From assembly GCF_009812055.1 (NCBI RefSeq), contig NZ_WQNH01000001.1, forward strand, positions 310,001-374,000: a stretch of 64,000 bases of DNA. The letters run 5' to 3'. The translations under genes and the position numbers were made by a program. The notes under the pieces were generated by a model that worked only from the letters and a program-made list of their open reading frames with translations, ran no database searches and was not told the origin of the DNA. The first letter of the stretch is position 1. The number at the start of each line of letters is the position of its first letter. Positions 1 through 64,000 of this stretch are shown here, in pieces. Origin of the DNA: Chelativorans xinjiangensis. GTDB lineage: Bacteria; Pseudomonadota; Alphaproteobacteria; Rhizobiales; Rhizobiaceae.

Positions 1-460
1 GTGCGGGCGACAGGTTGAGGCCCAGACCCAGGTCCACCTCCCCCGTAAGCACTGAATTGAGCACACTCTCCGGCCCATCGGTCCGCAGACGGATCGCCAT
101 GCGCGGGTGCTGGTCGAGAAAGCGCGCAACGACGCCGGGCAGCGGCCCCGCGGCGAGCCCCACGGTCGTCGCCATGGTCACCTTGCCCGCCTGCGGCATC
201 TTCAGCCCTCGGATACGCGCCTCCAGCCGCTGATAGTCCTTCATCACGCCGCGGATGTGCTCCACGAAGAGTTCCCCCGCCGCCGTCAGCCGCAGGCCCC
301 GCGGCAGGCGCTCAAAGATAGGTGCACCGATCTCCTCCTCGAGCGCGATGATCTGCCGGTTGACGGCGGAGGAAGCCACGTTCAGCCGGCTGGCCGCTTT
401 GCGGATCGAACCGCAGCGGGCGATTTCGTCGATGTATCGGAGCTTGCGGGAGTGCAGCAT
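1..460 (-). CDS. LysR-family transcriptional regulator, C-terminus cut off by window edge
   Basis: The visible 153 residues start MLHSRKLRYIDEIARCGSIR and hold a complete LysR winged helix-turn-helix (about residues 5-62, with AASRLNVASSAVNRQI as the recognition part), followed by the start of the effector-binding domain. The gene is open to the window edge, so the C-terminal half is missing. It is transcribed away from the ABC transporter operon that starts at 643, the usual arrangement of a LysR activator and its target. The inducer is unknown; by position it is probably the transported compound or a catabolite. The start is the ATG at 460, which puts the HTH at the usual place. Confidence 0.85.
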   Translation of the reverse strand, partial: MLHSRKLRYIDEIARCGSIRKAASRLNVASSAVNRQIIALEEEIGAPIFERLPRGLRLTAAGELFVEHIRGVMKDYQRLEARIRGLKMPQAGKVTMATTVGLAAGPLPGVVARFLDQHPRMAIRLRTDGPESVLNSVLTGEVDLGLGLNLSPA

Positions 461-522
461 GGCGGTCTCGGGTGCTGAAATTCCGTGCAGGAAAAGGGAA
501 ATGCACAAAACCTATACAGTGA

Positions 523-535
523 TGCCTCAAAGGCA
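523..535. promoter_or_regulatory. Candidate LysR box (T-N11-A inverted repeat)
   Basis: TGCCT-CAA-AGGCA is a perfect 5-bp inverted repeat that fits the T-N11-A format of LysR binding sites. It lies between the LysR gene (start 460) and the ABC operon (start 643), about 107 bp before the operon's first codon. The match is short and could be chance; position is the main support. Confidence 0.35.
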
Positions 536-642
536 GCAATATGCGCGGAATTTGATGCTTTTCGCAGTGCAAGAGGCGGGCTCAATATACCGCAAAACAA
601 GATGCCGGCTCCCGGCATTCCAAGGGATGAAGGGGAACGAGA

Positions 643-1653
643 ATGATGTTTTTGCGCAAACTGAGCATGGCGGCAACCGCGCTCGCGCTTGCCGGCCCAG
701 GTACGGAAAAAGCCTTCGCGTTGGACGAGGTGACCTACGGCACCAACTGGCTGGCGCAGGCCGAGCATGGCGGCTTCTATCAAGCAGTGGCCGACGGTAC
801 CTACGAGAAATACGGCCTGAAGGTCACCATCGTGCAGGGCGGGCCGCAGGCGGCCAACAGCGCGCTGCTGATCTCCGGCAAGATCGATTTCTACATGGGC
901 GGCACACTCGGTGGTTTCGACGCTGTCAAGAACGGCATTCCGATCGTCAACGTGGCGGCCATCTTCCAGAAGGATCCGCAGATCCTCATGGCGCATCCGG
1001 ACCAAGGCATCGAGACCTTCGATGACCTCGCCAAGCTTGACACCCTGTTCATGGGCAAGGACGGCTACGTCACCTATTTCGAATGGATGAAGGCGCGCGG
1101 CACCGGCTTCCGCGACGAGCAGTACAAGCCCTACCAGTTCAATCCGGCGCCCTTCCTCGCCGACCCGAAGTCCGGCCAGCAGGGCTACCTCACCTCGGAG
1201 CCTTACGAGATCGAGAACCAGGCGGGCTGGACGCCGAAGGTCTTTCTCCTGGCCGATGAGGGCTTTGCTCCTTATTCGACCATGATCACCACCCAGAAGT
1301 CGCTGGTCGAAGAGAACCCGGACCTTGTGCAGCGCTTCGTCGATGCCAGCATCGTCGGCTGGTACAACTACCTCTACGGCGACAATGCCGCGGCCAATGA
1401 ACTGATCAAGACCGACAATCCGGAAATGACCGACGGTCAGATCGCCTATTCCATCGAGAAGATGAAGGAGTACGGCATCATCGAATCCGGAGCCGCGCTC
1501 GAAATGGGCATCGGTTGCATGACCGATGAGCGCTACAAGAGCTTCTTTGAGTCCATGGTCGGCATCGGGCTCCTCGACGCTTCGCTCGACTACGAGCAGT
1601 CCTATACGACGGATTTCGTGTGCAAGAAGACCGGCACGGACGTGAAAAGCTGA
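643..1653 (+). CDS. ABC transporter substrate-binding protein (NMT1/THI5-like)
   Basis: 336 residues. A signal peptide of about 26 residues ends near AFA|LDEV. The mature protein opens with VTYGTNWLAQAEHGGFYQAV, the typical beginning of NMT1/THI5-like periplasmic binding proteins, which bind pyrimidine precursors, nitrate, sulfonates or related small molecules for NitT/TauT-type importers. Two ATG codons occur at the start, with a GGGGAACGAG ribosome site just upstream. It heads an operon with an ATPase, a permease and three enzymes (643-6705). The amidohydrolase downstream suggests a nitrogen heterocycle as ligand, but this is inference from context. Confidence 0.9.
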   Translation: MMFLRKLSMAATALALAGPGTEKAFALDEVTYGTNWLAQAEHGGFYQAVADGTYEKYGLKVTIVQGGPQAANSALLISGKIDFYMGGTLGGFDAVKNGIPIVNVAAIFQKDPQILMAHPDQGIETFDDLAKLDTLFMGKDGYVTYFEWMKARGTGFRDEQYKPYQFNPAPFLADPKSGQQGYLTSEPYEIENQAGWTPKVFLLADEGFAPYSTMITTQKSLVEENPDLVQRFVDASIVGWYNYLYGDNAAANELIKTDNPEMTDGQIAYSIEKMKEYGIIESGAALEMGIGCMTDERYKSFFESMVGIGLLDASLDYEQSYTTDFVCKKTGTDVKS

Positions 1654-1697
1654 GCCCGGCCTACGGCGGGCAGAGCAAGCGGGTGAAGGGCCGAGAC

Positions 1698-2531
1698 ATG
1701 AACATAATGCATGCGCCCGGCGAGCTTGTCGTTGGCATGCGCGCCTCCGCCCGGCCGGTGGTGACGATGCGGGAGGTCTCGAAAGTCTTCTCGAACGGGA
1801 CGCTCGCTCTGTCGGACATGTCGCTCGACGTGAAGAACGGCGAGTTTTTGAGCCTGCTCGGCCCCTCCGGCTGCGGCAAGTCCACGGCGTTGCGCATCAT
1901 CGCAGGTCTCGGCGTTGCGAGCTCCGGCACCATCGATTGGCCGAGCTCGCGCATCAACAGCAAGGGCCTGCCGCAGGGCGACATAAGCTTCGTCTTCCAG
2001 GAGCCGACCCTGATGCCGTGGCAGACGGTGTTCGGCAATGTCTACCTGCCGTTCCGGCTGAGACATCTTCCAAAGCGCCAGGCCCGCGACCAGATCATGG
2101 AAACGCTCGCCATGGTCGGCCTTGAGGATTTCGCGGAGGCCTATCCGCGAGAGCTTTCCGGGGGCATGAAGATGCGCGTCTCCATCGCCCGCGCGCTGGT
2201 GACCAAGCCAAAGCTCCTGCTGATGGACGAGCCCTTCGCCGCGCTCGACGAGATCACCCGGCAAAAGCTCAACGACGATGTGCTGCGGCTGTGGCGGCAG
2301 ACCGGCGTGACGGTGATCTTCGTCACACACTCGGTCTACGAGTCCGCCTATCTCTCGAGCCGCATCGTCGTCATGAAGGCTCGACCCGGCCAAGTTTTCG
2401 CCGAGGTTCCGCTTGAGCGGGCCGATATGCGCGACGGGTATTACCGCACCTCCGAGGAGTATCGCGCCACCTGTGAGCGCGTCTCGCGCACGCTCCAGGA
2501 AGCGATCGCAAGCGCAGAGCCTGTCTCATGA
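1698..2531 (+). CDS. ABC transporter ATP-binding protein (NitT/TauT type)
   Basis: 277 residues. It has Walker [10 protein letters not shown], a Q-loop (SFVFQEPTLMPWQTV), the signature LSGGMKMRVSIARAL, Walker B LLLMDEPFAALD and the switch His in FVTHSVYE, so it should be a functional ATPase. PTLMPW in the Q-loop region is typical of nitrate/taurine-type importers. The frame is open further upstream, but the ATG at 1698 follows a GTGAAGGG site and gives the normal length. The stop overlaps the permease start (ATGA at 2528). Confidence 0.92.
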   Translation: MNIMHAPGELVVGMRASARPVVTMREVSKVFSNGTLALSDMSLDVKNGEFLSLLGPSGCGKSTALRIIAGLGVASSGTIDWPSSRINSKGLPQGDISFVFQEPTLMPWQTVFGNVYLPFRLRHLPKRQARDQIMETLAMVGLEDFAEAYPRELSGGMKMRVSIARALVTKPKLLLMDEPFAALDEITRQKLNDDVLRLWRQTGVTVIFVTHSVYESAYLSSRIVVMKARPGQVFAEVPLERADMRDGYYRTSEEYRATCERVSRTLQEAIASAEPVS

Positions 2532-3397
2532 GCGGCGGGGTGCGGATGACGATTGCCGGCGGTAATATCCCGTCGAGGCAGGCGGATGCGCCCGCTCCGG
2601 CCAGAGCCAGCACGTCGCAAAAGCTGCTGCGCGTGAGCGTGCCGCTTCTCATGCTTTTCCTGGCTCTTCTGGCGTGGGACCTCTATGTGCGGCTGAACGA
2701 CGTGCCGCCCTATATCCTGCCCGGCCCGCTGACCGTTGCGGACGCGCTCCTCAACGACTGGGGCACGCTGTGGCCGGCGCTCTTCGTTACGACGAAGATC
2801 ACCTTCATGGCCCTCGCGCTGGCGCTTTTAGGCGGCGTCGGCCTTGCTGTCTTCCTCGTGCAGTCGCGCTGGGTGGAACTCGCCTTCTATCCCTTTGCGG
2901 TGATCCTTCAGGTGACACCCATCGTGGCCGTGGCACCGCTGATCCTCATCTATGCGCCGACCACGCAGGTGGCGCTCCTCATCTGCGCCTTCCTGGTCGC
3001 CTTCTTCCCCATTCTCTCCAACATGGTGCAGGGCCTGAAGAGCGTCGACCACCACCTCCTGAACCTTTTCGACCTCTACGGCGCCTCGCGCTGGCAGACG
3101 CTGCTTTATCTCAAGCTCCCGGCGGCTCAGCCATACTTCATGACCGGGCTCAGGATCGGCGGCGGGCTGGCGCTGATTGCAGCCGTGGTGGCGGAATTCG
3201 CCGCGGGATCGGCAGGCGCCAATTCGGGCCTTGCCTTCCGGCTCCTCGAAGCGCAATACCGGCTCAACATTCCACGGCTCTTCGCCGCGCTCATTCTCCT
3301 GTCGCTGCTCGGCGTCGCGATCTTCGCGCTCACCTCGTTCATCGCCTGGCTCTCGCTCCGGCGCTGGCACGAGAGCAGCGTGCGCAGGGAAAACTAG
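2528..3397 (+). CDS. ABC transporter permease (NitT/TauT type)
   Basis: 289 residues with about six hydrophobic segments and the cytoplasmic EAA-type loop near DLYGASRWQTLLYLKLPAA that contacts the ATPase. It starts by a 4-nt ATGA overlap with the ATPase gene, which implies translational coupling. The N-terminal 30 residues are polar, rich in Ala and Pro, and precede the first membrane helix. It forms the channel for the substrate bound by the 643-1653 protein. Confidence 0.92.
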   Translation: MSGGVRMTIAGGNIPSRQADAPAPARASTSQKLLRVSVPLLMLFLALLAWDLYVRLNDVPPYILPGPLTVADALLNDWGTLWPALFVTTKITFMALALALLGGVGLAVFLVQSRWVELAFYPFAVILQVTPIVAVAPLILIYAPTTQVALLICAFLVAFFPILSNMVQGLKSVDHHLLNLFDLYGASRWQTLLYLKLPAAQPYFMTGLRIGGGLALIAAVVAEFAAGSAGANSGLAFRLLEAQYRLNIPRLFAALILLSLLGVAIFALTSFIAWLSLRRWHESSVRREN

Positions 3398-3398
3398 A

Positions 3399-4715
3399 AT
3401 GCTGCCATCGTTCCTCGAAATCCCGCAGTCGGAGCGATTCATCCTGCGCAATGCGGCGCTGCCCGCGGTGGCAGCGAGCGGCTATGCCGCACCCGCGCGC
3501 GATGGCCTCCTTGCCGCCGATATCGAGATCGCCCACGGCCTGATCGCCGCCATCAGCGAGCCCGGCCAACAGGCGCAGAGCATCCCCGCCGTGGACCTGC
3601 GCGGTGGGCAGGTATGGCCGTGCTTCGCCGACATGCACACGCATCTCGACAAGGGACACATCTGGTCGCGCAAGAACAATCCCGACGGCACCTTCGACGG
3701 CGCGATCGAGGCTGTGCGCTGCGATCGGGAAGCCAACTGGTCGGCGCTGGACGTCGCCGCGCGCATGGATTTCTCCCTGCGCTCAGCCTATGCGCACGGC
3801 ACCAAGCTCATCCGCACGCATATCGACTCGTTGCCGCCGCAGCATGAAATCTCCTGGCCTGTCTTCGCCGAGATGCGCGAGAAATGGGCCGGCCGCATTG
3901 ATCTTCAGGCAGTCGCGCTCTTCCCCTTGGACCTCATGGAGGACCGCGCTGCCTACCTGGACCTGGTTGAGCAGGTAACGGCCCACGGCGGGCTGCTCGG
4001 CGGCGTCACCCGCATGGGGCCGATGTTGGAAGAGCAGCTGGAACTTCTGTTCCGGACGGCGATGGAGAAGGGGCTCGACATCGACCTCCACGTCGATGAA
4101 ACGGCCGATGCGGAAGCGAAGACGCTGCAGGCGATCGCCGAGGCCGTGATCCGCAACCGCTTCGACGGCCATGTTGTCGTCGGTCATTGCTGCTCGCTCG
4201 CCCGTCAGGGCGAGAATGAGGCTGCCGAGACCATCGACAAGGTGGCCGAGGCGGGGCTTGCCGTGGTCTCTCTGCCCATGTGCAACATGTATCTGCAGGA
4301 CCGGCAGGCAGGGCGCACGCCACGCTGGCGCGGGGTGACGCTCATCAACGAGCTGGCCGAGGCGGGAGTCGCAACCGCCATCGCCTCGGACAACACCCGC
4401 GATCCATTCTATGCCTATGGCGATCTCGATCCGGTCGAGGTCTTCCGCGAGGGCGTGCGTGTCCTGCATCTCGACCATCCCATCGACCTGGCACCGCGTC
4501 TTATAACCGCCAACCCCGCCAAAATCCTCCGGCGCCCCGACGTCGGGACGATCGCCGTGGGCAGGCCCGCCGATCTCGTGCTCTTCAGCGCCCGCGGCTG
4601 GACCGAGTTGCTCGCCCGCCCGCAGTCCGACCGGATCGTGATGCGCGGCGGGAAGACGATCGAGCGGCAACTGCCGGACTATCGCGAACTCGACGAACTT
4701 CTGGGGGTGTACTGA
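3399..4715 (+). CDS. Cytosine-deaminase-like amidohydrolase
   Basis: 438 residues of the metal-dependent amidohydrolase superfamily. Metal-site residues are visible at the positions expected for E. coli CodA: HTH (H80, H82), HVDE (H231, E234), GHCC (H263) and ASDNTRDPF (D331). CodA-type enzymes deaminate cytosine, isocytosine or related cyclic amidines. I infer hydrolytic deamination of a nitrogen heterocycle, without a firm substrate. The ATG at 3399 lies one base after the permease stop, although the frame stays open upstream. The next gene overlaps its stop (TGATG at 4713-4717). Linkage to an importer and two flavin enzymes suggests import followed by catabolism. Confidence 0.88.
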   Translation: MLPSFLEIPQSERFILRNAALPAVAASGYAAPARDGLLAADIEIAHGLIAAISEPGQQAQSIPAVDLRGGQVWPCFADMHTHLDKGHIWSRKNNPDGTFDGAIEAVRCDREANWSALDVAARMDFSLRSAYAHGTKLIRTHIDSLPPQHEISWPVFAEMREKWAGRIDLQAVALFPLDLMEDRAAYLDLVEQVTAHGGLLGGVTRMGPMLEEQLELLFRTAMEKGLDIDLHVDETADAEAKTLQAIAEAVIRNRFDGHVVVGHCCSLARQGENEAAETIDKVAEAGLAVVSLPMCNMYLQDRQAGRTPRWRGVTLINELAEAGVATAIASDNTRDPFYAYGDLDPVEVFREGVRVLHLDHPIDLAPRLITANPAKILRRPDVGTIAVGRPADLVLFSARGWTELLARPQSDRIVMRGGKTIERQLPDYRELDELLGVY

Positions 4716-6124
4716 TGCCGGATTACGCGAAGATCAAGGCAGAGCTTGATGGCATTGCTGTCGAGGACAATCCGGGCCTCGTGCGGCAGAAGAGCCGTGA
4801 CTTCTTCTGGTATTCGCCGATCCTGAAGGAGCAGCTCGACCAGGTGACGGGCGACCTGCTCGTCTCGCCGCAAAGCGAGGAAGAGGTGATCCGCACGCTG
4901 AAAGTCGCCTATCATCACGGCATCCCGGTGACCGCGCGCGGTGCGGGTACCGGCAATTACGGCCAGGCCATGCCTCTGTCGGGCGGCATCGTGCTCAACA
5001 TGGCGCGCATGAACAAGGTCAAGGCCATCTTCCCAGGCCGGGTGATTGCAGAACCGGGAACGGTGATGGCCGCACTCGACCGCGAGACTCGCGCCCATTC
5101 GGGGCAGGAGCTGCGCTTCCACCCCTCCACCCACAACACCGCCACTATCGGCGGCTTCGTGGCGGGCGGCTCGGGCGGCGTGGGCTCCATCAAATGGGGC
5201 GGCCTGCGCGACCTCGGCAACATCCTGCGGCTGCGCGTCGTAACCATGGAGGCGGAGCCGCGCGTAATGGAGCTCACCGGCTGGGAGCTGCAGAAGGTCA
5301 ATCACGCCTACGGCACCAATGGCATCATCACCGAGGTCGAGATGCCGCTGGCGCCAGCCTATGATTGGGTGGATGTGCTCGTCGGCTTCGACGGCTTCAT
5401 GCGCGCGGTCGAGTTCTCCGACCGGCTTGCCGCCTCTAACGGGCTTCTGGTCAAGGAAATCGCGCCGATTGCAGCGCCCATTCCCTATGACAGCTTCTCC
5501 CGCCACAAGCGGTATATCCGCCACCGCGACCAGTCCGTGGTCGTTATCATGGTCGCCCCGCACGCCATGGAGCCATTCCGGGCGCTCGTGGAGAAATTCC
5601 GCGGCGAGCTTCTCTTCCGCGCCGACGAGGTGGAGAGCATGAAGGGCATACCGGAAGCCTTCGAGCTTACCTGGAACCACACCACGCTTCGCGCGATGAA
5701 GGCGGACAAGAGCTTCACCTATCTCCAGGTGCAGTATCCGGGCCCGAACCACGTGGAGAAGGTCCGGCGCATGACGGAGATCCTCGGTGACGAGGTCCCT
5801 GGGCACCTGGAATTCATCCGCTTCGACGGGCAGGTGCAGTGTTCCGGCCTGCCGCTGGTGCGCTTCACCACCAAGGAACGGCTGGAGGAGATCATCAGGA
5901 TCCACGAGGACAATGGCTGCCCGATCTTCAACCCGCACCGCTACACGCTGGAGGAAGGCGGCATGAAACAGACCGACAAGATCCAGCTTGCCTTCAAGAA
6001 GCAGACGGACCCCAAGGGCCTGCTCAACCCCGGCAAGATGATCGCCTGGGAGAATCCCGACTTCGACTTCAAATCGGGCAAGACCTATCTCTATCCAGGC
6101 CTCGAGGCGCTCATGAGCGCCTGA
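4715..6124 (+). CDS. FAD-binding oxidoreductase (VAO/GlcD family)
   Basis: 469 residues. The N-terminal FAD-binding domain shows the PP-loop RGAGTGNYGQAMPLSGGIVL (about residues 72-91) and the second flavin segment GGFVAGGSGGVGSIKWGG (about 147-164), as in the vanillyl-alcohol-oxidase/glycolate oxidase group. No covalent-FAD histidine is obvious. It should oxidise a C-H or alcohol group of an intermediate from this operon; the substrate is not inferable. Its start overlaps the amidohydrolase stop and its own stop overlaps the next start, so the three enzymes are coupled. Confidence 0.88.
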   Translation: MPDYAKIKAELDGIAVEDNPGLVRQKSRDFFWYSPILKEQLDQVTGDLLVSPQSEEEVIRTLKVAYHHGIPVTARGAGTGNYGQAMPLSGGIVLNMARMNKVKAIFPGRVIAEPGTVMAALDRETRAHSGQELRFHPSTHNTATIGGFVAGGSGGVGSIKWGGLRDLGNILRLRVVTMEAEPRVMELTGWELQKVNHAYGTNGIITEVEMPLAPAYDWVDVLVGFDGFMRAVEFSDRLAASNGLLVKEIAPIAAPIPYDSFSRHKRYIRHRDQSVVVIMVAPHAMEPFRALVEKFRGELLFRADEVESMKGIPEAFELTWNHTTLRAMKADKSFTYLQVQYPGPNHVEKVRRMTEILGDEVPGHLEFIRFDGQVQCSGLPLVRFTTKERLEEIIRIHEDNGCPIFNPHRYTLEEGGMKQTDKIQLAFKKQTDPKGLLNPGKMIAWENPDFDFKSGKTYLYPGLEALMSA

Positions 6125-6705
6125 TGCGCGTCCTTGTCCTTTTCGCGCATCCGGTGGAATCGAGCTACAGCGCGGCCCTCCACGCCACGGTGGTGGAAAG
6201 CCTCGGCGCAGCCGGCCACGAGGTCGACGACTGTGATCTCTACGCGGAAGGTTTCGACCCGGTGCTCAGCCGTCACGACCGGCTCGTCTACCACGACATC
6301 CCGGAGAACCGCGCCCTGATCGAGCCCTATGTGCAGCGGCTGGAGAGCGCGGAAGGCCTGGTGATCGTCTCGCCGGTCTGGAATTTCGGCTTCCCGGCAA
6401 TTCTCAAGGGCTATTTCGATCGGGTCTGGGTGCCGGGTGTTTCCTTCGATATCGCCGATGGTCGCGTAAAACCCCGGCTCACCAATATCCGCAAGCTCGC
6501 CGCGGTGATGACCTACGGCGCAAACCCGCTGCGCGCGTTTCTGGCCGGCGACCCGCCGCGCAAACTGGTCAAGCGCGTGCTGCGCGCCACCGTGCGGCCG
6601 GTCGTGCCCGTCAAATACCTCGCGCACTACGACATGAACCGCTCGACACAGGAGACGCGGGCGCGCTTCCTTGCCCGTGTCGGAACGGAGATGGCGCGGT
6701 TTTAG
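6124..6705 (+). CDS. Flavodoxin-fold NAD(P)H:quinone-type oxidoreductase
   Basis: 193 residues of the Flavodoxin_2 / NQO family (as in KefF, MdaB). Supporting motifs are LVLFAHPVESSYSAAL at the N-terminus (FMN/FAD phosphate region) and SPVWNFGFPAILKGYFDRVW, the characteristic P-x-W-x-F-x-x-P-A-x-L-K segment. It likely passes electrons from NAD(P)H to a flavin or quinone, perhaps recycling electrons for the oxidase before it. Start TGATG overlaps the upstream stop. It is the last gene of the operon; a palindromic repeat begins at its final base. Confidence 0.87.
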   Translation: MRVLVLFAHPVESSYSAALHATVVESLGAAGHEVDDCDLYAEGFDPVLSRHDRLVYHDIPENRALIEPYVQRLESAEGLVIVSPVWNFGFPAILKGYFDRVWVPGVSFDIADGRVKPRLTNIRKLAAVMTYGANPLRAFLAGDPPRKLVKRVLRATVRPVVPVKYLAHYDMNRSTQETRARFLARVGTEMARF

Positions 6706-6753
6706 AGCATGATCCCGAAAAGTGGATGCCGGTTTTCGGAAAAGATCATGCTC
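6705..6753. repeat. Palindromic intergenic element of rhizobial type
   Basis: Arms GAGCATGATC (6705-6714) and GATCATGCTC (6744-6753) are perfect complements. Between them CCGAAAAGTGG and GGTTTTCGG also pair partly, giving a long hairpin just after the stop of the operon. I recall near-identical elements between genes of Mesorhizobium and relatives. Here it may also act as a transcription stop or mRNA 3' stabiliser. Confidence 0.75.
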
Positions 6754-6802
6754 AAACAAAGGGATAGATCGGGATGACGATTCAACGAAGCGTCATCCTG
6801 AT

Positions 6803-7192
6803 CTAATCGGCTCTCAGCGCTGTCACCTCCACCTCGACCTTGAATTCGGGCCTGGTGAAGCCCGAGACGATGACGAGGGTGGAGACGGGGAGCGGCGAAG
6901 ATGTGTAGCGGTCGCGCACGGCCATGTAGGTGGGAAAATCGTCGCGGTTGGTGACAAAGCCGGCGATGCGGATCACGTCGGCAAAGGTCATCCCGGCTTC
7001 CTCCAGGATCGCCTTGGCCGCCTCGAAACACAGAACCGCCTGCGCCTCGATATCCTCCGGAATTTCATCATCGGGCTTTATGCCGAGCTGCCCGGATGTG
7101 ACGAGCAGCCTACCGCCCGAAGGTATCAGGAGCCCATGGCTGTAGTTGCCGAAGGGGCTGCGGATGGTCGGCGGGTTGATCGCTTTCTTCAT
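6803..7192 (-). CDS. RidA/YjgF family protein
   Basis: 129 residues with the RidA fold pattern: VTSGQLGI, QAVLCFEAAKAILEEAGMTFADVIRIAGFV and the C-terminal KVEVEVTAL. Classical RidA hydrolyses reactive enamine/imine intermediates; RutC in pyrimidine breakdown is a relative. In my manual alignment the Arg of the classical RidA active site (R105 in E. coli) falls on a Thr here, so imine deaminase activity is uncertain and this is probably another Rid subgroup. It lies downstream of the response regulator at 7229 on the same strand, 36 bp away, and converges on the amidohydrolase operon. Confidence 0.85.
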   Translation of the reverse strand: MKKAINPPTIRSPFGNYSHGLLIPSGGRLLVTSGQLGIKPDDEIPEDIEAQAVLCFEAAKAILEEAGMTFADVIRIAGFVTNRDDFPTYMAVRDRYTSSPLPVSTLVIVSGFTRPEFKVEVEVTALRAD

Positions 7193-7228
7193 GTCATCGT
7201 CCGGTCGTCCCGGGCGGCCATGCCCGGC

Positions 7229-8146
7229 TTATCGGTCCCATAGCACGCGTACCGACATGGTGGCCGCAGCGGTGCGGTTTTCCACGCCGAGCTTGTTGAA
7301 TATCTGCTCCAGATGCTTGTTCACCGTGCGCGGGGAGAGGTCGAGGATCTCGGCGATCTCCTTGTTCGACTTTCCGTGCGTGATCCACAGAAGCACCTCT
7401 GCCGCGCGGAGTGACAGATCGAAGGCAGTCGCAAGCCGCTCCTCGTCGGTGCCTGCCTCACGGTCGATCAAGCGGATCAGGCGCTCCGCCCCGCCGGCAC
7501 CGCCAACGATGCGGCATTCCACCTTTTTGCCGTTGCGGCTGAGAATGTACGGTTCGGTCCGGCCCGGCTTCTGGGAGAGGAGCCAATCGGTGACTTCCCA
7601 TGGCAGGCGGCCGCCCTCCTCCACCGCGACGCCGCATTTCAGGAGCAGCTCGCTTGCCTGCGGCGTCGCCCACAGGAGCGTGCCCCGATTGTCGGTGACG
7701 ACGATGCGCCGGCCGGTACTGTCGAGCGCCTGGCGCGCGGAGCGGGCGCGGCGGGCATTCGCCAGATGCACCCGCATGCGCGCCAGAAGCTCCACGATCG
7801 GCACCGGCTTGACGACGAAGTCCACTCCGCCGGAGGCGAGCGCGTTGACCACGTGCTCGCTTTCGCCGAAGCCGGTCATGAAGATGATGGGGATGTCGGC
7901 CATACCCATCTCCGTCTTGAGGATGCGGCAGGTCTCGAAGCCGTCGATGCCGGGCATCTTGGCGTCCATCAGGATGATGTCCGGCCCGATCTCCTGGGCG
8001 ATGTTGAGTGCAGCGCGCCCGCTTGTCGCGACCACCACCTTCATGCCCTCCAGGCCCAGCGCGTCGGTAAGCATGCCGAGCGCATCCGGCGAATCATCCA
8101 CCACCAGCACGACGGGTGGTGCCGAGGAGGCGGCGCTCACGCCCAT
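7229..8146 (-). CDS. Response regulator, receiver plus LuxR-type HTH
   Basis: 305 residues. The N-terminal receiver has VLVVDDS (acidic pocket) and the phosphoryl Asp in ILMDAKMPG (D61), with Lys in FVVKPVP. A middle segment (about 150-235) reads like a degenerate PAS (VVTDNRGTLLWATPQASEL). A LuxR/NarL HTH follows (about 245-292; SNKEIAEILDLSPRTVNKHL). The start at 8146 is chosen for its AAAGGAG site; a GTG at 8197 and an ATG at 8194 overlapping the kinase stop are alternatives. It is clearly the partner of the kinase at 8194-11349 and likely controls the divergent urt-fmd operon. Confidence 0.87.
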   Translation of the reverse strand: MGVSAASSAPPVVLVVDDSPDALGMLTDALGLEGMKVVVATSGRAALNIAQEIGPDIILMDAKMPGIDGFETCRILKTEMGMADIPIIFMTGFGESEHVVNALASGGVDFVVKPVPIVELLARMRVHLANARRARSARQALDSTGRRIVVTDNRGTLLWATPQASELLLKCGVAVEEGGRLPWEVTDWLLSQKPGRTEPYILSRNGKKVECRIVGGAGGAERLIRLIDREAGTDEERLATAFDLSLRAAEVLLWITHGKSNKEIAEILDLSPRTVNKHLEQIFNKLGVENRTAAATMSVRVLWDR

Positions 8147-8193
8147 TCCGGCTGCTCCTTTCGTGTATGCATAGCCATGAAAGCCTCCATCCA

Positions 8194-11100
8194 TCACATG
8201 CCCTCACCGCTCTCGGCCAGCGGCCGCTCATGATACGTCCATTCGATGCCGAGCGCCGAGCCGAGCTGTTCCATGAGATCGTCGACACTGAACGGCTTGA
8301 CGAGATAGCCGTCATGCGCGCGGCGGTATTCCGGCAGGTTGCGCTCGTTGCCCGCGTCGGCGGAAATCATGATGATCGGCAGGTTCGGGTGGAGATGGCT
8401 GCGAACCTCCTGCGCCACCCGCCAACCCGAGGCGCCGGGCATGGCGACGTCGAGAATGAGCGCGTCCGGGCGCGCCTCAGCGAGCGCGGCAAGGCAGGCG
8501 GTGCCGTCCGGCACGGCGGTGACCGCAAAGCCGAGCGGCTCGAGGACATCTCCGATCAAGGCGCGCTGGGCGGGATCGTCGTCGGCGATCAGCACCTTGA
8601 ACGCCCTCCCCTTTATGCCGGCGATGGCCGCCGCTGGCGGTTTCTGCTCGTCGGGCCGTGTGGCCGCGCTGAGCATGAGGCGCACGGTGAACGTCGTGCC
8701 CCGTCCCCGTTCCGATTTCACGCTGAGTTCCCCGCCCATGATCTCCACCAGAAGCTTGGTGATCGTGAGGCCGAGGCCGGTACCGGGCGGGCTGACGCCA
8801 CCCGTGCCCTCTATCCTTTCGAAGGGCAGGAAGATGCGGTCTATGTCTTCGGCCGCGATGCCGATGCCCGTGTCCTCGATCTCGAAAGTGGCGATCTGGC
8901 TGCGATAGGTGACGCGGAAGGAGACCCGGTCGCGTTCGGTGAACTTCACCGCGTTGGAGAGCAGGTTGATGAGGATCTGCCGCAACCTCTTCTCGTCCGT
9001 GTAGACGTATTCGGGAATGTAGGACCCGGGCTCGAAGACAAAGCCGATGCCTTTCTCCTGCGCTTGCAGGGAGAACATGTCGACGAGCTGGTCGAGATAG
9101 GGGCGAAGTGCGGTCTTGTCCCGATAGATCTGCAGGCGGCCCGCCTCGATCTTGGAGATGTCGAGAAGCCCCTCGATCATTCCCGCCAGATGCTCGCCGG
9201 AGCGCTTGATGGTGCGGGCGGCGTTACCGACGATCTGGGGCGTCGGGTCGTGGCGCTCCAGGAGCTGCGCATAGCCGAGGATGGAGTTGAGCGGCGTGCG
9301 CAGCTCGTGGCTCAGACCCACGATGTATTTGCTCTTGGCGAGGTTGGCGGATTCGGCCGCCTCCTTTGCCTTCTGAAGCTGCCGGTCCGTCTCCTCGTGC
9401 GCCTCGATCTCCTCCATCAGGAGCGTCGTGTGGCGCCGTGCCTCGTCCTCGGCGAAGACCCGACTTTCATGCGCGAGCACGAAGAGCCAGACCATGATGG
9501 CGGCAATGACGAAGATGATGGCGAAAAGCCGCAGGAACATGGGGAAGACGAGGGCGGGCGGCAGGCCGCCGCCCACGGTCGACTGGTAGTAGACCACCGA
9601 GAGCACCAGCGCGATCAGCGCCGTGACCATGGTGAGGATGCCGAGATAGCTGCCGATGCGCGAACCGACGAGGTCGGCGACGTGCGGCGGGAAGACGGCG
9701 CGGGCGAAGCCGCCGATCTGCTCCGACAGCCTCGCGCCCTCCTTGCAGCGGTCGCCGCAGCGTGCGTCGAGCGAACAGCACAACGAGCAGATGGGCCCAC
9801 TGTAGATTGGGCAAGCGGCCATGTCCTCCGGCTCGAAGCTGTGCTCGCAGATGCAGCATTGTATGGTGCTGTGTCCATCGGGCAAGTGCGAGGTGCGGGC
9901 CAGATAGTAGCGTCCACCCGTGGCGACGGCGATGACGGGCGCAAGAAGGAAGGCGGCGGCGATGGCGACATGGGCGTAGAGCGCGGCCGCCACCGCGCCG
10001 AACAGACCGAGATAGGACATCAACGCCAACAGGATGGCGATGGCGGCCGCGCCGAAGCCGACCGGGTTGATGTCGTAGAGGTGGGCGCGTTTGAATTCGA
10101 TGTGGCGCGGCGACAAGCCGAGCGGCTTGTTGACCGTGAGGTCGGCGACGATGGCGGCAAGCCATGCTCCGGCGATCATGGCGTAGAGGCCCAGGATCTG
10201 CTCCAGCGCCTTGTAGATGCCGAACTGCATGAGAAGCAGCCCAATCACCACGTTGAAGACCACCCAGACCACGCGACCGGGATGGCTGTGGGTGAGGCGG
10301 GAGAAGAAATTCGACCAGGCGATGGACCCGGCATAGGTGTTGGTGACGTTGATCTTGACCTGGCACAGGACGATGAAGATGCCCGTCAGCCCCAGGGCAA
10401 GCTCGGGGCTTGCCACCATCTGCTGGAAGACCGACAGGTACATGCGCGTCGGCTCGGCCGCGTCATAAAAGGCGACGCCGCTCTGGAAGGCGAAGTAGGC
10501 GAGGAAGGAGCCGGCCAGCATCTTCATCGCCCCCAGCACCACCCATCCGGGGCCGGCAGCGATGAGCGCACTCCACCAGGCGATACGGTTGGCGGTGAGC
10601 TTGCGCGGCAGGAAGCGCAGATAATCGACCTGCTCGCCGATCTGCGCGACAACGGAGAAGACGACCGCCGAGGCCGCGCCGAACATGGCAAGCGAGAAGG
10701 TGCCGTCCACCGGCCCCCGAAGGCCCGTGTATCCGGTCCAGCCGCGCATCGCCGGCACGCTTTGGGTGGCGATATAGAGGAAGGGCAGGAGCTGCAGCAC
10801 GATCCAGAAGGGCTGCGTCCAGGCCTGAAAGCGGTTGATGAAGGTGATGCCGTGGATGACCAGCGGGATGACGAAGAGCGCGCTCACCACATAGCCGGCG
10901 GCGAGCGGGATGCCGAAGCACAGCTCCAGCGCCGTCGCCATGATCGCCGCTTCGATGGAAAAGAAGATGAAGGTGAAGCTCGCATATATGAGCGAGGTGA
11001 CCGTGGAGCCGAGATAGCCGAAGCCTGCCCCGCGCGTCAAAAGGTCGATGTCCACGCCATATTTGGCCGAATTGTAGCAGATCGGGATTCCCATGAGGAA

Positions 11101-11349
11101 CATGACGAGGCAGCTCGATAGAACCGCCCATAAGGTCGTCTCGAACCCATAGTTGAGGGTGAGCGTTCCGCCGATAGCCTCGAGCGCCAGGAATGAAACC
11201 GCGCCGATGGCCGTGTTGGCGATGCGCCAGGCCGGCCAGCGGCGGACTTTGGTGGCCGTGAAGCGCAAGGCGAAGTCTTCAAGCGTCTGATTGGCCACCC
11301 AGACATTGTAGGTGCGGCGCACGCGGGTGACCTTGAAACCCGCGGTCAT
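8194..11349 (-). CDS. Permease-type hybrid sensor histidine kinase (NCS1-like N-terminus)
   Basis: 1051 residues from the ATG at 11349 (AAGGCGG site five bases before; a TTG at 11367 is possible). Residues about 40-475 form roughly 12 membrane helices that resemble NCS1 purine/cytosine permeases (N-terminal YNVWVANQTLEDFALRF; TRGAGFGYLGSTVTSLIYAS). A soluble stretch at about 498-535 holds nine cysteines (CCIC, CSLCC, CGDRC), then two more helices (about 565-630) and a coiled coil. The kinase core has the H-box GLSHELRTPLNS (His 681), N-box NLLSNAVKF, G1 DTGIGI and G2 GTGLGLTI; a C-terminal receiver carries D967 in LILDVAMPG. It resembles CbrA in design, but with a different transporter family. 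Substrate sensing is inferred. Confidence 0.9.
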   Translation of the reverse strand: MTAGFKVTRVRRTYNVWVANQTLEDFALRFTATKVRRWPAWRIANTAIGAVSFLALEAIGGTLTLNYGFETTLWAVLSSCLVMFLMGIPICYNSAKYGVDIDLLTRGAGFGYLGSTVTSLIYASFTFIFFSIEAAIMATALELCFGIPLAAGYVVSALFVIPLVIHGITFINRFQAWTQPFWIVLQLLPFLYIATQSVPAMRGWTGYTGLRGPVDGTFSLAMFGAASAVVFSVVAQIGEQVDYLRFLPRKLTANRIAWWSALIAAGPGWVVLGAMKMLAGSFLAYFAFQSGVAFYDAAEPTRMYLSVFQQMVASPELALGLTGIFIVLCQVKINVTNTYAGSIAWSNFFSRLTHSHPGRVVWVVFNVVIGLLLMQFGIYKALEQILGLYAMIAGAWLAAIVADLTVNKPLGLSPRHIEFKRAHLYDINPVGFGAAAIAILLALMSYLGLFGAVAAALYAHVAIAAAFLLAPVIAVATGGRYYLARTSHLPDGHSTIQCCICEHSFEPEDMAACPIYSGPICSLCCSLDARCGDRCKEGARLSEQIGGFARAVFPPHVADLVGSRIGSYLGILTMVTALIALVLSVVYYQSTVGGGLPPALVFPMFLRLFAIIFVIAAIMVWLFVLAHESRVFAEDEARRHTTLLMEEIEAHEETDRQLQKAKEAAESANLAKSKYIVGLSHELRTPLNSILGYAQLLERHDPTPQIVGNAARTIKRSGEHLAGMIEGLLDISKIEAGRLQIYRDKTALRPYLDQLVDMFSLQAQEKGIGFVFEPGSYIPEYVYTDEKRLRQILINLLSNAVKFTERDRVSFRVTYRSQIATFEIEDTGIGIAAEDIDRIFLPFERIEGTGGVSPPGTGLGLTITKLLVEIMGGELSVKSERGRGTTFTVRLMLSAATRPDEQKPPAAAIAGIKGRAFKVLIADDDPAQRALIGDVLEPLGFAVTAVPDGTACLAALAEARPDALILDVAMPGASGWRVAQEVRSHLHPNLPIIMISADAGNERNLPEYRRAHDGYLVKPFSVDDLMEQLGSALGIEWTYHERPLAESGEGM

Positions 11350-11668
11350 GTCCGCCTTGCCCCCCAAACGACTTGCTTCACATGCATCGGTCTACTCCAC
11401 ACGCAACCGATGCCCTCTCCAGCGTCCCTGCCCCGCCCGCGCGTTCCTTGAGCGCCGGCAGCACGATGCTGCGGCGCCTGGGTTATTTTCCGTACCGAAG
11501 CCGGTGCGCGGAGTTCCCCTTCGTTATTTGCCGCAGCTTAGGGGGAAAAATGCGCCGCGGGAATACGTCAAATGCCCCGTTGATAGGCAGCAGCCTTAAA
11601 TGCCCAAAATTGCGGCAGTTGGCGATAGGCCAGCAGGTTTGAGATCAGGCAAGCGAGGCACAAGCATC
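11350..11668. other. Divergent intergenic region between sensor kinase and urtA
   Basis: This 319-bp stretch separates the kinase start (minus strand) from urtA (plus strand) and must hold both promoters. I see no convincing protein, no canonical -35/-10 pair, no clean sigma-54 site and no strong inverted repeat. If the response regulator at 7229 controls the urt-fmd operon, its site should be here. Confidence 0.5.
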
Positions 11669-12931
11669 ATGAGCGACGATACCCCTCGGAAGAGTCCCAT
11701 CGCCACACGCAGGCAGGTTCTTGCCGGCATCAGCGCCCTGCCCTTCATGGGCATGCTGGGCGGCAAAGTGAACGCGGCCGACTATCCGACGGCGGAGGTG
11801 AACACCACCGGCCTCGCCGTGACCGACGACAAGGTGACGGTGGGCATCCTGCACTCGGTCACCGGCACCATGGCGATTTCGGAGACCGGCTCCGTGCAGG
11901 CGGAAAAGCTCGCCATCAAGCAGATCAACGATATGGGCGGCGTGCTCGGCCGTCAAATCGACTTCATCCAGGAGGACGGCGCCTCCGACTGGCCGACCTT
12001 CGCCGAGAAGGCCAAGAAGCTTCTCGTTCAGGACAAGGTGGCGTCCGTGATGGGCTGCTGGACATCGGCCTCGCGCAAGGCGGTGCTGCCGGTTTTCGAA
12101 CAGTATAACGGCATGCTCTACTACCCGACCTTCTACGAAGGTCTCGAAGAGTCGCCGAACGTCATCTACACCGGCCAGGAAGCCACGCAGCAGATCATCG
12201 CCGGTATCGACTGGGTGGCGCAGAACAAGGGCGCCAAGAGCTTCTATCTTCTGGGCTCCGACTACATCTGGCCGCGCACCTCCAACAAGATCGCCCGCAA
12301 GCATATCGATAAGCTGGGACTGGAAGTGGTTGGCGAGGAGTACTACCCGCTCGGCCACACCCAGTTCAACTCGGTGATCAACAAGATCAAGCTCCGTAAG
12401 CCGGACGTCATCTACGCCATCATCGTCGGCGGCTCCAACGTCGCCTTCTATAAGCAGCTCAAGGCGGCGGGCATCGACATGACCAAGGAGAAGCCGCTGC
12501 TCCTCACCATCTCGGTGACGGAGGACGAGATCCTCGGCATCGGCGGCGAGAACATCGTCGGCGCCTATGCCTGCATGAAATACTTCCAGAGCCTGCCGAA
12601 CGACAACAATGCCGAGTTCGTCACGGCCTTCAAGGAGATGTGGGGCGAAGAGATCGTCATCGGCGACGTGACGCAGGCCGCTTATTTGGGACCGTGGCTG
12701 TGGAAGATGGCGGTGGAGAAGGCCGGCAGCTTCGACATCGACAAGGTTCGCGAAGCCTCTCCGGGCATCGAATTCACCAAGGCGCCGGAAGGCTACGTTC
12801 GCATCCACGAGAACCACCATCTGTGGTCCAAGACACGGGTCGGCCACGCGCTCGACGATGGCCAGTACGAGGTGGTGTTCGAGACGGAGGACCTCGTGGA
12901 GCCCGACCCCTTCCCCGAAGGCTATCAATAA
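11669..12931 (+). CDS. urtA: Urea/short-chain amide ABC transporter substrate-binding protein
   Basis: 420 residues, close to the usual UrtA length. The N-terminus KSPIATRRQVLAGISALPFM carries a twin-arginine motif before a hydrophobic stretch, so export by Tat is likely. Family landmarks are VGILHSVTGTMAISETGSVQ, GCWTSASRKAVLPVFE and LYYPTFYEG. It is a periplasmic type I binding protein for urea or, given fmdA in the same operon, formamide/acetamide (compare FmdD of Methylophilus). The start is the ATG at 11669, although the frame extends further upstream. A 246-bp gap with a repeat separates it from urtB. Confidence 0.92.
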   Translation: MSDDTPRKSPIATRRQVLAGISALPFMGMLGGKVNAADYPTAEVNTTGLAVTDDKVTVGILHSVTGTMAISETGSVQAEKLAIKQINDMGGVLGRQIDFIQEDGASDWPTFAEKAKKLLVQDKVASVMGCWTSASRKAVLPVFEQYNGMLYYPTFYEGLEESPNVIYTGQEATQQIIAGIDWVAQNKGAKSFYLLGSDYIWPRTSNKIARKHIDKLGLEVVGEEYYPLGHTQFNSVINKIKLRKPDVIYAIIVGGSNVAFYKQLKAAGIDMTKEKPLLLTISVTEDEILGIGGENIVGAYACMKYFQSLPNDNNAEFVTAFKEMWGEEIVIGDVTQAAYLGPWLWKMAVEKAGSFDIDKVREASPGIEFTKAPEGYVRIHENHHLWSKTRVGHALDDGQYEVVFETEDLVEPDPFPEGYQ

Positions 12932-12984
12932 GCCTCCAGCTCGGCCTCTCCGGCGCTCATCCGGGGAGGCTCCCCACGCCACGC

Positions 12985-13129
12985 GTCATCCCGGCCAAGG
13001 GAGCGCAAGCGACCGCGAGCCGGGATCCATTCCGTGACTCGTCCATGTTCCGGCCCGCGTCGCCAGAGCTTCAGCGAGGCGAGAATGGGTCCTGGACAGC
13101 CTCCGCTCCGCTTCGGCTTCCGGGATGAC
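12985..13129. repeat. Dispersed inverted-repeat element, copy 1
   Basis: The element opens with GTCATCCCGG and closes with CCGGGATGAC, its exact reverse complement. The interior shares GGGATCCATTCCGTGAC and GGACAGCCTCCGCT with the copy at 60342-60445. It occupies the gap between urtA and urtB. Copy 1 is longer (145 versus 104 bp) by an insert in its middle. It can fold into one long stem-loop. Confidence 0.8.
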
Positions 13130-13177
13130 GCCACGGGCGAAGGGCGCCGGCGTCAACGCAAACAGCACGAGGCAACC

Positions 13178-14104
13178 ATGATCGGCGACTACACCCTTGT
13201 CGAATTCAGCTCCATCCTGGCGATGCAGGGTTTCGCCGGGCTCATCCTCTTCTCCGTCTTCGTGCTGATGGCGCTGGGGCTTGCCATCATCTTCGGCCAG
13301 ATGGGCGTCATCAACATGGCCCATGGCGAGTTCATGATCCTCGGCGCCTATGTCACCTGGCTCTGCTCGCATTTCGTGACGGCCTATGTGCCGGCGTTGT
13401 TTCCCGTCTACTTCTTCGTTGCCATGGCGCTCGCCTTTCTCGTCTCGGGCGCGCTCGGCATGCTGGTCGAATGGGCGATGATCCGGCATCTCTACAAGCG
13501 CCCGCTCGACACATTGCTGGCGACCTGGGGCCTGAGCCTCATTCTGCAGCAGCTCTATCGCTCAGTCTTCGGCGCGCGCGAGGTCGGCGTCAGCCTGCCC
13601 GACTGGATGATGGGGTCCATCGCACTGACCGACATCATCGAGGTGCCGATCAACGGCATCTTCGTCATGGTGCTGACGATGCTTATCTCCCTTGGCGTCT
13701 TTATCCTGATGTTCCGTTCCGCTTGGGGCAGGCGCGTGCGCGCCGTTGTGCAGAACCGCGCGATGGCCGGTGCCGTCGGCATCAATACCAAGAAGGTGGA
13801 CCGCGTGACCTTCGGCCTCGGATGCGGGGTGGCGGGCGTTGCCGGCTCCGCCTTCACCATGATCGGCTCCACCGGGCCGACGGCTGGGCAGCTCTACATC
13901 GTCGACACCTTCCTTGTCGTCGTATTCGGCGGCGCGGCCAGCCTCATCGGCACCATCGCCTCCGCCTTCACTATCAGCCAGGCCCAGTCGACCATGGAGT
14001 TCTTCATGTCGGGTTCGATGGCCAAGGTGCTCACGCTTCTGACCGTGGTCGGCATTCTCATGCTGCGGCCCGAAGGCCTCTTCACACTCAAGATGCGCCG
14101 CTGA
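13178..14104 (+). CDS. urtB: Urea/amide ABC transporter permease UrtB
   Basis: 308 residues of the LivH-type branched-chain permease family, with about eight membrane helices. ALGLAIIFGQMGVINMAHGE is the hallmark N-terminal motif and GINTKKVDRVTFGLGCGVAG the ATPase-contact region. Length and order (A-B-C-D-E) fit UrtB. The ATG at 13178 follows a weak ACGAGG site; an upstream extension of the frame runs through the repeat and is not coding. urtC starts 13 bp after. Confidence 0.92.
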   Translation: MIGDYTLVEFSSILAMQGFAGLILFSVFVLMALGLAIIFGQMGVINMAHGEFMILGAYVTWLCSHFVTAYVPALFPVYFFVAMALAFLVSGALGMLVEWAMIRHLYKRPLDTLLATWGLSLILQQLYRSVFGAREVGVSLPDWMMGSIALTDIIEVPINGIFVMVLTMLISLGVFILMFRSAWGRRVRAVVQNRAMAGAVGINTKKVDRVTFGLGCGVAGVAGSAFTMIGSTGPTAGQLYIVDTFLVVVFGGAASLIGTIASAFTISQAQSTMEFFMSGSMAKVLTLLTVVGILMLRPEGLFTLKMRR

Positions 14105-14117
14105 GGGAGACCTTGCG

Positions 14118-15257
14118 ATGAACGCCACTTTCTACACCCGGCGCGAATGGATAGCCCTTGCCGTCCTTGCCGCGCTCATCCTGATCGTCTTCCCCGCCAC
14201 CATGGACGTCTTCCGCCTCAACCTGGTGGGCAAGTATCTCACCTATGCCTTCGTTGCCGCGGGGTTGGTTCTGTGCTGGGGGCACGGCGGAATCCTAAGC
14301 CTCGGCCAGGGCATTTTCTTCGGCCTCGGCGGCTACTGCATGGCCATGTTCCTGAAGCTGGAGGCTTCCAGCCCGGAAAACACGGCCATCCAGTCCACGC
14401 CCGGTATTCCCGATTTCATGGACTGGAACCAGGTCACCGAACTTCCCTTCTGGTGGATCCCCTTCAAGTCCTTCCCGTTCACGCTCGCCGCCGTCGTGCT
14501 GGTGCCGGTCATCTTCGCCTACATCATCGGCGCGGCCATGTTCAAAAGGCGGGTGGGCGGCGTCTATTTCGCCATCATCACCCAGGCGATCGCCGCCATC
14601 CTCACCATCCTCATCATCGGCCAGCAGGGCTACACCGGCGGGGTCAACGGCATCACCGACCTGCGCACCCTGCTCGGCTGGGACATCCGCACCGACAGCG
14701 CCAAGTTCATCCTCTACTTCGTCAACGCCGCCCTCCTGATCGTAGTGCTCCTCCTCGGTCAGGCAGTGCGGGTCTCCAAGTTCGGCCGGCTCTTGATCGC
14801 CATGCGCGACAAGGAGGACCGGGTGCGCTTCTCCGGCTACAGCGTGGCCGATTTCAAGATCTTCATCTTCTGCCTGGCGGCCGCCTTCTCGGCCATCGGC
14901 GGGGCGATGTTCACGCTGCAGGTGGGGTTCATGTCGCCCTCGTTCGTGGGCATCGTGCCGTCCATCGAAATGGTCATCTTTGCCGCCGTCGGCGGGCGCT
15001 TGTCGCTCTTCGGCGCGGTCTACGGCGCGCTCATCGTCAACTGGGCAAAGACCAGCTTCTCCGAGAGCTTTCCGGAACTCTGGCTGTTCGCCATGGGCGG
15101 CCTTTTCATCGCCGTCGTCATGGCCTTCCCCAACGGGCTAGCCGGCCTCTTCCGCTCCCATGTCGAGCCGCTTCTGGCAAAGCTCACGCGGAAGTCGCCT
15201 TCGCCGCCCGCTCCCGACGCTACACCGGCCGAAGCCGTCAAGCTGGCCGCTGAATAG
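14118..15257 (+). CDS. urtC: Urea/amide ABC transporter permease UrtC
   Basis: 379 residues, a LivM-type permease. About ten hydrophobic segments are visible, and GLVLCWGHGGILSLGQGIFFGLGGY is the family's G-x-G motif region. A periplasmic loop of about 40 residues (ASSPENTAIQSTPGIPDFMD) is usual for UrtC rather than LivM. The C-terminus is a polar Ala/Pro-rich tail. It pairs with UrtB in the membrane. Confidence 0.92.
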   Translation: MNATFYTRREWIALAVLAALILIVFPATMDVFRLNLVGKYLTYAFVAAGLVLCWGHGGILSLGQGIFFGLGGYCMAMFLKLEASSPENTAIQSTPGIPDFMDWNQVTELPFWWIPFKSFPFTLAAVVLVPVIFAYIIGAAMFKRRVGGVYFAIITQAIAAILTILIIGQQGYTGGVNGITDLRTLLGWDIRTDSAKFILYFVNAALLIVVLLLGQAVRVSKFGRLLIAMRDKEDRVRFSGYSVADFKIFIFCLAAAFSAIGGAMFTLQVGFMSPSFVGIVPSIEMVIFAAVGGRLSLFGAVYGALIVNWAKTSFSESFPELWLFAMGGLFIAVVMAFPNGLAGLFRSHVEPLLAKLTRKSPSPPAPDATPAEAVKLAAE

Positions 15258-15268
15258 GAGGCCCACCC

Positions 15269-16033
<765 letters not shown>

Positions 16034-16042
16034 GAGGCGGAC

Positions 16043-16732
16043 ATGCTCAACGTCGACAATCTCAGCGTCTCCTACGGCCAGAGCGAGGTGATCCACTCCG
16101 TCTCCTTCGGCGTGAAGCCCGGTGAAATCGTCGCCATCATGGGGCGCAACGGCATGGGCAAGACCACGCTCATGAAGTCGCTCATCGGCATGCTGCCGGC
16201 GCAAGCGGGCGGCATCAGCATCGACGGCGATGCGATCGAAGCTTCGGAAAGCTACGAGCGGGTCGCAAAGGGCCTCGCCTATGTGCCGCAGGGGCGGATG
16301 GTCTTTTCCACGATGACGGTGAAGGAGAACATCGAGACCGGCCTCACCGTGACCGGCGAAAGCACGGTGCCGGGCGACATCTATGAGCTGTTCCCCGTGC
16401 TTCTCGAAATGAAGAGCCGGCGCGGCGGCAACCTCTCCGGCGGCCAGCAGCAGCAGCTTGCAATCGCCCGCGCGCTCGCCTCGCGGCCCAAGGTGCTGCT
16501 GCTCGACGAGCCGACGGAGGGAATCCAACCCTCCATCATCAAGGAGATGGCGCGCACATTGCGCCGCATCCGCGACGAGCGCGGCCTTTCCATCGTCGTC
16601 TCCGAGCAGGTTTTAAGCTTCGCCCTCGACATCGCCGACCGCGTGCTCGTCATCGAGAACGGCGAATTCGTCCATGAAAGCCCGCGGGCGGGAATCGACG
16701 AGAAGAAAGTCGCGTCCTTCCTGTCCGTCTGA
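16043..16732 (+). CDS. urtE: Urea/amide ABC transporter ATPase UrtE
   Basis: 229 residues, LivF type. Walker A GRNGMGKTT, signature LSGGQQQQLAIARAL and Walker B VLLLDEPTEGIQPSII are all intact; the poly-Gln signature and the IQPSII extension are typical of UrtE. Only 9 bp separate it from urtD. With UrtD it energises the UrtBC channel. Confidence 0.93.
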   Translation: MLNVDNLSVSYGQSEVIHSVSFGVKPGEIVAIMGRNGMGKTTLMKSLIGMLPAQAGGISIDGDAIEASESYERVAKGLAYVPQGRMVFSTMTVKENIETGLTVTGESTVPGDIYELFPVLLEMKSRRGGNLSGGQQQQLAIARALASRPKVLLLDEPTEGIQPSIIKEMARTLRRIRDERGLSIVVSEQVLSFALDIADRVLVIENGEFVHESPRAGIDEKKVASFLSV

Positions 16733-16765
16733 CCAAATCCACGTATTCACAAAGAGGAGCCATCC

Positions 16766-17998
16766 ATGCCCGACACATTGATCAAGGTCGATCTCGCGTC
16801 TTCGCCTTACGAGAACGAGATGATCCACAACCGCTGGCATCCCGACATCCCCATGGCCTGCTGGGTCGAACCGGGCGACGATTTCCGCGTCGAGACGCAC
16901 GACTGGACCGGCGGTCAGATCAAGAACGACGACGACGCCGCAGATGTGCGCGACGTGGACCTGAACCAAGTCCATTTCCTGTCCGGGCCGATCGGCGTCA
17001 AGGGCGCCGAACCCGGCGATCTCCTCGTCGTCGACATCCTCGATATCGGCGCCTTCGACAATTCGCTCTGGGGCTTCAACGGCTTCTTCTCCAAGAAGAA
17101 CGGCGGCGGCTTCCTGACCGAGCATTTCCCCGAGGCGCAGAAATCGATCTGGGATTTCCACGGCATGTTCACCTCCTCCCGCCACGTGCCGGGGGTGAAA
17201 TATGCCGGCCTCATCCATCCAGGCCTCATCGGCTGCCTGCCGGACAGGAAGATGCTGGAGATGTGGAACACGCGCGAGAAGGCGCTGTTCGATACCGATC
17301 CCGAGCGTGTACCGGCGCTTGCCACGCTGCCCAATGGCGACAAGTCCGCCCATATGGGCACGCTCAAGGGCGAGGCGCGCGACAAGGCAGCCGCCGAGGG
17401 TGCGCGCACCGTGCCGCCGCGCGAACACGGCGGCAACTGCGACATCAAGGATCTGAGCCGCGGCTCGAAGATCTACTTCCCCGTCTATGTGGACGGCGCC
17501 GGCCTCTCCATGGGCGACCTGCACTTTTCCCAGGGCGACGGCGAGATCACCTTCTGCGGCGCCATCGAGATGGCCGGCTGGCTGCACATCAAGGTCTCGC
17601 TCCTGAAGGATGGCATGGCCAAATACGGCATCAAGAACCCGATCTTCCGCCCCTCCCCCATCACGCCCAAATACGACGACTACCTGATCTTCGAGGGCAT
17701 CTCGGTCGACGAGGCCGGCAAGCAGCACTATCTCGACGTGCACATCGCCTACCGCCAGGCCTGCCTCAATGCCATCGAGTACCTCACCAAGTTCGGCTAC
17801 TCCAGGGCTCAGGCCTACGCCATCCTCGGCACCGCGCCCGTGCAAGGGCACATTTCCGGCGTCGTCGACATCCCCAACGCCTGCGCTACGCTGTGGCTGC
17901 CTACCGACATCTTCGAGTTCGACATCATGCCGGGGAACGCCGGGCCGGTGAAGCACCTCGACGGCTCGGTCTCCGTACCGCTCGCACCCGATCTGTGA
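16766..17998 (+). CDS. fmdA: Formamidase FmdA
   Basis: 410 residues, matching the roughly 407 of characterised formamidases. Family landmarks seen are PCHI-class variants such as MFTSSRHVPGVKYAGLIHPG, VPPREHGGNCDIKDLSRGSK and the conserved metal-site run DLHFSQGDGEITFCGAIEM. The enzyme hydrolyses formamide to formate and ammonia. An AGAGGAGC ribosome site precedes the ATG. Being downstream of urtABCDE suggests that the imported amide is deaminated here to supply ammonium. Confidence 0.94.
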   Translation: MPDTLIKVDLASSPYENEMIHNRWHPDIPMACWVEPGDDFRVETHDWTGGQIKNDDDAADVRDVDLNQVHFLSGPIGVKGAEPGDLLVVDILDIGAFDNSLWGFNGFFSKKNGGGFLTEHFPEAQKSIWDFHGMFTSSRHVPGVKYAGLIHPGLIGCLPDRKMLEMWNTREKALFDTDPERVPALATLPNGDKSAHMGTLKGEARDKAAAEGARTVPPREHGGNCDIKDLSRGSKIYFPVYVDGAGLSMGDLHFSQGDGEITFCGAIEMAGWLHIKVSLLKDGMAKYGIKNPIFRPSPITPKYDDYLIFEGISVDEAGKQHYLDVHIAYRQACLNAIEYLTKFGYSRAQAYAILGTAPVQGHISGVVDIPNACATLWLPTDIFEFDIMPGNAGPVKHLDGSVSVPLAPDL

Positions 17999-18008
17999 GG
18001 CTTCTCCG

Positions 18009-18344
18009 ATGCCCTTCTACGACTACGAATGCGGGGAGTGCGGTGTCTTCACCGCGCTCCGCCCCATGGCGAAGGCGGCCGAGCCCTGCGACTGCCCCGA
18101 ATGCGGCGCGTCCGCCCCGCGTGTCATCTTGCGCACACCCAACTTCGCCCTCATGGAACCGGGAATGCGCGTCGCGCACGCCACCAACGAGCGCGCCGCC
18201 CACAACCCGAAGAGCACCAGGGGTGGCCAAGCGCACGGACCGGGATGCTCGTGCTGCACGGGAAGACGTCCGTCAAAAACCGTCAGCCAGCCAGACGGCG
18301 CCAAGACATTTCCGTCCGCAAGGCCTTGGATGATCAGCCACTAG
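18009..18344 (+). CDS. fmdB: FmdB-family zinc ribbon protein
   Basis: 111 residues. The N-terminus MPFYDYECGECGVF and the CDCPECG pair form the CxxC...CxxC zinc ribbon of the FmdB/regulatory family. A second Cys cluster (GPGCSCC) lies near residue 80. In Methylophilus the fmdB homologue sits in the formamidase operon and was proposed to regulate it. It begins 10 bp after fmdA and closes the operon. The C-terminal 30 residues look unconserved. Confidence 0.88.
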   Translation: MPFYDYECGECGVFTALRPMAKAAEPCDCPECGASAPRVILRTPNFALMEPGMRVAHATNERAAHNPKSTRGGQAHGPGCSCCTGRRPSKTVSQPDGAKTFPSARPWMISH

Positions 18345-18566
18345 CACTGCATGCTCCTCTTGAACGCCCGGAATCGCCGGAGGTCAGGCCTTTCCGCAAA
18401 CTTCCGTCTTATCGGGCACGGTCTAAAGTCCGAACCGCCGGCCGTAGAGGTCCGATACCCGGAACAGCGCCGGGAAAGGCCCGTTTAGGCGCAGATTCAT
18501 CGGCCATTGTACTGCCGGAGAAGCGGCAGCATCGGCCGGTGAATCGCCTATGAAGAGGAGAAACCA

Positions 18567-19448
18567 ATGAAACGGGTACTAGGACTCACGACCGCTGCCT
18601 TGATGGCAACCTCCATCCTGGCTTTCCCCGCCCTGGCCGACGATGACGACGATGGCGGCAGCTCGGTTGACGCATCCAGCAGCGCTTCCTCCACATCCGA
18701 TGCCTCCGGTAGCGTATCGGCCGACGATGGGAGCGTGTCCGGTACGGCGGATGCCTCCACCAGTTCCAGCGGGACGGCCGACGTCTCCGGAACGCTGGAC
18801 GGCTCCGGTGATCTGTCGGGCAGCGCCAGCGCGTCCACCGCGGCCGAGGCTGACGCCGAGGCCTCGGGAAGCTTGAACGGCGACGACGGGACCGAAGCGG
18901 ACACGTCCGCGAGCGCCGGCACGGAAGCGGAAGCTGAAGCTTCCGGCACATTGACCGGAGCGGAAGACGAAGGGGCGATGACGTCCACGTCTCCGGAAGC
19001 TGACGCGGACGCAGAAGCCACGGTTCCGGGCGACGGCACGACTGAAGCCGCCGCGACTGCAGAGGCTCCGGAGGAAACCGACGCTGTAACCGCAACCGCG
19101 ACCGCCTCGTCCGAAGAGGTCGTGCAAGCCGTTTCGGCGATCGAGTCGAGCAACACCTTCGTCACACAGATCAACGACGTTGGTGAAGGTGCGACGGTGA
19201 GCGTCGTGAATATCGGCTCAATCACCAATATCGAGAACAACACCACGATCGAGAATGCCATCAGCATCCACGCCGATGACATCGCCAATCTGCAAGCCGC
19301 GATTGCATCGAATGGATCGCTCAGCGCGACCCTCGAAGCCAACAACGTGAGCGTGTCCTCGATTGTTGGAGCGAGAGCCGAGGGAGACCAGCTGATCCTG
19401 TACGGGCAAGATTGCGACAGGATGGGTCCCCTGGGACAGTGTGGCTGA
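18567..19448 (+). CDS. Secreted acidic Ser/Ala/Asp-rich low-complexity protein
   Basis: 293 residues. A clear Sec signal peptide (about 1-24, ending PALA|DDDD) is followed by about 170 residues made almost only of S, A, D, E, G, T, with loose repeats such as VSGTADASTSSSGTADVSG and ADAEASGS. The last 100 residues are ordered-looking, with a run of N and I (INDVGEGATVSVVNIGSI, ITNIENNTTIENA) that resembles a beta-rich surface domain. A good GAAGAGGAGAAACC site precedes the ATG. I do not recognise a family. It may be a cell-surface or matrix protein; the acidic spacer would be unfolded or calcium-binding. Confidence 0.8.
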   Translation: MKRVLGLTTAALMATSILAFPALADDDDDGGSSVDASSSASSTSDASGSVSADDGSVSGTADASTSSSGTADVSGTLDGSGDLSGSASASTAAEADAEASGSLNGDDGTEADTSASAGTEAEAEASGTLTGAEDEGAMTSTSPEADADAEATVPGDGTTEAAATAEAPEETDAVTATATASSEEVVQAVSAIESSNTFVTQINDVGEGATVSVVNIGSITNIENNTTIENAISIHADDIANLQAAIASNGSLSATLEANNVSVSSIVGARAEGDQLILYGQDCDRMGPLGQCG

Positions 19449-19483
19449 CGGTTGACGTCGCGCTTACCTAGCGAAGCCTGCGT

Positions 19484-19511
19484 GTCAGCCTGCCGGTCCC
19501 GGCAGGCTGAC
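19484..19511. terminator. Perfect hairpin downstream of the acidic secreted gene
   Basis: GTCAGCCTGCCGG and CCGGCAGGCTGAC pair over 13 bp around a TC loop. It lies 36 bp after the stop at 19448. There is no T-run, so termination would be factor-assisted, or the hairpin protects the 3' end. Confidence 0.55.
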
Positions 19512-19652
19512 CATTGGACCATCGCTTCACGAGGACGGCACTGATCTGACCGCTTCTTGGCACGAAGTCTCCATGATTATTGTCGACAGTCAGGAGTATT
19601 CTATCTTCTTGAGTGGATTGAGAGAGCCAAGCGGCTGTAGGGGAATGGAGCC

Positions 19653-20255
19653 ATGTTCTCAGCTGGAAAGCTCACATCCGCACTCCTCGGTGTGTCCCTC
19701 ACGGCTGCGCTCGTCGCGGCCCCCTATCGCTTCACCTTCACCGACCCCTCGAGGGGACTTCTCCCGCAGACGGCGGCCGCCCAGGACGATTCCGAAGGGA
19801 GCGATTCCGGCTCGGGCGAGGATTCACCGAGCAGCGACGGGCCCGGCAGCGCAACCGATACCGAAGGAACCCCCGGCCCAAGCGATACCGTCCAGGAGCC
19901 AGGCGGCAGCGGCGACCCTGCGGCCGCGGGCGATGCCGTCCAAGGAAGTCCCGACGAGGAAGTTGAGCAGGGCAGCACCGAACCCGAGCCGGTTGACAGC
20001 ACCGCGCCCGTTGACAGCGGCAGCACCGACCAAGTCGAGCCCGACCAGCAGGAACCCACCGATGGGACAACCGCCAATGTCCCGACTGAAGAGGTGCCGA
20101 CCGAAGAGGTAGACCTCGAAGTGCAGTATTCGAACGGGATGCGGGAGGAGATCCGGGACGGTCGCTACGAGATGACCGATGCACATGGCCGCATCATAAT
20201 CAATCGCCCCGCAACGCAATCCGATCACCTTCGGCTGCGCGCCGTAGGCAAGTGA
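19653..20255 (+). CDS. Secreted acidic Pro/Gly/Glu-rich protein of unknown function
   Basis: 200 residues. A signal peptide or N-terminal anchor (about 1-40; ALLGVSLTAALVAAPYRF) is followed by about 105 residues rich in S, D, G, P, E and T with no hydrophobic core, then a short ordered C-terminus (EVQYSNGMREEIRDGRYEMT and the RIIINRPAT segment). The C-terminus looks like a small binding module carried on a long flexible acidic arm. The layout resembles the preceding gene, although the two sequences are not alignable. It has no recognised family. It converges on the response regulator at 20329. Confidence 0.7.
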   Translation: MFSAGKLTSALLGVSLTAALVAAPYRFTFTDPSRGLLPQTAAAQDDSEGSDSGSGEDSPSSDGPGSATDTEGTPGPSDTVQEPGGSGDPAAAGDAVQGSPDEEVEQGSTEPEPVDSTAPVDSGSTDQVEPDQQEPTDGTTANVPTEEVPTEEVDLEVQYSNGMREEIRDGRYEMTDAHGRIIINRPATQSDHLRLRAVGK

Positions 20256-20328
20256 TCGCGAAACCGATCTCCGGGCGCCATGGGCATCTTCGCGGACTTT
20301 CACGAGTGGATGCTTCCGGCGCGCCGGT

Positions 20329-20988
20329 TCATGCCGGAGGATAGCCGTTTTCCATCGCATCGCGCAGCACCATGGCGGCCTGGGTGCGGTTGCTCACATC
20401 AAGCTTGGCGAGAATGCGCGTCATGTGGTGCTTGACAGTCTTTTCCTGAAGGTCGAGTCGTCGCGCGACGTGCTTGTTGCTCAAGCCGCTTGCTACCAGT
20501 CTCAGGATTTCCCTTTCCCGCGTCGTAAGGGTGGCAAGCGGGTTGGTCATGGGCGGCAGGCCCGATCGCGCGGAGAGGTCCGAAAGCAGCCGCGCCGACA
20601 AACTGGGCGAAACATAGCTTTCGCCTGCCGCAACGGCGCGTAGGATTTCGGCAAGCGCCCGCGAGCCGACGCCCTTCAGCACATAGCCCTTGGCGCCACT
20701 GTTCAACGCCATTGCGACATCCTCGGTTCTTTCCGATACGGTCAGCAGGAGGATCTTCTGGGTGGGGTGGCGAGCGAGAATCGGCTCGATCGCGTTCAAG
20801 CCCCCGCCGGGCATCGATATGTCAAGCAAGACGATATCGGGACGCTTGGCTTCGGTTATTCGCAGCGCGTCCTCCTTCGTCGCCCCCTCACCGACGATCT
20901 CAAAGTCGCCGTTTTCCGACAGGCTGCGTATAACGCCCTCCCTGAACAGCGGGTGGTCGTCAATCACCGCAATCCGGATCGCTGCCAT
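20329..20988 (-). CDS. NarL-family response regulator
   Basis: 219 residues. Receiver motifs: IAVIDDHPLFREGV, phosphoryl Asp in IVLLDISMPGG (D56), and YVLKGVG with the conserved Lys. The LuxR-type HTH is at about 152-205 (TTREREILRLVASGLSNKHV, then KTVKHHMTRIL). The ATG at 20988 overlaps the stop of the kinase gene (TGATG), so the pair is co-translated. Targets are unknown; the secreted-protein genes next door are candidates by position only. Confidence 0.92.
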   Translation of the reverse strand: MAAIRIAVIDDHPLFREGVIRSLSENGDFEIVGEGATKEDALRITEAKRPDIVLLDISMPGGGLNAIEPILARHPTQKILLLTVSERTEDVAMALNSGAKGYVLKGVGSRALAEILRAVAAGESYVSPSLSARLLSDLSARSGLPPMTNPLATLTTREREILRLVASGLSNKHVARRLDLQEKTVKHHMTRILAKLDVSNRTQAAMVLRDAMENGYPPA

Positions 20989-22523
20989 CACAACGGCTCC
21001 ACTTCCTCTATGTCGAGAGACATCCGAACGTTCGTACCCTTCTTAGAGGAGGTGATTTCAAACCGGCCGCCAAGGCTTTCCACCCGCTCGCGAAGGCCGG
21101 CGAGGCCGAGCCCCTCGGAGCGCACGTTCGCTGGATCGAAACCGGGGCCGCTGTCGGAAACCTCAACGGCGATGCGGCCGGCGTCCGCAGTCTGCCTCAC
21201 CGCTTGCCCGATGCCTCCGCCGTGACGGTAGCTGTTGTTCAACGCCTCCTGCACAAATCGATAGATGCAAATCTTTTCCGAAGGCGAGAGGGAATGCGAT
21301 GTCTGTGACATCGACAGTGCGGCAGCCGTGCCAGTGCGCTGCTCATGCGTGCGGACGGCCAGACGGAGGATTTCCGGCAGCTCCGCCGCCTCGACATGCG
21401 GCAGGACGAGACCGTGGCAGATGCTTCTGATTTCGCGCAAGGCTTCTTCCAGAGCGGATTTGATGGCAAGCGCCTCGCGCTCGCGCGCCTTGCTCGCCGC
21501 GGGCGCGTCAGTCAGGGCGGCGCTGTCCAGCTTGAGTGCTGCAAGCGCCAGGAGCTGCGAGGGCCCGTCGTGCAGGTCGGCGCCGATGCGTCTCAAGTAG
21601 CGCTCGTTGAGCGCGGTCGTGCGCTGGGACGCGCGCTGGACACGCAAGCGTAGTGCCTTGTTCTGGGCAAGCAGATCCAACAGCTCGGAAACGCGTTCCC
21701 TGAGGGCCTGGCTCTGGCGGTCGATCAGGCGGCTGCCGCGAAAGACAATCGCTGAAAGCGTGAGGAAGAAACCCGATGTGACGGAAGCTACGGCAAACCA
21801 GCTCCAGGCGCGCGCCCGACGCAGGTCGCGTTCGAAATCGGTGGCGATCTCCTGGAATTCGGAAACCGCGACGACATCGCCGGACCATGGCTGCAGCACC
21901 GGATTGTAGATTTCCAACAGCGGACCGCTGCCATTAGGCCCCGTCTCGCCCGTGAGGCCGGCGGGCCGATGGAAATCCGCGACCAGCCTCCCTGTGAAAG
22001 CGGCCTGGAGATCGTCGCTGGGCTCGAAGCGCTTGCCGATGAGCGTCTTGTCCTTGGAATAAAGGATCGTTCCGTCGCGGCTCCACAGGTTGAACGATGC
22101 AAGACGATTGCCGAGCGCGCCCTGTCCGAGTGTCTCGTCGAGCGCACGCTTGACCGGGACATCGAGCACCTTGTTCCTTTGCATGTCCGGCAGTAGCGGG
22201 GCGATCACGCTGTCCACGTAACGCGCGGTTGTCGCGGCAGAATTGCGGGTGACGCTGTCCTGGATCAGACTTGTCACAAGAAGGCCGATGATGACCATGG
22301 CTGCAACCGAAACAAACCCACCCGCAACCAGGAACTGAACGGCCAGGGACCGCGCATTCCAAAAATCGCGAATCCAGTGCAATTGCAGCGCTGCGCCGCG
22401 CTCCGCTTCACGGTGCAGCCGTTGTTCGGATTCGGCACGGTCGGGATCACCGGCAGGAGCTTGCACAATAGGCTTCCCGACCGACATAGCGGCCCGCGGT
22501 TTATTGCCGGCGCCAGTTGTCAT
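20988..22523 (-). CDS. Sensor histidine kinase, NarX/HisKA_3 type
   Basis: 511 residues. Two membrane helices (about 60-86 and 239-262) bracket a periplasmic domain of about 150 residues that reads like a dCache/PAS-type sensor (ASFNLWSRDGTILYSKDKTL). A cytoplasmic coiled coil leads to the HisKA_3 phosphoacceptor RRIGADLHDGPSQ (His 318) and a HATPase with EALNNSYRHGGG, DSGPGF and GLGLAGLRERVE. It phosphorylates the NarL-type regulator encoded directly downstream. The ligand is not predictable. Confidence 0.92.
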   Translation of the reverse strand: MTTGAGNKPRAAMSVGKPIVQAPAGDPDRAESEQRLHREAERGAALQLHWIRDFWNARSLAVQFLVAGGFVSVAAMVIIGLLVTSLIQDSVTRNSAATTARYVDSVIAPLLPDMQRNKVLDVPVKRALDETLGQGALGNRLASFNLWSRDGTILYSKDKTLIGKRFEPSDDLQAAFTGRLVADFHRPAGLTGETGPNGSGPLLEIYNPVLQPWSGDVVAVSEFQEIATDFERDLRRARAWSWFAVASVTSGFFLTLSAIVFRGSRLIDRQSQALRERVSELLDLLAQNKALRLRVQRASQRTTALNERYLRRIGADLHDGPSQLLALAALKLDSAALTDAPAASKAREREALAIKSALEEALREIRSICHGLVLPHVEAAELPEILRLAVRTHEQRTGTAAALSMSQTSHSLSPSEKICIYRFVQEALNNSYRHGGGIGQAVRQTADAGRIAVEVSDSGPGFDPANVRSEGLGLAGLRERVESLGGRFEITSSKKGTNVRMSLDIEEVEPL

Positions 22524-22892
22524 CGAGCATCAGCGCTTTCTCCCCCAGTTTACAAAACTAGGTGCACCGGTTGAAAGGAACACTCACATCCTGGAATTTT
22601 TATGGAATCCAGACGCTCGTAGCGCGGTGGCTCAGGCGCAGGTCTTAAAAACAGAAGAGCCGTTTCGACACCTGTCTCGGCGTGCACGACGCCGTGCATC
22701 CAGTATTCAATGTCTGTGCCGCCCCAGGGAGCCGGGAGACCGACGGAAGTGACTACCAGGTGATGCCATTGTCTTCCGGCGAAACAAAAACCTTCCCGCA
22801 CAAACGGCACAATGCCGGGACCGTAAATCTTTAGGTTGCACCTGCCCGGTATGTGGTCGAAAGTAGGCCGACCATTCACTGGAGGGGCCGCG
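22524..22892. other. Divergent intergenic region between kinase and BCCT genes
   Basis: This 369-bp region lies between two outward-facing genes and should contain both promoters. A minus-strand open frame (22550-23023) covers it and runs into the BCCT coding region in antisense; it lacks a usable start of its own and I do not call it. No strong inverted repeat or terminator is visible. Confidence 0.45.
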
Positions 22893-24446
22893 ATGACGCA
22901 AAAAGCGGAATCCGGAAACAAGATGAATGTCGTCTTCGCCGTGTCGATGGTGTTTTGCGTCATGATCGGGGGGTGGGGTCTGGTCGATCCCGACAGCATG
23001 ACCGGCACCATGCTCGGTTTCACAAACTATCTTCTCAATGGCGCCGCCTGGTACTGGCTCCTGATCTGCACCGCCTTCCTGATCCTGAGCATCTATCTTG
23101 CCTTTGGACCCTACGGGCACATCCGGCTCGGCAGGGACGATGAGGAGCCGGAGTTCTCCACGCCGTCATGGATCGCGATGCTGTTTGCCGGCGGTATGGG
23201 TTCGGGGCTGTTGTTCTGGGGGGTCGCGGAACCCGTCTATCATTTCGAGGATCCGCCCGGGATGGTAGGAGGAACCGCGCTCGCCGCGCGCGAGGCGATG
23301 GTCATTACCAACCTTCACTGGGGCCTGCATGCGTGGGCGATCTACGGCGTGTGTGCCTTGGTGATCGCCTATTTCACCTTCCGCCGCGGCGAAAGCTCGA
23401 TGATCTCGACGCCGATCAAAGCGGTTTTCAAAGGACCGTCGGGAAACGTGGTCGGCAATGTCGCCGATATCCTCGGCGTGCTCGCCGTGGTGTTCGGGCT
23501 GGCCGGTTCGCTGGCGATGGGCACGCTTTCAGTGCGCTCCGGCCTCGGCTTCGCATACGGCGTGCCGGAGACGCTGACAACGTCGCTCGGCATTATGGTC
23601 GCCCTCTATGTCTGCTATATGCTCTCGGCGACCACCGGTGTCGACAAGGGCATAAAGATCCTGTCGAACCTCAACATGATCATCGCCATCGCGCTGATGC
23701 TCATGGTCATGTTCGCCGGGCCGACGGCCTTCATCTTCGAAACGTTCCTCAACACGATCGGCGAATATTTCACCCGCATCGTCGCTCTGTCCTTCCGTCT
23801 GTTCCCCTATGAGGGTCTCACAAGCTGGATGACCGGTTGGACGCTGACCTATCTTATCTGGTGGATCGCCTGGGGTCCGTTCATCGGTATCTTCGTGGCG
23901 CGCATCTCGCGCGGGCGCACCATTCGGGAGTTCTGTTTCGGCGTCATCATCGTGCCGACGCTGTTCTCGATGTTGTGGTTCGCCGTCTTCGGCGGCGCTG
24001 GTATTTACATAGAGTTGTACGGCGGCGGCGGTCTCGCCGATGTCGTCTTCGAGGACGTATCGAAAGCCCTGTTCATATTCTTCGACTATTTCCCCGGAAC
24101 GGTCGTGCTCAACACGCTCGCGGTGGCCCTCGTCTTCATCTTCCTCGTCACCTCCGCCGATTCGGGCACGTTCGTCCTTTCGATGATGACGTCCGAAGGC
24201 AATCTCAACCCGCCGATCGGCCACAAGATGGTCTGGGGGACGTTGATTGCCGCGATCACCGTCGGCACGATCTTTACCCAGTCGGTACCGGTCGCCAAGG
24301 CCATGGCTATCACCGGCGCGCTGCCGTTCTCGGTCATCCTGCTGATTCAGATCGTCGGCTTCATGCGCGAAATCCGCAAGGAACGCACCGACCGGCCGAA
24401 ACCGATCGAGGCGCGCGGCTCGACCGTCGGCCGGGCCAGGGCGTGA
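22893..24446 (+). CDS. BCCT-family transporter (betaine/carnitine/choline type)
   Basis: 517 residues with about 12 membrane helices. The BCCT signature is clear: MGSGLLFWGVAEPVYHF in the helix that lines the binding site, GLHAWAIYGVCALVIAYF after it, and WWIAWGPFIGIFVARISRGRTIREF. The family carries quaternary ammonium or related zwitterions, usually driven by sodium or protons. A GGAGGGG site fixes the ATG at 22893; the frame extends 57 bp upstream without a better start. It heads a three-gene operon with a binding protein and a Usp, which suggests an osmotic or stress role. Confidence 0.93.
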   Translation: MTQKAESGNKMNVVFAVSMVFCVMIGGWGLVDPDSMTGTMLGFTNYLLNGAAWYWLLICTAFLILSIYLAFGPYGHIRLGRDDEEPEFSTPSWIAMLFAGGMGSGLLFWGVAEPVYHFEDPPGMVGGTALAAREAMVITNLHWGLHAWAIYGVCALVIAYFTFRRGESSMISTPIKAVFKGPSGNVVGNVADILGVLAVVFGLAGSLAMGTLSVRSGLGFAYGVPETLTTSLGIMVALYVCYMLSATTGVDKGIKILSNLNMIIAIALMLMVMFAGPTAFIFETFLNTIGEYFTRIVALSFRLFPYEGLTSWMTGWTLTYLIWWIAWGPFIGIFVARISRGRTIREFCFGVIIVPTLFSMLWFAVFGGAGIYIELYGGGGLADVVFEDVSKALFIFFDYFPGTVVLNTLAVALVFIFLVTSADSGTFVLSMMTSEGNLNPPIGHKMVWGTLIAAITVGTIFTQSVPVAKAMAITGALPFSVILLIQIVGFMREIRKERTDRPKPIEARGSTVGRARA

Positions 24447-24473
24447 AACCGGTCAAGGGAGGAGGAACAGGAT

Positions 24474-26315
24474 ATGTCCAAACGCCTTGGCGGAATCCTT
24501 GCCTCACTGATCTTTCTGCTGCTTGCCGCCTGTTCCGATAGTCGCGACACGATCACCGTCGGCTCCAAAAACTTCGGCGAAAGCAATGTGCTTGCGCACA
24601 TGTTCGCGATCCTCATCCGCGAAGAGGCCATTCCCGTTGCCGGCCCGATCGAATATCCGAACACCCAGTCTATCCTCGAGGCGTTGAAACGCGGCGATGT
24701 CGACATCTATCCGGACTACAACGGCACCGGACTGGTGATGATCGGCCAGAACCCGCTCTCGGACGGCGATGCGGCGACGACACGGGTCCAGGAACTCTAT
24801 GCGCCGCTTGGATTGACCTGGCTGCCGCGCCTCGGCTTCGCCAATAATTTCGGCCTCGCCATGCGGGCCGACCGGGCGCAGGAACTGGGTGTCGAAAGCA
24901 TCTCCGACCTTGCCGCCCACGCCGGTGACTTGACCTTCGGCATAGAAGCCGATTTCGAGACACGGCCGCTCGACGGGCTGCAGCCTCTGACCGCGCGCTA
25001 TGGCATGGAATTCGGCTCGCTCGACGTCGTGCCTCTGGACGAGCGCAACGTCATCTACGACAAGCTGCTCGACGGCGTCGTGGATGTCGGCGAGGTCTAC
25101 ACGACAGACGGCCAGATCACCGATTACGGCATGGTCGTCCTTGATGACGATCTTTCGTTCTTCCCCGTCTACGAGGCGGCCCCGCTTGCAAGGACCGGAA
25201 GCCTGGAAAGGCATCCGGCGCTGCGCGAGGCAATGGAGGCGCTTGCCGGAAAGATCGATGCCGACACCATGCGCACGTTGAACAGCCGCGTCGATATCGA
25301 CGGGAGGTCGGCCGAAACGGTGGCGCGCGCAGCGCTGGCCGAGATGGGACTGGTCGAAGGCGGGGTAGTCACCGACGAAGAGCCGCTCGTGATATCTGCA
25401 TCTCCGCTGCTGGCGGAGACCGGCTACGGCAATGCTGCACTCAGGGCCGCGCGCAGGGCGTTCACGGGCCGTGAGGTGGAACTTGCCGCGAGCACCAATC
25501 CGCTGTCGGCAATAGGCACGGGCGATGCGCGAATAGCCCTGGTCGAGGCGGACGCCTTTTTCAACCTTTCGGGCGCTGAAGCGGTCCGCAACGAGCGGTT
25601 CGAGGCGGTCGCCGCCGTCGGCCAGTCCGTCGTGCACCTTTTGGCGCGCACCGGCACCGATACGCGTGCGATCGGTTCGATCGTCGTCGGCCCGCCAGGT
25701 TCGGCCGGCAATCGCCTGGGCACCACGATCGCCGCCGGGCTCGGCCTCGAGGCTACGGTCGAGGCGGCCGAGGAAGAGACCGCCGAGGCATTGCTCGCCA
25801 CAATGGAATCGAGCGGAGCCGAAGGCATCCTTGTCGTGGCTCCGATGGGGGACGAGACGGTCGCCGCGCTTACGGAAGGAACCGGGCTTACGCTGCGCGC
25901 GCTCGACGGCTGGAAGGAGCAGGCCAATCTCGTCCGCTTCCCCTTCTTGCGCGAGGTTCGGGTACCGTCCGGCACGTATCCGCGCCAGTTCACCGCAATC
26001 GACACTCTGGGCGAACAGGTCGTGCTCGCGGGCGTCGCTCCCGACACGACCGATATGGTTGGGGACCAGGGGCCGGGCGCGGTGGCGACGTCTATTTCTG
26101 CCTTACCCGGTACGGCCGTGACCGCGCTCGTCGATGCGATCCCCGGAACCACGCTGATCGACCCGACGCTGAAGCAGGCGGCCGCGCTGGCGCCGCCGGA
26201 ACCGGAGCTGCCGGCGGCGATCAATCCGGCCCTCGACGTGTCGCTGCTCAACCTGGCGATCGTCCTCCTGATCTTGTGGTTGGGCTGGCTCTATATACGC
26301 CCCGAACACCGCTGA
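24474..26315 (+). CDS. Lipoprotein-type OpuAC-like binding protein with extra domain and C-terminal membrane helix
   Basis: 613 residues, about twice the normal length. A lipobox LLAAC (Cys 20) ends the signal peptide. Residues about 25-300 are a ProX/OpuBC-like binding domain (TVGSKNFGESNVLAHMF; DVDIYPDYNGTGL). Residues about 310-560 form a second periplasmic domain with a binding-protein look (SPLLAETGYGNAALRAARRA; GTGDARIALVEADAFF), and a membrane helix (about 588-606) closes the protein. No ABC permease or ATPase accompanies it; instead it follows a BCCT transporter by 27 bp. I infer a membrane-tethered receptor or substrate-delivery partner for that transporter, which would be an unusual pairing. 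Confidence 0.82.
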   Translation: MSKRLGGILASLIFLLLAACSDSRDTITVGSKNFGESNVLAHMFAILIREEAIPVAGPIEYPNTQSILEALKRGDVDIYPDYNGTGLVMIGQNPLSDGDAATTRVQELYAPLGLTWLPRLGFANNFGLAMRADRAQELGVESISDLAAHAGDLTFGIEADFETRPLDGLQPLTARYGMEFGSLDVVPLDERNVIYDKLLDGVVDVGEVYTTDGQITDYGMVVLDDDLSFFPVYEAAPLARTGSLERHPALREAMEALAGKIDADTMRTLNSRVDIDGRSAETVARAALAEMGLVEGGVVTDEEPLVISASPLLAETGYGNAALRAARRAFTGREVELAASTNPLSAIGTGDARIALVEADAFFNLSGAEAVRNERFEAVAAVGQSVVHLLARTGTDTRAIGSIVVGPPGSAGNRLGTTIAAGLGLEATVEAAEEETAEALLATMESSGAEGILVVAPMGDETVAALTEGTGLTLRALDGWKEQANLVRFPFLREVRVPSGTYPRQFTAIDTLGEQVVLAGVAPDTTDMVGDQGPGAVATSISALPGTAVTALVDAIPGTTLIDPTLKQAAALAPPEPELPAAINPALDVSLLNLAIVLLILWLGWLYIRPEHR

Positions 26316-26336
26316 TTGCGAAGGAGAAGCACTCCA

Positions 26337-26789
26337 ATGACCAGCAGCATTCTTGTTCCGATCGATCTGGCCGACCTTGAGACCTCGACGAAGGTCCTTT
26401 CATCAGCCTTGAGCCAGGCTATCAGCGACAATGCCAAGCTGACCGTCATGACGGTGGTGCCCGACTTTGTCAGCGGCCTCGACTATCGCTACGCGATCCG
26501 CGGAGAGACTGGCGGTTCGGTTGACTACGACGTTAGGGAAATCGTCAATGAAGCCCTTCAACGGCTGAACCAGATCGTCAGCGAGAACACCCCCGAGGGC
26601 ATGCCCGTCGATACGATCGTCCGCCACGGCACGGTCTACGAACAGATTCTCGAAGTTGCCGACGATATCGGGGCCGATCAGATCGTCATCGGCGCGCACC
26701 GGCCGCAGATTTCCGACTATCTTCTGGGTCCGAATACGGCCCGGGTGGTCCGCCATGCGAAGTGTTCGGTCAATGTCGTACGATCTTGA
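26337..26789 (+). CDS. Universal stress protein (UspA family)
   Basis: 150 residues. It starts SSILVPIDL and ends with the ATP-binding-type segment ADQIVIGAHRP...LLGPNTARVVRHAKCSVNVVR, close to the G-2x-G-9x-G(S/T) motif of nucleotide-binding Usps (with N in the S/T position). An AAGGAGAAG site precedes the ATG at 26337, 21 bp after the binding-protein gene. Usp domains are often coupled to transporters as stress or energy sensors. Confidence 0.9.
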   Translation: MTSSILVPIDLADLETSTKVLSSALSQAISDNAKLTVMTVVPDFVSGLDYRYAIRGETGGSVDYDVREIVNEALQRLNQIVSENTPEGMPVDTIVRHGTVYEQILEVADDIGADQIVIGAHRPQISDYLLGPNTARVVRHAKCSVNVVRS

Positions 26790-26863
26790 AGTCGACAAAT
26801 GAGCGGTCGCAGATCCTGTCCGATCTCAGGTCGCAGCGGCCGCCCTCCCCGAGAGGCTCTCGA

Positions 26864-28882
26864 TCATACGATACGCAAGAAGGGCTGCGCCTCTTTCCAT
26901 GTGGCCGGGCTTGGTCGGTAGCGCATCTCGCAACTCGGGCGTCCCAAATAGAAGCCCTGAGCCAGGTCGATGCCCAAGGCGCGCAAGAGCGCCAACTGAT
27001 CCTCGCTTTCCACGCCTTCCACCAGCACCCTTGAGCCGCGGTTGCGAACGAGACCGGCGATATCCTGGAGCATTGCCTCCCCGCGTGCACCGTGAAGGAA
27101 CGACTGATCGATTTTCACCGTGTCGAAGTCGATCAGCCGCAGCCACGAAAGCCCTGCAAAACCCGTCCCGAAATCGTCGAGCCAAAACCGGATGCCCAGC
27201 CGCTTCAGTTCACTCACGCAGCGGATGATGTCGTTGTGGATCGCCATCTCCACCCCTTCCGTGATTTCGAAGGTGAGCCTGCTGCCGGACACGCCGGTCT
27301 CGTCAAGAATGGCCGCCACGGACGCGGCGAAGCCCGGCATTTTCAGTTGGATCGGCGAGACGTTGACGCAGATGGTGGATACCTGAGGCTCCTCCAGGAG
27401 TTTCCGGCAGGCAGTGCTTATGGCCCAATGTCCGAGTTTCGCGATGGCGCCGGTCCGCTCCGCTACGGGAATAAACAGGTTCGGCGCAACGGATTTCCCA
27501 TCGACGGTTCTAAGCCGCATGAGGGCCTCGACAGCCTCGATTCGGCCGTTCGCGAGGTCCTGAATTGGTTGATAGACGAGAGAAATGAGGTTCTGCTCGA
27601 TCGCGACCTTCAGCAAGGCCGCTATGTCTTCGCCTTCCTCACCGCTCTCGGAATCGTTCGGATCGAACAGCCGAGCGCAATTGCGGCCCTTGCCTTTGGC
27701 CAGATACAAGGCCCTGTCGGCCTCGTGGATGATCTTCTCCAGCTTCGTGCCGTCCCCGTTTCTGGTGAAGGATGCGCCGACGCTTGCGGTGACAAAGGGC
27801 CGGTCCGGCCGTTTCTCATGTGGCAACGCCAGAGTTTCGACAGTGCGGCGGATCTCCTCGGCAAGATGCGCGACCTGCTTTTGTTCATCGATGCCCGCCA
27901 AGACGATAAACTCTTCGCCACCGTATCGTCCGATTGAGGCGTTGTGTCGGGCTGCGGTCCGGCCCAGAGCCTGCGCCACCACGGACAGGCAGCGGTCGCC
28001 TTCCTGATGTCCGTAATGGTCGTTGAACTTCTTGAAGAAGTCGATATCGATGAGGATTGCCGCAAATCCTCTCCCAAAGGCGCGCCACTCAAACCAGCGT
28101 TGTCGCAGCTTTTCCTCAATGGCTCTGCGATTGTCCAAACCAGTCAGGGGGTCGGTCCTCGACAGCCTCAGGAGAGCCTCGCCCCGTTCGGTCGCCTCTT
28201 CGTGCTGAAGCTTCGCTTCCATGGCATTCAAGAAGACGTTGTATCGCTCCTTGTTGAGCTTCCAGTTCACGAACGACGTGAAGATGAAGCAGGAAATGTA
28301 AAATGTTCCGAGCGCGATCTGATAGGAGACATCCGCAGGAAACAGCGTCAGGGCCAGCAAAGAGCCGGCGAGAACCGCACCGGACGTGATCACCGAAAGG
28401 ACGAAGCGGAAGCTGAAGAACAGGTTGGCTCCCATCATGAAGATGGTGCCGAACACCATGTAATGGGAAAAGCTTTGCACATGCTTCGTCATCATCGAGG
28501 GGCTAAGCCACCCGAGATAGCCGGCTAGCAGGGCAGCGGCGCAGACCAGGTCGAGCGCATCGGGGCTGGCTTCCGCGCGAACGAGGACTTCGATCAAGAT
28601 GAGCACGACGACTGCAACCGCAACACGCGCAGCGATCGTGTAGATTGCTACATCGGGAACGAGCAGTATGTCGGTGATCGAATAAAGCAGGTAGGCACCG
28701 ACCCCCAGCCAGAGGCCATGCCTGGCCGTCGCCCGTCGCCCGCTCTCATCTTGCTCTCGGTAGAGTGCGCGCAGTTCTCCCGTACGCAGGCTCTCCCGCT
28801 GCCCTGCGCGCTTGTCGAGCGAATCGGCCGCCCGCTCATCCATCAAATGACGCTCAGATACGGAAAATTCCACACCCCCCAC
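26864..28882 (-). CDS. Membrane GGDEF-EAL cyclic-di-GMP protein
   Basis: 672 residues from a GTG at 28882 (an ATG at 28843 is an alternative). Residues about 55-205 hold five to six membrane helices, an integral sensory region. The GGDEF domain has RYGGEEF (321-325), so it should be a competent cyclase, but the RxxD inhibitory site upstream reads RHNA and looks lost. The EAL domain starts with EALMRLR (452) and keeps DDFGTGFAG (569-577), VKIDQSF and the EITE glutamate, so phosphodiesterase function is also plausible. It is divergent from the methyltransferase-like gene at 29102. Confidence 0.93.
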   Translation of the reverse strand: MGGVEFSVSERHLMDERAADSLDKRAGQRESLRTGELRALYREQDESGRRATARHGLWLGVGAYLLYSITDILLVPDVAIYTIAARVAVAVVVLILIEVLVRAEASPDALDLVCAAALLAGYLGWLSPSMMTKHVQSFSHYMVFGTIFMMGANLFFSFRFVLSVITSGAVLAGSLLALTLFPADVSYQIALGTFYISCFIFTSFVNWKLNKERYNVFLNAMEAKLQHEEATERGEALLRLSRTDPLTGLDNRRAIEEKLRQRWFEWRAFGRGFAAILIDIDFFKKFNDHYGHQEGDRCLSVVAQALGRTAARHNASIGRYGGEEFIVLAGIDEQKQVAHLAEEIRRTVETLALPHEKRPDRPFVTASVGASFTRNGDGTKLEKIIHEADRALYLAKGKGRNCARLFDPNDSESGEEGEDIAALLKVAIEQNLISLVYQPIQDLANGRIEAVEALMRLRTVDGKSVAPNLFIPVAERTGAIAKLGHWAISTACRKLLEEPQVSTICVNVSPIQLKMPGFAASVAAILDETGVSGSRLTFEITEGVEMAIHNDIIRCVSELKRLGIRFWLDDFGTGFAGLSWLRLIDFDTVKIDQSFLHGARGEAMLQDIAGLVRNRGSRVLVEGVESEDQLALLRALGIDLAQGFYLGRPSCEMRYRPSPATWKEAQPFLRIV

Positions 28883-29066
28883 CCTACCGATTGGGCCTTC
28901 TGCGCGTGCCCGAACAGACAGAATAACCCGGCCAGCTTACGGAATTCTGGGTGAGAAGCTTTGATTTTTCCTAAAATCGTTGAGGTTTGGTTGACCAAGG
29001 TGAGAAGACCAGCCGCGCGTCATGCTTGTCTCATCCTCGGTTGGCAAAAGCCTTCGTCCCCCGGTA

Positions 29067-29086
29067 TGGTTAATACGCATTAACCA
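29067..29086. promoter_or_regulatory. 20-bp perfect palindrome before the methyltransferase-like gene
   Basis: TGGTTAAT-ACGC-ATTAACCA is a perfect inverted repeat ending 15 bp before the ATG at 29102, so a bound protein would block the start. It contains two TTAA cores six bases apart; the CtrA consensus uses a seven-base gap, so a CtrA site is possible but not a clean match. Confidence 0.5.
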
Positions 29087-29101
29087 AGTGGGGCATAAAA
29101 T

Positions 29102-30139
29102 ATGAGCGGGATGGTTTTCGATGGGGAGAGTCTCATCACTCCCGAAGCGATTGCGACCGAAGTCGGTTCGGCGGTGGGCAAGCCTCTCGCCGAACAGTTT
29201 GCACATGCTCAAGCCCGGCTGGCGCTGGTGCTGAACATCGCCAAGCAGCAGCTGGAAAACGGTCGAGACCCCTCCCAGGTAATCGATCGAACGGCCATAG
29301 AACTCCATCATATGCGCCGCAGTTATCGAAACGGGGTTTGGCAAGCCCTGATCCCGGTCGTGCAGGGGCATCCGGTCTCCGAGTTCTTTCTGCAGGATCC
29401 GTTTACACGCTGGTCCTTCGAAAAGCCGAGGGGCTATTCCGGCGACGCGCAGTTGCTCGACTTCATATACGGCCATCCCAGTGTGGCGGGAGCGATCGCC
29501 AAGGCTTCTCCCCTTGGCCGGGCGCTCTATAGGTACACCTACAACGCCTCGTCGTCGGTCGCCGTGCGGGAACGTCGCGACCTCCTGGCAAAACAGGTCG
29601 ACGAGATTGCGACCGCCAGGGGCAAGGAGACGGAGATCCTGGCGGTCGCCTGTGGTCACTTGCGTGAGGCGGAACACTCAAATTCCCTTCGGGAAGGGCG
29701 CATCGATCGCTGGGTGGCCCTCGACCAGGATCCAATGAGTGTTGGCTCGATCGCACGCGAATTCCAGGCGACATCCGTGGAGGCGGTCGAAGGCTCGGTG
29801 CGGGGACTGCTGGCCGACGCCTACAGTCTTGGCCGGTTCGACTTCGTCTATGCGGCAGGACTTTACGATTACCTTTCCCACAAGGTCGCAGTGCGGCTCA
29901 CGCAGGCCTGCCTTCGAATGCTGAAGCCGAACGGCACGTTCCTGTTTGCCAATTTTGCCGACGACATCAGCGTCGACGGCTACATGGAAACGTTCATGAA
30001 CTGGGCGTTGCTGCTGCGTTCGGAAGCAGACATGTGGAACATCATCAACGCGAGCGTCGACCGCAACACCGTCGAGGCTTCCGTGCACTTCGGCTCAAAC
30101 CGCAACGTTATCTACGCAACTCTGAGGAAGCGCGCGTAG
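29102..30139 (+). CDS. Class I SAM-dependent methyltransferase-like protein
   Basis: 345 residues. The C-terminal half has a Rossmann-type methyltransferase pattern: motif I region EILAVACGHLREAEHS, an acidic strand end WVALDQDP, and FDFVYAAGLYDYLSHKVAVR with LRMLKPNGTFLFANF. The N-terminal half is helical and contains EKPRGYSGDAQLLDFIYGHP. That arrangement reminds me of the group including PhcB (hydroxy-fatty-acid methyl ester signal synthesis), but I hold this loosely. It stands alone, divergent from a GGDEF-EAL gene, with a palindrome over its start region. Confidence 0.7.
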   Translation: MSGMVFDGESLITPEAIATEVGSAVGKPLAEQFAHAQARLALVLNIAKQQLENGRDPSQVIDRTAIELHHMRRSYRNGVWQALIPVVQGHPVSEFFLQDPFTRWSFEKPRGYSGDAQLLDFIYGHPSVAGAIAKASPLGRALYRYTYNASSSVAVRERRDLLAKQVDEIATARGKETEILAVACGHLREAEHSNSLREGRIDRWVALDQDPMSVGSIAREFQATSVEAVEGSVRGLLADAYSLGRFDFVYAAGLYDYLSHKVAVRLTQACLRMLKPNGTFLFANFADDISVDGYMETFMNWALLLRSEADMWNIINASVDRNTVEASVHFGSNRNVIYATLRKRA

Positions 30140-30290
30140 GGCGTGAAGCCGAGTACCCCTCGGCTCCCCACGATGTGCCCGCTGTTTCGACAATCCGGAA
30201 ATGTTCCTGCGTAAAAATTGAGCAGGCCTGGAAAATCCGCAACGAGCCGCTGAAAACGCTCTTGACAGGCTTCGAGCAACGCGGTGTTGA

Positions 30291-30304
30291 TTTGTATAGA
30301 CAAA
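30291..30304. promoter_or_regulatory. Possible operator before the TauABC-like operon
   Basis: TTTGT-ATAG-ACAAA lies 20 bp before the ATG at 30325, downstream of a TTGACA-like hexamer at 30262-30267. GntR/FCD regulators often use sites of this shape. No regulator gene is adjacent, so this is tentative. Confidence 0.3.
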
Positions 30305-30324
30305 ATCGGCAACGGGGAACGGTC

Positions 30325-31272
30325 ATGCGTGGAATTGCAAAAGTCGGGTTTCTGGCGGCGGCGGTTATCGGTGTTTCTCCAGCTTTCTCCCAAACGACGG
30401 ATGTCAACGTCGGCTTGTCCGGGTGGACCGGATTTGCCCCGCTGACGCTTGCAAAGGAAACCGGCATCTTCGAGAAGAACGGGCTCAATGTCACATTGGA
30501 GAAGATCCCGCAGGCAAGCCGCCATCTGGCGATCGCCTCGGGCGACATCCAGTGCGCCGCCACGACGGTCGAGACCTGGATCGTCTGGAATGCCAACGGC
30601 GTCGACACCAAGCAGATATTCCAGATGGACAAGTCCTTTGGGGCCGACGGGATCGCGGTGCGCGGCGATGTGGAAAGCTTCGCCGACCTGAAGGGCAAAA
30701 CCGTCGCCGCCTCGACGCCCGGCACGTCGCCATATTTCCTGCTTGCCTGGATGCTGAACGAGAACGACATGGCGATGTCGGACGTGAGCATCGTCAACAT
30801 GGAACCTGGGCCCGCCGCGCAAGCTTTCGTCGCCGGCCAAAACGACGCGGCGATGACCTATGAGCCCTATCTGTCGACGGTCCGTGAGGCCCCCGATTCG
30901 GGCAAGATCCTGGCTACTACGCTGGATTATCCCGCCGTCATGGACACCTTCGGCTGCACACCCGCCTTCCTCGAAGCAAATCCCGAGGCCGCCAAGGCGC
31001 TCGCAGACAGCTATTTCGAGGCGCTGGAACTGATCGAATCCGACCAGGACGGCTCTTACGCCACGATGGGCGCCGACGTGAACCAGACGGCCGAGCAGTT
31101 TGCCACCTCCGCCCAATATTTGCGCTGGCAGGACCGCGAGGCCAACGAGACCTTCTTCTCCGACGAGTTCTGGAGTTTTTCCGAGGCAGCGGCCGATCTG
31201 CTGCTCGAGATCGGCGTGATCCGCAGCAAGCCCGACATCAAGGCAATCGTCGATACCAGCTTCATCGAGTAA
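30325..31272 (+). CDS. ABC transporter substrate-binding protein (TauA/NMT1-like)
   Basis: 315 residues. Signal peptide about 1-22 (SPAFS|QTTD). The mature start VNVGLSGWTGFAPLTLAKETG is the TauA/SsuA/NMT1 pattern, and GDIQCAATTVETWIVWN is the usual strand-turn of the ligand cleft. Ligand candidates in this family are sulfonates, nitrate-like anions or aromatic nitrogen compounds; no enzyme lies next to it to narrow this. The frame runs further upstream; the ATG at 30325 has the signal peptide directly after it. Confidence 0.9.
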   Translation: MRGIAKVGFLAAAVIGVSPAFSQTTDVNVGLSGWTGFAPLTLAKETGIFEKNGLNVTLEKIPQASRHLAIASGDIQCAATTVETWIVWNANGVDTKQIFQMDKSFGADGIAVRGDVESFADLKGKTVAASTPGTSPYFLLAWMLNENDMAMSDVSIVNMEPGPAAQAFVAGQNDAAMTYEPYLSTVREAPDSGKILATTLDYPAVMDTFGCTPAFLEANPEAAKALADSYFEALELIESDQDGSYATMGADVNQTAEQFATSAQYLRWQDREANETFFSDEFWSFSEAAADLLLEIGVIRSKPDIKAIVDTSFIE

Positions 31273-31281
31273 CGGTTTTCC

Positions 31282-31315
31282 GGCGCGGGGAAACGCTTGG
31301 CACCTCCCCGCCGCC
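31282..31315. repeat. Hairpin between binding-protein and permease genes
   Basis: GGCGCGGGG (31282-31290) pairs with CCCCGCCGCC (31306-31315) with one bulged base, around a 15-nt loop. It starts nine bases after the stop of the binding-protein gene. Such structures often keep binding-protein mRNA levels above those of the membrane genes. Confidence 0.4.
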
Positions 31316-31409
31316 CTCCCGCCGGCAGATGTTCGAGCGGCCGCGCATCCGTCCCCTTGCGGCGGCGCCATGGTCGCGCCGCCGCTCCCAAACGAGGATC
31401 ATCACCCGC

Positions 31410-32186
31410 ATGTTTCGTCCTTTCCAGCCCGTCGGCTACGGAACCCGCGTTCTGCTCGGAGTAGGATTCTTCGTCTTCTTCGTCGCCTTCTGGTCGCTTG
31501 CCACCTTCGGAGGGTTCGTATCGCGGACATTCCTGGCCGACCCGCTGACGATGGTTGCAGACGGCTGGTATCTCCTCAGCCAGCGCGGCTTCCTCTACGA
31601 CATCGCCATGACGGTATGGCGGGTCGTCGGTGGCTTTGCGATCGCCGCCCTTATCGCCGTGCCCATCGGCATCGCCATGGGCACCTATAAACCGATCGAG
31701 GCCATGCTTGAGCCTTTCGTGTCCTTCGCCCGATACCTGCCCGCGTCGGCCTTCGTGCCCCTGCTGATCCTTTGGGCGGGCATCGGCGAGACGCAGAAGC
31801 TTCTCGTCATCTTCATCGGCGCCTTCTTCCAGATCATCCTGATGGTCGCCGGCTCGGTCGGCAATACACGGCGGGACCTTGTCGAGGCCGCCTACACCCT
31901 GGGGGCCACGGACAGGGGCATCGTCCGCCGCGTGCTCATGCCGGCCAATGCACCGGACATCGCAGAGAGCCTTCGCCTGGTCCTGGGCTGGGCCTGGACC
32001 TATGTGATCGTCGCCGAACTCATCGGCGCCTCCTCCGGCATCGGCTACATGATCATCAATTCGCAGGCGCTGATGGCGACCGGCCAGATCATCTTCGGCA
32101 TCATCGTGATCGGGATAATCGGCCTGATCTCCGATGCTCTCTTCAAGGCGGTCAACCAGTGGCTGTTCTCGTGGAGGCTCGCATGA
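31410..32186 (+). CDS. ABC transporter permease (TauC-like)
   Basis: 258 residues from the ATG at 31410; an ATG at 31329 would add 27 basic residues. About six helices are visible, with the EAA loop near VEAAYTLGATDRGIVRRVLMPANAPD. VSFARYLPASAFVPLLILWAGIGE is the conserved TauC/SsuC region. Its stop overlaps the ATPase start (ATGA at 32183). Confidence 0.9.
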   Translation: MFRPFQPVGYGTRVLLGVGFFVFFVAFWSLATFGGFVSRTFLADPLTMVADGWYLLSQRGFLYDIAMTVWRVVGGFAIAALIAVPIGIAMGTYKPIEAMLEPFVSFARYLPASAFVPLLILWAGIGETQKLLVIFIGAFFQIILMVAGSVGNTRRDLVEAAYTLGATDRGIVRRVLMPANAPDIAESLRLVLGWAWTYVIVAELIGASSGIGYMIINSQALMATGQIIFGIIVIGIIGLISDALFKAVNQWLFSWRLA

Positions 32187-32968
32187 GCGAGCTCGTCATC
32201 GACGGGGTGGGCCGCACCTTTCCCGGCGTGCGGGGCGGCAAGCCCACCACCGCGCTGCAGCCGACCAGCCTCACCGTGCCGGAAAACGACTTCGTCAGCA
32301 TCCTCGGCCCCTCCGGCTGCGGAAAGTCGACGCTGCTGCGCATCGTCGCCGGGCTTGACCATCCGAGCGTCGGCAAGGTTGTGCTCGACGGCCGGGAGAT
32401 CAGGGGCCCCGGGCCTGACCGCGGAATGGTGTTCCAGTCCTATACGCTGTTCCCGTGGCTGACGGTGGAGGACAATATCGGCTTCGGCTTGCGCGAAAAG
32501 GGCGTGCCGGAGAACGAAAGGCGCGAGATCGTCGCCGACTATATCGACCGCGTGGGGTTGCACGGCTTCGAGCGGCACTGGCCGAAGCAGCTCTCCGGCG
32601 GCATGCAACAGCGCACCGCCATCGCCCGCGCGCTCGCCAACAATCCGAAGATCCTACTCCTCGACGAACCGTTCGGTGCCCTCGACAATCAGACCCGCGG
32701 CCTGATGCAGGAGATGCTCCTCGGCATCTGGGAGCGCGAGCACAAGATGGTGCTGTTCGTCACCCACGATATCGAAGAGGCGATCTTCGTCGCCTCGCGC
32801 GTGGTGACGATGTCGGCAAGACCGGGGCGGGTGAAGTCGATCATCCCGGTCGATCTTCCCTACCCGCGCCACTACACGATCAAGTCGAGCCCGGAATTCA
32901 GCGCCCTGCGCTCGCAGCTGACCGAGGAGATCCGCTCCGAAGCGATCCTTGCCGCCCAGGAGCAATGA
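32183..32968 (+). CDS. ABC transporter ATP-binding protein (TauB-like)
   Basis: 261 residues. Walker [11 protein letters not shown]-loop [13 protein letters not shown], signature [15 protein letters not shown], Walker [13 protein letters not shown] and switch THDIEEAI are intact. It completes the three-gene importer that starts at 30325. A UUCG-type terminator follows within about 10 bp. Confidence 0.93.
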
Positions 32969-32978
32969 CGAGGCGCGG

Positions 32979-32996
32979 AGGGCTTCGGCCTTTTCT
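32979..32996 (+). terminator. Short intrinsic terminator with UUCG loop
   Basis: AGGGC-TTCG-GCCTT followed by TTCTT gives a five-pair stem (one G-T pair) capped by a UUCG tetraloop and a T-rich tail. It lies 10 bp after the ATPase stop and before the converging DMT gene. Confidence 0.6.
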
Positions 32997-33022
32997 TGCG
33001 GACAACCGGTGCCGGCAGCGCT

Positions 33023-33970
33023 TCAGGCCGGACGGCCTGTCTCGGCAGCCGGGTGCCGCACCAGCCGGCCCGGCTCGCTTTTCGCCAACCAGCGCTCGCG
33101 CAGCCAGATGGTCATGCCGGCCGCAGTGATGATAAGTGCGCCGAGGACGGTCCAGCGGTCCGGCAGATCGCCGAAGACGACGTAGCTCCAGGTCCCCAGA
33201 TAGATGATGAAGACATAGGAGAACGGCGTCAGCGCGCTGGCCGCCGCGTAGCCGTGGGCGCGTGTCAACATCTCATGGCCGACCCACCCCAAAACGCCGA
33301 GCCCGACCATCAGCGTCCAATCCAGCGGTGTGGCGGGGCTTTGCCATGCGGCCATCGCGAAGGGTGCAAGCAGCGCCGCCCCCACCAACCCGCTGTAAAG
33401 CTGCATCGTGTCCGACGACACCTTGCCCGAAAGCTTGCGCGTGATGAGCGCATAGATGGCGAAGGCCAGCGCGTTGCCGAGCGACAGGAACACCGCCCAG
33501 TGGAAACCGGCGTCGAACGGCCGGATGGCGATCAGGATGCCGCCGAAGCCCGCGACGATCGCCGACCACCGCCACACACCCACCTTCTCGCCCAGAAAAG
33601 GGCCGGACAGCGCGCAGATGATGATCGGCGAGGAGAACATGATGGTCGATGTGAGCGTCAGCGGCAGGTAGCGCACGGCGATGAAGTTGAGGACGGTGCA
33701 GCTCACCAGGAGGACCGAGCGCAACAGAACGAGCCCCACCCGATCCGTCCCGAACCGGGAAAGTGAAACGCCCTCCCGCGCGATCAGCCCGACGGAGATC
33801 ACGACATGGCAGAAATAACGCATGAAGGCGAGCTGCGCCGCCGGCAGGCCCGCAAGCGCCAGCCATTTGGCCGACACGTCCACGCAGGAGAATAGAAAAT
33901 AGGTGAAAAGCATCAGGACGATGCCCAGCATCGGCCTGTCTTCGATCGGGCGTGCGGCTATGCCGGCCAT
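33023..33970 (-). CDS. DMT-superfamily (EamA) transporter
   Basis: 315 residues with about ten membrane helices in two EamA repeats. Landmarks: FTYFLFSCVDVSAKWLA in helix 1, LNFIAVRYLPLTLTSTIMFSSPI at the end of the first repeat, and the matching second-repeat end SALTPFSYVFIIYLGTWSYVVFGD. Members usually export metabolites or amino-acid-like compounds. The ATG at 33970 is 20 bp after the TRAP large-permease stop, so it may be the last gene of that operon. The frame is open far upstream, but that part is antisense-free shadow of the TRAP gene. Confidence 0.88.
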   Translation of the reverse strand: MAGIAARPIEDRPMLGIVLMLFTYFLFSCVDVSAKWLALAGLPAAQLAFMRYFCHVVISVGLIAREGVSLSRFGTDRVGLVLLRSVLLVSCTVLNFIAVRYLPLTLTSTIMFSSPIIICALSGPFLGEKVGVWRWSAIVAGFGGILIAIRPFDAGFHWAVFLSLGNALAFAIYALITRKLSGKVSSDTMQLYSGLVGAALLAPFAMAAWQSPATPLDWTLMVGLGVLGWVGHEMLTRAHGYAAASALTPFSYVFIIYLGTWSYVVFGDLPDRWTVLGALIITAAGMTIWLRERWLAKSEPGRLVRHPAAETGRPA

Positions 33971-33990
33971 AAGGGCAGGTTCTCCGGGCG

Positions 33991-35589
33991 CTACTGTCGG
34001 AAGAACATCGTCAATTCCGGAAAGAAAAGCACCAGCATCAATATCAGGATCTGGATGGCGATGAAGGGCAGGAACCCTCGGAAAATGTCGGGCAGCGTGA
34101 TGTGGGGCGGCGCCACGGATTTCAGGTAGAAGGCGGCGGGCCCGAAAGGCGGCGACAGGAAAGACACCTGCATGTTCACGCAGAACAGGATACCGAACCA
34201 GACCGGCACATAGGAGCGCGCGTCGGCAAGCGGGCCGAACAGGCCGATCTCCTCGGGCGGCAGCTTCAGCACGATGGGCAGGAAGACCGGCATCACGAGC
34301 AGTACGATGCCGACCCAGTCCATGAAGGCCCCGAGAAACAGGAAGATGACCATCATGACCAGCAGGATGCCGATCGTCGGCAGCTCCGCGCCGACGATCA
34401 GGTTGGCCACGTAGGTTGGCCCGCCGGCGATCGTATAGGCGCCGGCCAGCGCCGTCGCGCCGAACGTCACCCAGATGATCGTGCCGGTTGACCTGAAGGT
34501 GCGCATCAGAGCGTCGCGGACCAGCGCAACGGAAAATTCTTTCCGGATGATGATGAGCGCCAGGACCGCGACCGTGCCCATCCCGGCGGCCTCGGTGATG
34601 CCGGTCACGCCGCCATAGATGGAGCCAAGCACCACGAAGACGACGACCAGCGGCGCGACCAGGCCCTTTGACATGGCCCATGTTTTTCTGGCCCTCGCCG
34701 CACCGAACATCAGTGTGGGAAGAAAGAGCCCGGCGAGCGCAAGCGCGCCGTAGAACAACAATTGCGAGCCGCTGTAGGGGGCGTAGTCGCTGGGCCTCAG
34801 CAAGCCGAAAGCATTCTGGGTCTCGATCAGCGCGGCATGCACCAGCGCACCGCCGCCCCACACGCCGACGAACCAGCCCATGAGGATGGCAAAGGCGCGG
34901 TATTTCTCCGCCGGCGGCAGGTCATCGTCCTCCGGCTCCGGCAAAGGCGCCAAAGACGGGTTCAGCCGCGTGCGGACGATGATGTAGATGATGTAGCCAA
35001 AGGCCAGGATGAAGCCTGGCACGAAGGCACCGGTGAAGAGGGCCTGGATCGAGGTTTCGGTGATCAGGCCGTACATGATGAGCACGATCGACGGCGGGAT
35101 CATGGTTCCGAGGGAACCAGATGCGCAGATCGTGCCGATGGCAAGGTTCTGGTTGTAGCCGAGGCGCAGCATCTGCGGCAGGGCGATCAGGCCAAGCAGC
35201 ACGACCTCGCCGCCGATGATGCCGGACATCGCCGCCATCACCACGGCCATGATCGAGGTCACGATGGCGATGCCGCCACGCGTACGGTTCAGCCAGCGGG
35301 TGAGGCTGTCATACATGTCCCGTGCTATGCCCGAGCGCTCCAGCAGCGTCGCCATCAGGATGAACAGCGGCACCGAGATCAGCACATAGTCCGTGCACAG
35401 CCCGTACATGCGCTGGGCCAGGATATTCAGCGGGCCAGTGCCGAAACTCGAAAAGAGCAGTTCGGGCCCGAACTTCATCACCATCACGACGACGGCGAGG
35501 AAACCCGAGGCGAAACCAAGCGGCATGCCGATGGCCAAAAGCCCGAGCATGCCCAAGAGCACGGTCAAGGAGATGACGCCGATATCCAT
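33991..35589 (-). CDS. TRAP transporter large permease (DctM type)
   Basis: 532 residues, longer than the usual 425, as seen in the TakP/mannitol-chloroaromatic class of TRAP systems. It has 12 or more helices, with MPLGFASGFLAVVVM at the N-terminus and the substrate-path motifs GGEVVLLGLIALPQML and GSLGTMIPPSIVLIMYG. A charged insert (PLPEPEDDDLPPAEK, about residue 220) is normal for this class. It follows the small permease by 55 bp and uses a sodium gradient in known relatives. Confidence 0.92.
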   Translation of the reverse strand: MDIGVISLTVLLGMLGLLAIGMPLGFASGFLAVVVMVMKFGPELLFSSFGTGPLNILAQRMYGLCTDYVLISVPLFILMATLLERSGIARDMYDSLTRWLNRTRGGIAIVTSIMAVVMAAMSGIIGGEVVLLGLIALPQMLRLGYNQNLAIGTICASGSLGTMIPPSIVLIMYGLITETSIQALFTGAFVPGFILAFGYIIYIIVRTRLNPSLAPLPEPEDDDLPPAEKYRAFAILMGWFVGVWGGGALVHAALIETQNAFGLLRPSDYAPYSGSQLLFYGALALAGLFLPTLMFGAARARKTWAMSKGLVAPLVVVFVVLGSIYGGVTGITEAAGMGTVAVLALIIIRKEFSVALVRDALMRTFRSTGTIIWVTFGATALAGAYTIAGGPTYVANLIVGAELPTIGILLVMMVIFLFLGAFMDWVGIVLLVMPVFLPIVLKLPPEEIGLFGPLADARSYVPVWFGILFCVNMQVSFLSPPFGPAAFYLKSVAPPHITLPDIFRGFLPFIAIQILILMLVLFFPELTMFFRQ

Positions 35590-35644
35590 GGTTCCCCGTC
35601 CCCGCTATTATTGTGATCTGGTTGTTTACGGTTGAAGTGGTGCG

Positions 35645-36214
35645 TCAGCCGCGCGGCTTGTCCGCTTCTTCCTTGATCGCCTCGACATCGATACCGATCT
35701 CATCGAGCGGCGTGTGTTCCTCGGGATCCCGGTTCCAGTCGTAGATCAGATTGGAAATCCCCTGGATGGCGGTGAGCACGAGAACGGCAAGGATGAGCGG
35801 CTTCAACGTCGCAGGGATCGGCGGGTCCCACGCCGTGCCGAAGGTTTCCCATCGGTTGAGCTTGACCCAGGCCTCCCCGAATCCACCCCAGATCACGGCG
35901 AAGACAAAAATCAACAGGAACAGAAGGGCCGCCAGATCGCAGGTCTTGCGAACCCAGCGCGGGAAAGCATCATAGAGCAATGTGATGCGGATGTGGCTTC
36001 GCTGCTGCATGGCATAGAGGCCGGCCAGCAGATAGACGGCGCCGGCAAGCCACAGCGACAGTTCATTGGCCCAGAGCGTGGGTCTGGCGAACAGGTACCG
36101 CAGCACCACTTCGTAGAACATGACGGCCACGATGGCGACGGGCAGGATCATGCTGACCCGGCTTATGGACCAGGTGACCTTGTCGATGATGCCCGTCTTC
36201 TCGTGCTCGACCAC
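35645..36214 (-). CDS. TRAP transporter small permease (DctQ type)
   Basis: 189 residues with four helices. MILPVAIVAVMFYEVVLRYLF and the NELSLWLAGAVYLLAGLYAM segment are the typical DctQ pattern. The C-terminal 35 residues are acidic and cytoplasmic. It lies between the binding protein (68-bp gap with a hairpin) and the large permease. Confidence 0.9.
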   Translation of the reverse strand: MVEHEKTGIIDKVTWSISRVSMILPVAIVAVMFYEVVLRYLFARPTLWANELSLWLAGAVYLLAGLYAMQQRSHIRITLLYDAFPRWVRKTCDLAALLFLLIFVFAVIWGGFGEAWVKLNRWETFGTAWDPPIPATLKPLILAVLVLTAIQGISNLIYDWNRDPEEHTPLDEIGIDVEAIKEEADKPRG

Positions 36215-36241
36215 GACACCCTCCGTTTCCGCCTTGGTAAA

Positions 36242-36268
36242 GGAAAGGCGGCCGTGAAGCCGCCTTCC
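36242..36268 (-). repeat. Intercistronic hairpin between TRAP binding protein and small permease
   Basis: AAGGCGGC (36245-36252) and GCCGCCTT (36259-36266) pair perfectly around a 6-nt loop, with flanking GGA/TCC-type pairs. It begins 15 bp beyond the dctP-type stop. This is a common place for partial termination or mRNA protection, so that the binding protein is made in excess. Confidence 0.6.
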
Positions 36269-36282
36269 ACCTATCGTTCAGC

Positions 36283-37302
36283 TTACTCGGACAGAAGCCC
36301 GAGCTGCTTCAGGTAGGCCTTGTGGCTGTCGACCAGCGCACGGGCCTCCGGGGTCTTTTCGGCCCACCCTTCCCAGGCCTGCTGGGCGACCTTGCGGAAA
36401 GCCGCGCGGTCTTCCTCGGACCAGCTATGAACCGTCACACCGGCCTCCGCCAACTCGGCGGCGGCTTCCGCGTTCTCCTTCTCGAAGGTCAGCGCGGTGC
36501 GCAGCGCCAACTTCTCCATGGCCGTTTCCATAATGCGCCGGTGCGCCTCCGGCATCGCGTCCCACTTGGCCTTGTTACAGGCAAGATGGTCCGACGGCAT
36601 GGAGTGGAAGCCCGGGAAATTGGCGTGCTTGGCGATATCGTAGAGGCCGAGGCCCTTGTTGTTGGCAAGGCCGGACGCGTCGGCACCGTCGATGATGCCG
36701 GTTTCCAGCGCGGTGAAGATTTCGGTGAAGTCCATCACCGTGGGCTTGGCGCCGAGCGCGGCAAAGATCTCGGTTTCCAGGCCCGGGGGCGAGCGGAACT
36801 TCCAGTCTTTCAGGTCGTCGACGCCGGCGATCGGCTTGGTCGAGGCAAGCGATTCCTGACCGTAAATCCACCAGCCGATGAGCTGCATGTCGAATTTGTT
36901 GTAAAGCTCCTGGGCCGCCTCCAGGCCGCCGCCGTAGTAAAGCCAGGAAAGCTGCTGGTAGGGCGTGTCGTAGCCGCCCATGATGTCGCCCACGAACTGG
37001 AAGGCGGGGTTCTTGCCCGTCTGGTATGCACCGCCCGTCATGTCGCAGTCGAGAATGCCGGTCGCCGCAGCGTCGAAAGCTTCCACGGTCTTTACGACCG
37101 CGGACGAATAGAACATCTCGATCTGGATCTCGCCGTTGGACATAACCTGGACGTCGTCGACGAACTGAGCGGCGAGCTGACCCGACGGCGTTTCCGGCGC
37201 ATAGTGCGTCTGAATGCGCAGGGTGGTCGTTTGGGCAAGTGCGCCGGTGGCAAAAAGCACCGCTGCCGCCGTGGTCGCAAAAAGCGTCTTCTTAAGTTTC
37301 AT
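36283..37302 (-). CDS. TRAP transporter substrate-binding protein (DctP/TakP type)
   Basis: 339 residues. Signal peptide about 1-23 (ALA|QTTT). The mature domain has RIQTHYAPETPSGQLAAQFV at the start, GKNPAFQFVGDIMGGYDTPY (the TakP-like ligand region) and WKFRSPPGLETEIFAALGAKP with the Arg that binds the ligand carboxylate in this superfamily. A GGGAGGAAA site supports the ATG at 37302. Given the adjacent IdnO-like and gluconokinase genes, the ligand is probably a sugar acid such as gluconate, 5-ketogluconate or idonate (inference). Confidence 0.9.
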   Translation of the reverse strand: MKLKKTLFATTAAAVLFATGALAQTTTLRIQTHYAPETPSGQLAAQFVDDVQVMSNGEIQIEMFYSSAVVKTVEAFDAAATGILDCDMTGGAYQTGKNPAFQFVGDIMGGYDTPYQQLSWLYYGGGLEAAQELYNKFDMQLIGWWIYGQESLASTKPIAGVDDLKDWKFRSPPGLETEIFAALGAKPTVMDFTEIFTALETGIIDGADASGLANNKGLGLYDIAKHANFPGFHSMPSDHLACNKAKWDAMPEAHRRIMETAMEKLALRTALTFEKENAEAAAELAEAGVTVHSWSEEDRAAFRKVAQQAWEGWAEKTPEARALVDSHKAYLKQLGLLSE

Positions 37303-37436
37303 AAAATTTCCTCCCATTTTCCGCGGGCATCTGTTCGGCCCATCGCTCCAGGTGAAGCCGTATCCTCTCCACGGCTGTCGGGAAACTTATCAACGCGTGC
37401 TATGCGACACAAGCCAACTTTTAAAAATACAGAAAA

Positions 37437-37463
37437 TTTTGTAATTCCTTGCAGATTACAAAA
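37437..37463. promoter_or_regulatory. Candidate GntR operator between TRAP and GntR genes
   Basis: TTTTGTAAT (37437-37445) and ATTACAAAA (37455-37463) are perfect 9-bp inverted arms around a 9-bp spacer. The site is in the AT-rich divergent region between the TRAP binding-protein gene and the GntR gene, 59 bp before the latter's ATG. It is the best candidate for binding by the regulator encoded at 37523. Confidence 0.65.
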
Positions 37464-37522
37464 CTTGCAATAAAGTGAGCGCAAGACTCAACGCCGAGGC
37501 CCCCTCACCGGGGGGAGTACCG

Positions 37523-38197
37523 ATGAATGCCGAAACAGCCATGAGGCCGTCAGCCATCTACCGCGCCGTCAAGGCGCGGCTCATGGCCGGCGAATTCAAG
37601 GCGGGTGAGAAGCTGCGCCCCGACATGCTCAAGGAGGCCTACGGCATCAGCGCCAGCGCAATGCGCGAGATCTTCCTGCGCCTTGCCCACGAAAACCTGC
37701 TGACGCAGGAGGAGCAGAGGGGCTTTCATGTCCCCTTCGCCAGTGAGAAGCAGCTCACCGACATGATGAATCTGCGCATTCTCCTTGAGTGCGAGGGCGC
37801 GAAGGATGCGATCCTCAACGGCGACCTGGAGTGGGAGGCGCGGCTGACGGCGGCGCATCACAAGCTGGTCCACATCGAACGGAAGATGAAGGCCGCTGCG
37901 GACATCGCCCCCTTCGTGCCGATCTGGACGCGCATCGACTGGGAGTTCCACGAAACCCTGCTTTCGGCCTGCCCGTCCGACGTGCTGCGCGCCACCCATC
38001 GCAACATCTACGAGCAGTTCCGCCAGCAGGTCGTCGCAGAGCTGAAATTCGCGGGCTTCCGCCCGGAAACGACCTCCGAGCATGCTGCGATCCTGAAGGC
38101 GGCAGTCGAGCGCGACGTCCCGGCCTGCCAGTCCGCCATCCACACCCACCTTCAGACCTATCGCGGCGACGTGGGCGAGCGGCTGAAAACCGCCTGA
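37523..38197 (+). CDS. GntR-family transcriptional regulator (FCD domain)
   Basis: 224 residues. The winged HTH spans about 8-70 (IYRAVKARLMAGEFKAGEKL, then GISASAMREIFLRLAHENLL). The C-terminal all-helical FCD effector domain has R-x-x-x-E in LRILLECEGAK and the metal/ligand His residues in WEFHETLLSA and TSEHAAILKA. A GGGGGGAG site before the ATG at 37523 decides the start over a GTG at 37475. It probably represses both its own downstream genes and the divergent TRAP operon via the palindrome at 37437. Confidence 0.9.
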   Translation: MNAETAMRPSAIYRAVKARLMAGEFKAGEKLRPDMLKEAYGISASAMREIFLRLAHENLLTQEEQRGFHVPFASEKQLTDMMNLRILLECEGAKDAILNGDLEWEARLTAAHHKLVHIERKMKAAADIAPFVPIWTRIDWEFHETLLSACPSDVLRATHRNIYEQFRQQVVAELKFAGFRPETTSEHAAILKAAVERDVPACQSAIHTHLQTYRGDVGERLKTA

Positions 38198-38234
38198 GAC
38201 CCGAATAGGATTAAGCGGCAAGGAGGGCCGGCCC

Positions 38235-38999
38235 ATGCGTTTTGAATTGTTCGACCTTGCCGGCAGGACGGCGCTTATCACCGGCTCCAGCCTCGGCATC
38301 GGCTTCGCGCTCGCCAAGGGCCTTGCCGCCCACGGCGCGGCCGTCGTCGTCAACGGGCGCGAGGAAGCGCGTGCCGAAGCCGCCGCCGGGGTCATCCGCG
38401 AGGCCGGCGGGGAGGTCCTCGTCTCATGCTTCGACGTGACCGATGCCGAGGCGGTCAACGCCGCCATCGCCGGCATCGAGGCGCAGCGCCCGATCGACAT
38501 CCTGGTCAACAATGCCGGCATGCAGTTCCGCACGCCCCTTCAGGATTTTCCCGACGACAAGTGGGAGCTGCTTTTGAAGACCAACGTCACCAGCGCTTAT
38601 CTCGTGGGAAAGGCCGTTGCCCGCGGCATGATCGCGCGCGGTGCGGGCAAGATCATCAACATTGCCTCGGTGCAAAGCGAGCTGGCCCGGCCCGGCATCG
38701 CCCCTTACACCGCCACCAAGGGCGCCATCCGCAACCTGACCAAGGGCATGGCGACGGACTGGGCGCGCCACAACATCCAGGTCAACGCCATCGCGCCGGG
38801 CTACTTCAAGACGCCGCTCAATCAGGCCCTCGTCGACGACCCCGCCTTCACCGAATGGCTCGAGAAGCGCACGCCGTCCGGCCGCTGGGGCGAGGTGGAG
38901 GAACTCGTCGCCGCCGCCGTCTTCCTCGCCGGCAAGGGTTCGTCCTTCATCAACGGGCACACACTTTATGTCGACGGCGGCATCACCGCGTCGATTTGA
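38235..38999 (+). CDS. SDR-family oxidoreductase, gluconate 5-dehydrogenase-like
   Basis: 254 residues. NAD(P)-binding TGSSLGIGFALAKGLA, NNAG motif, catalytic Ser in NIASVQSELARPGIAPYTATKGA (Y-x-x-x-K) and C-terminal INGHTLYVDGGITASI. The start FELFDLAGRTALITGSSLGI and the TALITGS...VVVNGR spacing closely follow IdnO (5-keto-D-gluconate 5-reductase). With gluconokinase next, it would reduce a ketogluconate to gluconate for phosphorylation. An AGGAGGG site precedes it, 37 bp after the GntR gene. Confidence 0.88.
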   Translation: MRFELFDLAGRTALITGSSLGIGFALAKGLAAHGAAVVVNGREEARAEAAAGVIREAGGEVLVSCFDVTDAEAVNAAIAGIEAQRPIDILVNNAGMQFRTPLQDFPDDKWELLLKTNVTSAYLVGKAVARGMIARGAGKIINIASVQSELARPGIAPYTATKGAIRNLTKGMATDWARHNIQVNAIAPGYFKTPLNQALVDDPAFTEWLEKRTPSGRWGEVEELVAAAVFLAGKGSSFINGHTLYVDGGITASI

Positions 39000-39009
39000 G
39001 AGGGCGGCG

Positions 39010-39552
39010 GTGGTGAAAAGGGTGAAAGGGATCGTGGTCATGGGGGTTGCCGGCAGCGGCAAATCCTCCCTCGGCGCGCTTCTAGCCGATGCCCTCGCCT
39101 GCCCCTTTCTGGAGGGCGACCAGTTTCACCCGGCCGAAAACATCGCCAAGATGTCTGCCGGCATCGCCCTTGAGGACGAGGACCGCTGGCCCTGGCTCGA
39201 CCGCCTCGGCGAAGGGATCGGCAGGGCCGCTGGCCCGACCGGCCTTGCCGTCGCCGCCTGCTCGGCACTGCGCCGCACCTATCGCCAGCGCCTGCGCACC
39301 CGCTCCGGCGTTCCGCTCGGCTTCATCTTCCTGAAGGGCGCGCGCGGCCTCATCCTGTCGCGCATGGAAAAGCGGACGGGCCATTACATGCCCGTCTCCC
39401 TGCTCGACAGCCAGTTCGCCACGCTGGAGGAGCCGCAGGGCGAGCCGCACACGCTTACCCTGGACATTGCCCGTCCGGCCGACGCGCTGATGCGCGACGC
39501 GCTTCCCTGGGCGAAAGCATTCAACAGGGCGCCGAAAGACCCATTCCAATGA
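39010..39552 (+). CDS. gntK: Gluconokinase
   Basis: About 180 residues from a GTG at 39010 (GTG 39013 is equally possible; no ATG is well placed, and a GAGGGCGG site lies just before). P-loop GVAGSGKSS, the substrate region GDQFHPAENIAKMSAGIALE with DEDRWPWL, and RMEKRTGHYMPVSLLDSQF are all hallmarks of GntK, which makes 6-phosphogluconate from gluconate with ATP. It follows the IdnO-like gene by 10 bp. The product would enter the Entner-Doudoroff or pentose phosphate pathway. Confidence 0.92.
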   Translation: MVKRVKGIVVMGVAGSGKSSLGALLADALACPFLEGDQFHPAENIAKMSAGIALEDEDRWPWLDRLGEGIGRAAGPTGLAVAACSALRRTYRQRLRTRSGVPLGFIFLKGARGLILSRMEKRTGHYMPVSLLDSQFATLEEPQGEPHTLTLDIARPADALMRDALPWAKAFNRAPKDPFQ

Positions 39553-39711
39553 CCACGCTCCAGGATTTCTGGGGCTGATCTCACTGCATCACGCTGCCGC
39601 GACTGGTTCCTCCAGCGTGGCGGAGTAACGCTCCTTAGCCCCGGCCGGCGGGATGTTGCCGGCCGGCTGCGGCAGCCGGCGACCCTGCGCTTCACGCCAC
39701 ATCATCGACGT

Positions 39712-39737
39712 TCACAAATTTGTGATAGCAGTCATGG
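39712..39737 (+). promoter_or_regulatory. Palindrome and shared upstream element of the small secreted gene
   Basis: TCACAAA-TTTGTGA (39712-39725) is a perfect 14-bp palindrome. It overlaps GTGATAGCAGTCATGG (39722-39737), which matches 13 of 16 bases of 40687-40702 upstream of the paralogous gene at 40844. The sharing points to a common regulator of the two genes. Confidence 0.5.
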
Positions 39738-39775
39738 CTAGAAATTTGGATTTGAGTGTCCATTTAAGTGGAGCA

Positions 39776-39820
39776 GCGAGGAACCTCCCCTCCTCGCCAA
39801 AGACAAGACTGGAGACTATT
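39776..39820 (+). promoter_or_regulatory. Conserved leader with hairpin, upstream of the 39821 gene
   Basis: GCGAGGA and TCCTCGC form a 7-bp stem (39776-39797) followed by ACAAGACTGGAGACTAT and the ATG. The same order (stem, ACAAGAC-GGAGACTAT, start) occurs before 40844. GGAG is the ribosome site. This may be an mRNA-stabilising or translation-control leader. Confidence 0.5.
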
Positions 39821-40159
39821 ATGCGTAAGGTAATTCTTCTCACATCCGCCCTCGCCCTGCTGGGCGGCAGCGCCATGGCGCAGGACTTCAAGGTCAGCAA
39901 TCAGAACGGCGGTCCGGACTCCTACCTGGAGCATCAGATCAAGCCCGCCTCGGACGACCGGATCGTGACCTCCGGCATTGGTGGCCAGACCCGGGCCGGG
40001 TTCTCCGCCGCACAGGGCTTCGGCCCCAGCGACGATAACGATCTGCCTGCTCCCCGCTTCCAGCTCGACAACACCGTGCCGGCGATCGCGCCGTCCGATG
40101 TCGGCAACGTGCGCACCTACCAGGGCTACAACGCCGCCGACGATTTCGAGCCCAGCTGA
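39821..40159 (+). CDS. Small secreted protein with GFSAAQGFGPSD motif
   Basis: 112 residues. Signal peptide about 1-20 (GSAMA|QDFK). The mature part is polar and Gly/Asp/Pro-rich with no hydrophobic core: GIGGQTRAGFSAAQGFGPSD, then DLPAPRFQLDN. This motif recurs two to three times in the paralogue at 40844. I do not recognise the family. The context is a strong ribosome site, a structured leader and a strong terminator, so the gene is a monocistronic unit probably expressed at a high level. An envelope or secreted role is inferred only from the signal peptide. Confidence 0.8.
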   Translation: MRKVILLTSALALLGGSAMAQDFKVSNQNGGPDSYLEHQIKPASDDRIVTSGIGGQTRAGFSAAQGFGPSDDNDLPAPRFQLDNTVPAIAPSDVGNVRTYQGYNAADDFEPS

Positions 40160-40220
40160 TAGCTGGGTGAAATCCTCCCCCCGGTGCCGGAGGCTACCCC
40201 CCTTGCCTCCGGAGCCGAGA

Positions 40221-40252
40221 AGCAGCCCGTCAGATGTCGGGCTGCTTTTCTT
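40221..40252 (+). terminator. Strong intrinsic terminator of the 39821 gene
   Basis: AGCAGCCCG (40221-40229) pairs with CGGGCTGCT (40238-40246) around an 8-nt loop and runs directly into TTTCTT. It lies 62 bp after the stop. Confidence 0.85.
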
Positions 40253-40391
40253 ACCTCACTTTCTCCCACCTGAAACAGGATGACGGCATTGACGGCAATT
40301 CGTTTCAAATCCGAGCATTTTTGTTTGCGAAGCCACAATCGACCTGGGTCAGAATTAGCCACAAATGGGCGGGCGCAGATTGTGGTGAGAC

Positions 40392-40577
40392 ATGCAAAGC
40401 GATTTCGCGGCCGCGCGGCAACTTCTCGAGCGCGCACAGGACGAATTGTGCGGCTCCGATGACACCAGCCAAAAGATACGGGATGGCCTGGACATGCTCA
40501 TCGAGGCCATTGCCACGGCCGAATATCGCAGGCCACCTGCCGAGATCGTCCCCTTTCCGCGAAAAGCCCGCTTATAG
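40392..40577 (+). CDS. Small hypothetical helical protein
   Basis: 61 residues: two predicted helices (FAAARQLLERAQDELCG and KIRDGLDMLIEAIATAEY) and a basic tail ending EIVPFPRKARL. No signal peptide. The composition and the tail resemble small uncharacterised proteins common in Rhizobiales, but I cannot name a family. A weak GTGAGA site precedes the ATG. It lies between the two secreted paralogues with its own non-coding flanks. The call is tentative. Confidence 0.5.
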   Translation: MQSDFAAARQLLERAQDELCGSDDTSQKIRDGLDMLIEAIATAEYRRPPAEIVPFPRKARL

Positions 40578-40685
40578 GGTCCTCGCCGGCATCCCGTGAG
40601 CCTCTTCATCGAAAGACGCCCAGCGTAGCACGGAAGGCGCTCAAGTGCCGTTCCTTCGCCGGCTCACACCCGGTGCTCACAAGCG

Positions 40686-40702
40686 CGTGATAGTAATCAC
40701 GG
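40686..40702 (+). promoter_or_regulatory. Inverted repeat upstream of the repeat-containing secreted gene
   Basis: CGTGAT-AGTA-ATCACG is an inverted repeat, and 40687-40702 matches the element at 39722-39737 upstream of the paralogue. A further GTAATCACG follows at about 40725. The surrounding 150 bp is AT-rich compared with its neighbours, as expected for a promoter. Confidence 0.5.
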
Positions 40703-40803
40703 TAATAACTACAAGTCTGTGAAGTAATCACGATGGTATATACACTTATGTGTAGTACTGTTGAGTAGCAAAAATCAAGAATAGACCGTATATTTACATG
40801 ACA

Positions 40804-40843
40804 GCGAGGGACTCCTTCCCCCGCAGAAACAAGACCGGAGACT
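40804..40843 (+). promoter_or_regulatory. Conserved leader with hairpin, upstream of the 40844 gene
   Basis: GCGAGGG and CCCCCGC (40804-40824) pair with one mismatch, followed by AACAAGACCGGAGACTATG and the start. It is laid out like the leader at 39776-39820; the stem is kept although its sequence differs in part. Confidence 0.5.
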
Positions 40844-41269
40844 ATGATGTACAAGATCGCTGTTCTCACTTCCGCACTCGCCATGCTTGGTGCCGGCAAC
40901 GCGTTCGCTTTCGACGCCTCACGGGGTTTCGGCCCCAGTGATGCAAACGACCAGCCAGTTCCACTCTTCCAAATGGACAACCGGGTCGATCGGTCGACCG
41001 TAACCGCCGGTATCGGCGGCTCGTCCGGCTCCACCATTCGTGGGCCGGTCGGCTTCTCCGCCGCACAGGGCTTCGGCCCCAGCGACGCCAGCGACCAGCC
41101 GGTCCCGCGCTTCCAGATGGGCAACGGCGTTGATCGGACCGTAACCGCCGGTATCGGCAACTCGTCCGGCTCCACCATTCGCGGGCCGGTCGGCTTCTCC
41201 GCCGCGCAGGGCTTCGGCCCCAGCGACGCCAGCGACCAGCCGGTCCCGCGCTTCCAGATCGCACGCTAG
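40844..41269 (+). CDS. Small secreted protein with tandem GFGPSD repeats
   Basis: 141 residues. Signal peptide about 1-22 (NAFA|FDAS). The mature region is built from a 47-residue unit, TVTAGIG...STIRGPVGFSAAQGFGPSD...QPVPRFQM, present nearly twice, plus an N-terminal partial copy (GFGPSDANDQPVPLFQM). It is a paralogue of the 39821 product, which has the motif once. The DNA copies are almost identical, so the duplication is recent. The unit has no cysteines and no long hydrophobic run. Function unknown; surface or extracellular location inferred. Confidence 0.8.
   Translation: MMYKIAVLTSALAMLGAGNAFAFDASRGFGPSDANDQPVPLFQMDNRVDRSTVTAGIGGSSGSTIRGPVGFSAAQGFGPSDASDQPVPRFQMGNGVDRTVTAGIGNSSGSTIRGPVGFSAAQGFGPSDASDQPVPRFQIAR
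41000..41260 (+). repeat. 141-bp in-frame tandem repeat inside the secreted gene
   Basis: GTAACCGCCGGTATCGGC starts at 41000 and again at 41141, giving a 141-bp (47-codon) period. The second copy runs to about 41260, where the coding region ends. The two copies differ at only a few bases, so copy number may vary between strains. Confidence 0.85.
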
Positions 41270-41313
41270 AAGCGGCTTTCCCGTCTGGCCGGCAGTCCAC
41301 TCTTCGGACTAGA

Positions 41314-41345
41314 AAAGCAGCCTCGATCCCGAGGCTGCTTTTTCT
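41314..41345 (+). terminator. Strong intrinsic terminator of the 40844 gene
   Basis: AGCAGCCTCG and CGAGGCTGCT pair around a 4-nt loop (ATCC) and run into TTTTTCTT. It is 45 bp after the stop. The arms begin with the same AGCAGCC as the terminator at 40221, so the terminators of the two paralogues look related. Confidence 0.88.
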
Positions 41346-41380
41346 TACGCCGCGACACGCACGCTATCGTGCCACGTCCT

Positions 41381-41716
41381 TCAGGCTTTCAGGTGAATTG
41401 TAACGAGCACGGTGCATTCGGCGCCCGCATCGAAGCGCGTCGCCACCCGAAGCCAGTTACCGAAACAGGTCAGACGGGCCACTGCGATCTCGTCCTTCGC
41501 GGTCGGCATCTTGAGGCGCGTGCCTTCGGGCACCCAGTGCATCCCGTCGGGCGAAATCTCGATCCAGGCCATCGGCGCCGCCCCGGCCGGTTCCTTGAGC
41601 GCACGTACGAAAACGACCGCTTCGCGCGCCCATCCGGCCTCGAAAGGTTCCGTCGCGGCCTCCCCGGTCCATCTTTCGTTGCGCGCAACGATGGCGGTGA
41701 TGCTCTCCGGCAGCAT
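41381..41716 (-). CDS. Unrecognised small protein, coupled to the 41716 gene
   Basis: 111 residues from the ATG at 41716, whose start overlaps the upstream stop (TGATG). No signal peptide. It alternates short beta-like segments: AVVFVRALKEPAG, AWIEISPDGMHWVPEGT, RLTCFGNWLRVATRF and TVLVTIHLKA. This suggests a small beta-sandwich. The overlap implies it works with the 41716-42621 product. The pair sits between an acid-sugar dehydratase gene and the secreted paralogues. No family is recognised. Confidence 0.65.
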   Translation of the reverse strand: MLPESITAIVARNERWTGEAATEPFEAGWAREAVVFVRALKEPAGAAPMAWIEISPDGMHWVPEGTRLKMPTAKDEIAVARLTCFGNWLRVATRFDAGAECTVLVTIHLKA

Positions 41717-42621
41717 CAGAAGTCCCCCGAGATGCACACGGAATCGACATAGAGAAAGGCGCGCTTCGCCACGTCCGTCTCGGCAAAGAGGCAGAAATTC
41801 AGCATGCACCAGAGGTTCTTCATCGCCGGCATGCGGATCGAATCGAAATCCGACACATCGAAGACCCGGTCATTGCACTGGAGGGACAGTGCCTTCATTG
41901 CCGCCAGATCGAAATCGAAGCGCAGGTAGCTCCAATTCACCTTGGTCGCGATCTCGTTGTAGCAGAGCCGCTGCTGGCCGCCCGGTAGATCCTGCCAGCC
42001 ATCGGGTGCCAGGTGATAGTGGCTCAGCGTCTTGTCGCTGTTGCCGATCGGCTTGAACTTGGTCGACTGTCGCTTGTATTGCCACTTCTGCACATGATCG
42101 CCGTCGGAGGCGTTCAGAAAGCGGATATGCGGCATCACCCTTTCGGCATCGCCGTCGCGGTCGCCGCCCTGCAGGTCGAACAGGAAGCCGACGGACCGCA
42201 CGTCGGTCTCCCCCAGTGTCAGCTCCGTCGCCTCTGGCTTGAAGGTGAAATACATCTCGAACCGGATCGGCCCGCGCTTGCGGAAGGTGAGCCGCTTGAT
42301 CGCTACATTCTGGGCCCCCGGCCGCGGCCTGGTGGCGACCTTCAGCGCGTAGGAGCTGCCATAGCCTCCATGCGAGCCCGCGTCCCAGTGTGCAAGCGTC
42401 GAGAGCATTGGGCTGGAATGCTGGGCGTAGCCCGGCAGCATGGTGTCGAGGTCGCCTTCGTAATTGCCTACAAGCTGCGACCATCCACAGTGGCCGCGCG
42501 AAAAATCATCGTGACTGATGATCCTCGGCAGGGGGTCGAACCGGCTGAGCCTCGGGTCCGCTTCGAGCAATGCGGTGCGCAGCGCCTCCGCCAGCTCGGT
42601 TCTCATAGGGCTTTCGGTCAA
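41716..42621 (-). CDS. Unrecognised beta-rich protein in acid-sugar cluster
   Basis: 301 residues from a TTG with a GGGGGATCGAGAA site; an ATG at 42606 is the alternative. No signal peptide. Features are HDDFSRGHCGWSQLVGNYEG, GYGSSYALKVATRPRPG, KRGPIRFEMYFTFKPEAT and RFDFDLAAMKALSLQCND, a pattern of long beta strands as in concanavalin-like carbohydrate-binding folds. I infer a sugar- or sugar-acid-related role from the neighbouring enolase-superfamily gene 16 bp upstream. Function unknown; the closest named group I can suggest is an uncharacterised DUF family of rhizobial sugar clusters. Confidence 0.7.
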   Translation of the reverse strand: MTESPMRTELAEALRTALLEADPRLSRFDPLPRIISHDDFSRGHCGWSQLVGNYEGDLDTMLPGYAQHSSPMLSTLAHWDAGSHGGYGSSYALKVATRPRPGAQNVAIKRLTFRKRGPIRFEMYFTFKPEATELTLGETDVRSVGFLFDLQGGDRDGDAERVMPHIRFLNASDGDHVQKWQYKRQSTKFKPIGNSDKTLSHYHLAPDGWQDLPGGQQRLCYNEIATKVNWSYLRFDFDLAAMKALSLQCNDRVFDVSDFDSIRMPAMKNLWCMLNFCLFAETDVAKRAFLYVDSVCISGDF

Positions 42622-42636
42622 TTCTCGATCCCCCGA

Positions 42637-43794
42637 CTACCGGCTGCGGAGCCGCGCAACCGCGTCCCAGTCGACCTCGATACCGAGGCCGGGCCCGGTC
42701 GGAACCGGCAGCAGCCCGTTCTTCTGCCGGTCGGCTCCCGGAGCAGCTCCGGTGATCGCCGTCTTGAACGGGCTGGAATCGGTCTCGCACTCCATGGCGC
42801 GCAGATTGGGCATCGCCGCCGCAAGATGCACGCTCGCCGTCTCGCAGACGATACCGGACATGCCGATGTGAGGCGCGTAGGCCACGTCGTGGGCCGCCGC
42901 GAATTCCGCCATGCGGCGCGTCTCGCTGATGCCGCCCGCGCGGGCGACGTCCGGCTGCAGAAACGACAAGGTCCGGTTGGCGAGGAGACGCATCGCCTGG
43001 TCGAGCGAGTAATTGCTCTCGCCGGCGGCAAGCGGCGTGGCGCAGCGCCGGTGCAGTTCCTCGTAACCCTGCTCGTCTTCCGGCCGCAGCGGTTCCTCGA
43101 ACCAGAAATAGTCGTTGTCGGTGAGCGCGCGGCCGACCTCCACCGCCTCTTCCAGCGTGTAGGCCCAATTGGCGTCCACGCATAATTCGATGCCGTCGCC
43201 TGCTCGCTTGCGCAGCCGTTCGATGCGCTTGCAGGCCTCGCGCACGGGATTGGCGATCTTGACCTTGATCCGCGGGAAGCCCTTTTCCAGGTAGCGGTCG
43301 AGCTCCTGGTCCATGAACTCGTCGGTGCCCCAATTGACGGAAGCCGCGTAGACCGGCACCTCCGCGCGCCCGACACCGCCCAGCAGGCGATAGATCGGCT
43401 GGCCGGCGACCTTTCCCAAAATATCCCACAGCGCGATATCGACGCCGGCGATCGCCTCGATCAGCATGCCGCCCGCGCGGCCCGAAAGGGCGCGCCGCAT
43501 CGACTGCCAAAGCGCGCCGATATTGCGCGCGTCCTGGCCGACCAGCCGGGGCTTCAGCGAGGTCTCGATCAGCTCTGCATAAGCCTTCGGTGAAAAGCGG
43601 GCCAGCGTCTCGCCTACGCCGGCGATCCCCGCATCGGTGCGCACCTCGACAAGGACGATGGAGACCTCGCTATAGGCGCCCCAGGAGGTGATGGTGGGCC
43701 TCGGCAGCGTCTGGGTCAACGGATGCGCGATCACATCGGTGATGCGGATGCCCGGCACTGTGTCCGTTGTCGCAGCTGCCGCCCCTGTCGCCAT
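42637..43794 (-). CDS. Mandelate racemase/muconate lactonizing family enzyme (acid-sugar dehydratase-like)
   Basis: 385 residues. Enolase-superfamily residues are all visible: KVK in RIKVKIA (177-179), metal ligands D207 (CVDANW), E233 (WFEEPL) and E259 (AAGESN), then D282 (LQPDV) and H309 (APHIG) forming the His-Asp dyad of the mandelate racemase subgroup. Such enzymes usually dehydrate sugar acids. The ATG at 43794 has a GGAGGG site; an ATG at 43818 also exists. It is divergent from a GntR regulator with a 21-bp palindrome between them. Confidence 0.9.
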   Translation of the reverse strand: MATGAAAATTDTVPGIRITDVIAHPLTQTLPRPTITSWGAYSEVSIVLVEVRTDAGIAGVGETLARFSPKAYAELIETSLKPRLVGQDARNIGALWQSMRRALSGRAGGMLIEAIAGVDIALWDILGKVAGQPIYRLLGGVGRAEVPVYAASVNWGTDEFMDQELDRYLEKGFPRIKVKIANPVREACKRIERLRKRAGDGIELCVDANWAYTLEEAVEVGRALTDNDYFWFEEPLRPEDEQGYEELHRRCATPLAAGESNYSLDQAMRLLANRTLSFLQPDVARAGGISETRRMAEFAAAHDVAYAPHIGMSGIVCETASVHLAAAMPNLRAMECETDSSPFKTAITGAAPGADRQKNGLLPVPTGPGLGIEVDWDAVARLRSR

Positions 43795-43852
43795 GGGTCT
43801 TATCCCTCCGTCGGTCATCGTCGCATCCTTTTATAGGTCACCAAGATGCTTT

Positions 43853-43873
43853 GCAACTAACAAACTTAGTTGC
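43853..43873. promoter_or_regulatory. Candidate GntR operator, 21-bp palindrome
   Basis: GCAACTAA (43853-43860) and TTAGTTGC (43866-43873) are perfect 8-bp arms around CAAAC. It lies between the divergent enolase-family gene (start 43794) and GntR gene (start 43920), the expected site for the regulator to repress both. Confidence 0.7.
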
Positions 43874-43919
43874 TAAGTTGGAGGCTAGCTGCTAGGTGAT
43901 GGCCCAACAAGGGGTGAAC

Positions 43920-44687
43920 ATGGCCACTGGCTCGACCAGAAAACCGCTTTTCTCCGCCAAACTGGCCGCGCCGTCGCGCTTGGCCGATACGGTGTCGGAT
44001 GCCATCGCCGCGGCCCTCTTCGACGGCCGCATCTCGCCCGGCGAGCCGCTGCCGCCCGAAGGCGAAATCGCCAAAGAGTTCGGAGTGAGCAAGCCGATCG
44101 CGCGGGAAGCGCTGCGGCAGCTTTCGGCGGCGGGGCTGATCTCCACCCAGCAGGGCAAGGTCGCCCGGGCCAAGGCCCTCAACGGAGAGCCGTTGGAGCG
44201 GATCTACGGCTATGCGGTGCGCTCGAGCCTCGAGCGCCTGCGCGAAGCGAACGAAATGCGGCGGGTGGTGGAAACCGGCATTGCCCGTCTCGCCGCGCAG
44301 CGCCGGGGAAAGGCCGGGCTTGCGGCCATGGAAAGAGCGTTGGCCGACATGCAGAGCTCCCTTGGGGACCCCGCCGGCTTCACCGAGGCGGATATCCTGT
44401 TCCATATCGGCCTTGCGCTGGCGACCGGCAATTCGATGATCCGCGTGCAGATGGAGGGGCTGCGCTCGGTGCAGCGCGAGGTTTCGGAACTCTTTTCCCG
44501 CCGCGCCAACCGCACCCCGGCGGACTGGAACGCCACCATCGACCGTCACCGCGCAATCTATGACGCGATCGCTGCCGGCGATGCGGAACTGGCCGAACGG
44601 AAGATCATCGCCCACTTCGAGGCCGCCGACATCGCCTCCCTCGAGGTGGTCGGCAAGCTCGCGCCCGCAGCGGACGGTACGGCATGA
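43920..44687 (+). CDS. GntR-family transcriptional regulator (FadR/FCD type)
   Basis: 255 residues from the ATG at 43920 (AAGGGG site; an ATG at 43899 is the alternative). Winged HTH at about 20-85 (VSDAIAAALFDGRISPGEPL, then GVSKPIAREALRQLSAAGLI). The FCD domain carries E-M-R-R-V-V-E and the ligand/metal residues in ADILFHIGLALATGN and IDRHRAIYDAI. It likely senses a sugar acid or ketosugar and controls the divergent dehydratase and the downstream operon. Its stop overlaps the SDR start. Confidence 0.92.
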   Translation: MATGSTRKPLFSAKLAAPSRLADTVSDAIAAALFDGRISPGEPLPPEGEIAKEFGVSKPIAREALRQLSAAGLISTQQGKVARAKALNGEPLERIYGYAVRSSLERLREANEMRRVVETGIARLAAQRRGKAGLAAMERALADMQSSLGDPAGFTEADILFHIGLALATGNSMIRVQMEGLRSVQREVSELFSRRANRTPADWNATIDRHRAIYDAIAAGDAELAERKIIAHFEAADIASLEVVGKLAPAADGTA

Positions 44688-45484
44688 GCGGCGCAGCGTT
44701 CTCCCTGACCGGCCGCAGGGCCCTCGTCACCGGCGCCAATACCGGCATCGGCAGGGCACTGGCGCTAGGGCTTGCATCGCACGGCGCCGATCTCGTTCTG
44801 CATCATCTTGGCGATGCCGATGGAGCCGCCGAAGTGCGCCGCGAGATCGCCGCCATGGGTCGTGATGCCGCCGTGATGGAAGCCGACTTTGCCGAGGCCG
44901 GAGCGGCGGGAGATCTGGCGGACAAGGCCGTAGCCAGGCACGGCCCGCTCGACATCCTCATCGCCAACGCGGCAATCGAGCAGCGCCGACCGTGGGAGGA
45001 CGTGACGCCGGCCCATGTCGAGGCCCATGTCACCGCCAATTTCGCCTCTCTCCTGGCACTCACGCGCAGGCTCGTGCCGGCCATGGCCGAGCGCGGCTGG
45101 GGCCGCGTCGTGGCGATTGGAAGCGTGTTGGCGACGCGGCCGCGTGCCGAAACCGTGGTCTATGCCGCATTGAAGGCGGCGCAGCTCACCGCAATTCGTG
45201 CCATCGGCCGCGAAGTCGCCCATCGGGGCGTAACCATGAACGTGATTTCCCCCGGCGCCATAGAGACCGAACGCACGGCGGAGCGCTACGCCGATCCGGC
45301 GTTCCGGCAGGCGGTCACAGCGAAGATCCCAGTCGGGCGCACCGGCCGCCCCGAAGACTGCGTAGGACCGGTCATCATGCTTTGCAGCGATGCCGGCGGC
45401 TATATCACCGGCGCCGATATCCCCGTCGACGGAGGCTGGACCATCGGCGATGCACCCGGAGCGCTGCCCGAGGCGGCCTCATGA
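44684..45484 (+). CDS. SDR-family oxidoreductase
   Basis: 266 residues. NAD(P)-binding TGANTGIGRALALGLA, the NNAG-equivalent ANAAI, catalytic Ser in VVAIGSVLATRP, Tyr/Lys in VVYAALKAAQ and a C-terminal GADIPVDGGWTIGD. It starts in a 4-nt overlap with the GntR gene. In this cluster it would oxidise a sugar or aldonic acid, or reduce a keto-intermediate made by the dehydratase; direction is unknown. Confidence 0.88.
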   Translation: MSGAAFSLTGRRALVTGANTGIGRALALGLASHGADLVLHHLGDADGAAEVRREIAAMGRDAAVMEADFAEAGAAGDLADKAVARHGPLDILIANAAIEQRRPWEDVTPAHVEAHVTANFASLLALTRRLVPAMAERGWGRVVAIGSVLATRPRAETVVYAALKAAQLTAIRAIGREVAHRGVTMNVISPGAIETERTAERYADPAFRQAVTAKIPVGRTGRPEDCVGPVIMLCSDAGGYITGADIPVDGGWTIGDAPGALPEAAS

Positions 45485-45579
45485 CAGCGGTGGCGGAGCC
45501 CCGCGTCAAAGCAATACCCGCCAGGTCGTCGACCGCGGCGGGCATGTTCGAAAACGGCTAAAAATCCAGGGAGGAGTTC

Positions 45580-46833
45580 ATGAAAGCCGCAAGGAAAAGT
45601 CTGGTAGTCCCGGCGCTGATGGCGCTGGGTATGATGACGACGACTTCGCTATCGGCGGAAGAGTTGCGCTTCACCGTTTGGACCGGAAGCGACGCTCATC
45701 TGGCCATGCTCAACGGCATCGCCGAAAGCTTCAAGGAAACGCATCCGGACGTCACGGTGCGGTTCGAAACAATCCCGGCCGCCGACTACACGCAGAAGCT
45801 GACGTTCCAGCTCGCAGGCGGCAATCCGCCCGATCTCGGCTGGATCATGGAAGACGCGGCGCCCACATTCGGGGCGGCCGGCGTGCTCATGGACCTCGGG
45901 CCGGCCCTGCGCGGGATCGAGGGCTATGGCCTGGAGGATTTCTCGCCAAGCGCGATGGGCCTCTGGGTGGACGGCGAGAAGGTCTATGGCATTCCGTTTT
46001 CCACTTCACCCTTCATGATCTTCTACAACAAGGCCATGTTCGATAAGGCGGGCCTGGAAGACCCGCTCGCGCTCGCCGCCAAGGGCGAATGGGACATGGA
46101 TAAGTTCCAGCAAGTCTCCAAGGCGCTCACCGAGGCGAATCCGGGCAAATGGGGCTTCGAATTCAAGGACGGCCAAGGCTACGATTCCCGCATCATGCAC
46201 GCGTTGATGCCGCCGATCCGCGCCTATGGCGGAAACGCCTGGACGAACGGCGAATGCGGCTTCGATGATCCCGAGGCGGTCGCCGCGGTCCAGCAGCTGC
46301 ACAATATGGTGTTCAAGGACAAATCGATCGTGCCGCCGGGAGAGCAAGGCGACTACTTCTCCGGCGGCTCCGCGATGACGATCAACCAGATTTCCCGTGC
46401 TTCGAAGATGCCGGAAGCGGGCTTCGAGTGGGGCATCGCGCCCTTGCCGAGCGGTCCGGGCGGCGAATCTCCCGTTATCGGCCAGGCGGCAATCGTGGTC
46501 TTCGACCAAGGAAAGCAGAAGGAACTTGCCGCCGAGTTTCTGGCGCACATGACGAATGAGGAGAATGTGGCCACCATGGCCCAGTTCTTCCCGCCGGCAC
46601 GCCAGTCCGTGTTGAACAGCGACGCCTTCACCCAGAGCAACGAGCTGATCTCGGCCGAGCAGATGGCCCGTGTCAGCGATGCCATCGCCAAAGGCAAGGT
46701 TCTGCCCAGCCACGAGCGCAGCCCTCAGATCCTGGCGGCCATGGCACCCCGCGTCGATGCGCTGTGGAAGCCGGATGCGGACGTCGCCAAAGCCCTGGAA
46801 GCCGTCTGCGCGGCGGTCCAGCCGCAACTTTGA
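45580..46833 (+). CDS. Carbohydrate ABC transporter substrate-binding protein
   Basis: 417 residues, extracellular solute-binding family 1. Signal peptide about 1-26 (LSA|EELRF). Landmarks are FTVWTGSDAHLAMLNGIAES, VRFETIPAADYTQKLTFQLA, GNPPDLGWIMED and GIPFSTSPFMIFYNKAMFDKA. A GGGAGGAG site is seven bases before the ATG. The preceding 95 bp after the SDR stop hold only a 26-codon frame that I do not call. It is followed after 12 bp by its permease genes. Confidence 0.92.
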   Translation: MKAARKSLVVPALMALGMMTTTSLSAEELRFTVWTGSDAHLAMLNGIAESFKETHPDVTVRFETIPAADYTQKLTFQLAGGNPPDLGWIMEDAAPTFGAAGVLMDLGPALRGIEGYGLEDFSPSAMGLWVDGEKVYGIPFSTSPFMIFYNKAMFDKAGLEDPLALAAKGEWDMDKFQQVSKALTEANPGKWGFEFKDGQGYDSRIMHALMPPIRAYGGNAWTNGECGFDDPEAVAAVQQLHNMVFKDKSIVPPGEQGDYFSGGSAMTINQISRASKMPEAGFEWGIAPLPSGPGGESPVIGQAAIVVFDQGKQKELAAEFLAHMTNEENVATMAQFFPPARQSVLNSDAFTQSNELISAEQMARVSDAIAKGKVLPSHERSPQILAAMAPRVDALWKPDADVAKALEAVCAAVQPQL

Positions 46834-46845
46834 CCGGTGGAGTGG

Positions 46846-47775
46846 ATGGCCGTACCCGCCACCGATAAGAACTCGGCACGCTTCCTGCGCGTGCCGAGGC
46901 TTGCCCTGAAGCATAGGGAAGCCGTAGAGGCCTGGCTCTTCGTCAGCCCGATCCTCACCGGCTTCCTGATCTTTTTCCTCGGCCCGCTGATCGCGGTCTT
47001 CTTCTACAGCATGACCGAATGGAACCTGCTGACCCAGCAGGCGGCCTTCGTCGGCATGGAGAACTACGCGGACGCCCTCTCCAGGAACCCCGACTTCTGG
47101 CACGTGGTCCGCAACTCGCTCATCTTTGCAGCCGGATTGGTTCCGCTGAACATGGCGCTTGCGCTGACGCTCGCGCTTGCCCTGTCGCGCCCCTTTTTCG
47201 GCGTGGTCTTCTTTCGCGCCGTCTTTTTTGCGCCGGTCGTCACCTCCGCGGTGGCCTGGGCGATCGTCTGGAAATTCCTGCTGCAGAACGAGGCCGGGGC
47301 GGTCAACCAGATCCTGGCCGTCGTCGGCATCGATGGTCCCAACTGGCTGCGCGAGCCGGATTGGGCGATGGCCGCGGTCATCGTCACCCGCGTCATCAAG
47401 ATGGTCGGGCTGAACATGATCCTCTATATCGCCGCGCTGCAAACCATTCCGCGCGATTATGAGGAGGCGGCGCGGCTGGAAGGGGCGTCCAACTGGCAGA
47501 TCTTCCGCATGGTCATCTGGCCGCTTTTGGCACCGACCACGCTCATCATCATGGTCATCACCACGATCGGCTCGTTCAAGGTGTTCGACCACATCTACCT
47601 GATGACCGGCGGCGGCCCGGAGAACGGCACGCTGGTACTCGCCTTCTACATCTACGAGCAGGGCTTCAAGTTCTTCAATGTCGGCTATGCCTCGGCCTTG
47701 GCCATGATCATGTTCGTCGTGGTCATGGTCCTCACCATCGTCCAGCTGATGCTCAGGCGGAAGGACATGCAATGA
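46846..47775 (+). CDS. Carbohydrate ABC transporter permease (MalF/UgpA type)
   Basis: 309 residues with six helices and the EAA motif YEEAARLEGASNWQIFRMVIWPLLAP. AWLFVSPILTGFLIFFLGPL is the typical first helix. The ATG at 46846 has a GGTGGAG site; an in-frame GTG at 46837 is less likely. The stop overlaps the next permease start (ATGA at 47772). Confidence 0.92.
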   Translation: MAVPATDKNSARFLRVPRLALKHREAVEAWLFVSPILTGFLIFFLGPLIAVFFYSMTEWNLLTQQAAFVGMENYADALSRNPDFWHVVRNSLIFAAGLVPLNMALALTLALALSRPFFGVVFFRAVFFAPVVTSAVAWAIVWKFLLQNEAGAVNQILAVVGIDGPNWLREPDWAMAAVIVTRVIKMVGLNMILYIAALQTIPRDYEEAARLEGASNWQIFRMVIWPLLAPTTLIIMVITTIGSFKVFDHIYLMTGGGPENGTLVLAFYIYEQGFKFFNVGYASALAMIMFVVVMVLTIVQLMLRRKDMQ

Positions 47776-48620
47776 CGCTCACGGTCAGGCAAATCCGTAC
47801 CCTCAACCGCATCTGCTGGACGATCTCGCTTCTCGTCGTGGCGATCCCCTTCGTCTTCCCGTTCCTTTGGATGATCTCCTCCGGATTCAAGAGCGCGACC
47901 GAAATCTTCGGACAGCCCAGCCTGATCCCACGCGTCTGGCGCTGGCAGAATTTCGTGGAAGTCTTCGAATATCAGCCCTTCGCGCGGCAGTATTTCAACT
48001 CGCTCTACATCGCGCTTGCCGTGACAGCGTTGACGCTGGTGTTCTCGTCTCTGGCCGGCTACGCGCTGGCGCGGATGCGCTTTGCCGGGGCGGGACTGCT
48101 GATGCTCTTCCTCATCTCGGCCTTGATGGTGCCCGAGGAAGTCACGATCATCCCGAACTTCTTTCTCATCCGCTGGATGGGGCTGATGGATACCCACTCA
48201 CCGCTGATCCTGCTGCCGGTGTTCGGGCCGCACGGAGTGATGGCCACTTTCCTGATGCGTCAGTATTTCCTGGCGCTGCCCAAGGAGCTGGAGGAGGCCG
48301 GCAAGATGGACGGTCTGTCGCGCCTCGGCATCTGGTGGCGCATCGCGCTCCCCATGTCGCGGCCGGCGCTTGCCGCGGTCGCGATCATCACCTTCCTGTT
48401 TTCCTGGAACCTGTTCCTGGAGCCGCTGGTATTTCTGAGTTCGCTCGAGCTCTTCACCCTGCCGCTGGCGCTCAGCAACTTCACGGACGCCTACGGCCTG
48501 CCGCTCTGGCATTTGCAGCTCGCCGCAACCAGCCTCGCGGTGGTGCCCATCCTGGGCGTCTATCTGATCGCCCAGCGCCAGATCATTGAGAGCTTCGCCC
48601 TGTCGGGGGTCAAGGGATAG
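47772..48620 (+). CDS. Carbohydrate ABC transporter permease (MalG/UgpE type)
   Basis: 282 residues with six helices; EEAGKMDGLSRLGIWWRIALPMSRP is the EAA loop and FVFPFLWMISSGFKSATEIF the standard MalG N-terminal pattern. It partners the preceding permease and starts by a 4-nt overlap with it. Confidence 0.92.
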   Translation: MTLTVRQIRTLNRICWTISLLVVAIPFVFPFLWMISSGFKSATEIFGQPSLIPRVWRWQNFVEVFEYQPFARQYFNSLYIALAVTALTLVFSSLAGYALARMRFAGAGLLMLFLISALMVPEEVTIIPNFFLIRWMGLMDTHSPLILLPVFGPHGVMATFLMRQYFLALPKELEEAGKMDGLSRLGIWWRIALPMSRPALAAVAIITFLFSWNLFLEPLVFLSSLELFTLPLALSNFTDAYGLPLWHLQLAATSLAVVPILGVYLIAQRQIIESFALSGVKG

Positions 48621-48652
48621 CCGCACGGCCGGCACAAACAACGGAACCACAC

Positions 48653-49714
<1,062 letters not shown>

Positions 49715-49724
49715 TTGGGCGCGA

Positions 49725-51002
49725 TCACGCCCTGGCGGTCACAATCTTATCCAGCGCCTTTGCCAGCCCGAGAATGCGCGCGTCATCCCCGTTGCGCCCC
49801 GCCAGCATGAGGCTTCCCGGCAATACGCCGTTGCCCTTCGTGGGCATGGCCATGGCACAGCCGTCCGCGAGATTGATCAGGGAGCAGTTGCGCAGCATCA
49901 TCGCGTTGACCGCGTCGAAATTCTCGTTCGCCTCGGCAATCGTCGGCGGCATGATCGCCAGCGTCGGCGCAATCAACGCATCGTAGCCTTCCATCACATC
50001 GGCAAATCGGCGCACGACATCGGCGCGTTTCCGGCGCGCGTCTTCCAGGTCTCTGGCGGAAAGCGTCTCGGCGAAACGGATGCGTTTCAGGATGCGCGGG
50101 TCGCCCACGGTCTCAAGCTCGTCGAGGTGGTCGCGGTAAAGCGCATGGGCCTCGGAGGCGATGATGACGCGGTTGAGCCCCAGCGCCTCCGGCAAAAAGC
50201 CCAGATCGAGCTCCGCCAACTCATGCCCGGCTTGGCGAAGCAGGTCACAGGCGTGCATGAAATGATCGCGCGTGAAAGCGTCGATGTCGTTGACGAAGGC
50301 ATGGACCGGAACCGCCAGGCACAGCGGCCGCTCCGGAGCCTGTAGAGGCTCCAGCCCGTCCCCCAGAACGCGCATGAAAAGGAGCACCCTTTCAAGATCG
50401 GCGCAGAGCGGGCCGACACTGTCCAACAGATCGGACAGCGGATGAACGCCTTCGCGCGGCACGGCGCCTTGCGAAGGCTTGTAGCCGTAGAGCCCGTTGA
50501 CCGCCGCGGGGATGCGGACGGAACCGCCCGTATCCGTCCCGAGACCCGCATCGCACAGTCCATGGGCAACGGTGAGTGCCGCCCCCGACGAAGAACCGCC
50601 GGGAATGCGCGATGCGTCGAAGGCGCTTCCCGGCGTTCCGTAGTGAGGGTTGAGGCCGACGCCGGAATAGGCGAACTCGCTCATCGACGTGCGGCCGAAA
50701 CACAGCGCCCCGGCCGCCTTCAGACGCGCCACCACGGCGGCATCCGCTTTCGCGGGGGGAGCGTTTTTCAGAAGCTTCGAGCCGGCGCTCGTCACATGGC
50801 CTTCTTCGTCGAAAAGGTCCTTGAGGGAGACCAGCATGCCATAAAGGGGCATCGCTTCCCCGGCCTTCCTGCGCGCCTTGAGCGCGGAAGCGTCGGCCAG
50901 GATCCTGTCGGGATCGAAGGCGGTGAATATCCGGCCGGCCTCATCGCCCAGCCCCTCCACCTTGGCGATGGCCTCCTTGGCCTTGGCGACGATATCGGTC
51001 AT
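49725..51002 (-). CDS. Amidase-signature family hydrolase
   Basis: 425 residues from the ATG at 51002 (GGAGAGGG site). The Ser-cisSer-Lys triad is visible: K61 (LVSLKDLF), the serine cluster 137-139 (IPGGSSSGAA) and S161 (GTDTGGSVRIPA). The amidase hydrolyses a carboxamide or similar bond. It lies at the end of an operon with DUF2848 and a TRAP transporter, so the imported compound is likely an amide or yields one. The substrate cannot be assigned. Confidence 0.9.
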   Translation of the reverse strand: MTDIVAKAKEAIAKVEGLGDEAGRIFTAFDPDRILADASALKARRKAGEAMPLYGMLVSLKDLFDEEGHVTSAGSKLLKNAPPAKADAAVVARLKAAGALCFGRTSMSEFAYSGVGLNPHYGTPGSAFDASRIPGGSSSGAALTVAHGLCDAGLGTDTGGSVRIPAAVNGLYGYKPSQGAVPREGVHPLSDLLDSVGPLCADLERVLLFMRVLGDGLEPLQAPERPLCLAVPVHAFVNDIDAFTRDHFMHACDLLRQAGHELAELDLGFLPEALGLNRVIIASEAHALYRDHLDELETVGDPRILKRIRFAETLSARDLEDARRKRADVVRRFADVMEGYDALIAPTLAIMPPTIAEANENFDAVNAMMLRNCSLINLADGCAMAMPTKGNGVLPGSLMLAGRNGDDARILGLAKALDKIVTARA

Positions 51003-51021
51003 ATCTTCGATCCCTCTCCTG

Positions 51022-51693
51022 TCAGGCAACTGCCGGCAATGTCCTTATAGAATAGCTATGGGCGATCGTGCGTCCGTTATGCGGGTCGCGCATCTCCATG
51101 CGGAATTCGGCGGCCGGTCGCACGCCGCCTGACGTGACGCCGAGCGTCCCGCCCAGCATGGCCGCGGGCCCTTCCCTGGACAACACTTCCAGCTCCGCGC
51201 CCTCCATCAGCTCCGCCATGGGCCGCATCGCGCTCAGTGTTCCTTCCTGGTAGAGGGTCCAGTCGCCGTTCTCCTTGATCCAGGAGCGCAGCTCGAGAGC
51301 GTCCAGACGGTCCGCGACCTGTTCGAAATCCCAAAGCTCGCCGGCGCACGGCTTGGCGCAAACCTGCTTCGACAGGGCCACCGAGTGCGCTTCCAGCTCC
51401 CGGTCGGTGTGGTCGGAGGCAAGACCCAGATAGGTTTTGCCCCCCGCGCGCACGATGAGCGGCTCCACCTCGCCGGACGTGTTAGCCCCCACGAACTGGA
51501 GCGACCGCGCCTGTGTGAGAAGGCCCGCGGAAACGCGGTAGTACAGCGGAACGGCGGACGGCGGGGCTACGCCGATGGCCGCGAGCTCGTCGATATGATG
51601 CTGGATGGCGTCCGGGTTGCGGCCCGTCCAGCCGGCCACGACGCAGTGGGCGAAATCGAGGTCGAGCGTGCTTTCGGCGCATGTGAAGCGCAT
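51022..51693 (-). CDS. DUF2848 family protein
   Basis: 223 residues. I recognise the DUF2848 pattern from the N-terminal VVAGWTGRNPDAIQHHIDEL, PLYYRVSAGLLT and GLASDHTDRELEA. The fold is thought to be related to fumarylacetoacetase-like or similar catabolic enzymes, but no activity is firmly known to me. It lies 19 bp before the amidase start and 24 bp after the TRAP large permease, and such DUF2848-amidase-TRAP groupings suggest a shared catabolic route. Confidence 0.8.
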   Translation of the reverse strand: MRFTCAESTLDLDFAHCVVAGWTGRNPDAIQHHIDELAAIGVAPPSAVPLYYRVSAGLLTQARSLQFVGANTSGEVEPLIVRAGGKTYLGLASDHTDRELEAHSVALSKQVCAKPCAGELWDFEQVADRLDALELRSWIKENGDWTLYQEGTLSAMRPMAELMEGAELEVLSREGPAAMLGGTLGVTSGGVRPAAEFRMEMRDPHNGRTIAHSYSIRTLPAVA

Positions 51694-51717
51694 GGAGATA
51701 CTCCTTCTTGAAGAGGG

Positions 51718-52998
51718 TTACAGCGCGGCAGGCAGGAACAATGCCAGGCCGGGAAAGAGGACAAGCATCCCCACCATGGCCAGCATGACGAGCGCATAGG
51801 GCAGAGCGCCCACCATCACCTCGGTCAGCGTTCCCGATTTGCGCGCGCCTTGAACGACATAGAGGTTGAGGCCCACCGGCGGCGTGATCAGCGCCATCTC
51901 GATGAGCACGATCATCAGGACGCCGAACCAGACCTTGTCGAAGCCGAGTTCGGCGACGATCGGCACGATGATGGGAATGGTGGCGACCATCAGGGACAGG
52001 GTTTCGATGAAGAAGCCGAGAACGATGTAGAGCAGGATCACCAGGAACAGCGTTCCCATTGGCGACAGGCCGGATCCCTGCAGCAGGCCGGTGAGCTCGC
52101 GGCCGAGACCCGCCGAGGCCAGGGTGAAATTGAGGAAATAGGCGCCGATGATGACGAGCATGATCATCGCGGTGATCCTGATCGTGCCCAGCAGCGCTTC
52201 GCGCAGCATGTTCAGCCCCACCCCGCCACTGATCGCGGCGATCAGCAGCGCCATGGCGACGCCGATGGCGGCCGATTCCGTCGGCGTCGCCCATCCGGCA
52301 TAGATGGAGCCGATGACAACCGTGAAGAGGGCGATGATGGGCAGAAGCTGAATGAGGCTTGCGAAGCGCTCCCCCCAGCCGAAGCTGCGGCTCGAACCGC
52401 CGAGAGCCGGCCGGAACCAGCAGATGAGCGCGGTTATCGCCATGAAGGCGGCCGCCATCAGGAGGCCGGGTATGAGACCTGCCAGAAAGAGCCGCGGAAT
52501 GGAGGTCTCGGTCAGGAAGCCGTAGACGATCAGGTTGATCGATGGCGGTATGAGAATGCCAAGCGTGCCTCCCGCCGCAATCGCCCCCGAGAAGAGGCGC
52601 GGGTCGTAGCCGAGCTTGTCGGCCTGCGGCATGGCGACCGTCGCCACCGTGGCCGCCGTCGCCACCGAAGAGCCGGAAGTGGCCGAAAACAGGGTGGCGG
52701 TGCCGATATTGGCGTGAACCAGGCCGCCCGGCAGCCAGGAGAACCATTTGTCGAGGGAAGAATAGGTCCGCTCGGCCACGCCGCCGCGCACGAGGATTTC
52801 GCCGAGCAATACGAAGAACGGGATAGCGATCAGCGTGGAGCTGTTGGACGACGACCAGACCACCTGACCGAGCCCGCGGATCAGCGGGAATGGCGAAGCG
52901 AACAGGTCGATGCCGAATCCCAGGATGAACAGAACGATCCCAACCGGGATGGAGAGGGAGAGCAAGCCAAGAAGCGCGATGGAGACGGACCAGATCAC
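51718..52998 (-). CDS. TRAP transporter large permease (DctM type)
   Basis: 426 residues, the usual length. About 12 helices; IPVGIVLFILGFGIDLFAS, the SSNSSTLIAIPFFVLLGEIL segment and GTLGILIPPSINLIVYGFLT are standard DctM motifs. It starts three bases after the small permease stop. Confidence 0.93.
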   Translation of the reverse strand: MIWSVSIALLGLLSLSIPVGIVLFILGFGIDLFASPFPLIRGLGQVVWSSSNSSTLIAIPFFVLLGEILVRGGVAERTYSSLDKWFSWLPGGLVHANIGTATLFSATSGSSVATAATVATVAMPQADKLGYDPRLFSGAIAAGGTLGILIPPSINLIVYGFLTETSIPRLFLAGLIPGLLMAAAFMAITALICWFRPALGGSSRSFGWGERFASLIQLLPIIALFTVVIGSIYAGWATPTESAAIGVAMALLIAAISGGVGLNMLREALLGTIRITAMIMLVIIGAYFLNFTLASAGLGRELTGLLQGSGLSPMGTLFLVILLYIVLGFFIETLSLMVATIPIIVPIVAELGFDKVWFGVLMIVLIEMALITPPVGLNLYVVQGARKSGTLTEVMVGALPYALVMLAMVGMLVLFPGLALFLPAAL

Positions 52999-53001
52999 GG
53001 C

Positions 53002-53544
53002 TCAAGCCTCCACTTCCGTCGCGGTACCGAAGGAGCGCTCAAACGAAGCAGTCTGGCGCCGGGCGATGAGCCCGATCGCGCAGAAGAGCAAGACCGTCGA
53101 CACGAACGCGAACCAGACCCAGCCGGAGAACCAGATCACCTGAGGAATCCACAGCGGCGTTTCAAGGGGCGTATTGGCGCGCGAGCCGCGGTCGATGGTT
53201 TTCTCGAGCACCGGCCAGGCCTGCCAGGCGACGACCGACGTGACGGCGGCCGTCGTTGAGATCGCCAGTATGTCGAGCACGCTCCGGCCGGTCGTCGCCA
53301 GGCGCAGGCGCAAGAGATCGATGCGCACATGGGCCAGTTCGAGAAGCGCGAAGGGAAGGCCCCAGCTTGCGACCATCGCCATCACGTAACCGGATATCTC
53401 GTCCGAGCCGCCGAAAGAGCGGCCGAACTGGCGCAGGGTGATATCGACGAGGATGAAGACCACCGTGAGCGCCAGAACGACACCCACGATGAGCGCTATC
53501 AGCCGGTTCAAGCGCCGGAGGGCGTCTACGGTTTTCTCAAACAT
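53002..53544 (-). CDS. TRAP transporter small permease (DctQ type)
   Basis: 180 residues with four helices. VDITLRQFGRSFGGSDEISG and MVASWGLPFALLELAHVRID are the standard DctQ core. The ATG at 53544 has a GGAGGG site at good spacing; the frame is open upstream but has no better start. Confidence 0.9.
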   Translation of the reverse strand: MFEKTVDALRRLNRLIALIVGVVLALTVVFILVDITLRQFGRSFGGSDEISGYVMAMVASWGLPFALLELAHVRIDLLRLRLATTGRSVLDILAISTTAAVTSVVAWQAWPVLEKTIDRGSRANTPLETPLWIPQVIWFSGWVWFAFVSTVLLFCAIGLIARRQTASFERSFGTATEVEA

Positions 53545-53573
53545 ATTTCGCCCTCCGGCCCCGGTTCCACCTA

Positions 53574-54611
53574 TCAGAGCGGGATTTGCACGCCCACGGT
53601 CTCGCCGACGCTCTCGTTCCAGCGCTTTGCCCAGTCGGCGCCGGCACGGTCGGCCCATTCGGGAAGAACGGTTTCCTGCAGGATCGCCCGCGCGGCTTCG
53701 GCATCGGCCTCGGTCGGCTCGACAAGCGTCATGTCGGCCGGCTCTCCAGCCGGGCAGTCGCCGTTGCCGGTAAGGCAAGCAACGTCCGTGGCGAGCGCAC
53801 CGGAGGCCGCTTCCCAGGCCGGTGCCTCGAACTGGCTCTCGATCTGGGTTGAGAGCAACTCCTTCTGCTCGCCTGTAAGCGCTTCCCACTTGTCGAGGTT
53901 GATGGCGGTCACCACCGGGTCCCAACCGCCAAGCGGCAGGGTCATCAAGTGGGAGGAAACCTCCCACCAGCCGGCACTGTAGCCCGAGCCGGCACCGGTA
54001 ACCGCGCAGTCGATCACGCCACGCTCGAGCGCACCTGGAACCTCCGAGAAGTCGACATTGATGCCTTCGGCGCCAAGCGCTTCCAGCAGCTTTGTGGTCA
54101 TGCGACCGGAGCCGCGGATCTTCTTGCCCTTCAGGTCCGCAAGCGAGGACACGGGCTGCTTGCAGAACACCACCTGCGGCGGGTACGGCGCGATTGCCAG
54201 AAGCTTCGCGTTGAAGCGTTCGGTCATGATCTCTTCGACCATGGGGCGGGCCGCCTCGACCATCTTGCGCGCCTCTTCCGCGGTCGTCGCCACCAGGGGC
54301 ACATCCAGACCCTCCAATTCGGGCGCATCCCCGACAGTGTAATCGGCAACCGTCATCCCGACATCGAAGACCCCATCGCCGAGCATCCGATAGACATCCG
54401 CGCCGGCGACGCCCATCTGGTCGAACGTCGTCATGCTGACTTCGAAGTCGCCTGCCGCCGGCAGGGTCTCGGTCCAGAACGGCGCCTCATATTGCTTGTA
54501 GAGCGGCAGGCTGCTCCAGCTTCCCACGACGGAGAGTTCCTCCGCGTTGGCAGCGGCCGCGCCGACGAAGAGCGCCGCGCCGGCCAGAAGTGCGTTGCGA
54601 ATGGTATTCAT
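53574..54611 (-). CDS. TRAP transporter substrate-binding protein (DctP type)
   Basis: 345 residues. Signal peptide about 1-23 (ANA|EELS). Conserved parts are the KIRGSGRMTTKLLEALGAEG segment with the ligand-binding Arg and VPGALERGVIDCAVTGAGSG. Two cysteines near the C-terminus (ACLTGNGDC) could form a disulfide. It lies 24 bp after the DUF1445 gene and heads the transport part of the operon. Confidence 0.9.
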   Translation of the reverse strand: MNTIRNALLAGAALFVGAAAANAEELSVVGSWSSLPLYKQYEAPFWTETLPAAGDFEVSMTTFDQMGVAGADVYRMLGDGVFDVGMTVADYTVGDAPELEGLDVPLVATTAEEARKMVEAARPMVEEIMTERFNAKLLAIAPYPPQVVFCKQPVSSLADLKGKKIRGSGRMTTKLLEALGAEGINVDFSEVPGALERGVIDCAVTGAGSGYSAGWWEVSSHLMTLPLGGWDPVVTAINLDKWEALTGEQKELLSTQIESQFEAPAWEAASGALATDVACLTGNGDCPAGEPADMTLVEPTEADAEAARAILQETVLPEWADRAGADWAKRWNESVGETVGVQIPL

Positions 54612-54635
54612 GGCTCTATCCTCTGTTGGGTTCGC

Positions 54636-55490
54636 TTATCTGTTTATGGCGAGCGCCGCGCCGATGCCGGAAAGACGGTTCTCCGCGGCTTCAGCGGGGA
54701 TGTCCGTCACCAGCATGTGGCCGGGCTCGTGGGTGATGGCGAGGTCGGCGCCACAGGTGCGTATGGCGATCTGCGGTGTGACGCCACAGGCCCAGAACAC
54801 CGGAATGTCGCCTTCCTCCATCACGGGTGTGTCCCCGAAGTCGGGGCGCATGATGTCGGCGATACCGATTTGCGCGGGATCGCCGATGTGAACCGGCGCG
54901 CCATGGGCCAGGCGCTGCCGGGCCGAAAGCAAAATGGCCTGAATGGCATCGGAAGGCTTGAAGGCGCGCATGCTGACGACCAGAGGACCCTTGAAAGGCC
55001 CGGCCGGAACGGTGTCTATCGAAGTCAGATACATCGGCGCGTTGCGCCCGGCATCGATATGGCGCACGGGGATCCCGGCCGACGCCAGGGCTTCCTCGAA
55101 GGAAAATGAGCAGCCGAGCACAAAGGTGACGAGATCCTCGCGCCACACCTCGTTGAGGTCCTCGACGCTCTCGAAGTCGGCGCCGCCGCGAAATACGCGG
55201 TAACGGGGCACGTCGACCCTTATGTCGATGTCGTCGCCAAGGTCCGGCAGCGCCGGCGAGCCGGCCTCGCCGATGCCGATGATGGGGCACGGCTTCTGGT
55301 TCTTCTGGCAAAAGAGGAGGAAATCGGGTGCGAAGGCCTTCGGCAGGATGGCCAGGTTGCCCTGCAGATAGCCGGGCGCCTTTCCCGCCGTGTCGCTCCG
55401 CATGAGGCCTGCACGAACCGCCCGGCGCAAGGCACAGGCCGAACCGAATGTCTGCTGGCCGGCCTTCGATGCCCCGGCCTTTGATGCCAT
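54636..55490 (-). CDS. DUF1445 / putative hydro-lyase family protein
   Basis: 284 residues from the ATG at 55490, which leaves about 20 residues before the conserved region; a start at 55574 would overlap the palindrome and is less likely. The family pattern is clear: LRRAVRAG, TAGKAPGYLQGNLAILPK, FLLFCQKNQKPCPIIGI, TFVLGCSFSFEEAL and FWACGVTPQIAI with ITHEPGHMLVTD. Members are annotated as hydro-lyases or D-glutamate-cyclase-like. In this operon it would process the TRAP substrate alongside the amidase. Confidence 0.88.
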   Translation of the reverse strand: MASKAGASKAGQQTFGSACALRRAVRAGLMRSDTAGKAPGYLQGNLAILPKAFAPDFLLFCQKNQKPCPIIGIGEAGSPALPDLGDDIDIRVDVPRYRVFRGGADFESVEDLNEVWREDLVTFVLGCSFSFEEALASAGIPVRHIDAGRNAPMYLTSIDTVPAGPFKGPLVVSMRAFKPSDAIQAILLSARQRLAHGAPVHIGDPAQIGIADIMRPDFGDTPVMEEGDIPVFWACGVTPQIAIRTCGADLAITHEPGHMLVTDIPAEAAENRLSGIGAALAINR

Positions 55491-55573
55491 TGCCTGGAAA
55501 TGCGTCGACGCCAAAATGTTCTGTCCCCTTCCACTATCTTGAAAAGGGATTCCAAACTTCATTGATCTTGTCA

Positions 55574-55599
55574 ATCGATCATTTTTATAACTTATCGAT
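55574..55599. promoter_or_regulatory. Candidate LysR operator at the head of the TRAP-amidase operon
   Basis: ATCGAT at 55574-55579 and at 55594-55599 frame a 26-bp imperfect palindrome (9 of 13 positions pair), in an AT-rich stretch between the LysR gene's stop and the DUF1445 start. A second GATCATTTTGATC lies next to it, inside the LysR coding end. Confidence 0.45.
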
Positions 55600-55601
55600 C
55601 T

Positions 55602-56504
55602 CTACAACAGATCATTTTGATCGGCTTCCAAGGCCGCTTCGCTGATGATACGGCCCGCCTCACGGTTGCGCTCGGGAAAGTACGCCACCACGAAATTCAG
55701 GTCCTCCGGCGCAGCGCGGGGCTCCACCTCCAGTTGCTGTACGTGATCGGCGGCGCCGAGCTGGTGGGACGTCGCCATGCGGCAGGGCAGAACGCCAATG
55801 CCGAACTGGTCGGCAACGAGATGAAGCACGGTGGAGAGCGACGCCGAACCATGAAGAATGGGCGCATCGCCAACGGACCCGGTGAAGAGCCGCTCAACCT
55901 GCTTGTAAGGCGGCGTCCCCTTGGGAAACGTGACGATGGGGTGGGCAGCCAACTCCGCCAGGGTCAAAGGCGCGGCCGGCGTGGGCAGGCGATCGGAGGC
56001 ATACCAGCCGAGCGCGATGGGCCGCAGCGGCGCCGCCACCACATCCCGCGGTTGCAGGTCCCTGAGGAGGATGGCGACGTCGATCTCGTCCTCCACAAGC
56101 TTGTTGGCAAGCTGCTCGGACGTATCGACGGAGAGCTCGAAACGGACATGGGCATGCTCGCGCCGCAGCCGTTTGAGCATTGCCGTCAGGATCGTATGGA
56201 CAATGGTCTCGGCGACGCCGATGCGCACGGTGCCGTTGAGCCCGCTCGTCTGCGTGATCTCCTGGACGATCCGATCGCGGCTGTGCACGAGACGATCCGC
56301 CTCTTCGAGGAACCGGCGGCCGGCCGGGGAGAGACGAACCTGGCGGCCCACCCGGTCGAACAGCCTGACCCCCAGCCGCTTCTCCAGCGCGGCAATGCGC
56401 GCGGAAATCGCCGACTGCGCCAGGCCGAGCCTTTGCGCGGCCGCACGGAAGCCGCCTGCCCGAACCACCGCATGTACGATCTCGACATCGCGAAAGCCAA
56501 ACAT
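55602..56504 (-). CDS. LysR-family transcriptional regulator
   Basis: 300 residues, complete. HTH at about 4-62 (AAAQRLGLAQSAISARIAAL, EKRLGVRLFDRVGRQVRLSP), then the two-lobed effector domain (RIGVAETIVHTILTAML; FELSVDTSEQLANKL). It is co-directional with and just upstream of the DUF1445-TRAP-DUF2848-amidase operon, and is the likely activator. The inducer is unknown. Confidence 0.92.
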   Translation of the reverse strand: MFGFRDVEIVHAVVRAGGFRAAAQRLGLAQSAISARIAALEKRLGVRLFDRVGRQVRLSPAGRRFLEEADRLVHSRDRIVQEITQTSGLNGTVRIGVAETIVHTILTAMLKRLRREHAHVRFELSVDTSEQLANKLVEDEIDVAILLRDLQPRDVVAAPLRPIALGWYASDRLPTPAAPLTLAELAAHPIVTFPKGTPPYKQVERLFTGSVGDAPILHGSASLSTVLHLVADQFGIGVLPCRMATSHQLGAADHVQQLEVEPRAAPEDLNFVVAYFPERNREAGRIISEAALEADQNDLL

Positions 56505-56594
56505 CTGATACCCGCGTCAGGAAGCCGCCTTCAACCTTGTGGACCAGTTCGCCGCGCAGGACAATCGTCAGGGATCGATCGCCGGTAGGCTCCC

Positions 56595-58387
<1,793 letters not shown>

Positions 58388-58391
<4 letters not shown>

Positions 58392-59290
58392 TCCTCACCC
58401 CTCAGCCGCGGGTCGATGGCATCGCGCAGCCCGTCGCCGAGAAGGTTCAGCGCGAAGACGACAACGAGAATGGCGAGCGACGGAAACAGCGCCAGCCAGA
58501 ACGAATCGAGGATGTTCTCGAACCCCTCGCGGATCATGCCGCCCCACGTGGCCGTCGGCGGGCTGACGCCGAGGCCGATGAAGGCGAGCGAGGCTTCCAC
58601 GCGGATCGCGGTGGCAAGCCACAGCGAGCCCATGACGAGGATCTCCGGCGCGATGTTGGGCAGGATATGGCCGAACATCAGCCTCAGATCGGAATAGCCC
58701 AGCGCCCGGCCCGCCTCGATGAACTCGCGGTTCTTCACCGCGATGGTCGGCGCCCGCGCGATACGGGCGAAGGGCGGCACGGCGGTCAGCGCGATGGCGA
58801 TCACCAGATTGGCGATGGATGGCCCCAGCATGGCGACGACGATCAGGCCGAGGATGAGCGAGGGAAAGGCCAGAAGCACGTCCATCACCTGCATGACGAT
58901 GATATCGGTGCGGCCGCCGTAATAGCCCGCCACCATGCCGATCAGCGTGCCGATCACCATCGCCGAGCCGATGGCGATGAGCCCGATGGCAAGCGAGATG
59001 CGCGCGCCCCACAGGATGCGCGAGAGCGTATCGCGGCCATAGAAGTCCGTACCCAGCCAATGCTCGGCCGAGGGCGGCTTGAGGCGGTAGAGGATGTTCT
59101 GGTCGAGCGGGTCGTAGGGCGCGATCGCCGGCGCCAGGACGGCCAGCAGCACGACGATGAGGAAACCGCCGAGCCCGACCCAGGAGGTCTTGTTGGCGTT
59201 GAACGCCTTGATGAGACCGCCGCCCATGGCAACGGCGGCGCTGCGCAGATAGGCGGCGCGCGAGAGGGGCGCTGTCGCAGCATCGGTCAT
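58388..59290 (-). CDS. Dipeptide-type ABC transporter permease (DppC-like)
   Basis: 300 residues. Landmarks are YDPLDQNILYRLKPPSAEHW with LGTDFYGRDTLSRILWGAR, unique to DppC/OppC, six helices, and the EAA loop FIEAGRALGYSDLRLMFGHILP. It starts in the ATGA overlap with the DppB-like gene at 59287-59290. The frame is open further upstream but that part is shadow of the preceding gene. Confidence 0.93.
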
Positions 59291-60228
59291 GAGTATTTGA
59301 TCCTCGGGTCGATCAGGCCGTAGGTGAGGTCGGTGATCAGGTTCACCAGAACGACGATCAGCGTATAGATCACCATCATCCCTTGCAGCATGGTGTAGTC
59401 GCGCTGGTTGAGCGCGCCGATGATGAGCTTGCCCAGGCCCGGCCGGTTGAAGACGATCTCGGTGAGCACGGAATTGCCGATCAGGATGCCGAGATAAAGG
59501 CCCACCACCGTCACCACCGGGATCAGCGCGTTGCGCAGGCAGTGGCGCCAGATGATGGTGGCGAAGGCCAGCCCCTTGGCATGCGCGGTGCGCACATAAT
59601 CCTGGTTGAGCACTTCCAGCATGGCCGAACGGGAAACGCGGGTGATGTAGGCGGCCATGATGAGGCCGAGGTTGACCGCCGGCAGCGCCAGATCGCGCAG
59701 CCGATCGGAAAGGGTCGTCCCCTGCCCGGAGGAAATGACGGGAAACCAGCGAAGCTGGATGGCGAAGACGATGAGAAGCAGCACCGCCGAGACGAAGGCC
59801 GGGAAAGAGAGCCCCAGAAGCGAGGCCATGCGCGTGATGTAGTCGGGCAGCTTGTTGCGCCTGACCGCCGACCACACGCCGAGCGGAATGCCGACCGCGG
59901 CCCCCAGCACAAGCGACACGAAGGTAAGTTCCAGCGTCGCCGGCAGCACCTTCAGGATCTCCTGGATCACCGGCCGGCCGGAGACCATGGAAACACCCCA
60001 GTCGCCGACCACGACGCCGCCGAGGAACTGAAGATACTGCACATAAAGCGGCTGATCGAGGCCAAGCCGGGCACGCAGCGCGTTAAGCGCCGCCTGGCTC
60101 GCCTGATCGCCGAGAATGGCCATGGCCGGATCGCCGGGCAAAACCCGCACGATGAAGAAGACGATGGTCAACACCGCGAAAAGCGTGATGACGGCGAAAC
60201 CGAGCCGCTTGAGGACGAATGCTGTCAT
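59287..60228 (-). CDS. Dipeptide-type ABC transporter permease (DppB-like)
   Basis: 313 residues. FFIVRVLPGDPAMAILGDQA is the classical DppB/OppB N-terminus, and DYVRTAHAKGLAFATIIWRHCLRNALIP the EAA loop. Six helices. A 243-bp gap with a dispersed repeat separates it from the upstream binding-protein gene. Confidence 0.93.
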   Translation of the reverse strand: MTAFVLKRLGFAVITLFAVLTIVFFIVRVLPGDPAMAILGDQASQAALNALRARLGLDQPLYVQYLQFLGGVVVGDWGVSMVSGRPVIQEILKVLPATLELTFVSLVLGAAVGIPLGVWSAVRRNKLPDYITRMASLLGLSFPAFVSAVLLLIVFAIQLRWFPVISSGQGTTLSDRLRDLALPAVNLGLIMAAYITRVSRSAMLEVLNQDYVRTAHAKGLAFATIIWRHCLRNALIPVVTVVGLYLGILIGNSVLTEIVFNRPGLGKLIIGALNQRDYTMLQGMMVIYTLIVVLVNLITDLTYGLIDPRIKYS

Positions 60229-60341
60229 GGTGTGTTCCGAAGGGGCTTAGGAGGATTGATTGGAGTCAACGGGCAGCCCCCTTTCTTGCGGTTTCTAACA
60301 CTTAGCGCAAGACGCGCTCCGGTTGAGTCAACCCCACCGCC

Positions 60342-60445
60342 GTCATCCCGGCCGAACGAAGTGAGGGCCGGGATCCATTCCGTGACATCGACGTTCCGGA
60401 ATGGGTCCCGGACAGCCTCCGCTTCGCTGCAGCTTCCGGGATGAC
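60342..60445. repeat. Dispersed inverted-repeat element, copy 2
   Basis: It begins GTCATCCCGG and ends CCGGGATGAC. It shares GGGATCCATTCCGTGAC and GGACAGCCTCCGCT with copy 1 (12985-13129). Like copy 1 it lies between an ABC binding-protein gene and the first permease gene. It can fold into a long stem. Confidence 0.8.
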
Positions 60446-60471
60446 GGCACCGGTTTGGCCTGCACCATCCT

Positions 60472-62013
60472 CTATTCGCTAAACCGCGCCGCTTCAGTCA
60501 CCGGCGGGCTCAGGTTGAGCGAGCCGTTGACCTCGACGCCAAGGTCGAGCGTGTCCTTCCACGCCCACAGCTGCAGGCTCTGGACAAGCGGCACCGCGCA
60601 CACCTCGTCCATGATCTTGCGCTGCGCCTCCGCCCACAGTTCGAGCTGCTTCTTATCGTCCGTCTCCACGCGCGCTGCGGTGATCTCCTCGTCGGCCACA
60701 TCGCAGTGCGAGAAGTTCGCGACAGCGGTCGGCTTGCCGACGATGGCATCGGAGTGGAAGAACTGCGACAGATAGACGTCGGCCACCGGGAAGCGGGCCG
60801 CGGCATAGTGGGTGACCTGGCTCAGGTCCTTGCGGATCTGCTCGTGGAAGGTGGCATGCTCCACCGTCTCGATCTCCAGGTTGATGTCGGCCTCGCGCAA
60901 CAATGCCTGCACCGCCTCCATGGTGGTCAGCATGCCGGGCAGCGTCGTGTGGATGGCCTTGATGGTCACCCCGTCGGGATGGCCGGCCTCGGCCAGCAGC
61001 GCCTTCGCCTTCTCCACCGAGAACTCATAGGTCGGCACGTCGCCCGTGTAGCCGAGATTGCCTTCCGGCACCGGCGAGACGGCGGCCAGCGTCACGTCCG
61101 GCCCCTTGAACTCGACCAGGGCGTCGCGGTCGATGGCATGGGCGACGGCGCGGCGCACGCGCACGTCGTCGAGGGGCGGCATCGTCATGTTGAGATGGAT
61201 GACCGACATTTCGCCCGGCGTCATCACCGCCACCTTGGTGCCCGGCACCTCGGAGATGCGCTCCACCCAGGTCTGGTCCTGCTTGCCGTAGATCATGTCG
61301 ATCTCGCCGGACTGGAAGGCGAGGTCGCGCGAGGAATCCGATGGGATGTAGCGGTAGAAGATCTCCTTGATCTGCGGCTCGCCGCGGAAATATTCCGGGT
61401 TCGCCACCAGCTTCACATACTGCTGCGGCTGATACTCCTCGAACATGAAGGGGCCGGTGCCGATCGGCGTGCGCTCGAACTCCGTGCCGAGCGCCTCGAC
61501 AGCGTCTTTGCACACGATGTTGCCCCCGTGATAGGGCACCAACAGGCCGAGCAGGCTCGGCACCGGGTTCTTCAGCTTGATGGTGACCTCATGGTCACCC
61601 GTAGCCTCCACGCTTTCGAAAGCCGCGTAGCCGTCGGCAAAGGCCGAGATGTCGGGATCGGCCGCGCGGTTGAGCGAGAAGACCACGTCTTCGGCATCGA
61701 GCGGACCGTAGTCGCCGTGGCAATCGACATCCTGGCGCAGCGTGAAGGTCCAGGTCAGCCCATCCTCGGAGGAGGTCCAGCTTTCGGCGATGTCGGGCTC
61801 GATATCGGCCGGGTTCGCCTCGCCCGGCTTGATGCGCACCAGGCCGTTGAACATCCAGTGTAGGAGGCCCTTGTCCGGCGTCGATGTCGCCACATGCGGG
61901 TCGAGCTTGCCGGCATCGGCACTGGCCATGCCGACATTCAGCGTCTCACCCGCCGCGTGGGCGCTGCCTGCCATGGCCAGGCTCATGAGTGTTAATCCGA
62001 TCATTTTTCTCAT
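60472..62013 (-). CDS. Dipeptide-type ABC transporter substrate-binding protein
   Basis: 513 residues, SBP_bac_5 family. Signal peptide about 1-20 (AHA|AGET). Landmarks: LHWMFNGLVRIKPGEANPAD, AESWTSSEDGLTWTFTLRQD, DAEDVVFSLNRAAD and VRRAVAHAIDRDALVE. A GAGGTGG site supports the ATG at 62013. It heads the importer on this strand. Confidence 0.92.
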   Translation of the reverse strand: MRKMIGLTLMSLAMAGSAHAAGETLNVGMASADAGKLDPHVATSTPDKGLLHWMFNGLVRIKPGEANPADIEPDIAESWTSSEDGLTWTFTLRQDVDCHGDYGPLDAEDVVFSLNRAADPDISAFADGYAAFESVEATGDHEVTIKLKNPVPSLLGLLVPYHGGNIVCKDAVEALGTEFERTPIGTGPFMFEEYQPQQYVKLVANPEYFRGEPQIKEIFYRYIPSDSSRDLAFQSGEIDMIYGKQDQTWVERISEVPGTKVAVMTPGEMSVIHLNMTMPPLDDVRVRRAVAHAIDRDALVEFKGPDVTLAAVSPVPEGNLGYTGDVPTYEFSVEKAKALLAEAGHPDGVTIKAIHTTLPGMLTTMEAVQALLREADINLEIETVEHATFHEQIRKDLSQVTHYAAARFPVADVYLSQFFHSDAIVGKPTAVANFSHCDVADEEITAARVETDDKKQLELWAEAQRKIMDEVCAVPLVQSLQLWAWKDTLDLGVEVNGSLNLSPPVTEAARFSE

Positions 62014-62064
62014 TGGTTCCACCTCTCTTCCTTGTTGTTGTCCGCACGTGTCGTTGAATGCTCC

Positions 62065-62778
62065 TTAAAGCGTGTCCTCGAGCCGGCAATTGACCAGCAT
62101 TTCGGCGATCGCCGCGCTGTTGGGAAGCGCAATCGCCGTGGCGGCAAGCTCGGCCAGGTCGCCGGGCTCTATCATCTCCTCGCGGCTTACCTTGGTGACG
62201 CCGGCGGTGAGATCGGTGGCGACGAAGCTTGGGCAAAGCGCGGTCGCCCGCACCCCGTGCTCCCAACCGATGCGGCGCGTGCCGTGCGTCAGCGCCATCA
62301 CCGCGTGCTTGGTCATGTTATAGGCGATGTTGTCGTTGCGCACCCGCTTTCCCGAAAGCGAGGCGACGTTGACGATGCGCCCGCTGCCCGCGGCCTTCAG
62401 GTGCGGCAGGCAGGCTCGGGTGAGGAAGAGCGGGCCTTTGACGTTGATCGTCCAGAGCGCGTCGAGATCGGCCTCCTCCCCTTCCTCTATGGAAAATGTG
62501 TTGGTGGTGCCGGCGTTGTTGACCAGCGCATCGAGCCTGCCATATCGCTCCAGCGTCACGGCAAGCCAGGCGGCATGGCTTGCCCGGTCCGCCGCCTCGT
62601 AGCGCGCGCATAAAAGCCGCTCGCCGGAGAGCGGCGCAAGGGCGGCTTCGAGCGCCGCCACGTCCCGCGCCCCGGCGCTCACCGCATAGCCCTTGGCGTG
62701 CAGGGTCTCGGCGATGGCACGGCCGATGCCGCGGCTGGCGCCGGAGATCATGACGACACGGCCTTTCGGATCGAGCAC
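62065..62778 (-). CDS. SDR-family oxidoreductase
   Basis: 237 residues. NAD(P)-binding SGASRGIGRAIAETL, NNAG motif, catalytic VASLSGKRV and Y-x-x-x-K in IAYNMTKHA. The C-terminus is short and lacks the usual VDGG end. It lies between the DAO-like gene (30 bp) and the binding-protein gene (51 bp), so it probably handles a product of the DAO-like enzyme. Confidence 0.88.
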   Translation of the reverse strand: MLDPKGRVVMISGASRGIGRAIAETLHAKGYAVSAGARDVAALEAALAPLSGERLLCARYEAADRASHAAWLAVTLERYGRLDALVNNAGTTNTFSIEEGEEADLDALWTINVKGPLFLTRACLPHLKAAGSGRIVNVASLSGKRVRNDNIAYNMTKHAVMALTHGTRRIGWEHGVRATALCPSFVATDLTAGVTKVSREEMIEPGDLAELAATAIALPNSAAIAEMLVNCRLEDTL

Positions 62779-62808
62779 TTCTAGTCCCTTTCGTTCCTCT
62801 CCATGGTC

Positions 62809-63972
62809 TCAGCCATGCAGCGTGAGTTCGGCTTCCTGCCGGGCGCTCTTCGAAAAGCGGTCGAAGCGGAAAGCCTCCAGTGCCAGCGCCGGCCGGCGCC
62901 CCAAGGCAATGTCGGCGGCGAGCGGTCCCGTGACGGGACCGATGCCGAAGCCGTGGCCGGAGAAACCCGCCGCCACCACCAGATTGTCGCAGCCCGGCGC
63001 CCGGTCGATCACCGGCAGCGCGTCCGGCGTCAGGTCGAGCACGCCGCCCCACACATTCTCCACCTCGGCCTCGGCCAGCGCCGGCAGCACCGCGGTCACC
63101 CTGTCGATGGTTTCCATCACCCGGCGGGCGGTGGGGCGGACAACCGGACCTCTGTCGGTCTCGGAGAGCGCACCCGCCCACACCTCGGCGCCGCTCGTCA
63201 CGCGCAGCCGGCCGGAGACCTCCTGCCGCGCCGCCATGTCCGCATTGGCCACGCCGAGGACGGGCCGCAGCAGCGGCGCGCACGGTGCCGTCCGCACCAC
63301 CGTCACCATCGGCCGGCGCAGCGGGATCTGAAGCCCGAGCGGCTCCAGCACCGCGTTGACGAAGATGCCGGGCGCGGCGAGCACCGCGCCGGCGGCGATG
63401 CGGCGCCGGTCGGTGACGGCCTCGGTGATGCGCCCGCCTTCCGCCTCCAGCCGCAGGATCCGTTCCCCCATGGAAACGCGCGCGCCGAGCCGCTCGGCCC
63501 GGTCGAGAAAGGCCAGAACCGTTGCCACCGGATCGGCATGCCCGTCCGTCGGGCACCACGAAGCCGCAAGCACCGTGGACGACAGGGCCGGCGCCACCTC
63601 GCGCACGGCGGCAAGGTCGGGCAAAAAGGCGAGGTCGAGCCCCGCCGCCTTCTGCTCGGCCACCAGCGCCTTCAGCGTCTCGACTTCCCTCGCGTCGCGC
63701 GCAAGCCTCAGGTTGCCGTGCTGGCGATAGCCGGTGTCGGCCTCCAGCCTGCGGTCGAGCTCCGGCCACAATGCCACGGCCGCCCGCGCGAGCGGCAGTT
63801 CGGCGGCGTGCCGGCCGGACTGCCGCACGCCGGCAAGGGTCCAGCCGGAGGCCATCGCCGCCGGCCCGTAGCGGTCGACGATCTCCACCCGCGCCCCCGC
63901 TTCAGTCAGCGCAAGGGCAGCCGCCGCACCCGTGATGCCGGCACCGATGACGAGGACGTCCGGTGCGCTCAT
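62809..63972 (-). CDS. FAD-dependent oxidoreductase (DAO family)
   Basis: 387 residues. The N-terminal dinucleotide fold VLVIGAGITGAAAALALTEA and EIVDRYGP bind FAD; the C-terminal GCDNLVVAAGFSGHGFGIGP is the DAO/glycine-oxidase/opine-oxidase hallmark, with its N-VWGG-x-LD segment upstream. These enzymes oxidise secondary or primary amines of amino acids. Coupled with a dipeptide-type importer this suggests uptake and oxidation of an N-substituted amino acid or opine. Its ATG overlaps a stop of a gene that continues past the window (ATGA at 63969). Confidence 0.9.
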   Translation of the reverse strand: MSAPDVLVIGAGITGAAAALALTEAGARVEIVDRYGPAAMASGWTLAGVRQSGRHAAELPLARAAVALWPELDRRLEADTGYRQHGNLRLARDAREVETLKALVAEQKAAGLDLAFLPDLAAVREVAPALSSTVLAASWCPTDGHADPVATVLAFLDRAERLGARVSMGERILRLEAEGGRITEAVTDRRRIAAGAVLAAPGIFVNAVLEPLGLQIPLRRPMVTVVRTAPCAPLLRPVLGVANADMAARQEVSGRLRVTSGAEVWAGALSETDRGPVVRPTARRVMETIDRVTAVLPALAEAEVENVWGGVLDLTPDALPVIDRAPGCDNLVVAAGFSGHGFGIGPVTGPLAADIALGRRPALALEAFRFDRFSKSARQEAELTLHG

Positions 63973-64000
63973 GCCGCCGCCCTCCGCTCGAAACGCGACA
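63969..64000 (-). CDS. C-terminal tip of an upstream gene, cut off by window edge
   Basis: Reading leftwards from the edge, one frame is open for nine codons (SRFERRAAA) and stops at TGA overlapping the DAO gene's ATG. The 4-nt overlap and the Arg/Ala-rich ending are typical of coupled genes here. In related clusters a small ferredoxin-like or second FAD subunit often occupies this place, but nothing here identifies it. Confidence 0.35.
   Translation of the reverse strand, partial: SRFERRAAA

Follow-up and report, generated by a model that had tools for sequence, protein, structure and literature searches.

In a 64,000-nucleotide window of Chelativorans xinjiangensis, the whole stretch of DNA analysed, we find a gene for a hybrid sensor histidine kinase of 1051 aa, P0001, which is likely a transporter-derived receptor kinase, of the transceptor type, for short amides or urea, switching on the operon urtABCDE-fmdA. 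Although urea and short amides often serve as nitrogen sources, our literature searches, which covered open-licence papers only, found neither an NCS1-type sensor kinase nor a membrane sensor kinase for these compounds. If the proposal is right, it assigns to a large set of kinases a class of ligand, an operon to act on and a candidate operator, and a second transporter family besides SLC5 would have followed the route from transporter to receptor with a different coupling module, giving an independent system in which to study how kinases are driven by such a fold.

In the mechanism we propose, the NCS1-type membrane domain would bind a short amide, here most likely formamide and possibly acetamide or urea, and ligand occupancy would alter the conformation of the permease fold. 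A cysteine module in the cytoplasm, probably with bound zinc, and two additional helices would carry the movement on to the DHp helix, and kinase activity would change. The adjacent LuxR-type regulator would then receive phosphate, either through the hybrid receiver or straight from the kinase. We infer that it recognises a site of the type TACGTCA-N2-TGACGTA between the divergent genes and turns on urtABCDE-fmdA.

The frame of P0001 (8194..11349, minus strand) runs from an ATG at 11349 to a stop at 8194, with TTG 11367 as an alternative start, and encodes in order an NCS1-type domain, a cysteine module, two TM helices, DHp, CA and a receiver. The frame, Pfam and a structural model confirmed the ORF, strand, coordinates and permease, cysteine, kinase and receiver layout given by a first-pass annotation of this DNA. 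Pfam places HisKA at residues 674-737, HATPase_c at 784-893 and Response_reg at 919-1028 (together residues 674-1028; 8266..9330, minus strand), with zero matches over the curated cut-off in residues 1-660. The AlphaFold model displays about 12 membrane-type helices at residues 40-477 and two further helices, taken as TM, at 564-591 and 598 to ~625 (9475..9660, minus strand); the second belongs to a helix spanning 598-659 and runs on towards the kinase. The phospho-acceptors assigned by motif are His681, present in 138 of 139 aligned sequences, and Asp967 of the receiver, present in 134, the remaining five being gaps. With HisKA, HATPase_c, a receiver and these phospho-acceptors, P0001 is, as judged from its sequence, a hybrid histidine kinase.

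Using tblastn we confirmed at least 580 stretches in named genomes as relatives of P0001, so the architecture is no chance product; the best 80 of these were kept for further work. Of 398 genomes sampled from the phylum to which the window belongs, 56 also gave a match, a few being partial or weak, and the architecture, at first thought uncommon, is thus not rare. The aligned set comprises 139 sensor sequences or loci, with the window included and a stand-alone permease, L196, left out; its named and other genomes may repeat one species.

The membrane domain (residues ~20-490; 9880..11292, minus strand) is, in the predicted model, a LeuT-type fold of the NCS1 branch. In a Foldseek search of the P0001 model against the PDB, ranks 1-5 were all CodB or Mhp1 (E 4.7e-9 to 5.2e-8; TM-score by target 0.68-0.77), and the next family, SSS (SLC5), appeared at rank 6 with E 1e-5. 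The permease L196 aligns with sensor residues 21-495 (E 3e-35 by BLASTP; 99.9% by hhalign) and passes PF02133 with 36.4 bits against a cut-off of 23.5. Direct profile links failed. The expected HMM match to Transp_cyt_pur (PF02133) was listed at E 1 for 0 of 51 sensor domains, and the same model gave 0 matches in the window's own genome; a profile of the 51 sensors against PDB sequences gave no NCS1 match, L196 against PDB sequences gave a single unrelated one, and CodB alone reached just 15% probability against the sensor profile in hhalign. The NCS1 assignment therefore rests on the predicted fold and the bridging L196, and through these the first-pass proposal of an NCS1-like sensor was borne out; the N-terminal region did not match a plain 7TM sensor family.

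The likeness to CodB and Mhp1 extends beyond the predicted fold to a first membrane helix that is broken near residue 53 in the model, and to CodB R216 and Y285, whose counterparts R245 and Y339 are invariant in the sensors. Unlike these transporters, P0001 is fused to a kinase and, as far as the alignment shows, has kept neither the ring-stacking aromatics nor the Na2-site Thr pair. Two ring-stacking aromatics are described as conserved throughout NCS1 (PMC9379551); in a low-identity alignment of 95 sensors the CodB pair W108/F204 is not kept, the W108 column holding F129 in 83 sequences and L in 12, and the F204 column L233 in 94 and V in the window. The Na2-site residues N275, T278 and T279 of CodB (TM8) align, in an uncertain register, to K332, which is invariant in the sensors, V335 and T336 (T in 82/95). 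Closing a 3-residue gap by hand moves T278 to K332 and T279 to I333, and the Thr pair is lost in either register.

As the first-pass annotation had stated, the kinase gene faces an amide/urea uptake operon, being divergent from urtABCDE-fmdA across an intergenic region at 11350..11668 (urtA start taken as ATG 11669). On the plus strand follow urtA (11669..12931), the substrate-binding protein of a urea/amide ABC transporter, with 546.4 bits in TIGR03407 against a cut-off of 492.75; the permease genes urtB (13175..14104; TIGR03409) and urtC (14118..15257; TIGR03408), both above cut-off; the ATPase genes urtD (15269..16033) and urtE (16043..16732), assigned by operon position and matches in relatives; and the formamidase gene fmdA (16766..17998), with 775 bits in NF045496 against a cut-off of 500 and a PF03069 match. 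Next on this strand (18009..18344) is a gene for a small protein with two CxxC pairs, which by eye looks FmdB-like.

This linkage is widespread among the 139 sensor loci: 98 carry a formamidase gene (97 with fmdA and one with fmdA plus a ureG match) and 23 carry urease genes, while eight have only fmdA-type and three only urease-type urt genes in view. These counts lean towards the fmdA type because 80 of the 139 loci are the closest relatives by score. The other seven loci lack fmdA, urease or urt genes above threshold, and one of them, L048, faces an amiE-like gene; L117 and L119 show neither amide nor urea genes within flanks of 5-10 kb. Since most relatives adjoin genes for uptake or breakdown of formamide-type amides or urea, small nitrogen compounds are the probable ligands. 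The argument is one of gene neighbourhood; a different amide may be what is sensed, or a single compound may serve both contexts. On the sensor tree the context switches between fmdA and urease at least four times on starred branches, and five times on the best tree. For this tree the fragment L125 was left out and rows at least 85% identical to a kept row were removed; four context-less rows went uncounted, urt-only rows were grouped by urt type and the mixed row was placed with fmdA.

It is conceivable, at odds that we consider clearly unfavourable, that fmdA-linked and urease-linked sensors detect the same molecule, be it urea or a general small-amide set, and that specificity lies only in the operon. 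Across both contexts, all 95 sensors compared share T126, Q236, R245 and N337 in the pocket, the UrtA encoded beside fmdA scores above the cut-off of the urea UrtA model, and none of the residues tested as separating the two contexts (231, 169 and 336) was significant, a level that four independent pairs cannot reach. However, the host genome keeps two sensor copies that are only 51% identical, one per context, the paralogue of P0001 facing urtABCDE and urease genes; with one shared ligand the two would be redundant. Furthermore, in the SIMBAL paper the Bradyrhizobium transporter linked to fmdA/amidase genes is argued to take up amides and not urea. The two host paralogues, one beside formamidase and the other beside urease, offer a ready natural comparison.

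The cysteine module (residues 498-535; 9745..9858, minus strand) contains nine cysteines within 38 residues, at 498, 499, 501, 513, 521, 524, 525, 531 and 535. Lack of conservation had been named beforehand as grounds for rejecting the module, and eight of the nine (C498, C501, C513, C521, C524, C525, C531 and C535) are kept in 138 of 139 sequences, the sole exception being L125, a fragment of 388 aa. Y516 and D533 are also conserved, and the ninth cysteine, C499, is variable (C in 64/139). In the P0001 model, residues 510-528 form two short strands and a helix. The model of the module has a pLDDT of 74.3, and the predicted fold weakly resembles RING, FYVE and PHD zinc fingers: most of the 50 matches listed by Foldseek carry titles naming RING, FYVE, PHD, U-box, LIM or similar domains. 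A count of eight conserved cysteines would also suit such fingers, whose two-zinc cross-brace takes eight Cys or His ligands. Unlike those fingers, the module is bacterial and has no fold match at E 0.001 (best E 0.64), and Pfam zinc-finger models gave only weak matches, in up to 3 of 51 sensor members. The metal- or redox-type character first ascribed to it accordingly lacks a significant fold match, zinc-finger-like as the model is. We consider the module probably cytoplasmic and, we infer, zinc-bound.

A bolder version of our proposal, which we think rather unlikely, joins an NCS1 receptor for formamide, acetamide or urea to an eight-cysteine, two-metal finger acting both as coupling joint and as second input for zinc or thiol state. 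If true, such a two-input kinase would be a new kind of receptor that reads substrate and metal/redox status together, and the repeated swaps of formamidase and urease operons would reveal an evolvable amide/urea sensor chassis. That the module is itself the main sensor (redox, iron-sulfur or metal), with the permease-like domain as an anchor or transporter, is doubtful. The conservation of the eight cysteines would suit it, but when up to 15 candidates were scored in each of 398 genomes, 58 of the 59 module matches came joined to the permease-like domain and the last one, at E 0.008, lies in a 55-aa frame; its weak fold matches are mostly zinc fingers and the gene context is amide/urea use, not redox.

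The presumed partner of the kinase, encoded at 7229..8197 on the minus strand in a frame that adjoins the kinase stop codon, is by sequence a NarL/LuxR-type response regulator, with a receiver (PF00072) and a LuxR/GerE helix-turn-helix (PF00196). In 133 of 139 loci the kinase gene is followed, on its own strand, by a response regulator match, and in L103 kinase and LuxR-type regulator are fused in a single 1436-aa frame. The intergenic regions of sensor loci have in common the palindrome TACGTCA-N2-TGACGTA. After dereplication, 43 of 93 upstream regions contain it with up to 2 mismatches; dinucleotide shuffles gave 0.3, and any one scrambled palindrome reached at most 1 region. In the window, the candidate regulator site (11564..11579, plus strand) has an intact TACGTCA half-site at 11564-11570 and 4 mismatches over the full palindrome. 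Among urease-linked regions, 13 of 23 are without a site at up to 4 mismatches. With up to 3 mismatches allowed, the genome that contains the window has 37 sites per strand, fewer than the 96 of the reversed control; they are swamped by chance, and the palindrome therefore defines no regulon there.

Sigma-54-like sites with up to 2 mismatches were observed in 65 of 137 regions scanned, against 7.5 in mononucleotide shuffles, and 61 of the 65 are directed at the kinase gene; many come from near-identical Bradyrhizobium loci, and the best in the window region has 4 mismatches. Sites so directed point to nitrogen control of the kinase operon, and would fit a sensor that reports general nitrogen status or transporter flux, for example with UrtA as co-sensor, without binding an amide itself. 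We regard this as improbable: three diverged short sensors (L124, L193 and L194) are near fmdA without a urtA match above threshold, and the same holds for L048 with its amiE-like gene.

We give very little probability to a link with the cytosine-deaminase-like operon at 643-6705, under which P0001 would sense a nucleobase, hydantoin or allantoin: the NCS1 fold, a gene at 3396-4715 that passes the cytosine deaminase model PRK07583 and a RidA-type gene adjoining the response regulator speak for it, but 100 relative stretches, with flanks reaching at most 10 kb, showed no deaminase, NMT1-type or RidA gene, the two aromatics that hold the ring between them in CodB are not retained and the gene links run to formamidase, amidase or urease. 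This operon was rejected as a partner, and the link drawn to it by the first-pass annotation falls away. Of the nucleobase, ureide or amide signal suggested there, the amide/ureide part agrees with the gene contexts, and a nucleobase is an unlikely ligand for P0001 given the replacement of the aromatics by F129 and L/V233.

In joining a transporter-fold sensor via a coupling module to a histidine kinase, the receptor that we propose resembles the SLC5/STAC kinases. CbrA, CrbS and RpuS combine an SLC5 transporter fold, STAC and a kinase, CrbS being a hybrid, and CrbR, a regulator of the LuxR family, acts through an inverted repeat (PMC5715377, PMC9100948, PMC13022988). Unlike these, P0001 has a membrane domain nearest to NCS1, not SLC5, by Foldseek, and the model of its linker displays two short strands, a short helix and two long helices in place of the STAC four-helix bundle. 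A second parallel is AmiC/AmiR, where amide regulation uses a soluble ligand-binding protein and an antiterminator (PMC13209695), as opposed to the membrane receptor kinase and DNA-binding regulator predicted here. Both are linked to amide uptake and amidase genes, and the stand-alone permease L196 is itself neighboured by genes for a CN-hydrolase, a UrtA-family binding protein and an AmiR/ANTAR protein.

The sensor kinase is encoded on the minus strand by an open frame of 1051 residues running from 11349 to 8194. Its C-terminal end comprises HisKA, HATPase_c and a receiver according to Pfam, confirming the kinase and receiver proposed in the first-pass annotation, while residues 1-660 gave no Pfam match above cut-offs. 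The next gene downstream (7229-8197) encodes a regulator that Pfam resolves into a receiver and a LuxR helix-turn-helix, and its frame abuts the stop codon of the kinase. Divergent from the kinase runs urtABCDE-fmdA, in agreement with the claim that the kinase faces an amide/urea uptake operon: UrtA, UrtB, UrtC and the formamidase pass their NCBIfam cut-offs, and urtD and urtE are named from operon position and matches in relatives. A low-complexity protein rich in Ser, Ala and Asp, secreted-type by eye, lies beside the fmdA operon (18567-19448), and another two-component pair, a sensor kinase frame and a LuxR-type regulator (by eye), is found at 20329-22523. The operon at 643-6705 encodes an NMT1-type binding protein, an ABC ATPase and a permease (by eye), an amidohydrolase over the cut-off of the cytosine-deaminase model PRK07583, a GlcD-like FAD oxidase (below cut-off) and a quinone-reductase-like gene (by eye). 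The suggested link of the kinase to this operon did not extend to its relatives, since cytosine-deaminase, NMT1-type and RidA genes were seen in none of 100 relative stretches; a FAD oxidase match was seen in one (locus L080).

Matches to the sensor occur in 30 of 101 sampled genomes of the family and 56 of 398 of the phylum, a few of the latter being partial or weak. Among named genomes at least 580 stretches were confirmed, of which the best 80, by title mainly from alpha- and gammaproteobacteria, were used; together with the window, a paralogue from the same genome, 18 family loci and 39 phylum loci they form a set of 139 sensors. Counting homologues beside urt-fmd genes bore out the proposed association, with fmdA near 97 of the 139 and fmdA plus a ureG match near one. 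A ureC, ureD or ureG match over threshold marks 23 as urease-linked, only fmdA-type urt genes are in view in eight, only urease-type urt genes in three, and none of these genes is over threshold in seven. Of the latter, L076, L093 and L102 sit on short contigs or close to the end of a contig, L125 is a fragment with a weak ureG match, and L048 faces an amiE-like gene (by eye), matches to which turned up in 39 of the 140 stretches searched, all but two of these 39 being fmdA loci. L117 and L119 show no amide or urea genes within flanks of 5-10 kb. Three shorter, diverged sensors of about 880 aa (L124, L193, L194) keep the cysteine module and have gaps at the receiver Asp; they lie near fmdA, with no urtA match and no adjacent regulator match. 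The paralogue (51% to the window sensor; contig 50 of G000, the host genome, about 16600-36000, loci L110 and L111) is a second NCS1-type sensor kinase with a LuxR regulator, divergent from a second urtABCDE set followed by ureD, ureJ-like, ureC and ureG genes, where ureD, ureJ and ureG were named by eye.

On a tree of 95 sensors (dereplicated at 85%, L125 excluded, L196 as outgroup) urease context changed five times, at least four on well-supported branches, against 19 with shuffled labels; the context has therefore been swapped repeatedly and the sensor kept. Residues tracking these changes were sought and none emerged. Formamide, acetamide and urea are one NH2-C=O unit bearing H, CH3 or NH2, and the repeated change fits a ligand class common to the formamidase and urease pathways.

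The NCS1-like permease domain proposed earlier stands by fold and not by direct profile match. A model of residues 1-660 built from a 51-row alignment (mean pLDDT 81.7, pTM 0.81) retrieved CodB and Mhp1 structures at ranks 1-5 in Foldseek against the PDB (E 4.7e-9 to 5.2e-8), the next hit being a sodium-coupled sialic acid symporter (E 1e-5), whereas PF02133 (Transp_cyt_pur) was listed for none of the 51 sensors and gave no match in the host genome. L196, a stand-alone protein of 497 aa, bridges the two, since it passes PF02133 (36.4 bits, cut-off 23.5), matches TIGR00800 below that model's cut-off (E 2.5e-16) and aligns with residues 21-495 of the window sensor (28%, E 3e-35; hhalign 99.9%), from which it follows that the sensor and an NCS1 branch have a common origin. 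Its neighbours (9949-15825), a two-domain CN-hydrolase, a UrtA-family binding protein, an AmiR/ANTAR protein and an IclR regulator, place this closest stand-alone relative found in an amide-type cluster, possibly one for amide uptake using a permease in place of an ABC system.

Pocket residues of CodB, taken from a report that describes the aromatic sandwich as conserved throughout NCS1 (PMC9379551), were transferred to the sensors by aligning E. coli CodB, L196 and 95 sensors. In this low-identity alignment the sandwich is not kept, because W108 corresponds to F129 (F in 83, L in 12) and F204 to L233 (L in 94, V in the window). T126, Q236, R245, K332, N337 and Y339 are identical in all 95; K332 aligns with CodB N275 or, when a three-residue gap is removed by hand, with T278 of the Na2 site, the register being uncertain. 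We infer from this mapping that the ligand is small and lacks a ring, and that sodium is probably not required. Because neither the Pfam model nor the aromatic pair was found in the sensor, we do not class it as an NCS1 transporter and file it as working like a transceptor kinase, NCS1-like by fold.

Eight of the nine cysteines between residues 498 and 535 (C498, C501, C513, C521, C524, C525, C531, C535), as well as Y516 and D533, occur in 138 of 139 sequences; the one that departs from this is L125, a 388-aa fragment. The cluster is thus conserved save for C499, which is variable, as is H503. A module profile run on 398 phylum genomes (up to 15 candidates scored per genome) found 59 matches, spread over 53 genomes. 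Of these, 58 lie in frames of at least 894 aa, the size of a sensor kinase; the remaining one, in a frame of 55 aa (E 0.008), appears spurious. For the predicted structure of the isolated module (mean pLDDT 74.3) nothing matched below E 0.001 in Foldseek; most of the 50 listed matches bear titles of RING, FYVE, PHD, U-box, LIM and similar zinc fingers. The module is read, with low certainty, as a two-zinc finger. Placed after helix 12 and ahead of the final two helices, it would be cytoplasmic, provided that the N-terminus is.

Ligand entry into the permease-like pocket may cause a conformational change, the module and last two helices acting as a joint that would pass the motion to DHp/CA; phosphate would then reach the LuxR-type regulator and switch on uptake and hydrolysis genes. 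Transporter-type sensor kinases are already described (SLC5/STAC CbrA, CrbS, RpuS; PMC5715377, PMC9100948, PMC13022988), and in CbrA the STAC domain packs beneath the SLC5 domain in a proposed relay of motion (PMC13022988), a place that by analogy the cysteine module would hold here. The open-licence literature searched yielded no NCS1-type sensor kinase with this module. In published accounts, an Ectopseudomonas genome carries a hybrid kinase and LuxR-type regulator next to a second urt operon (PMC13296017), the fmdA/amidase-linked urt transporter of Bradyrhizobium is argued to carry amides (PMC3098086), and formamide is suggested for a Pseudomonas veronii cluster (PMC13209695).

In 133 of 139 loci the kinase is followed on its own strand by a match to the window regulator. 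Six loci depart from this: L076 and L125, which are cut or broken, the short sensors L124, L193 and L194, and L103, where kinase and regulator form a single frame of 1436 aa (9635-14293) with the regulator, including its helix-turn-helix, at residues 1136-1434. A fusion of this kind in nature supports the pairing of the kinase with the adjacent LuxR-type regulator.

In the 450-base stretches that precede the kinase start (138 regions, 61,790 bases) the 16-mer TACGTCA-N2-TGACGTA occurs 17 times exactly, 27 times with one mismatch and 13 with two, against 8, 9 and 11 in the rest of the loci (2.76 million bases in all), some of these directly before urtA by coordinates (e.g. L118, L122, L129). 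Sites with at most two mismatches are found in 43 of 93 dereplicated regions (31 of 64 fmdA and 4 of 18 urease regions), whereas dinucleotide-preserving shuffles give 0.3 and no scrambled palindrome exceeds one. Several observations count against the candidate: 13 of 23 urease-linked regions contain no site within four mismatches, the window has a perfect half-site at 11564-11570 and the full palindrome with four mismatches, and the paralogue a three-mismatch site, within chance for a whole genome. NarL-type sites have a 7-2-7 arrangement, which this candidate operator recalls, a resemblance that suits the LuxR-type neighbour; we infer that this regulator recognises it. Sigma-54-like sites directed at the kinase also occur upstream in many relatives (e.g. 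at -151 in L035 and -50 in L094), with none within two mismatches in the window, and suggest that the sensor gene may itself be under nitrogen control.
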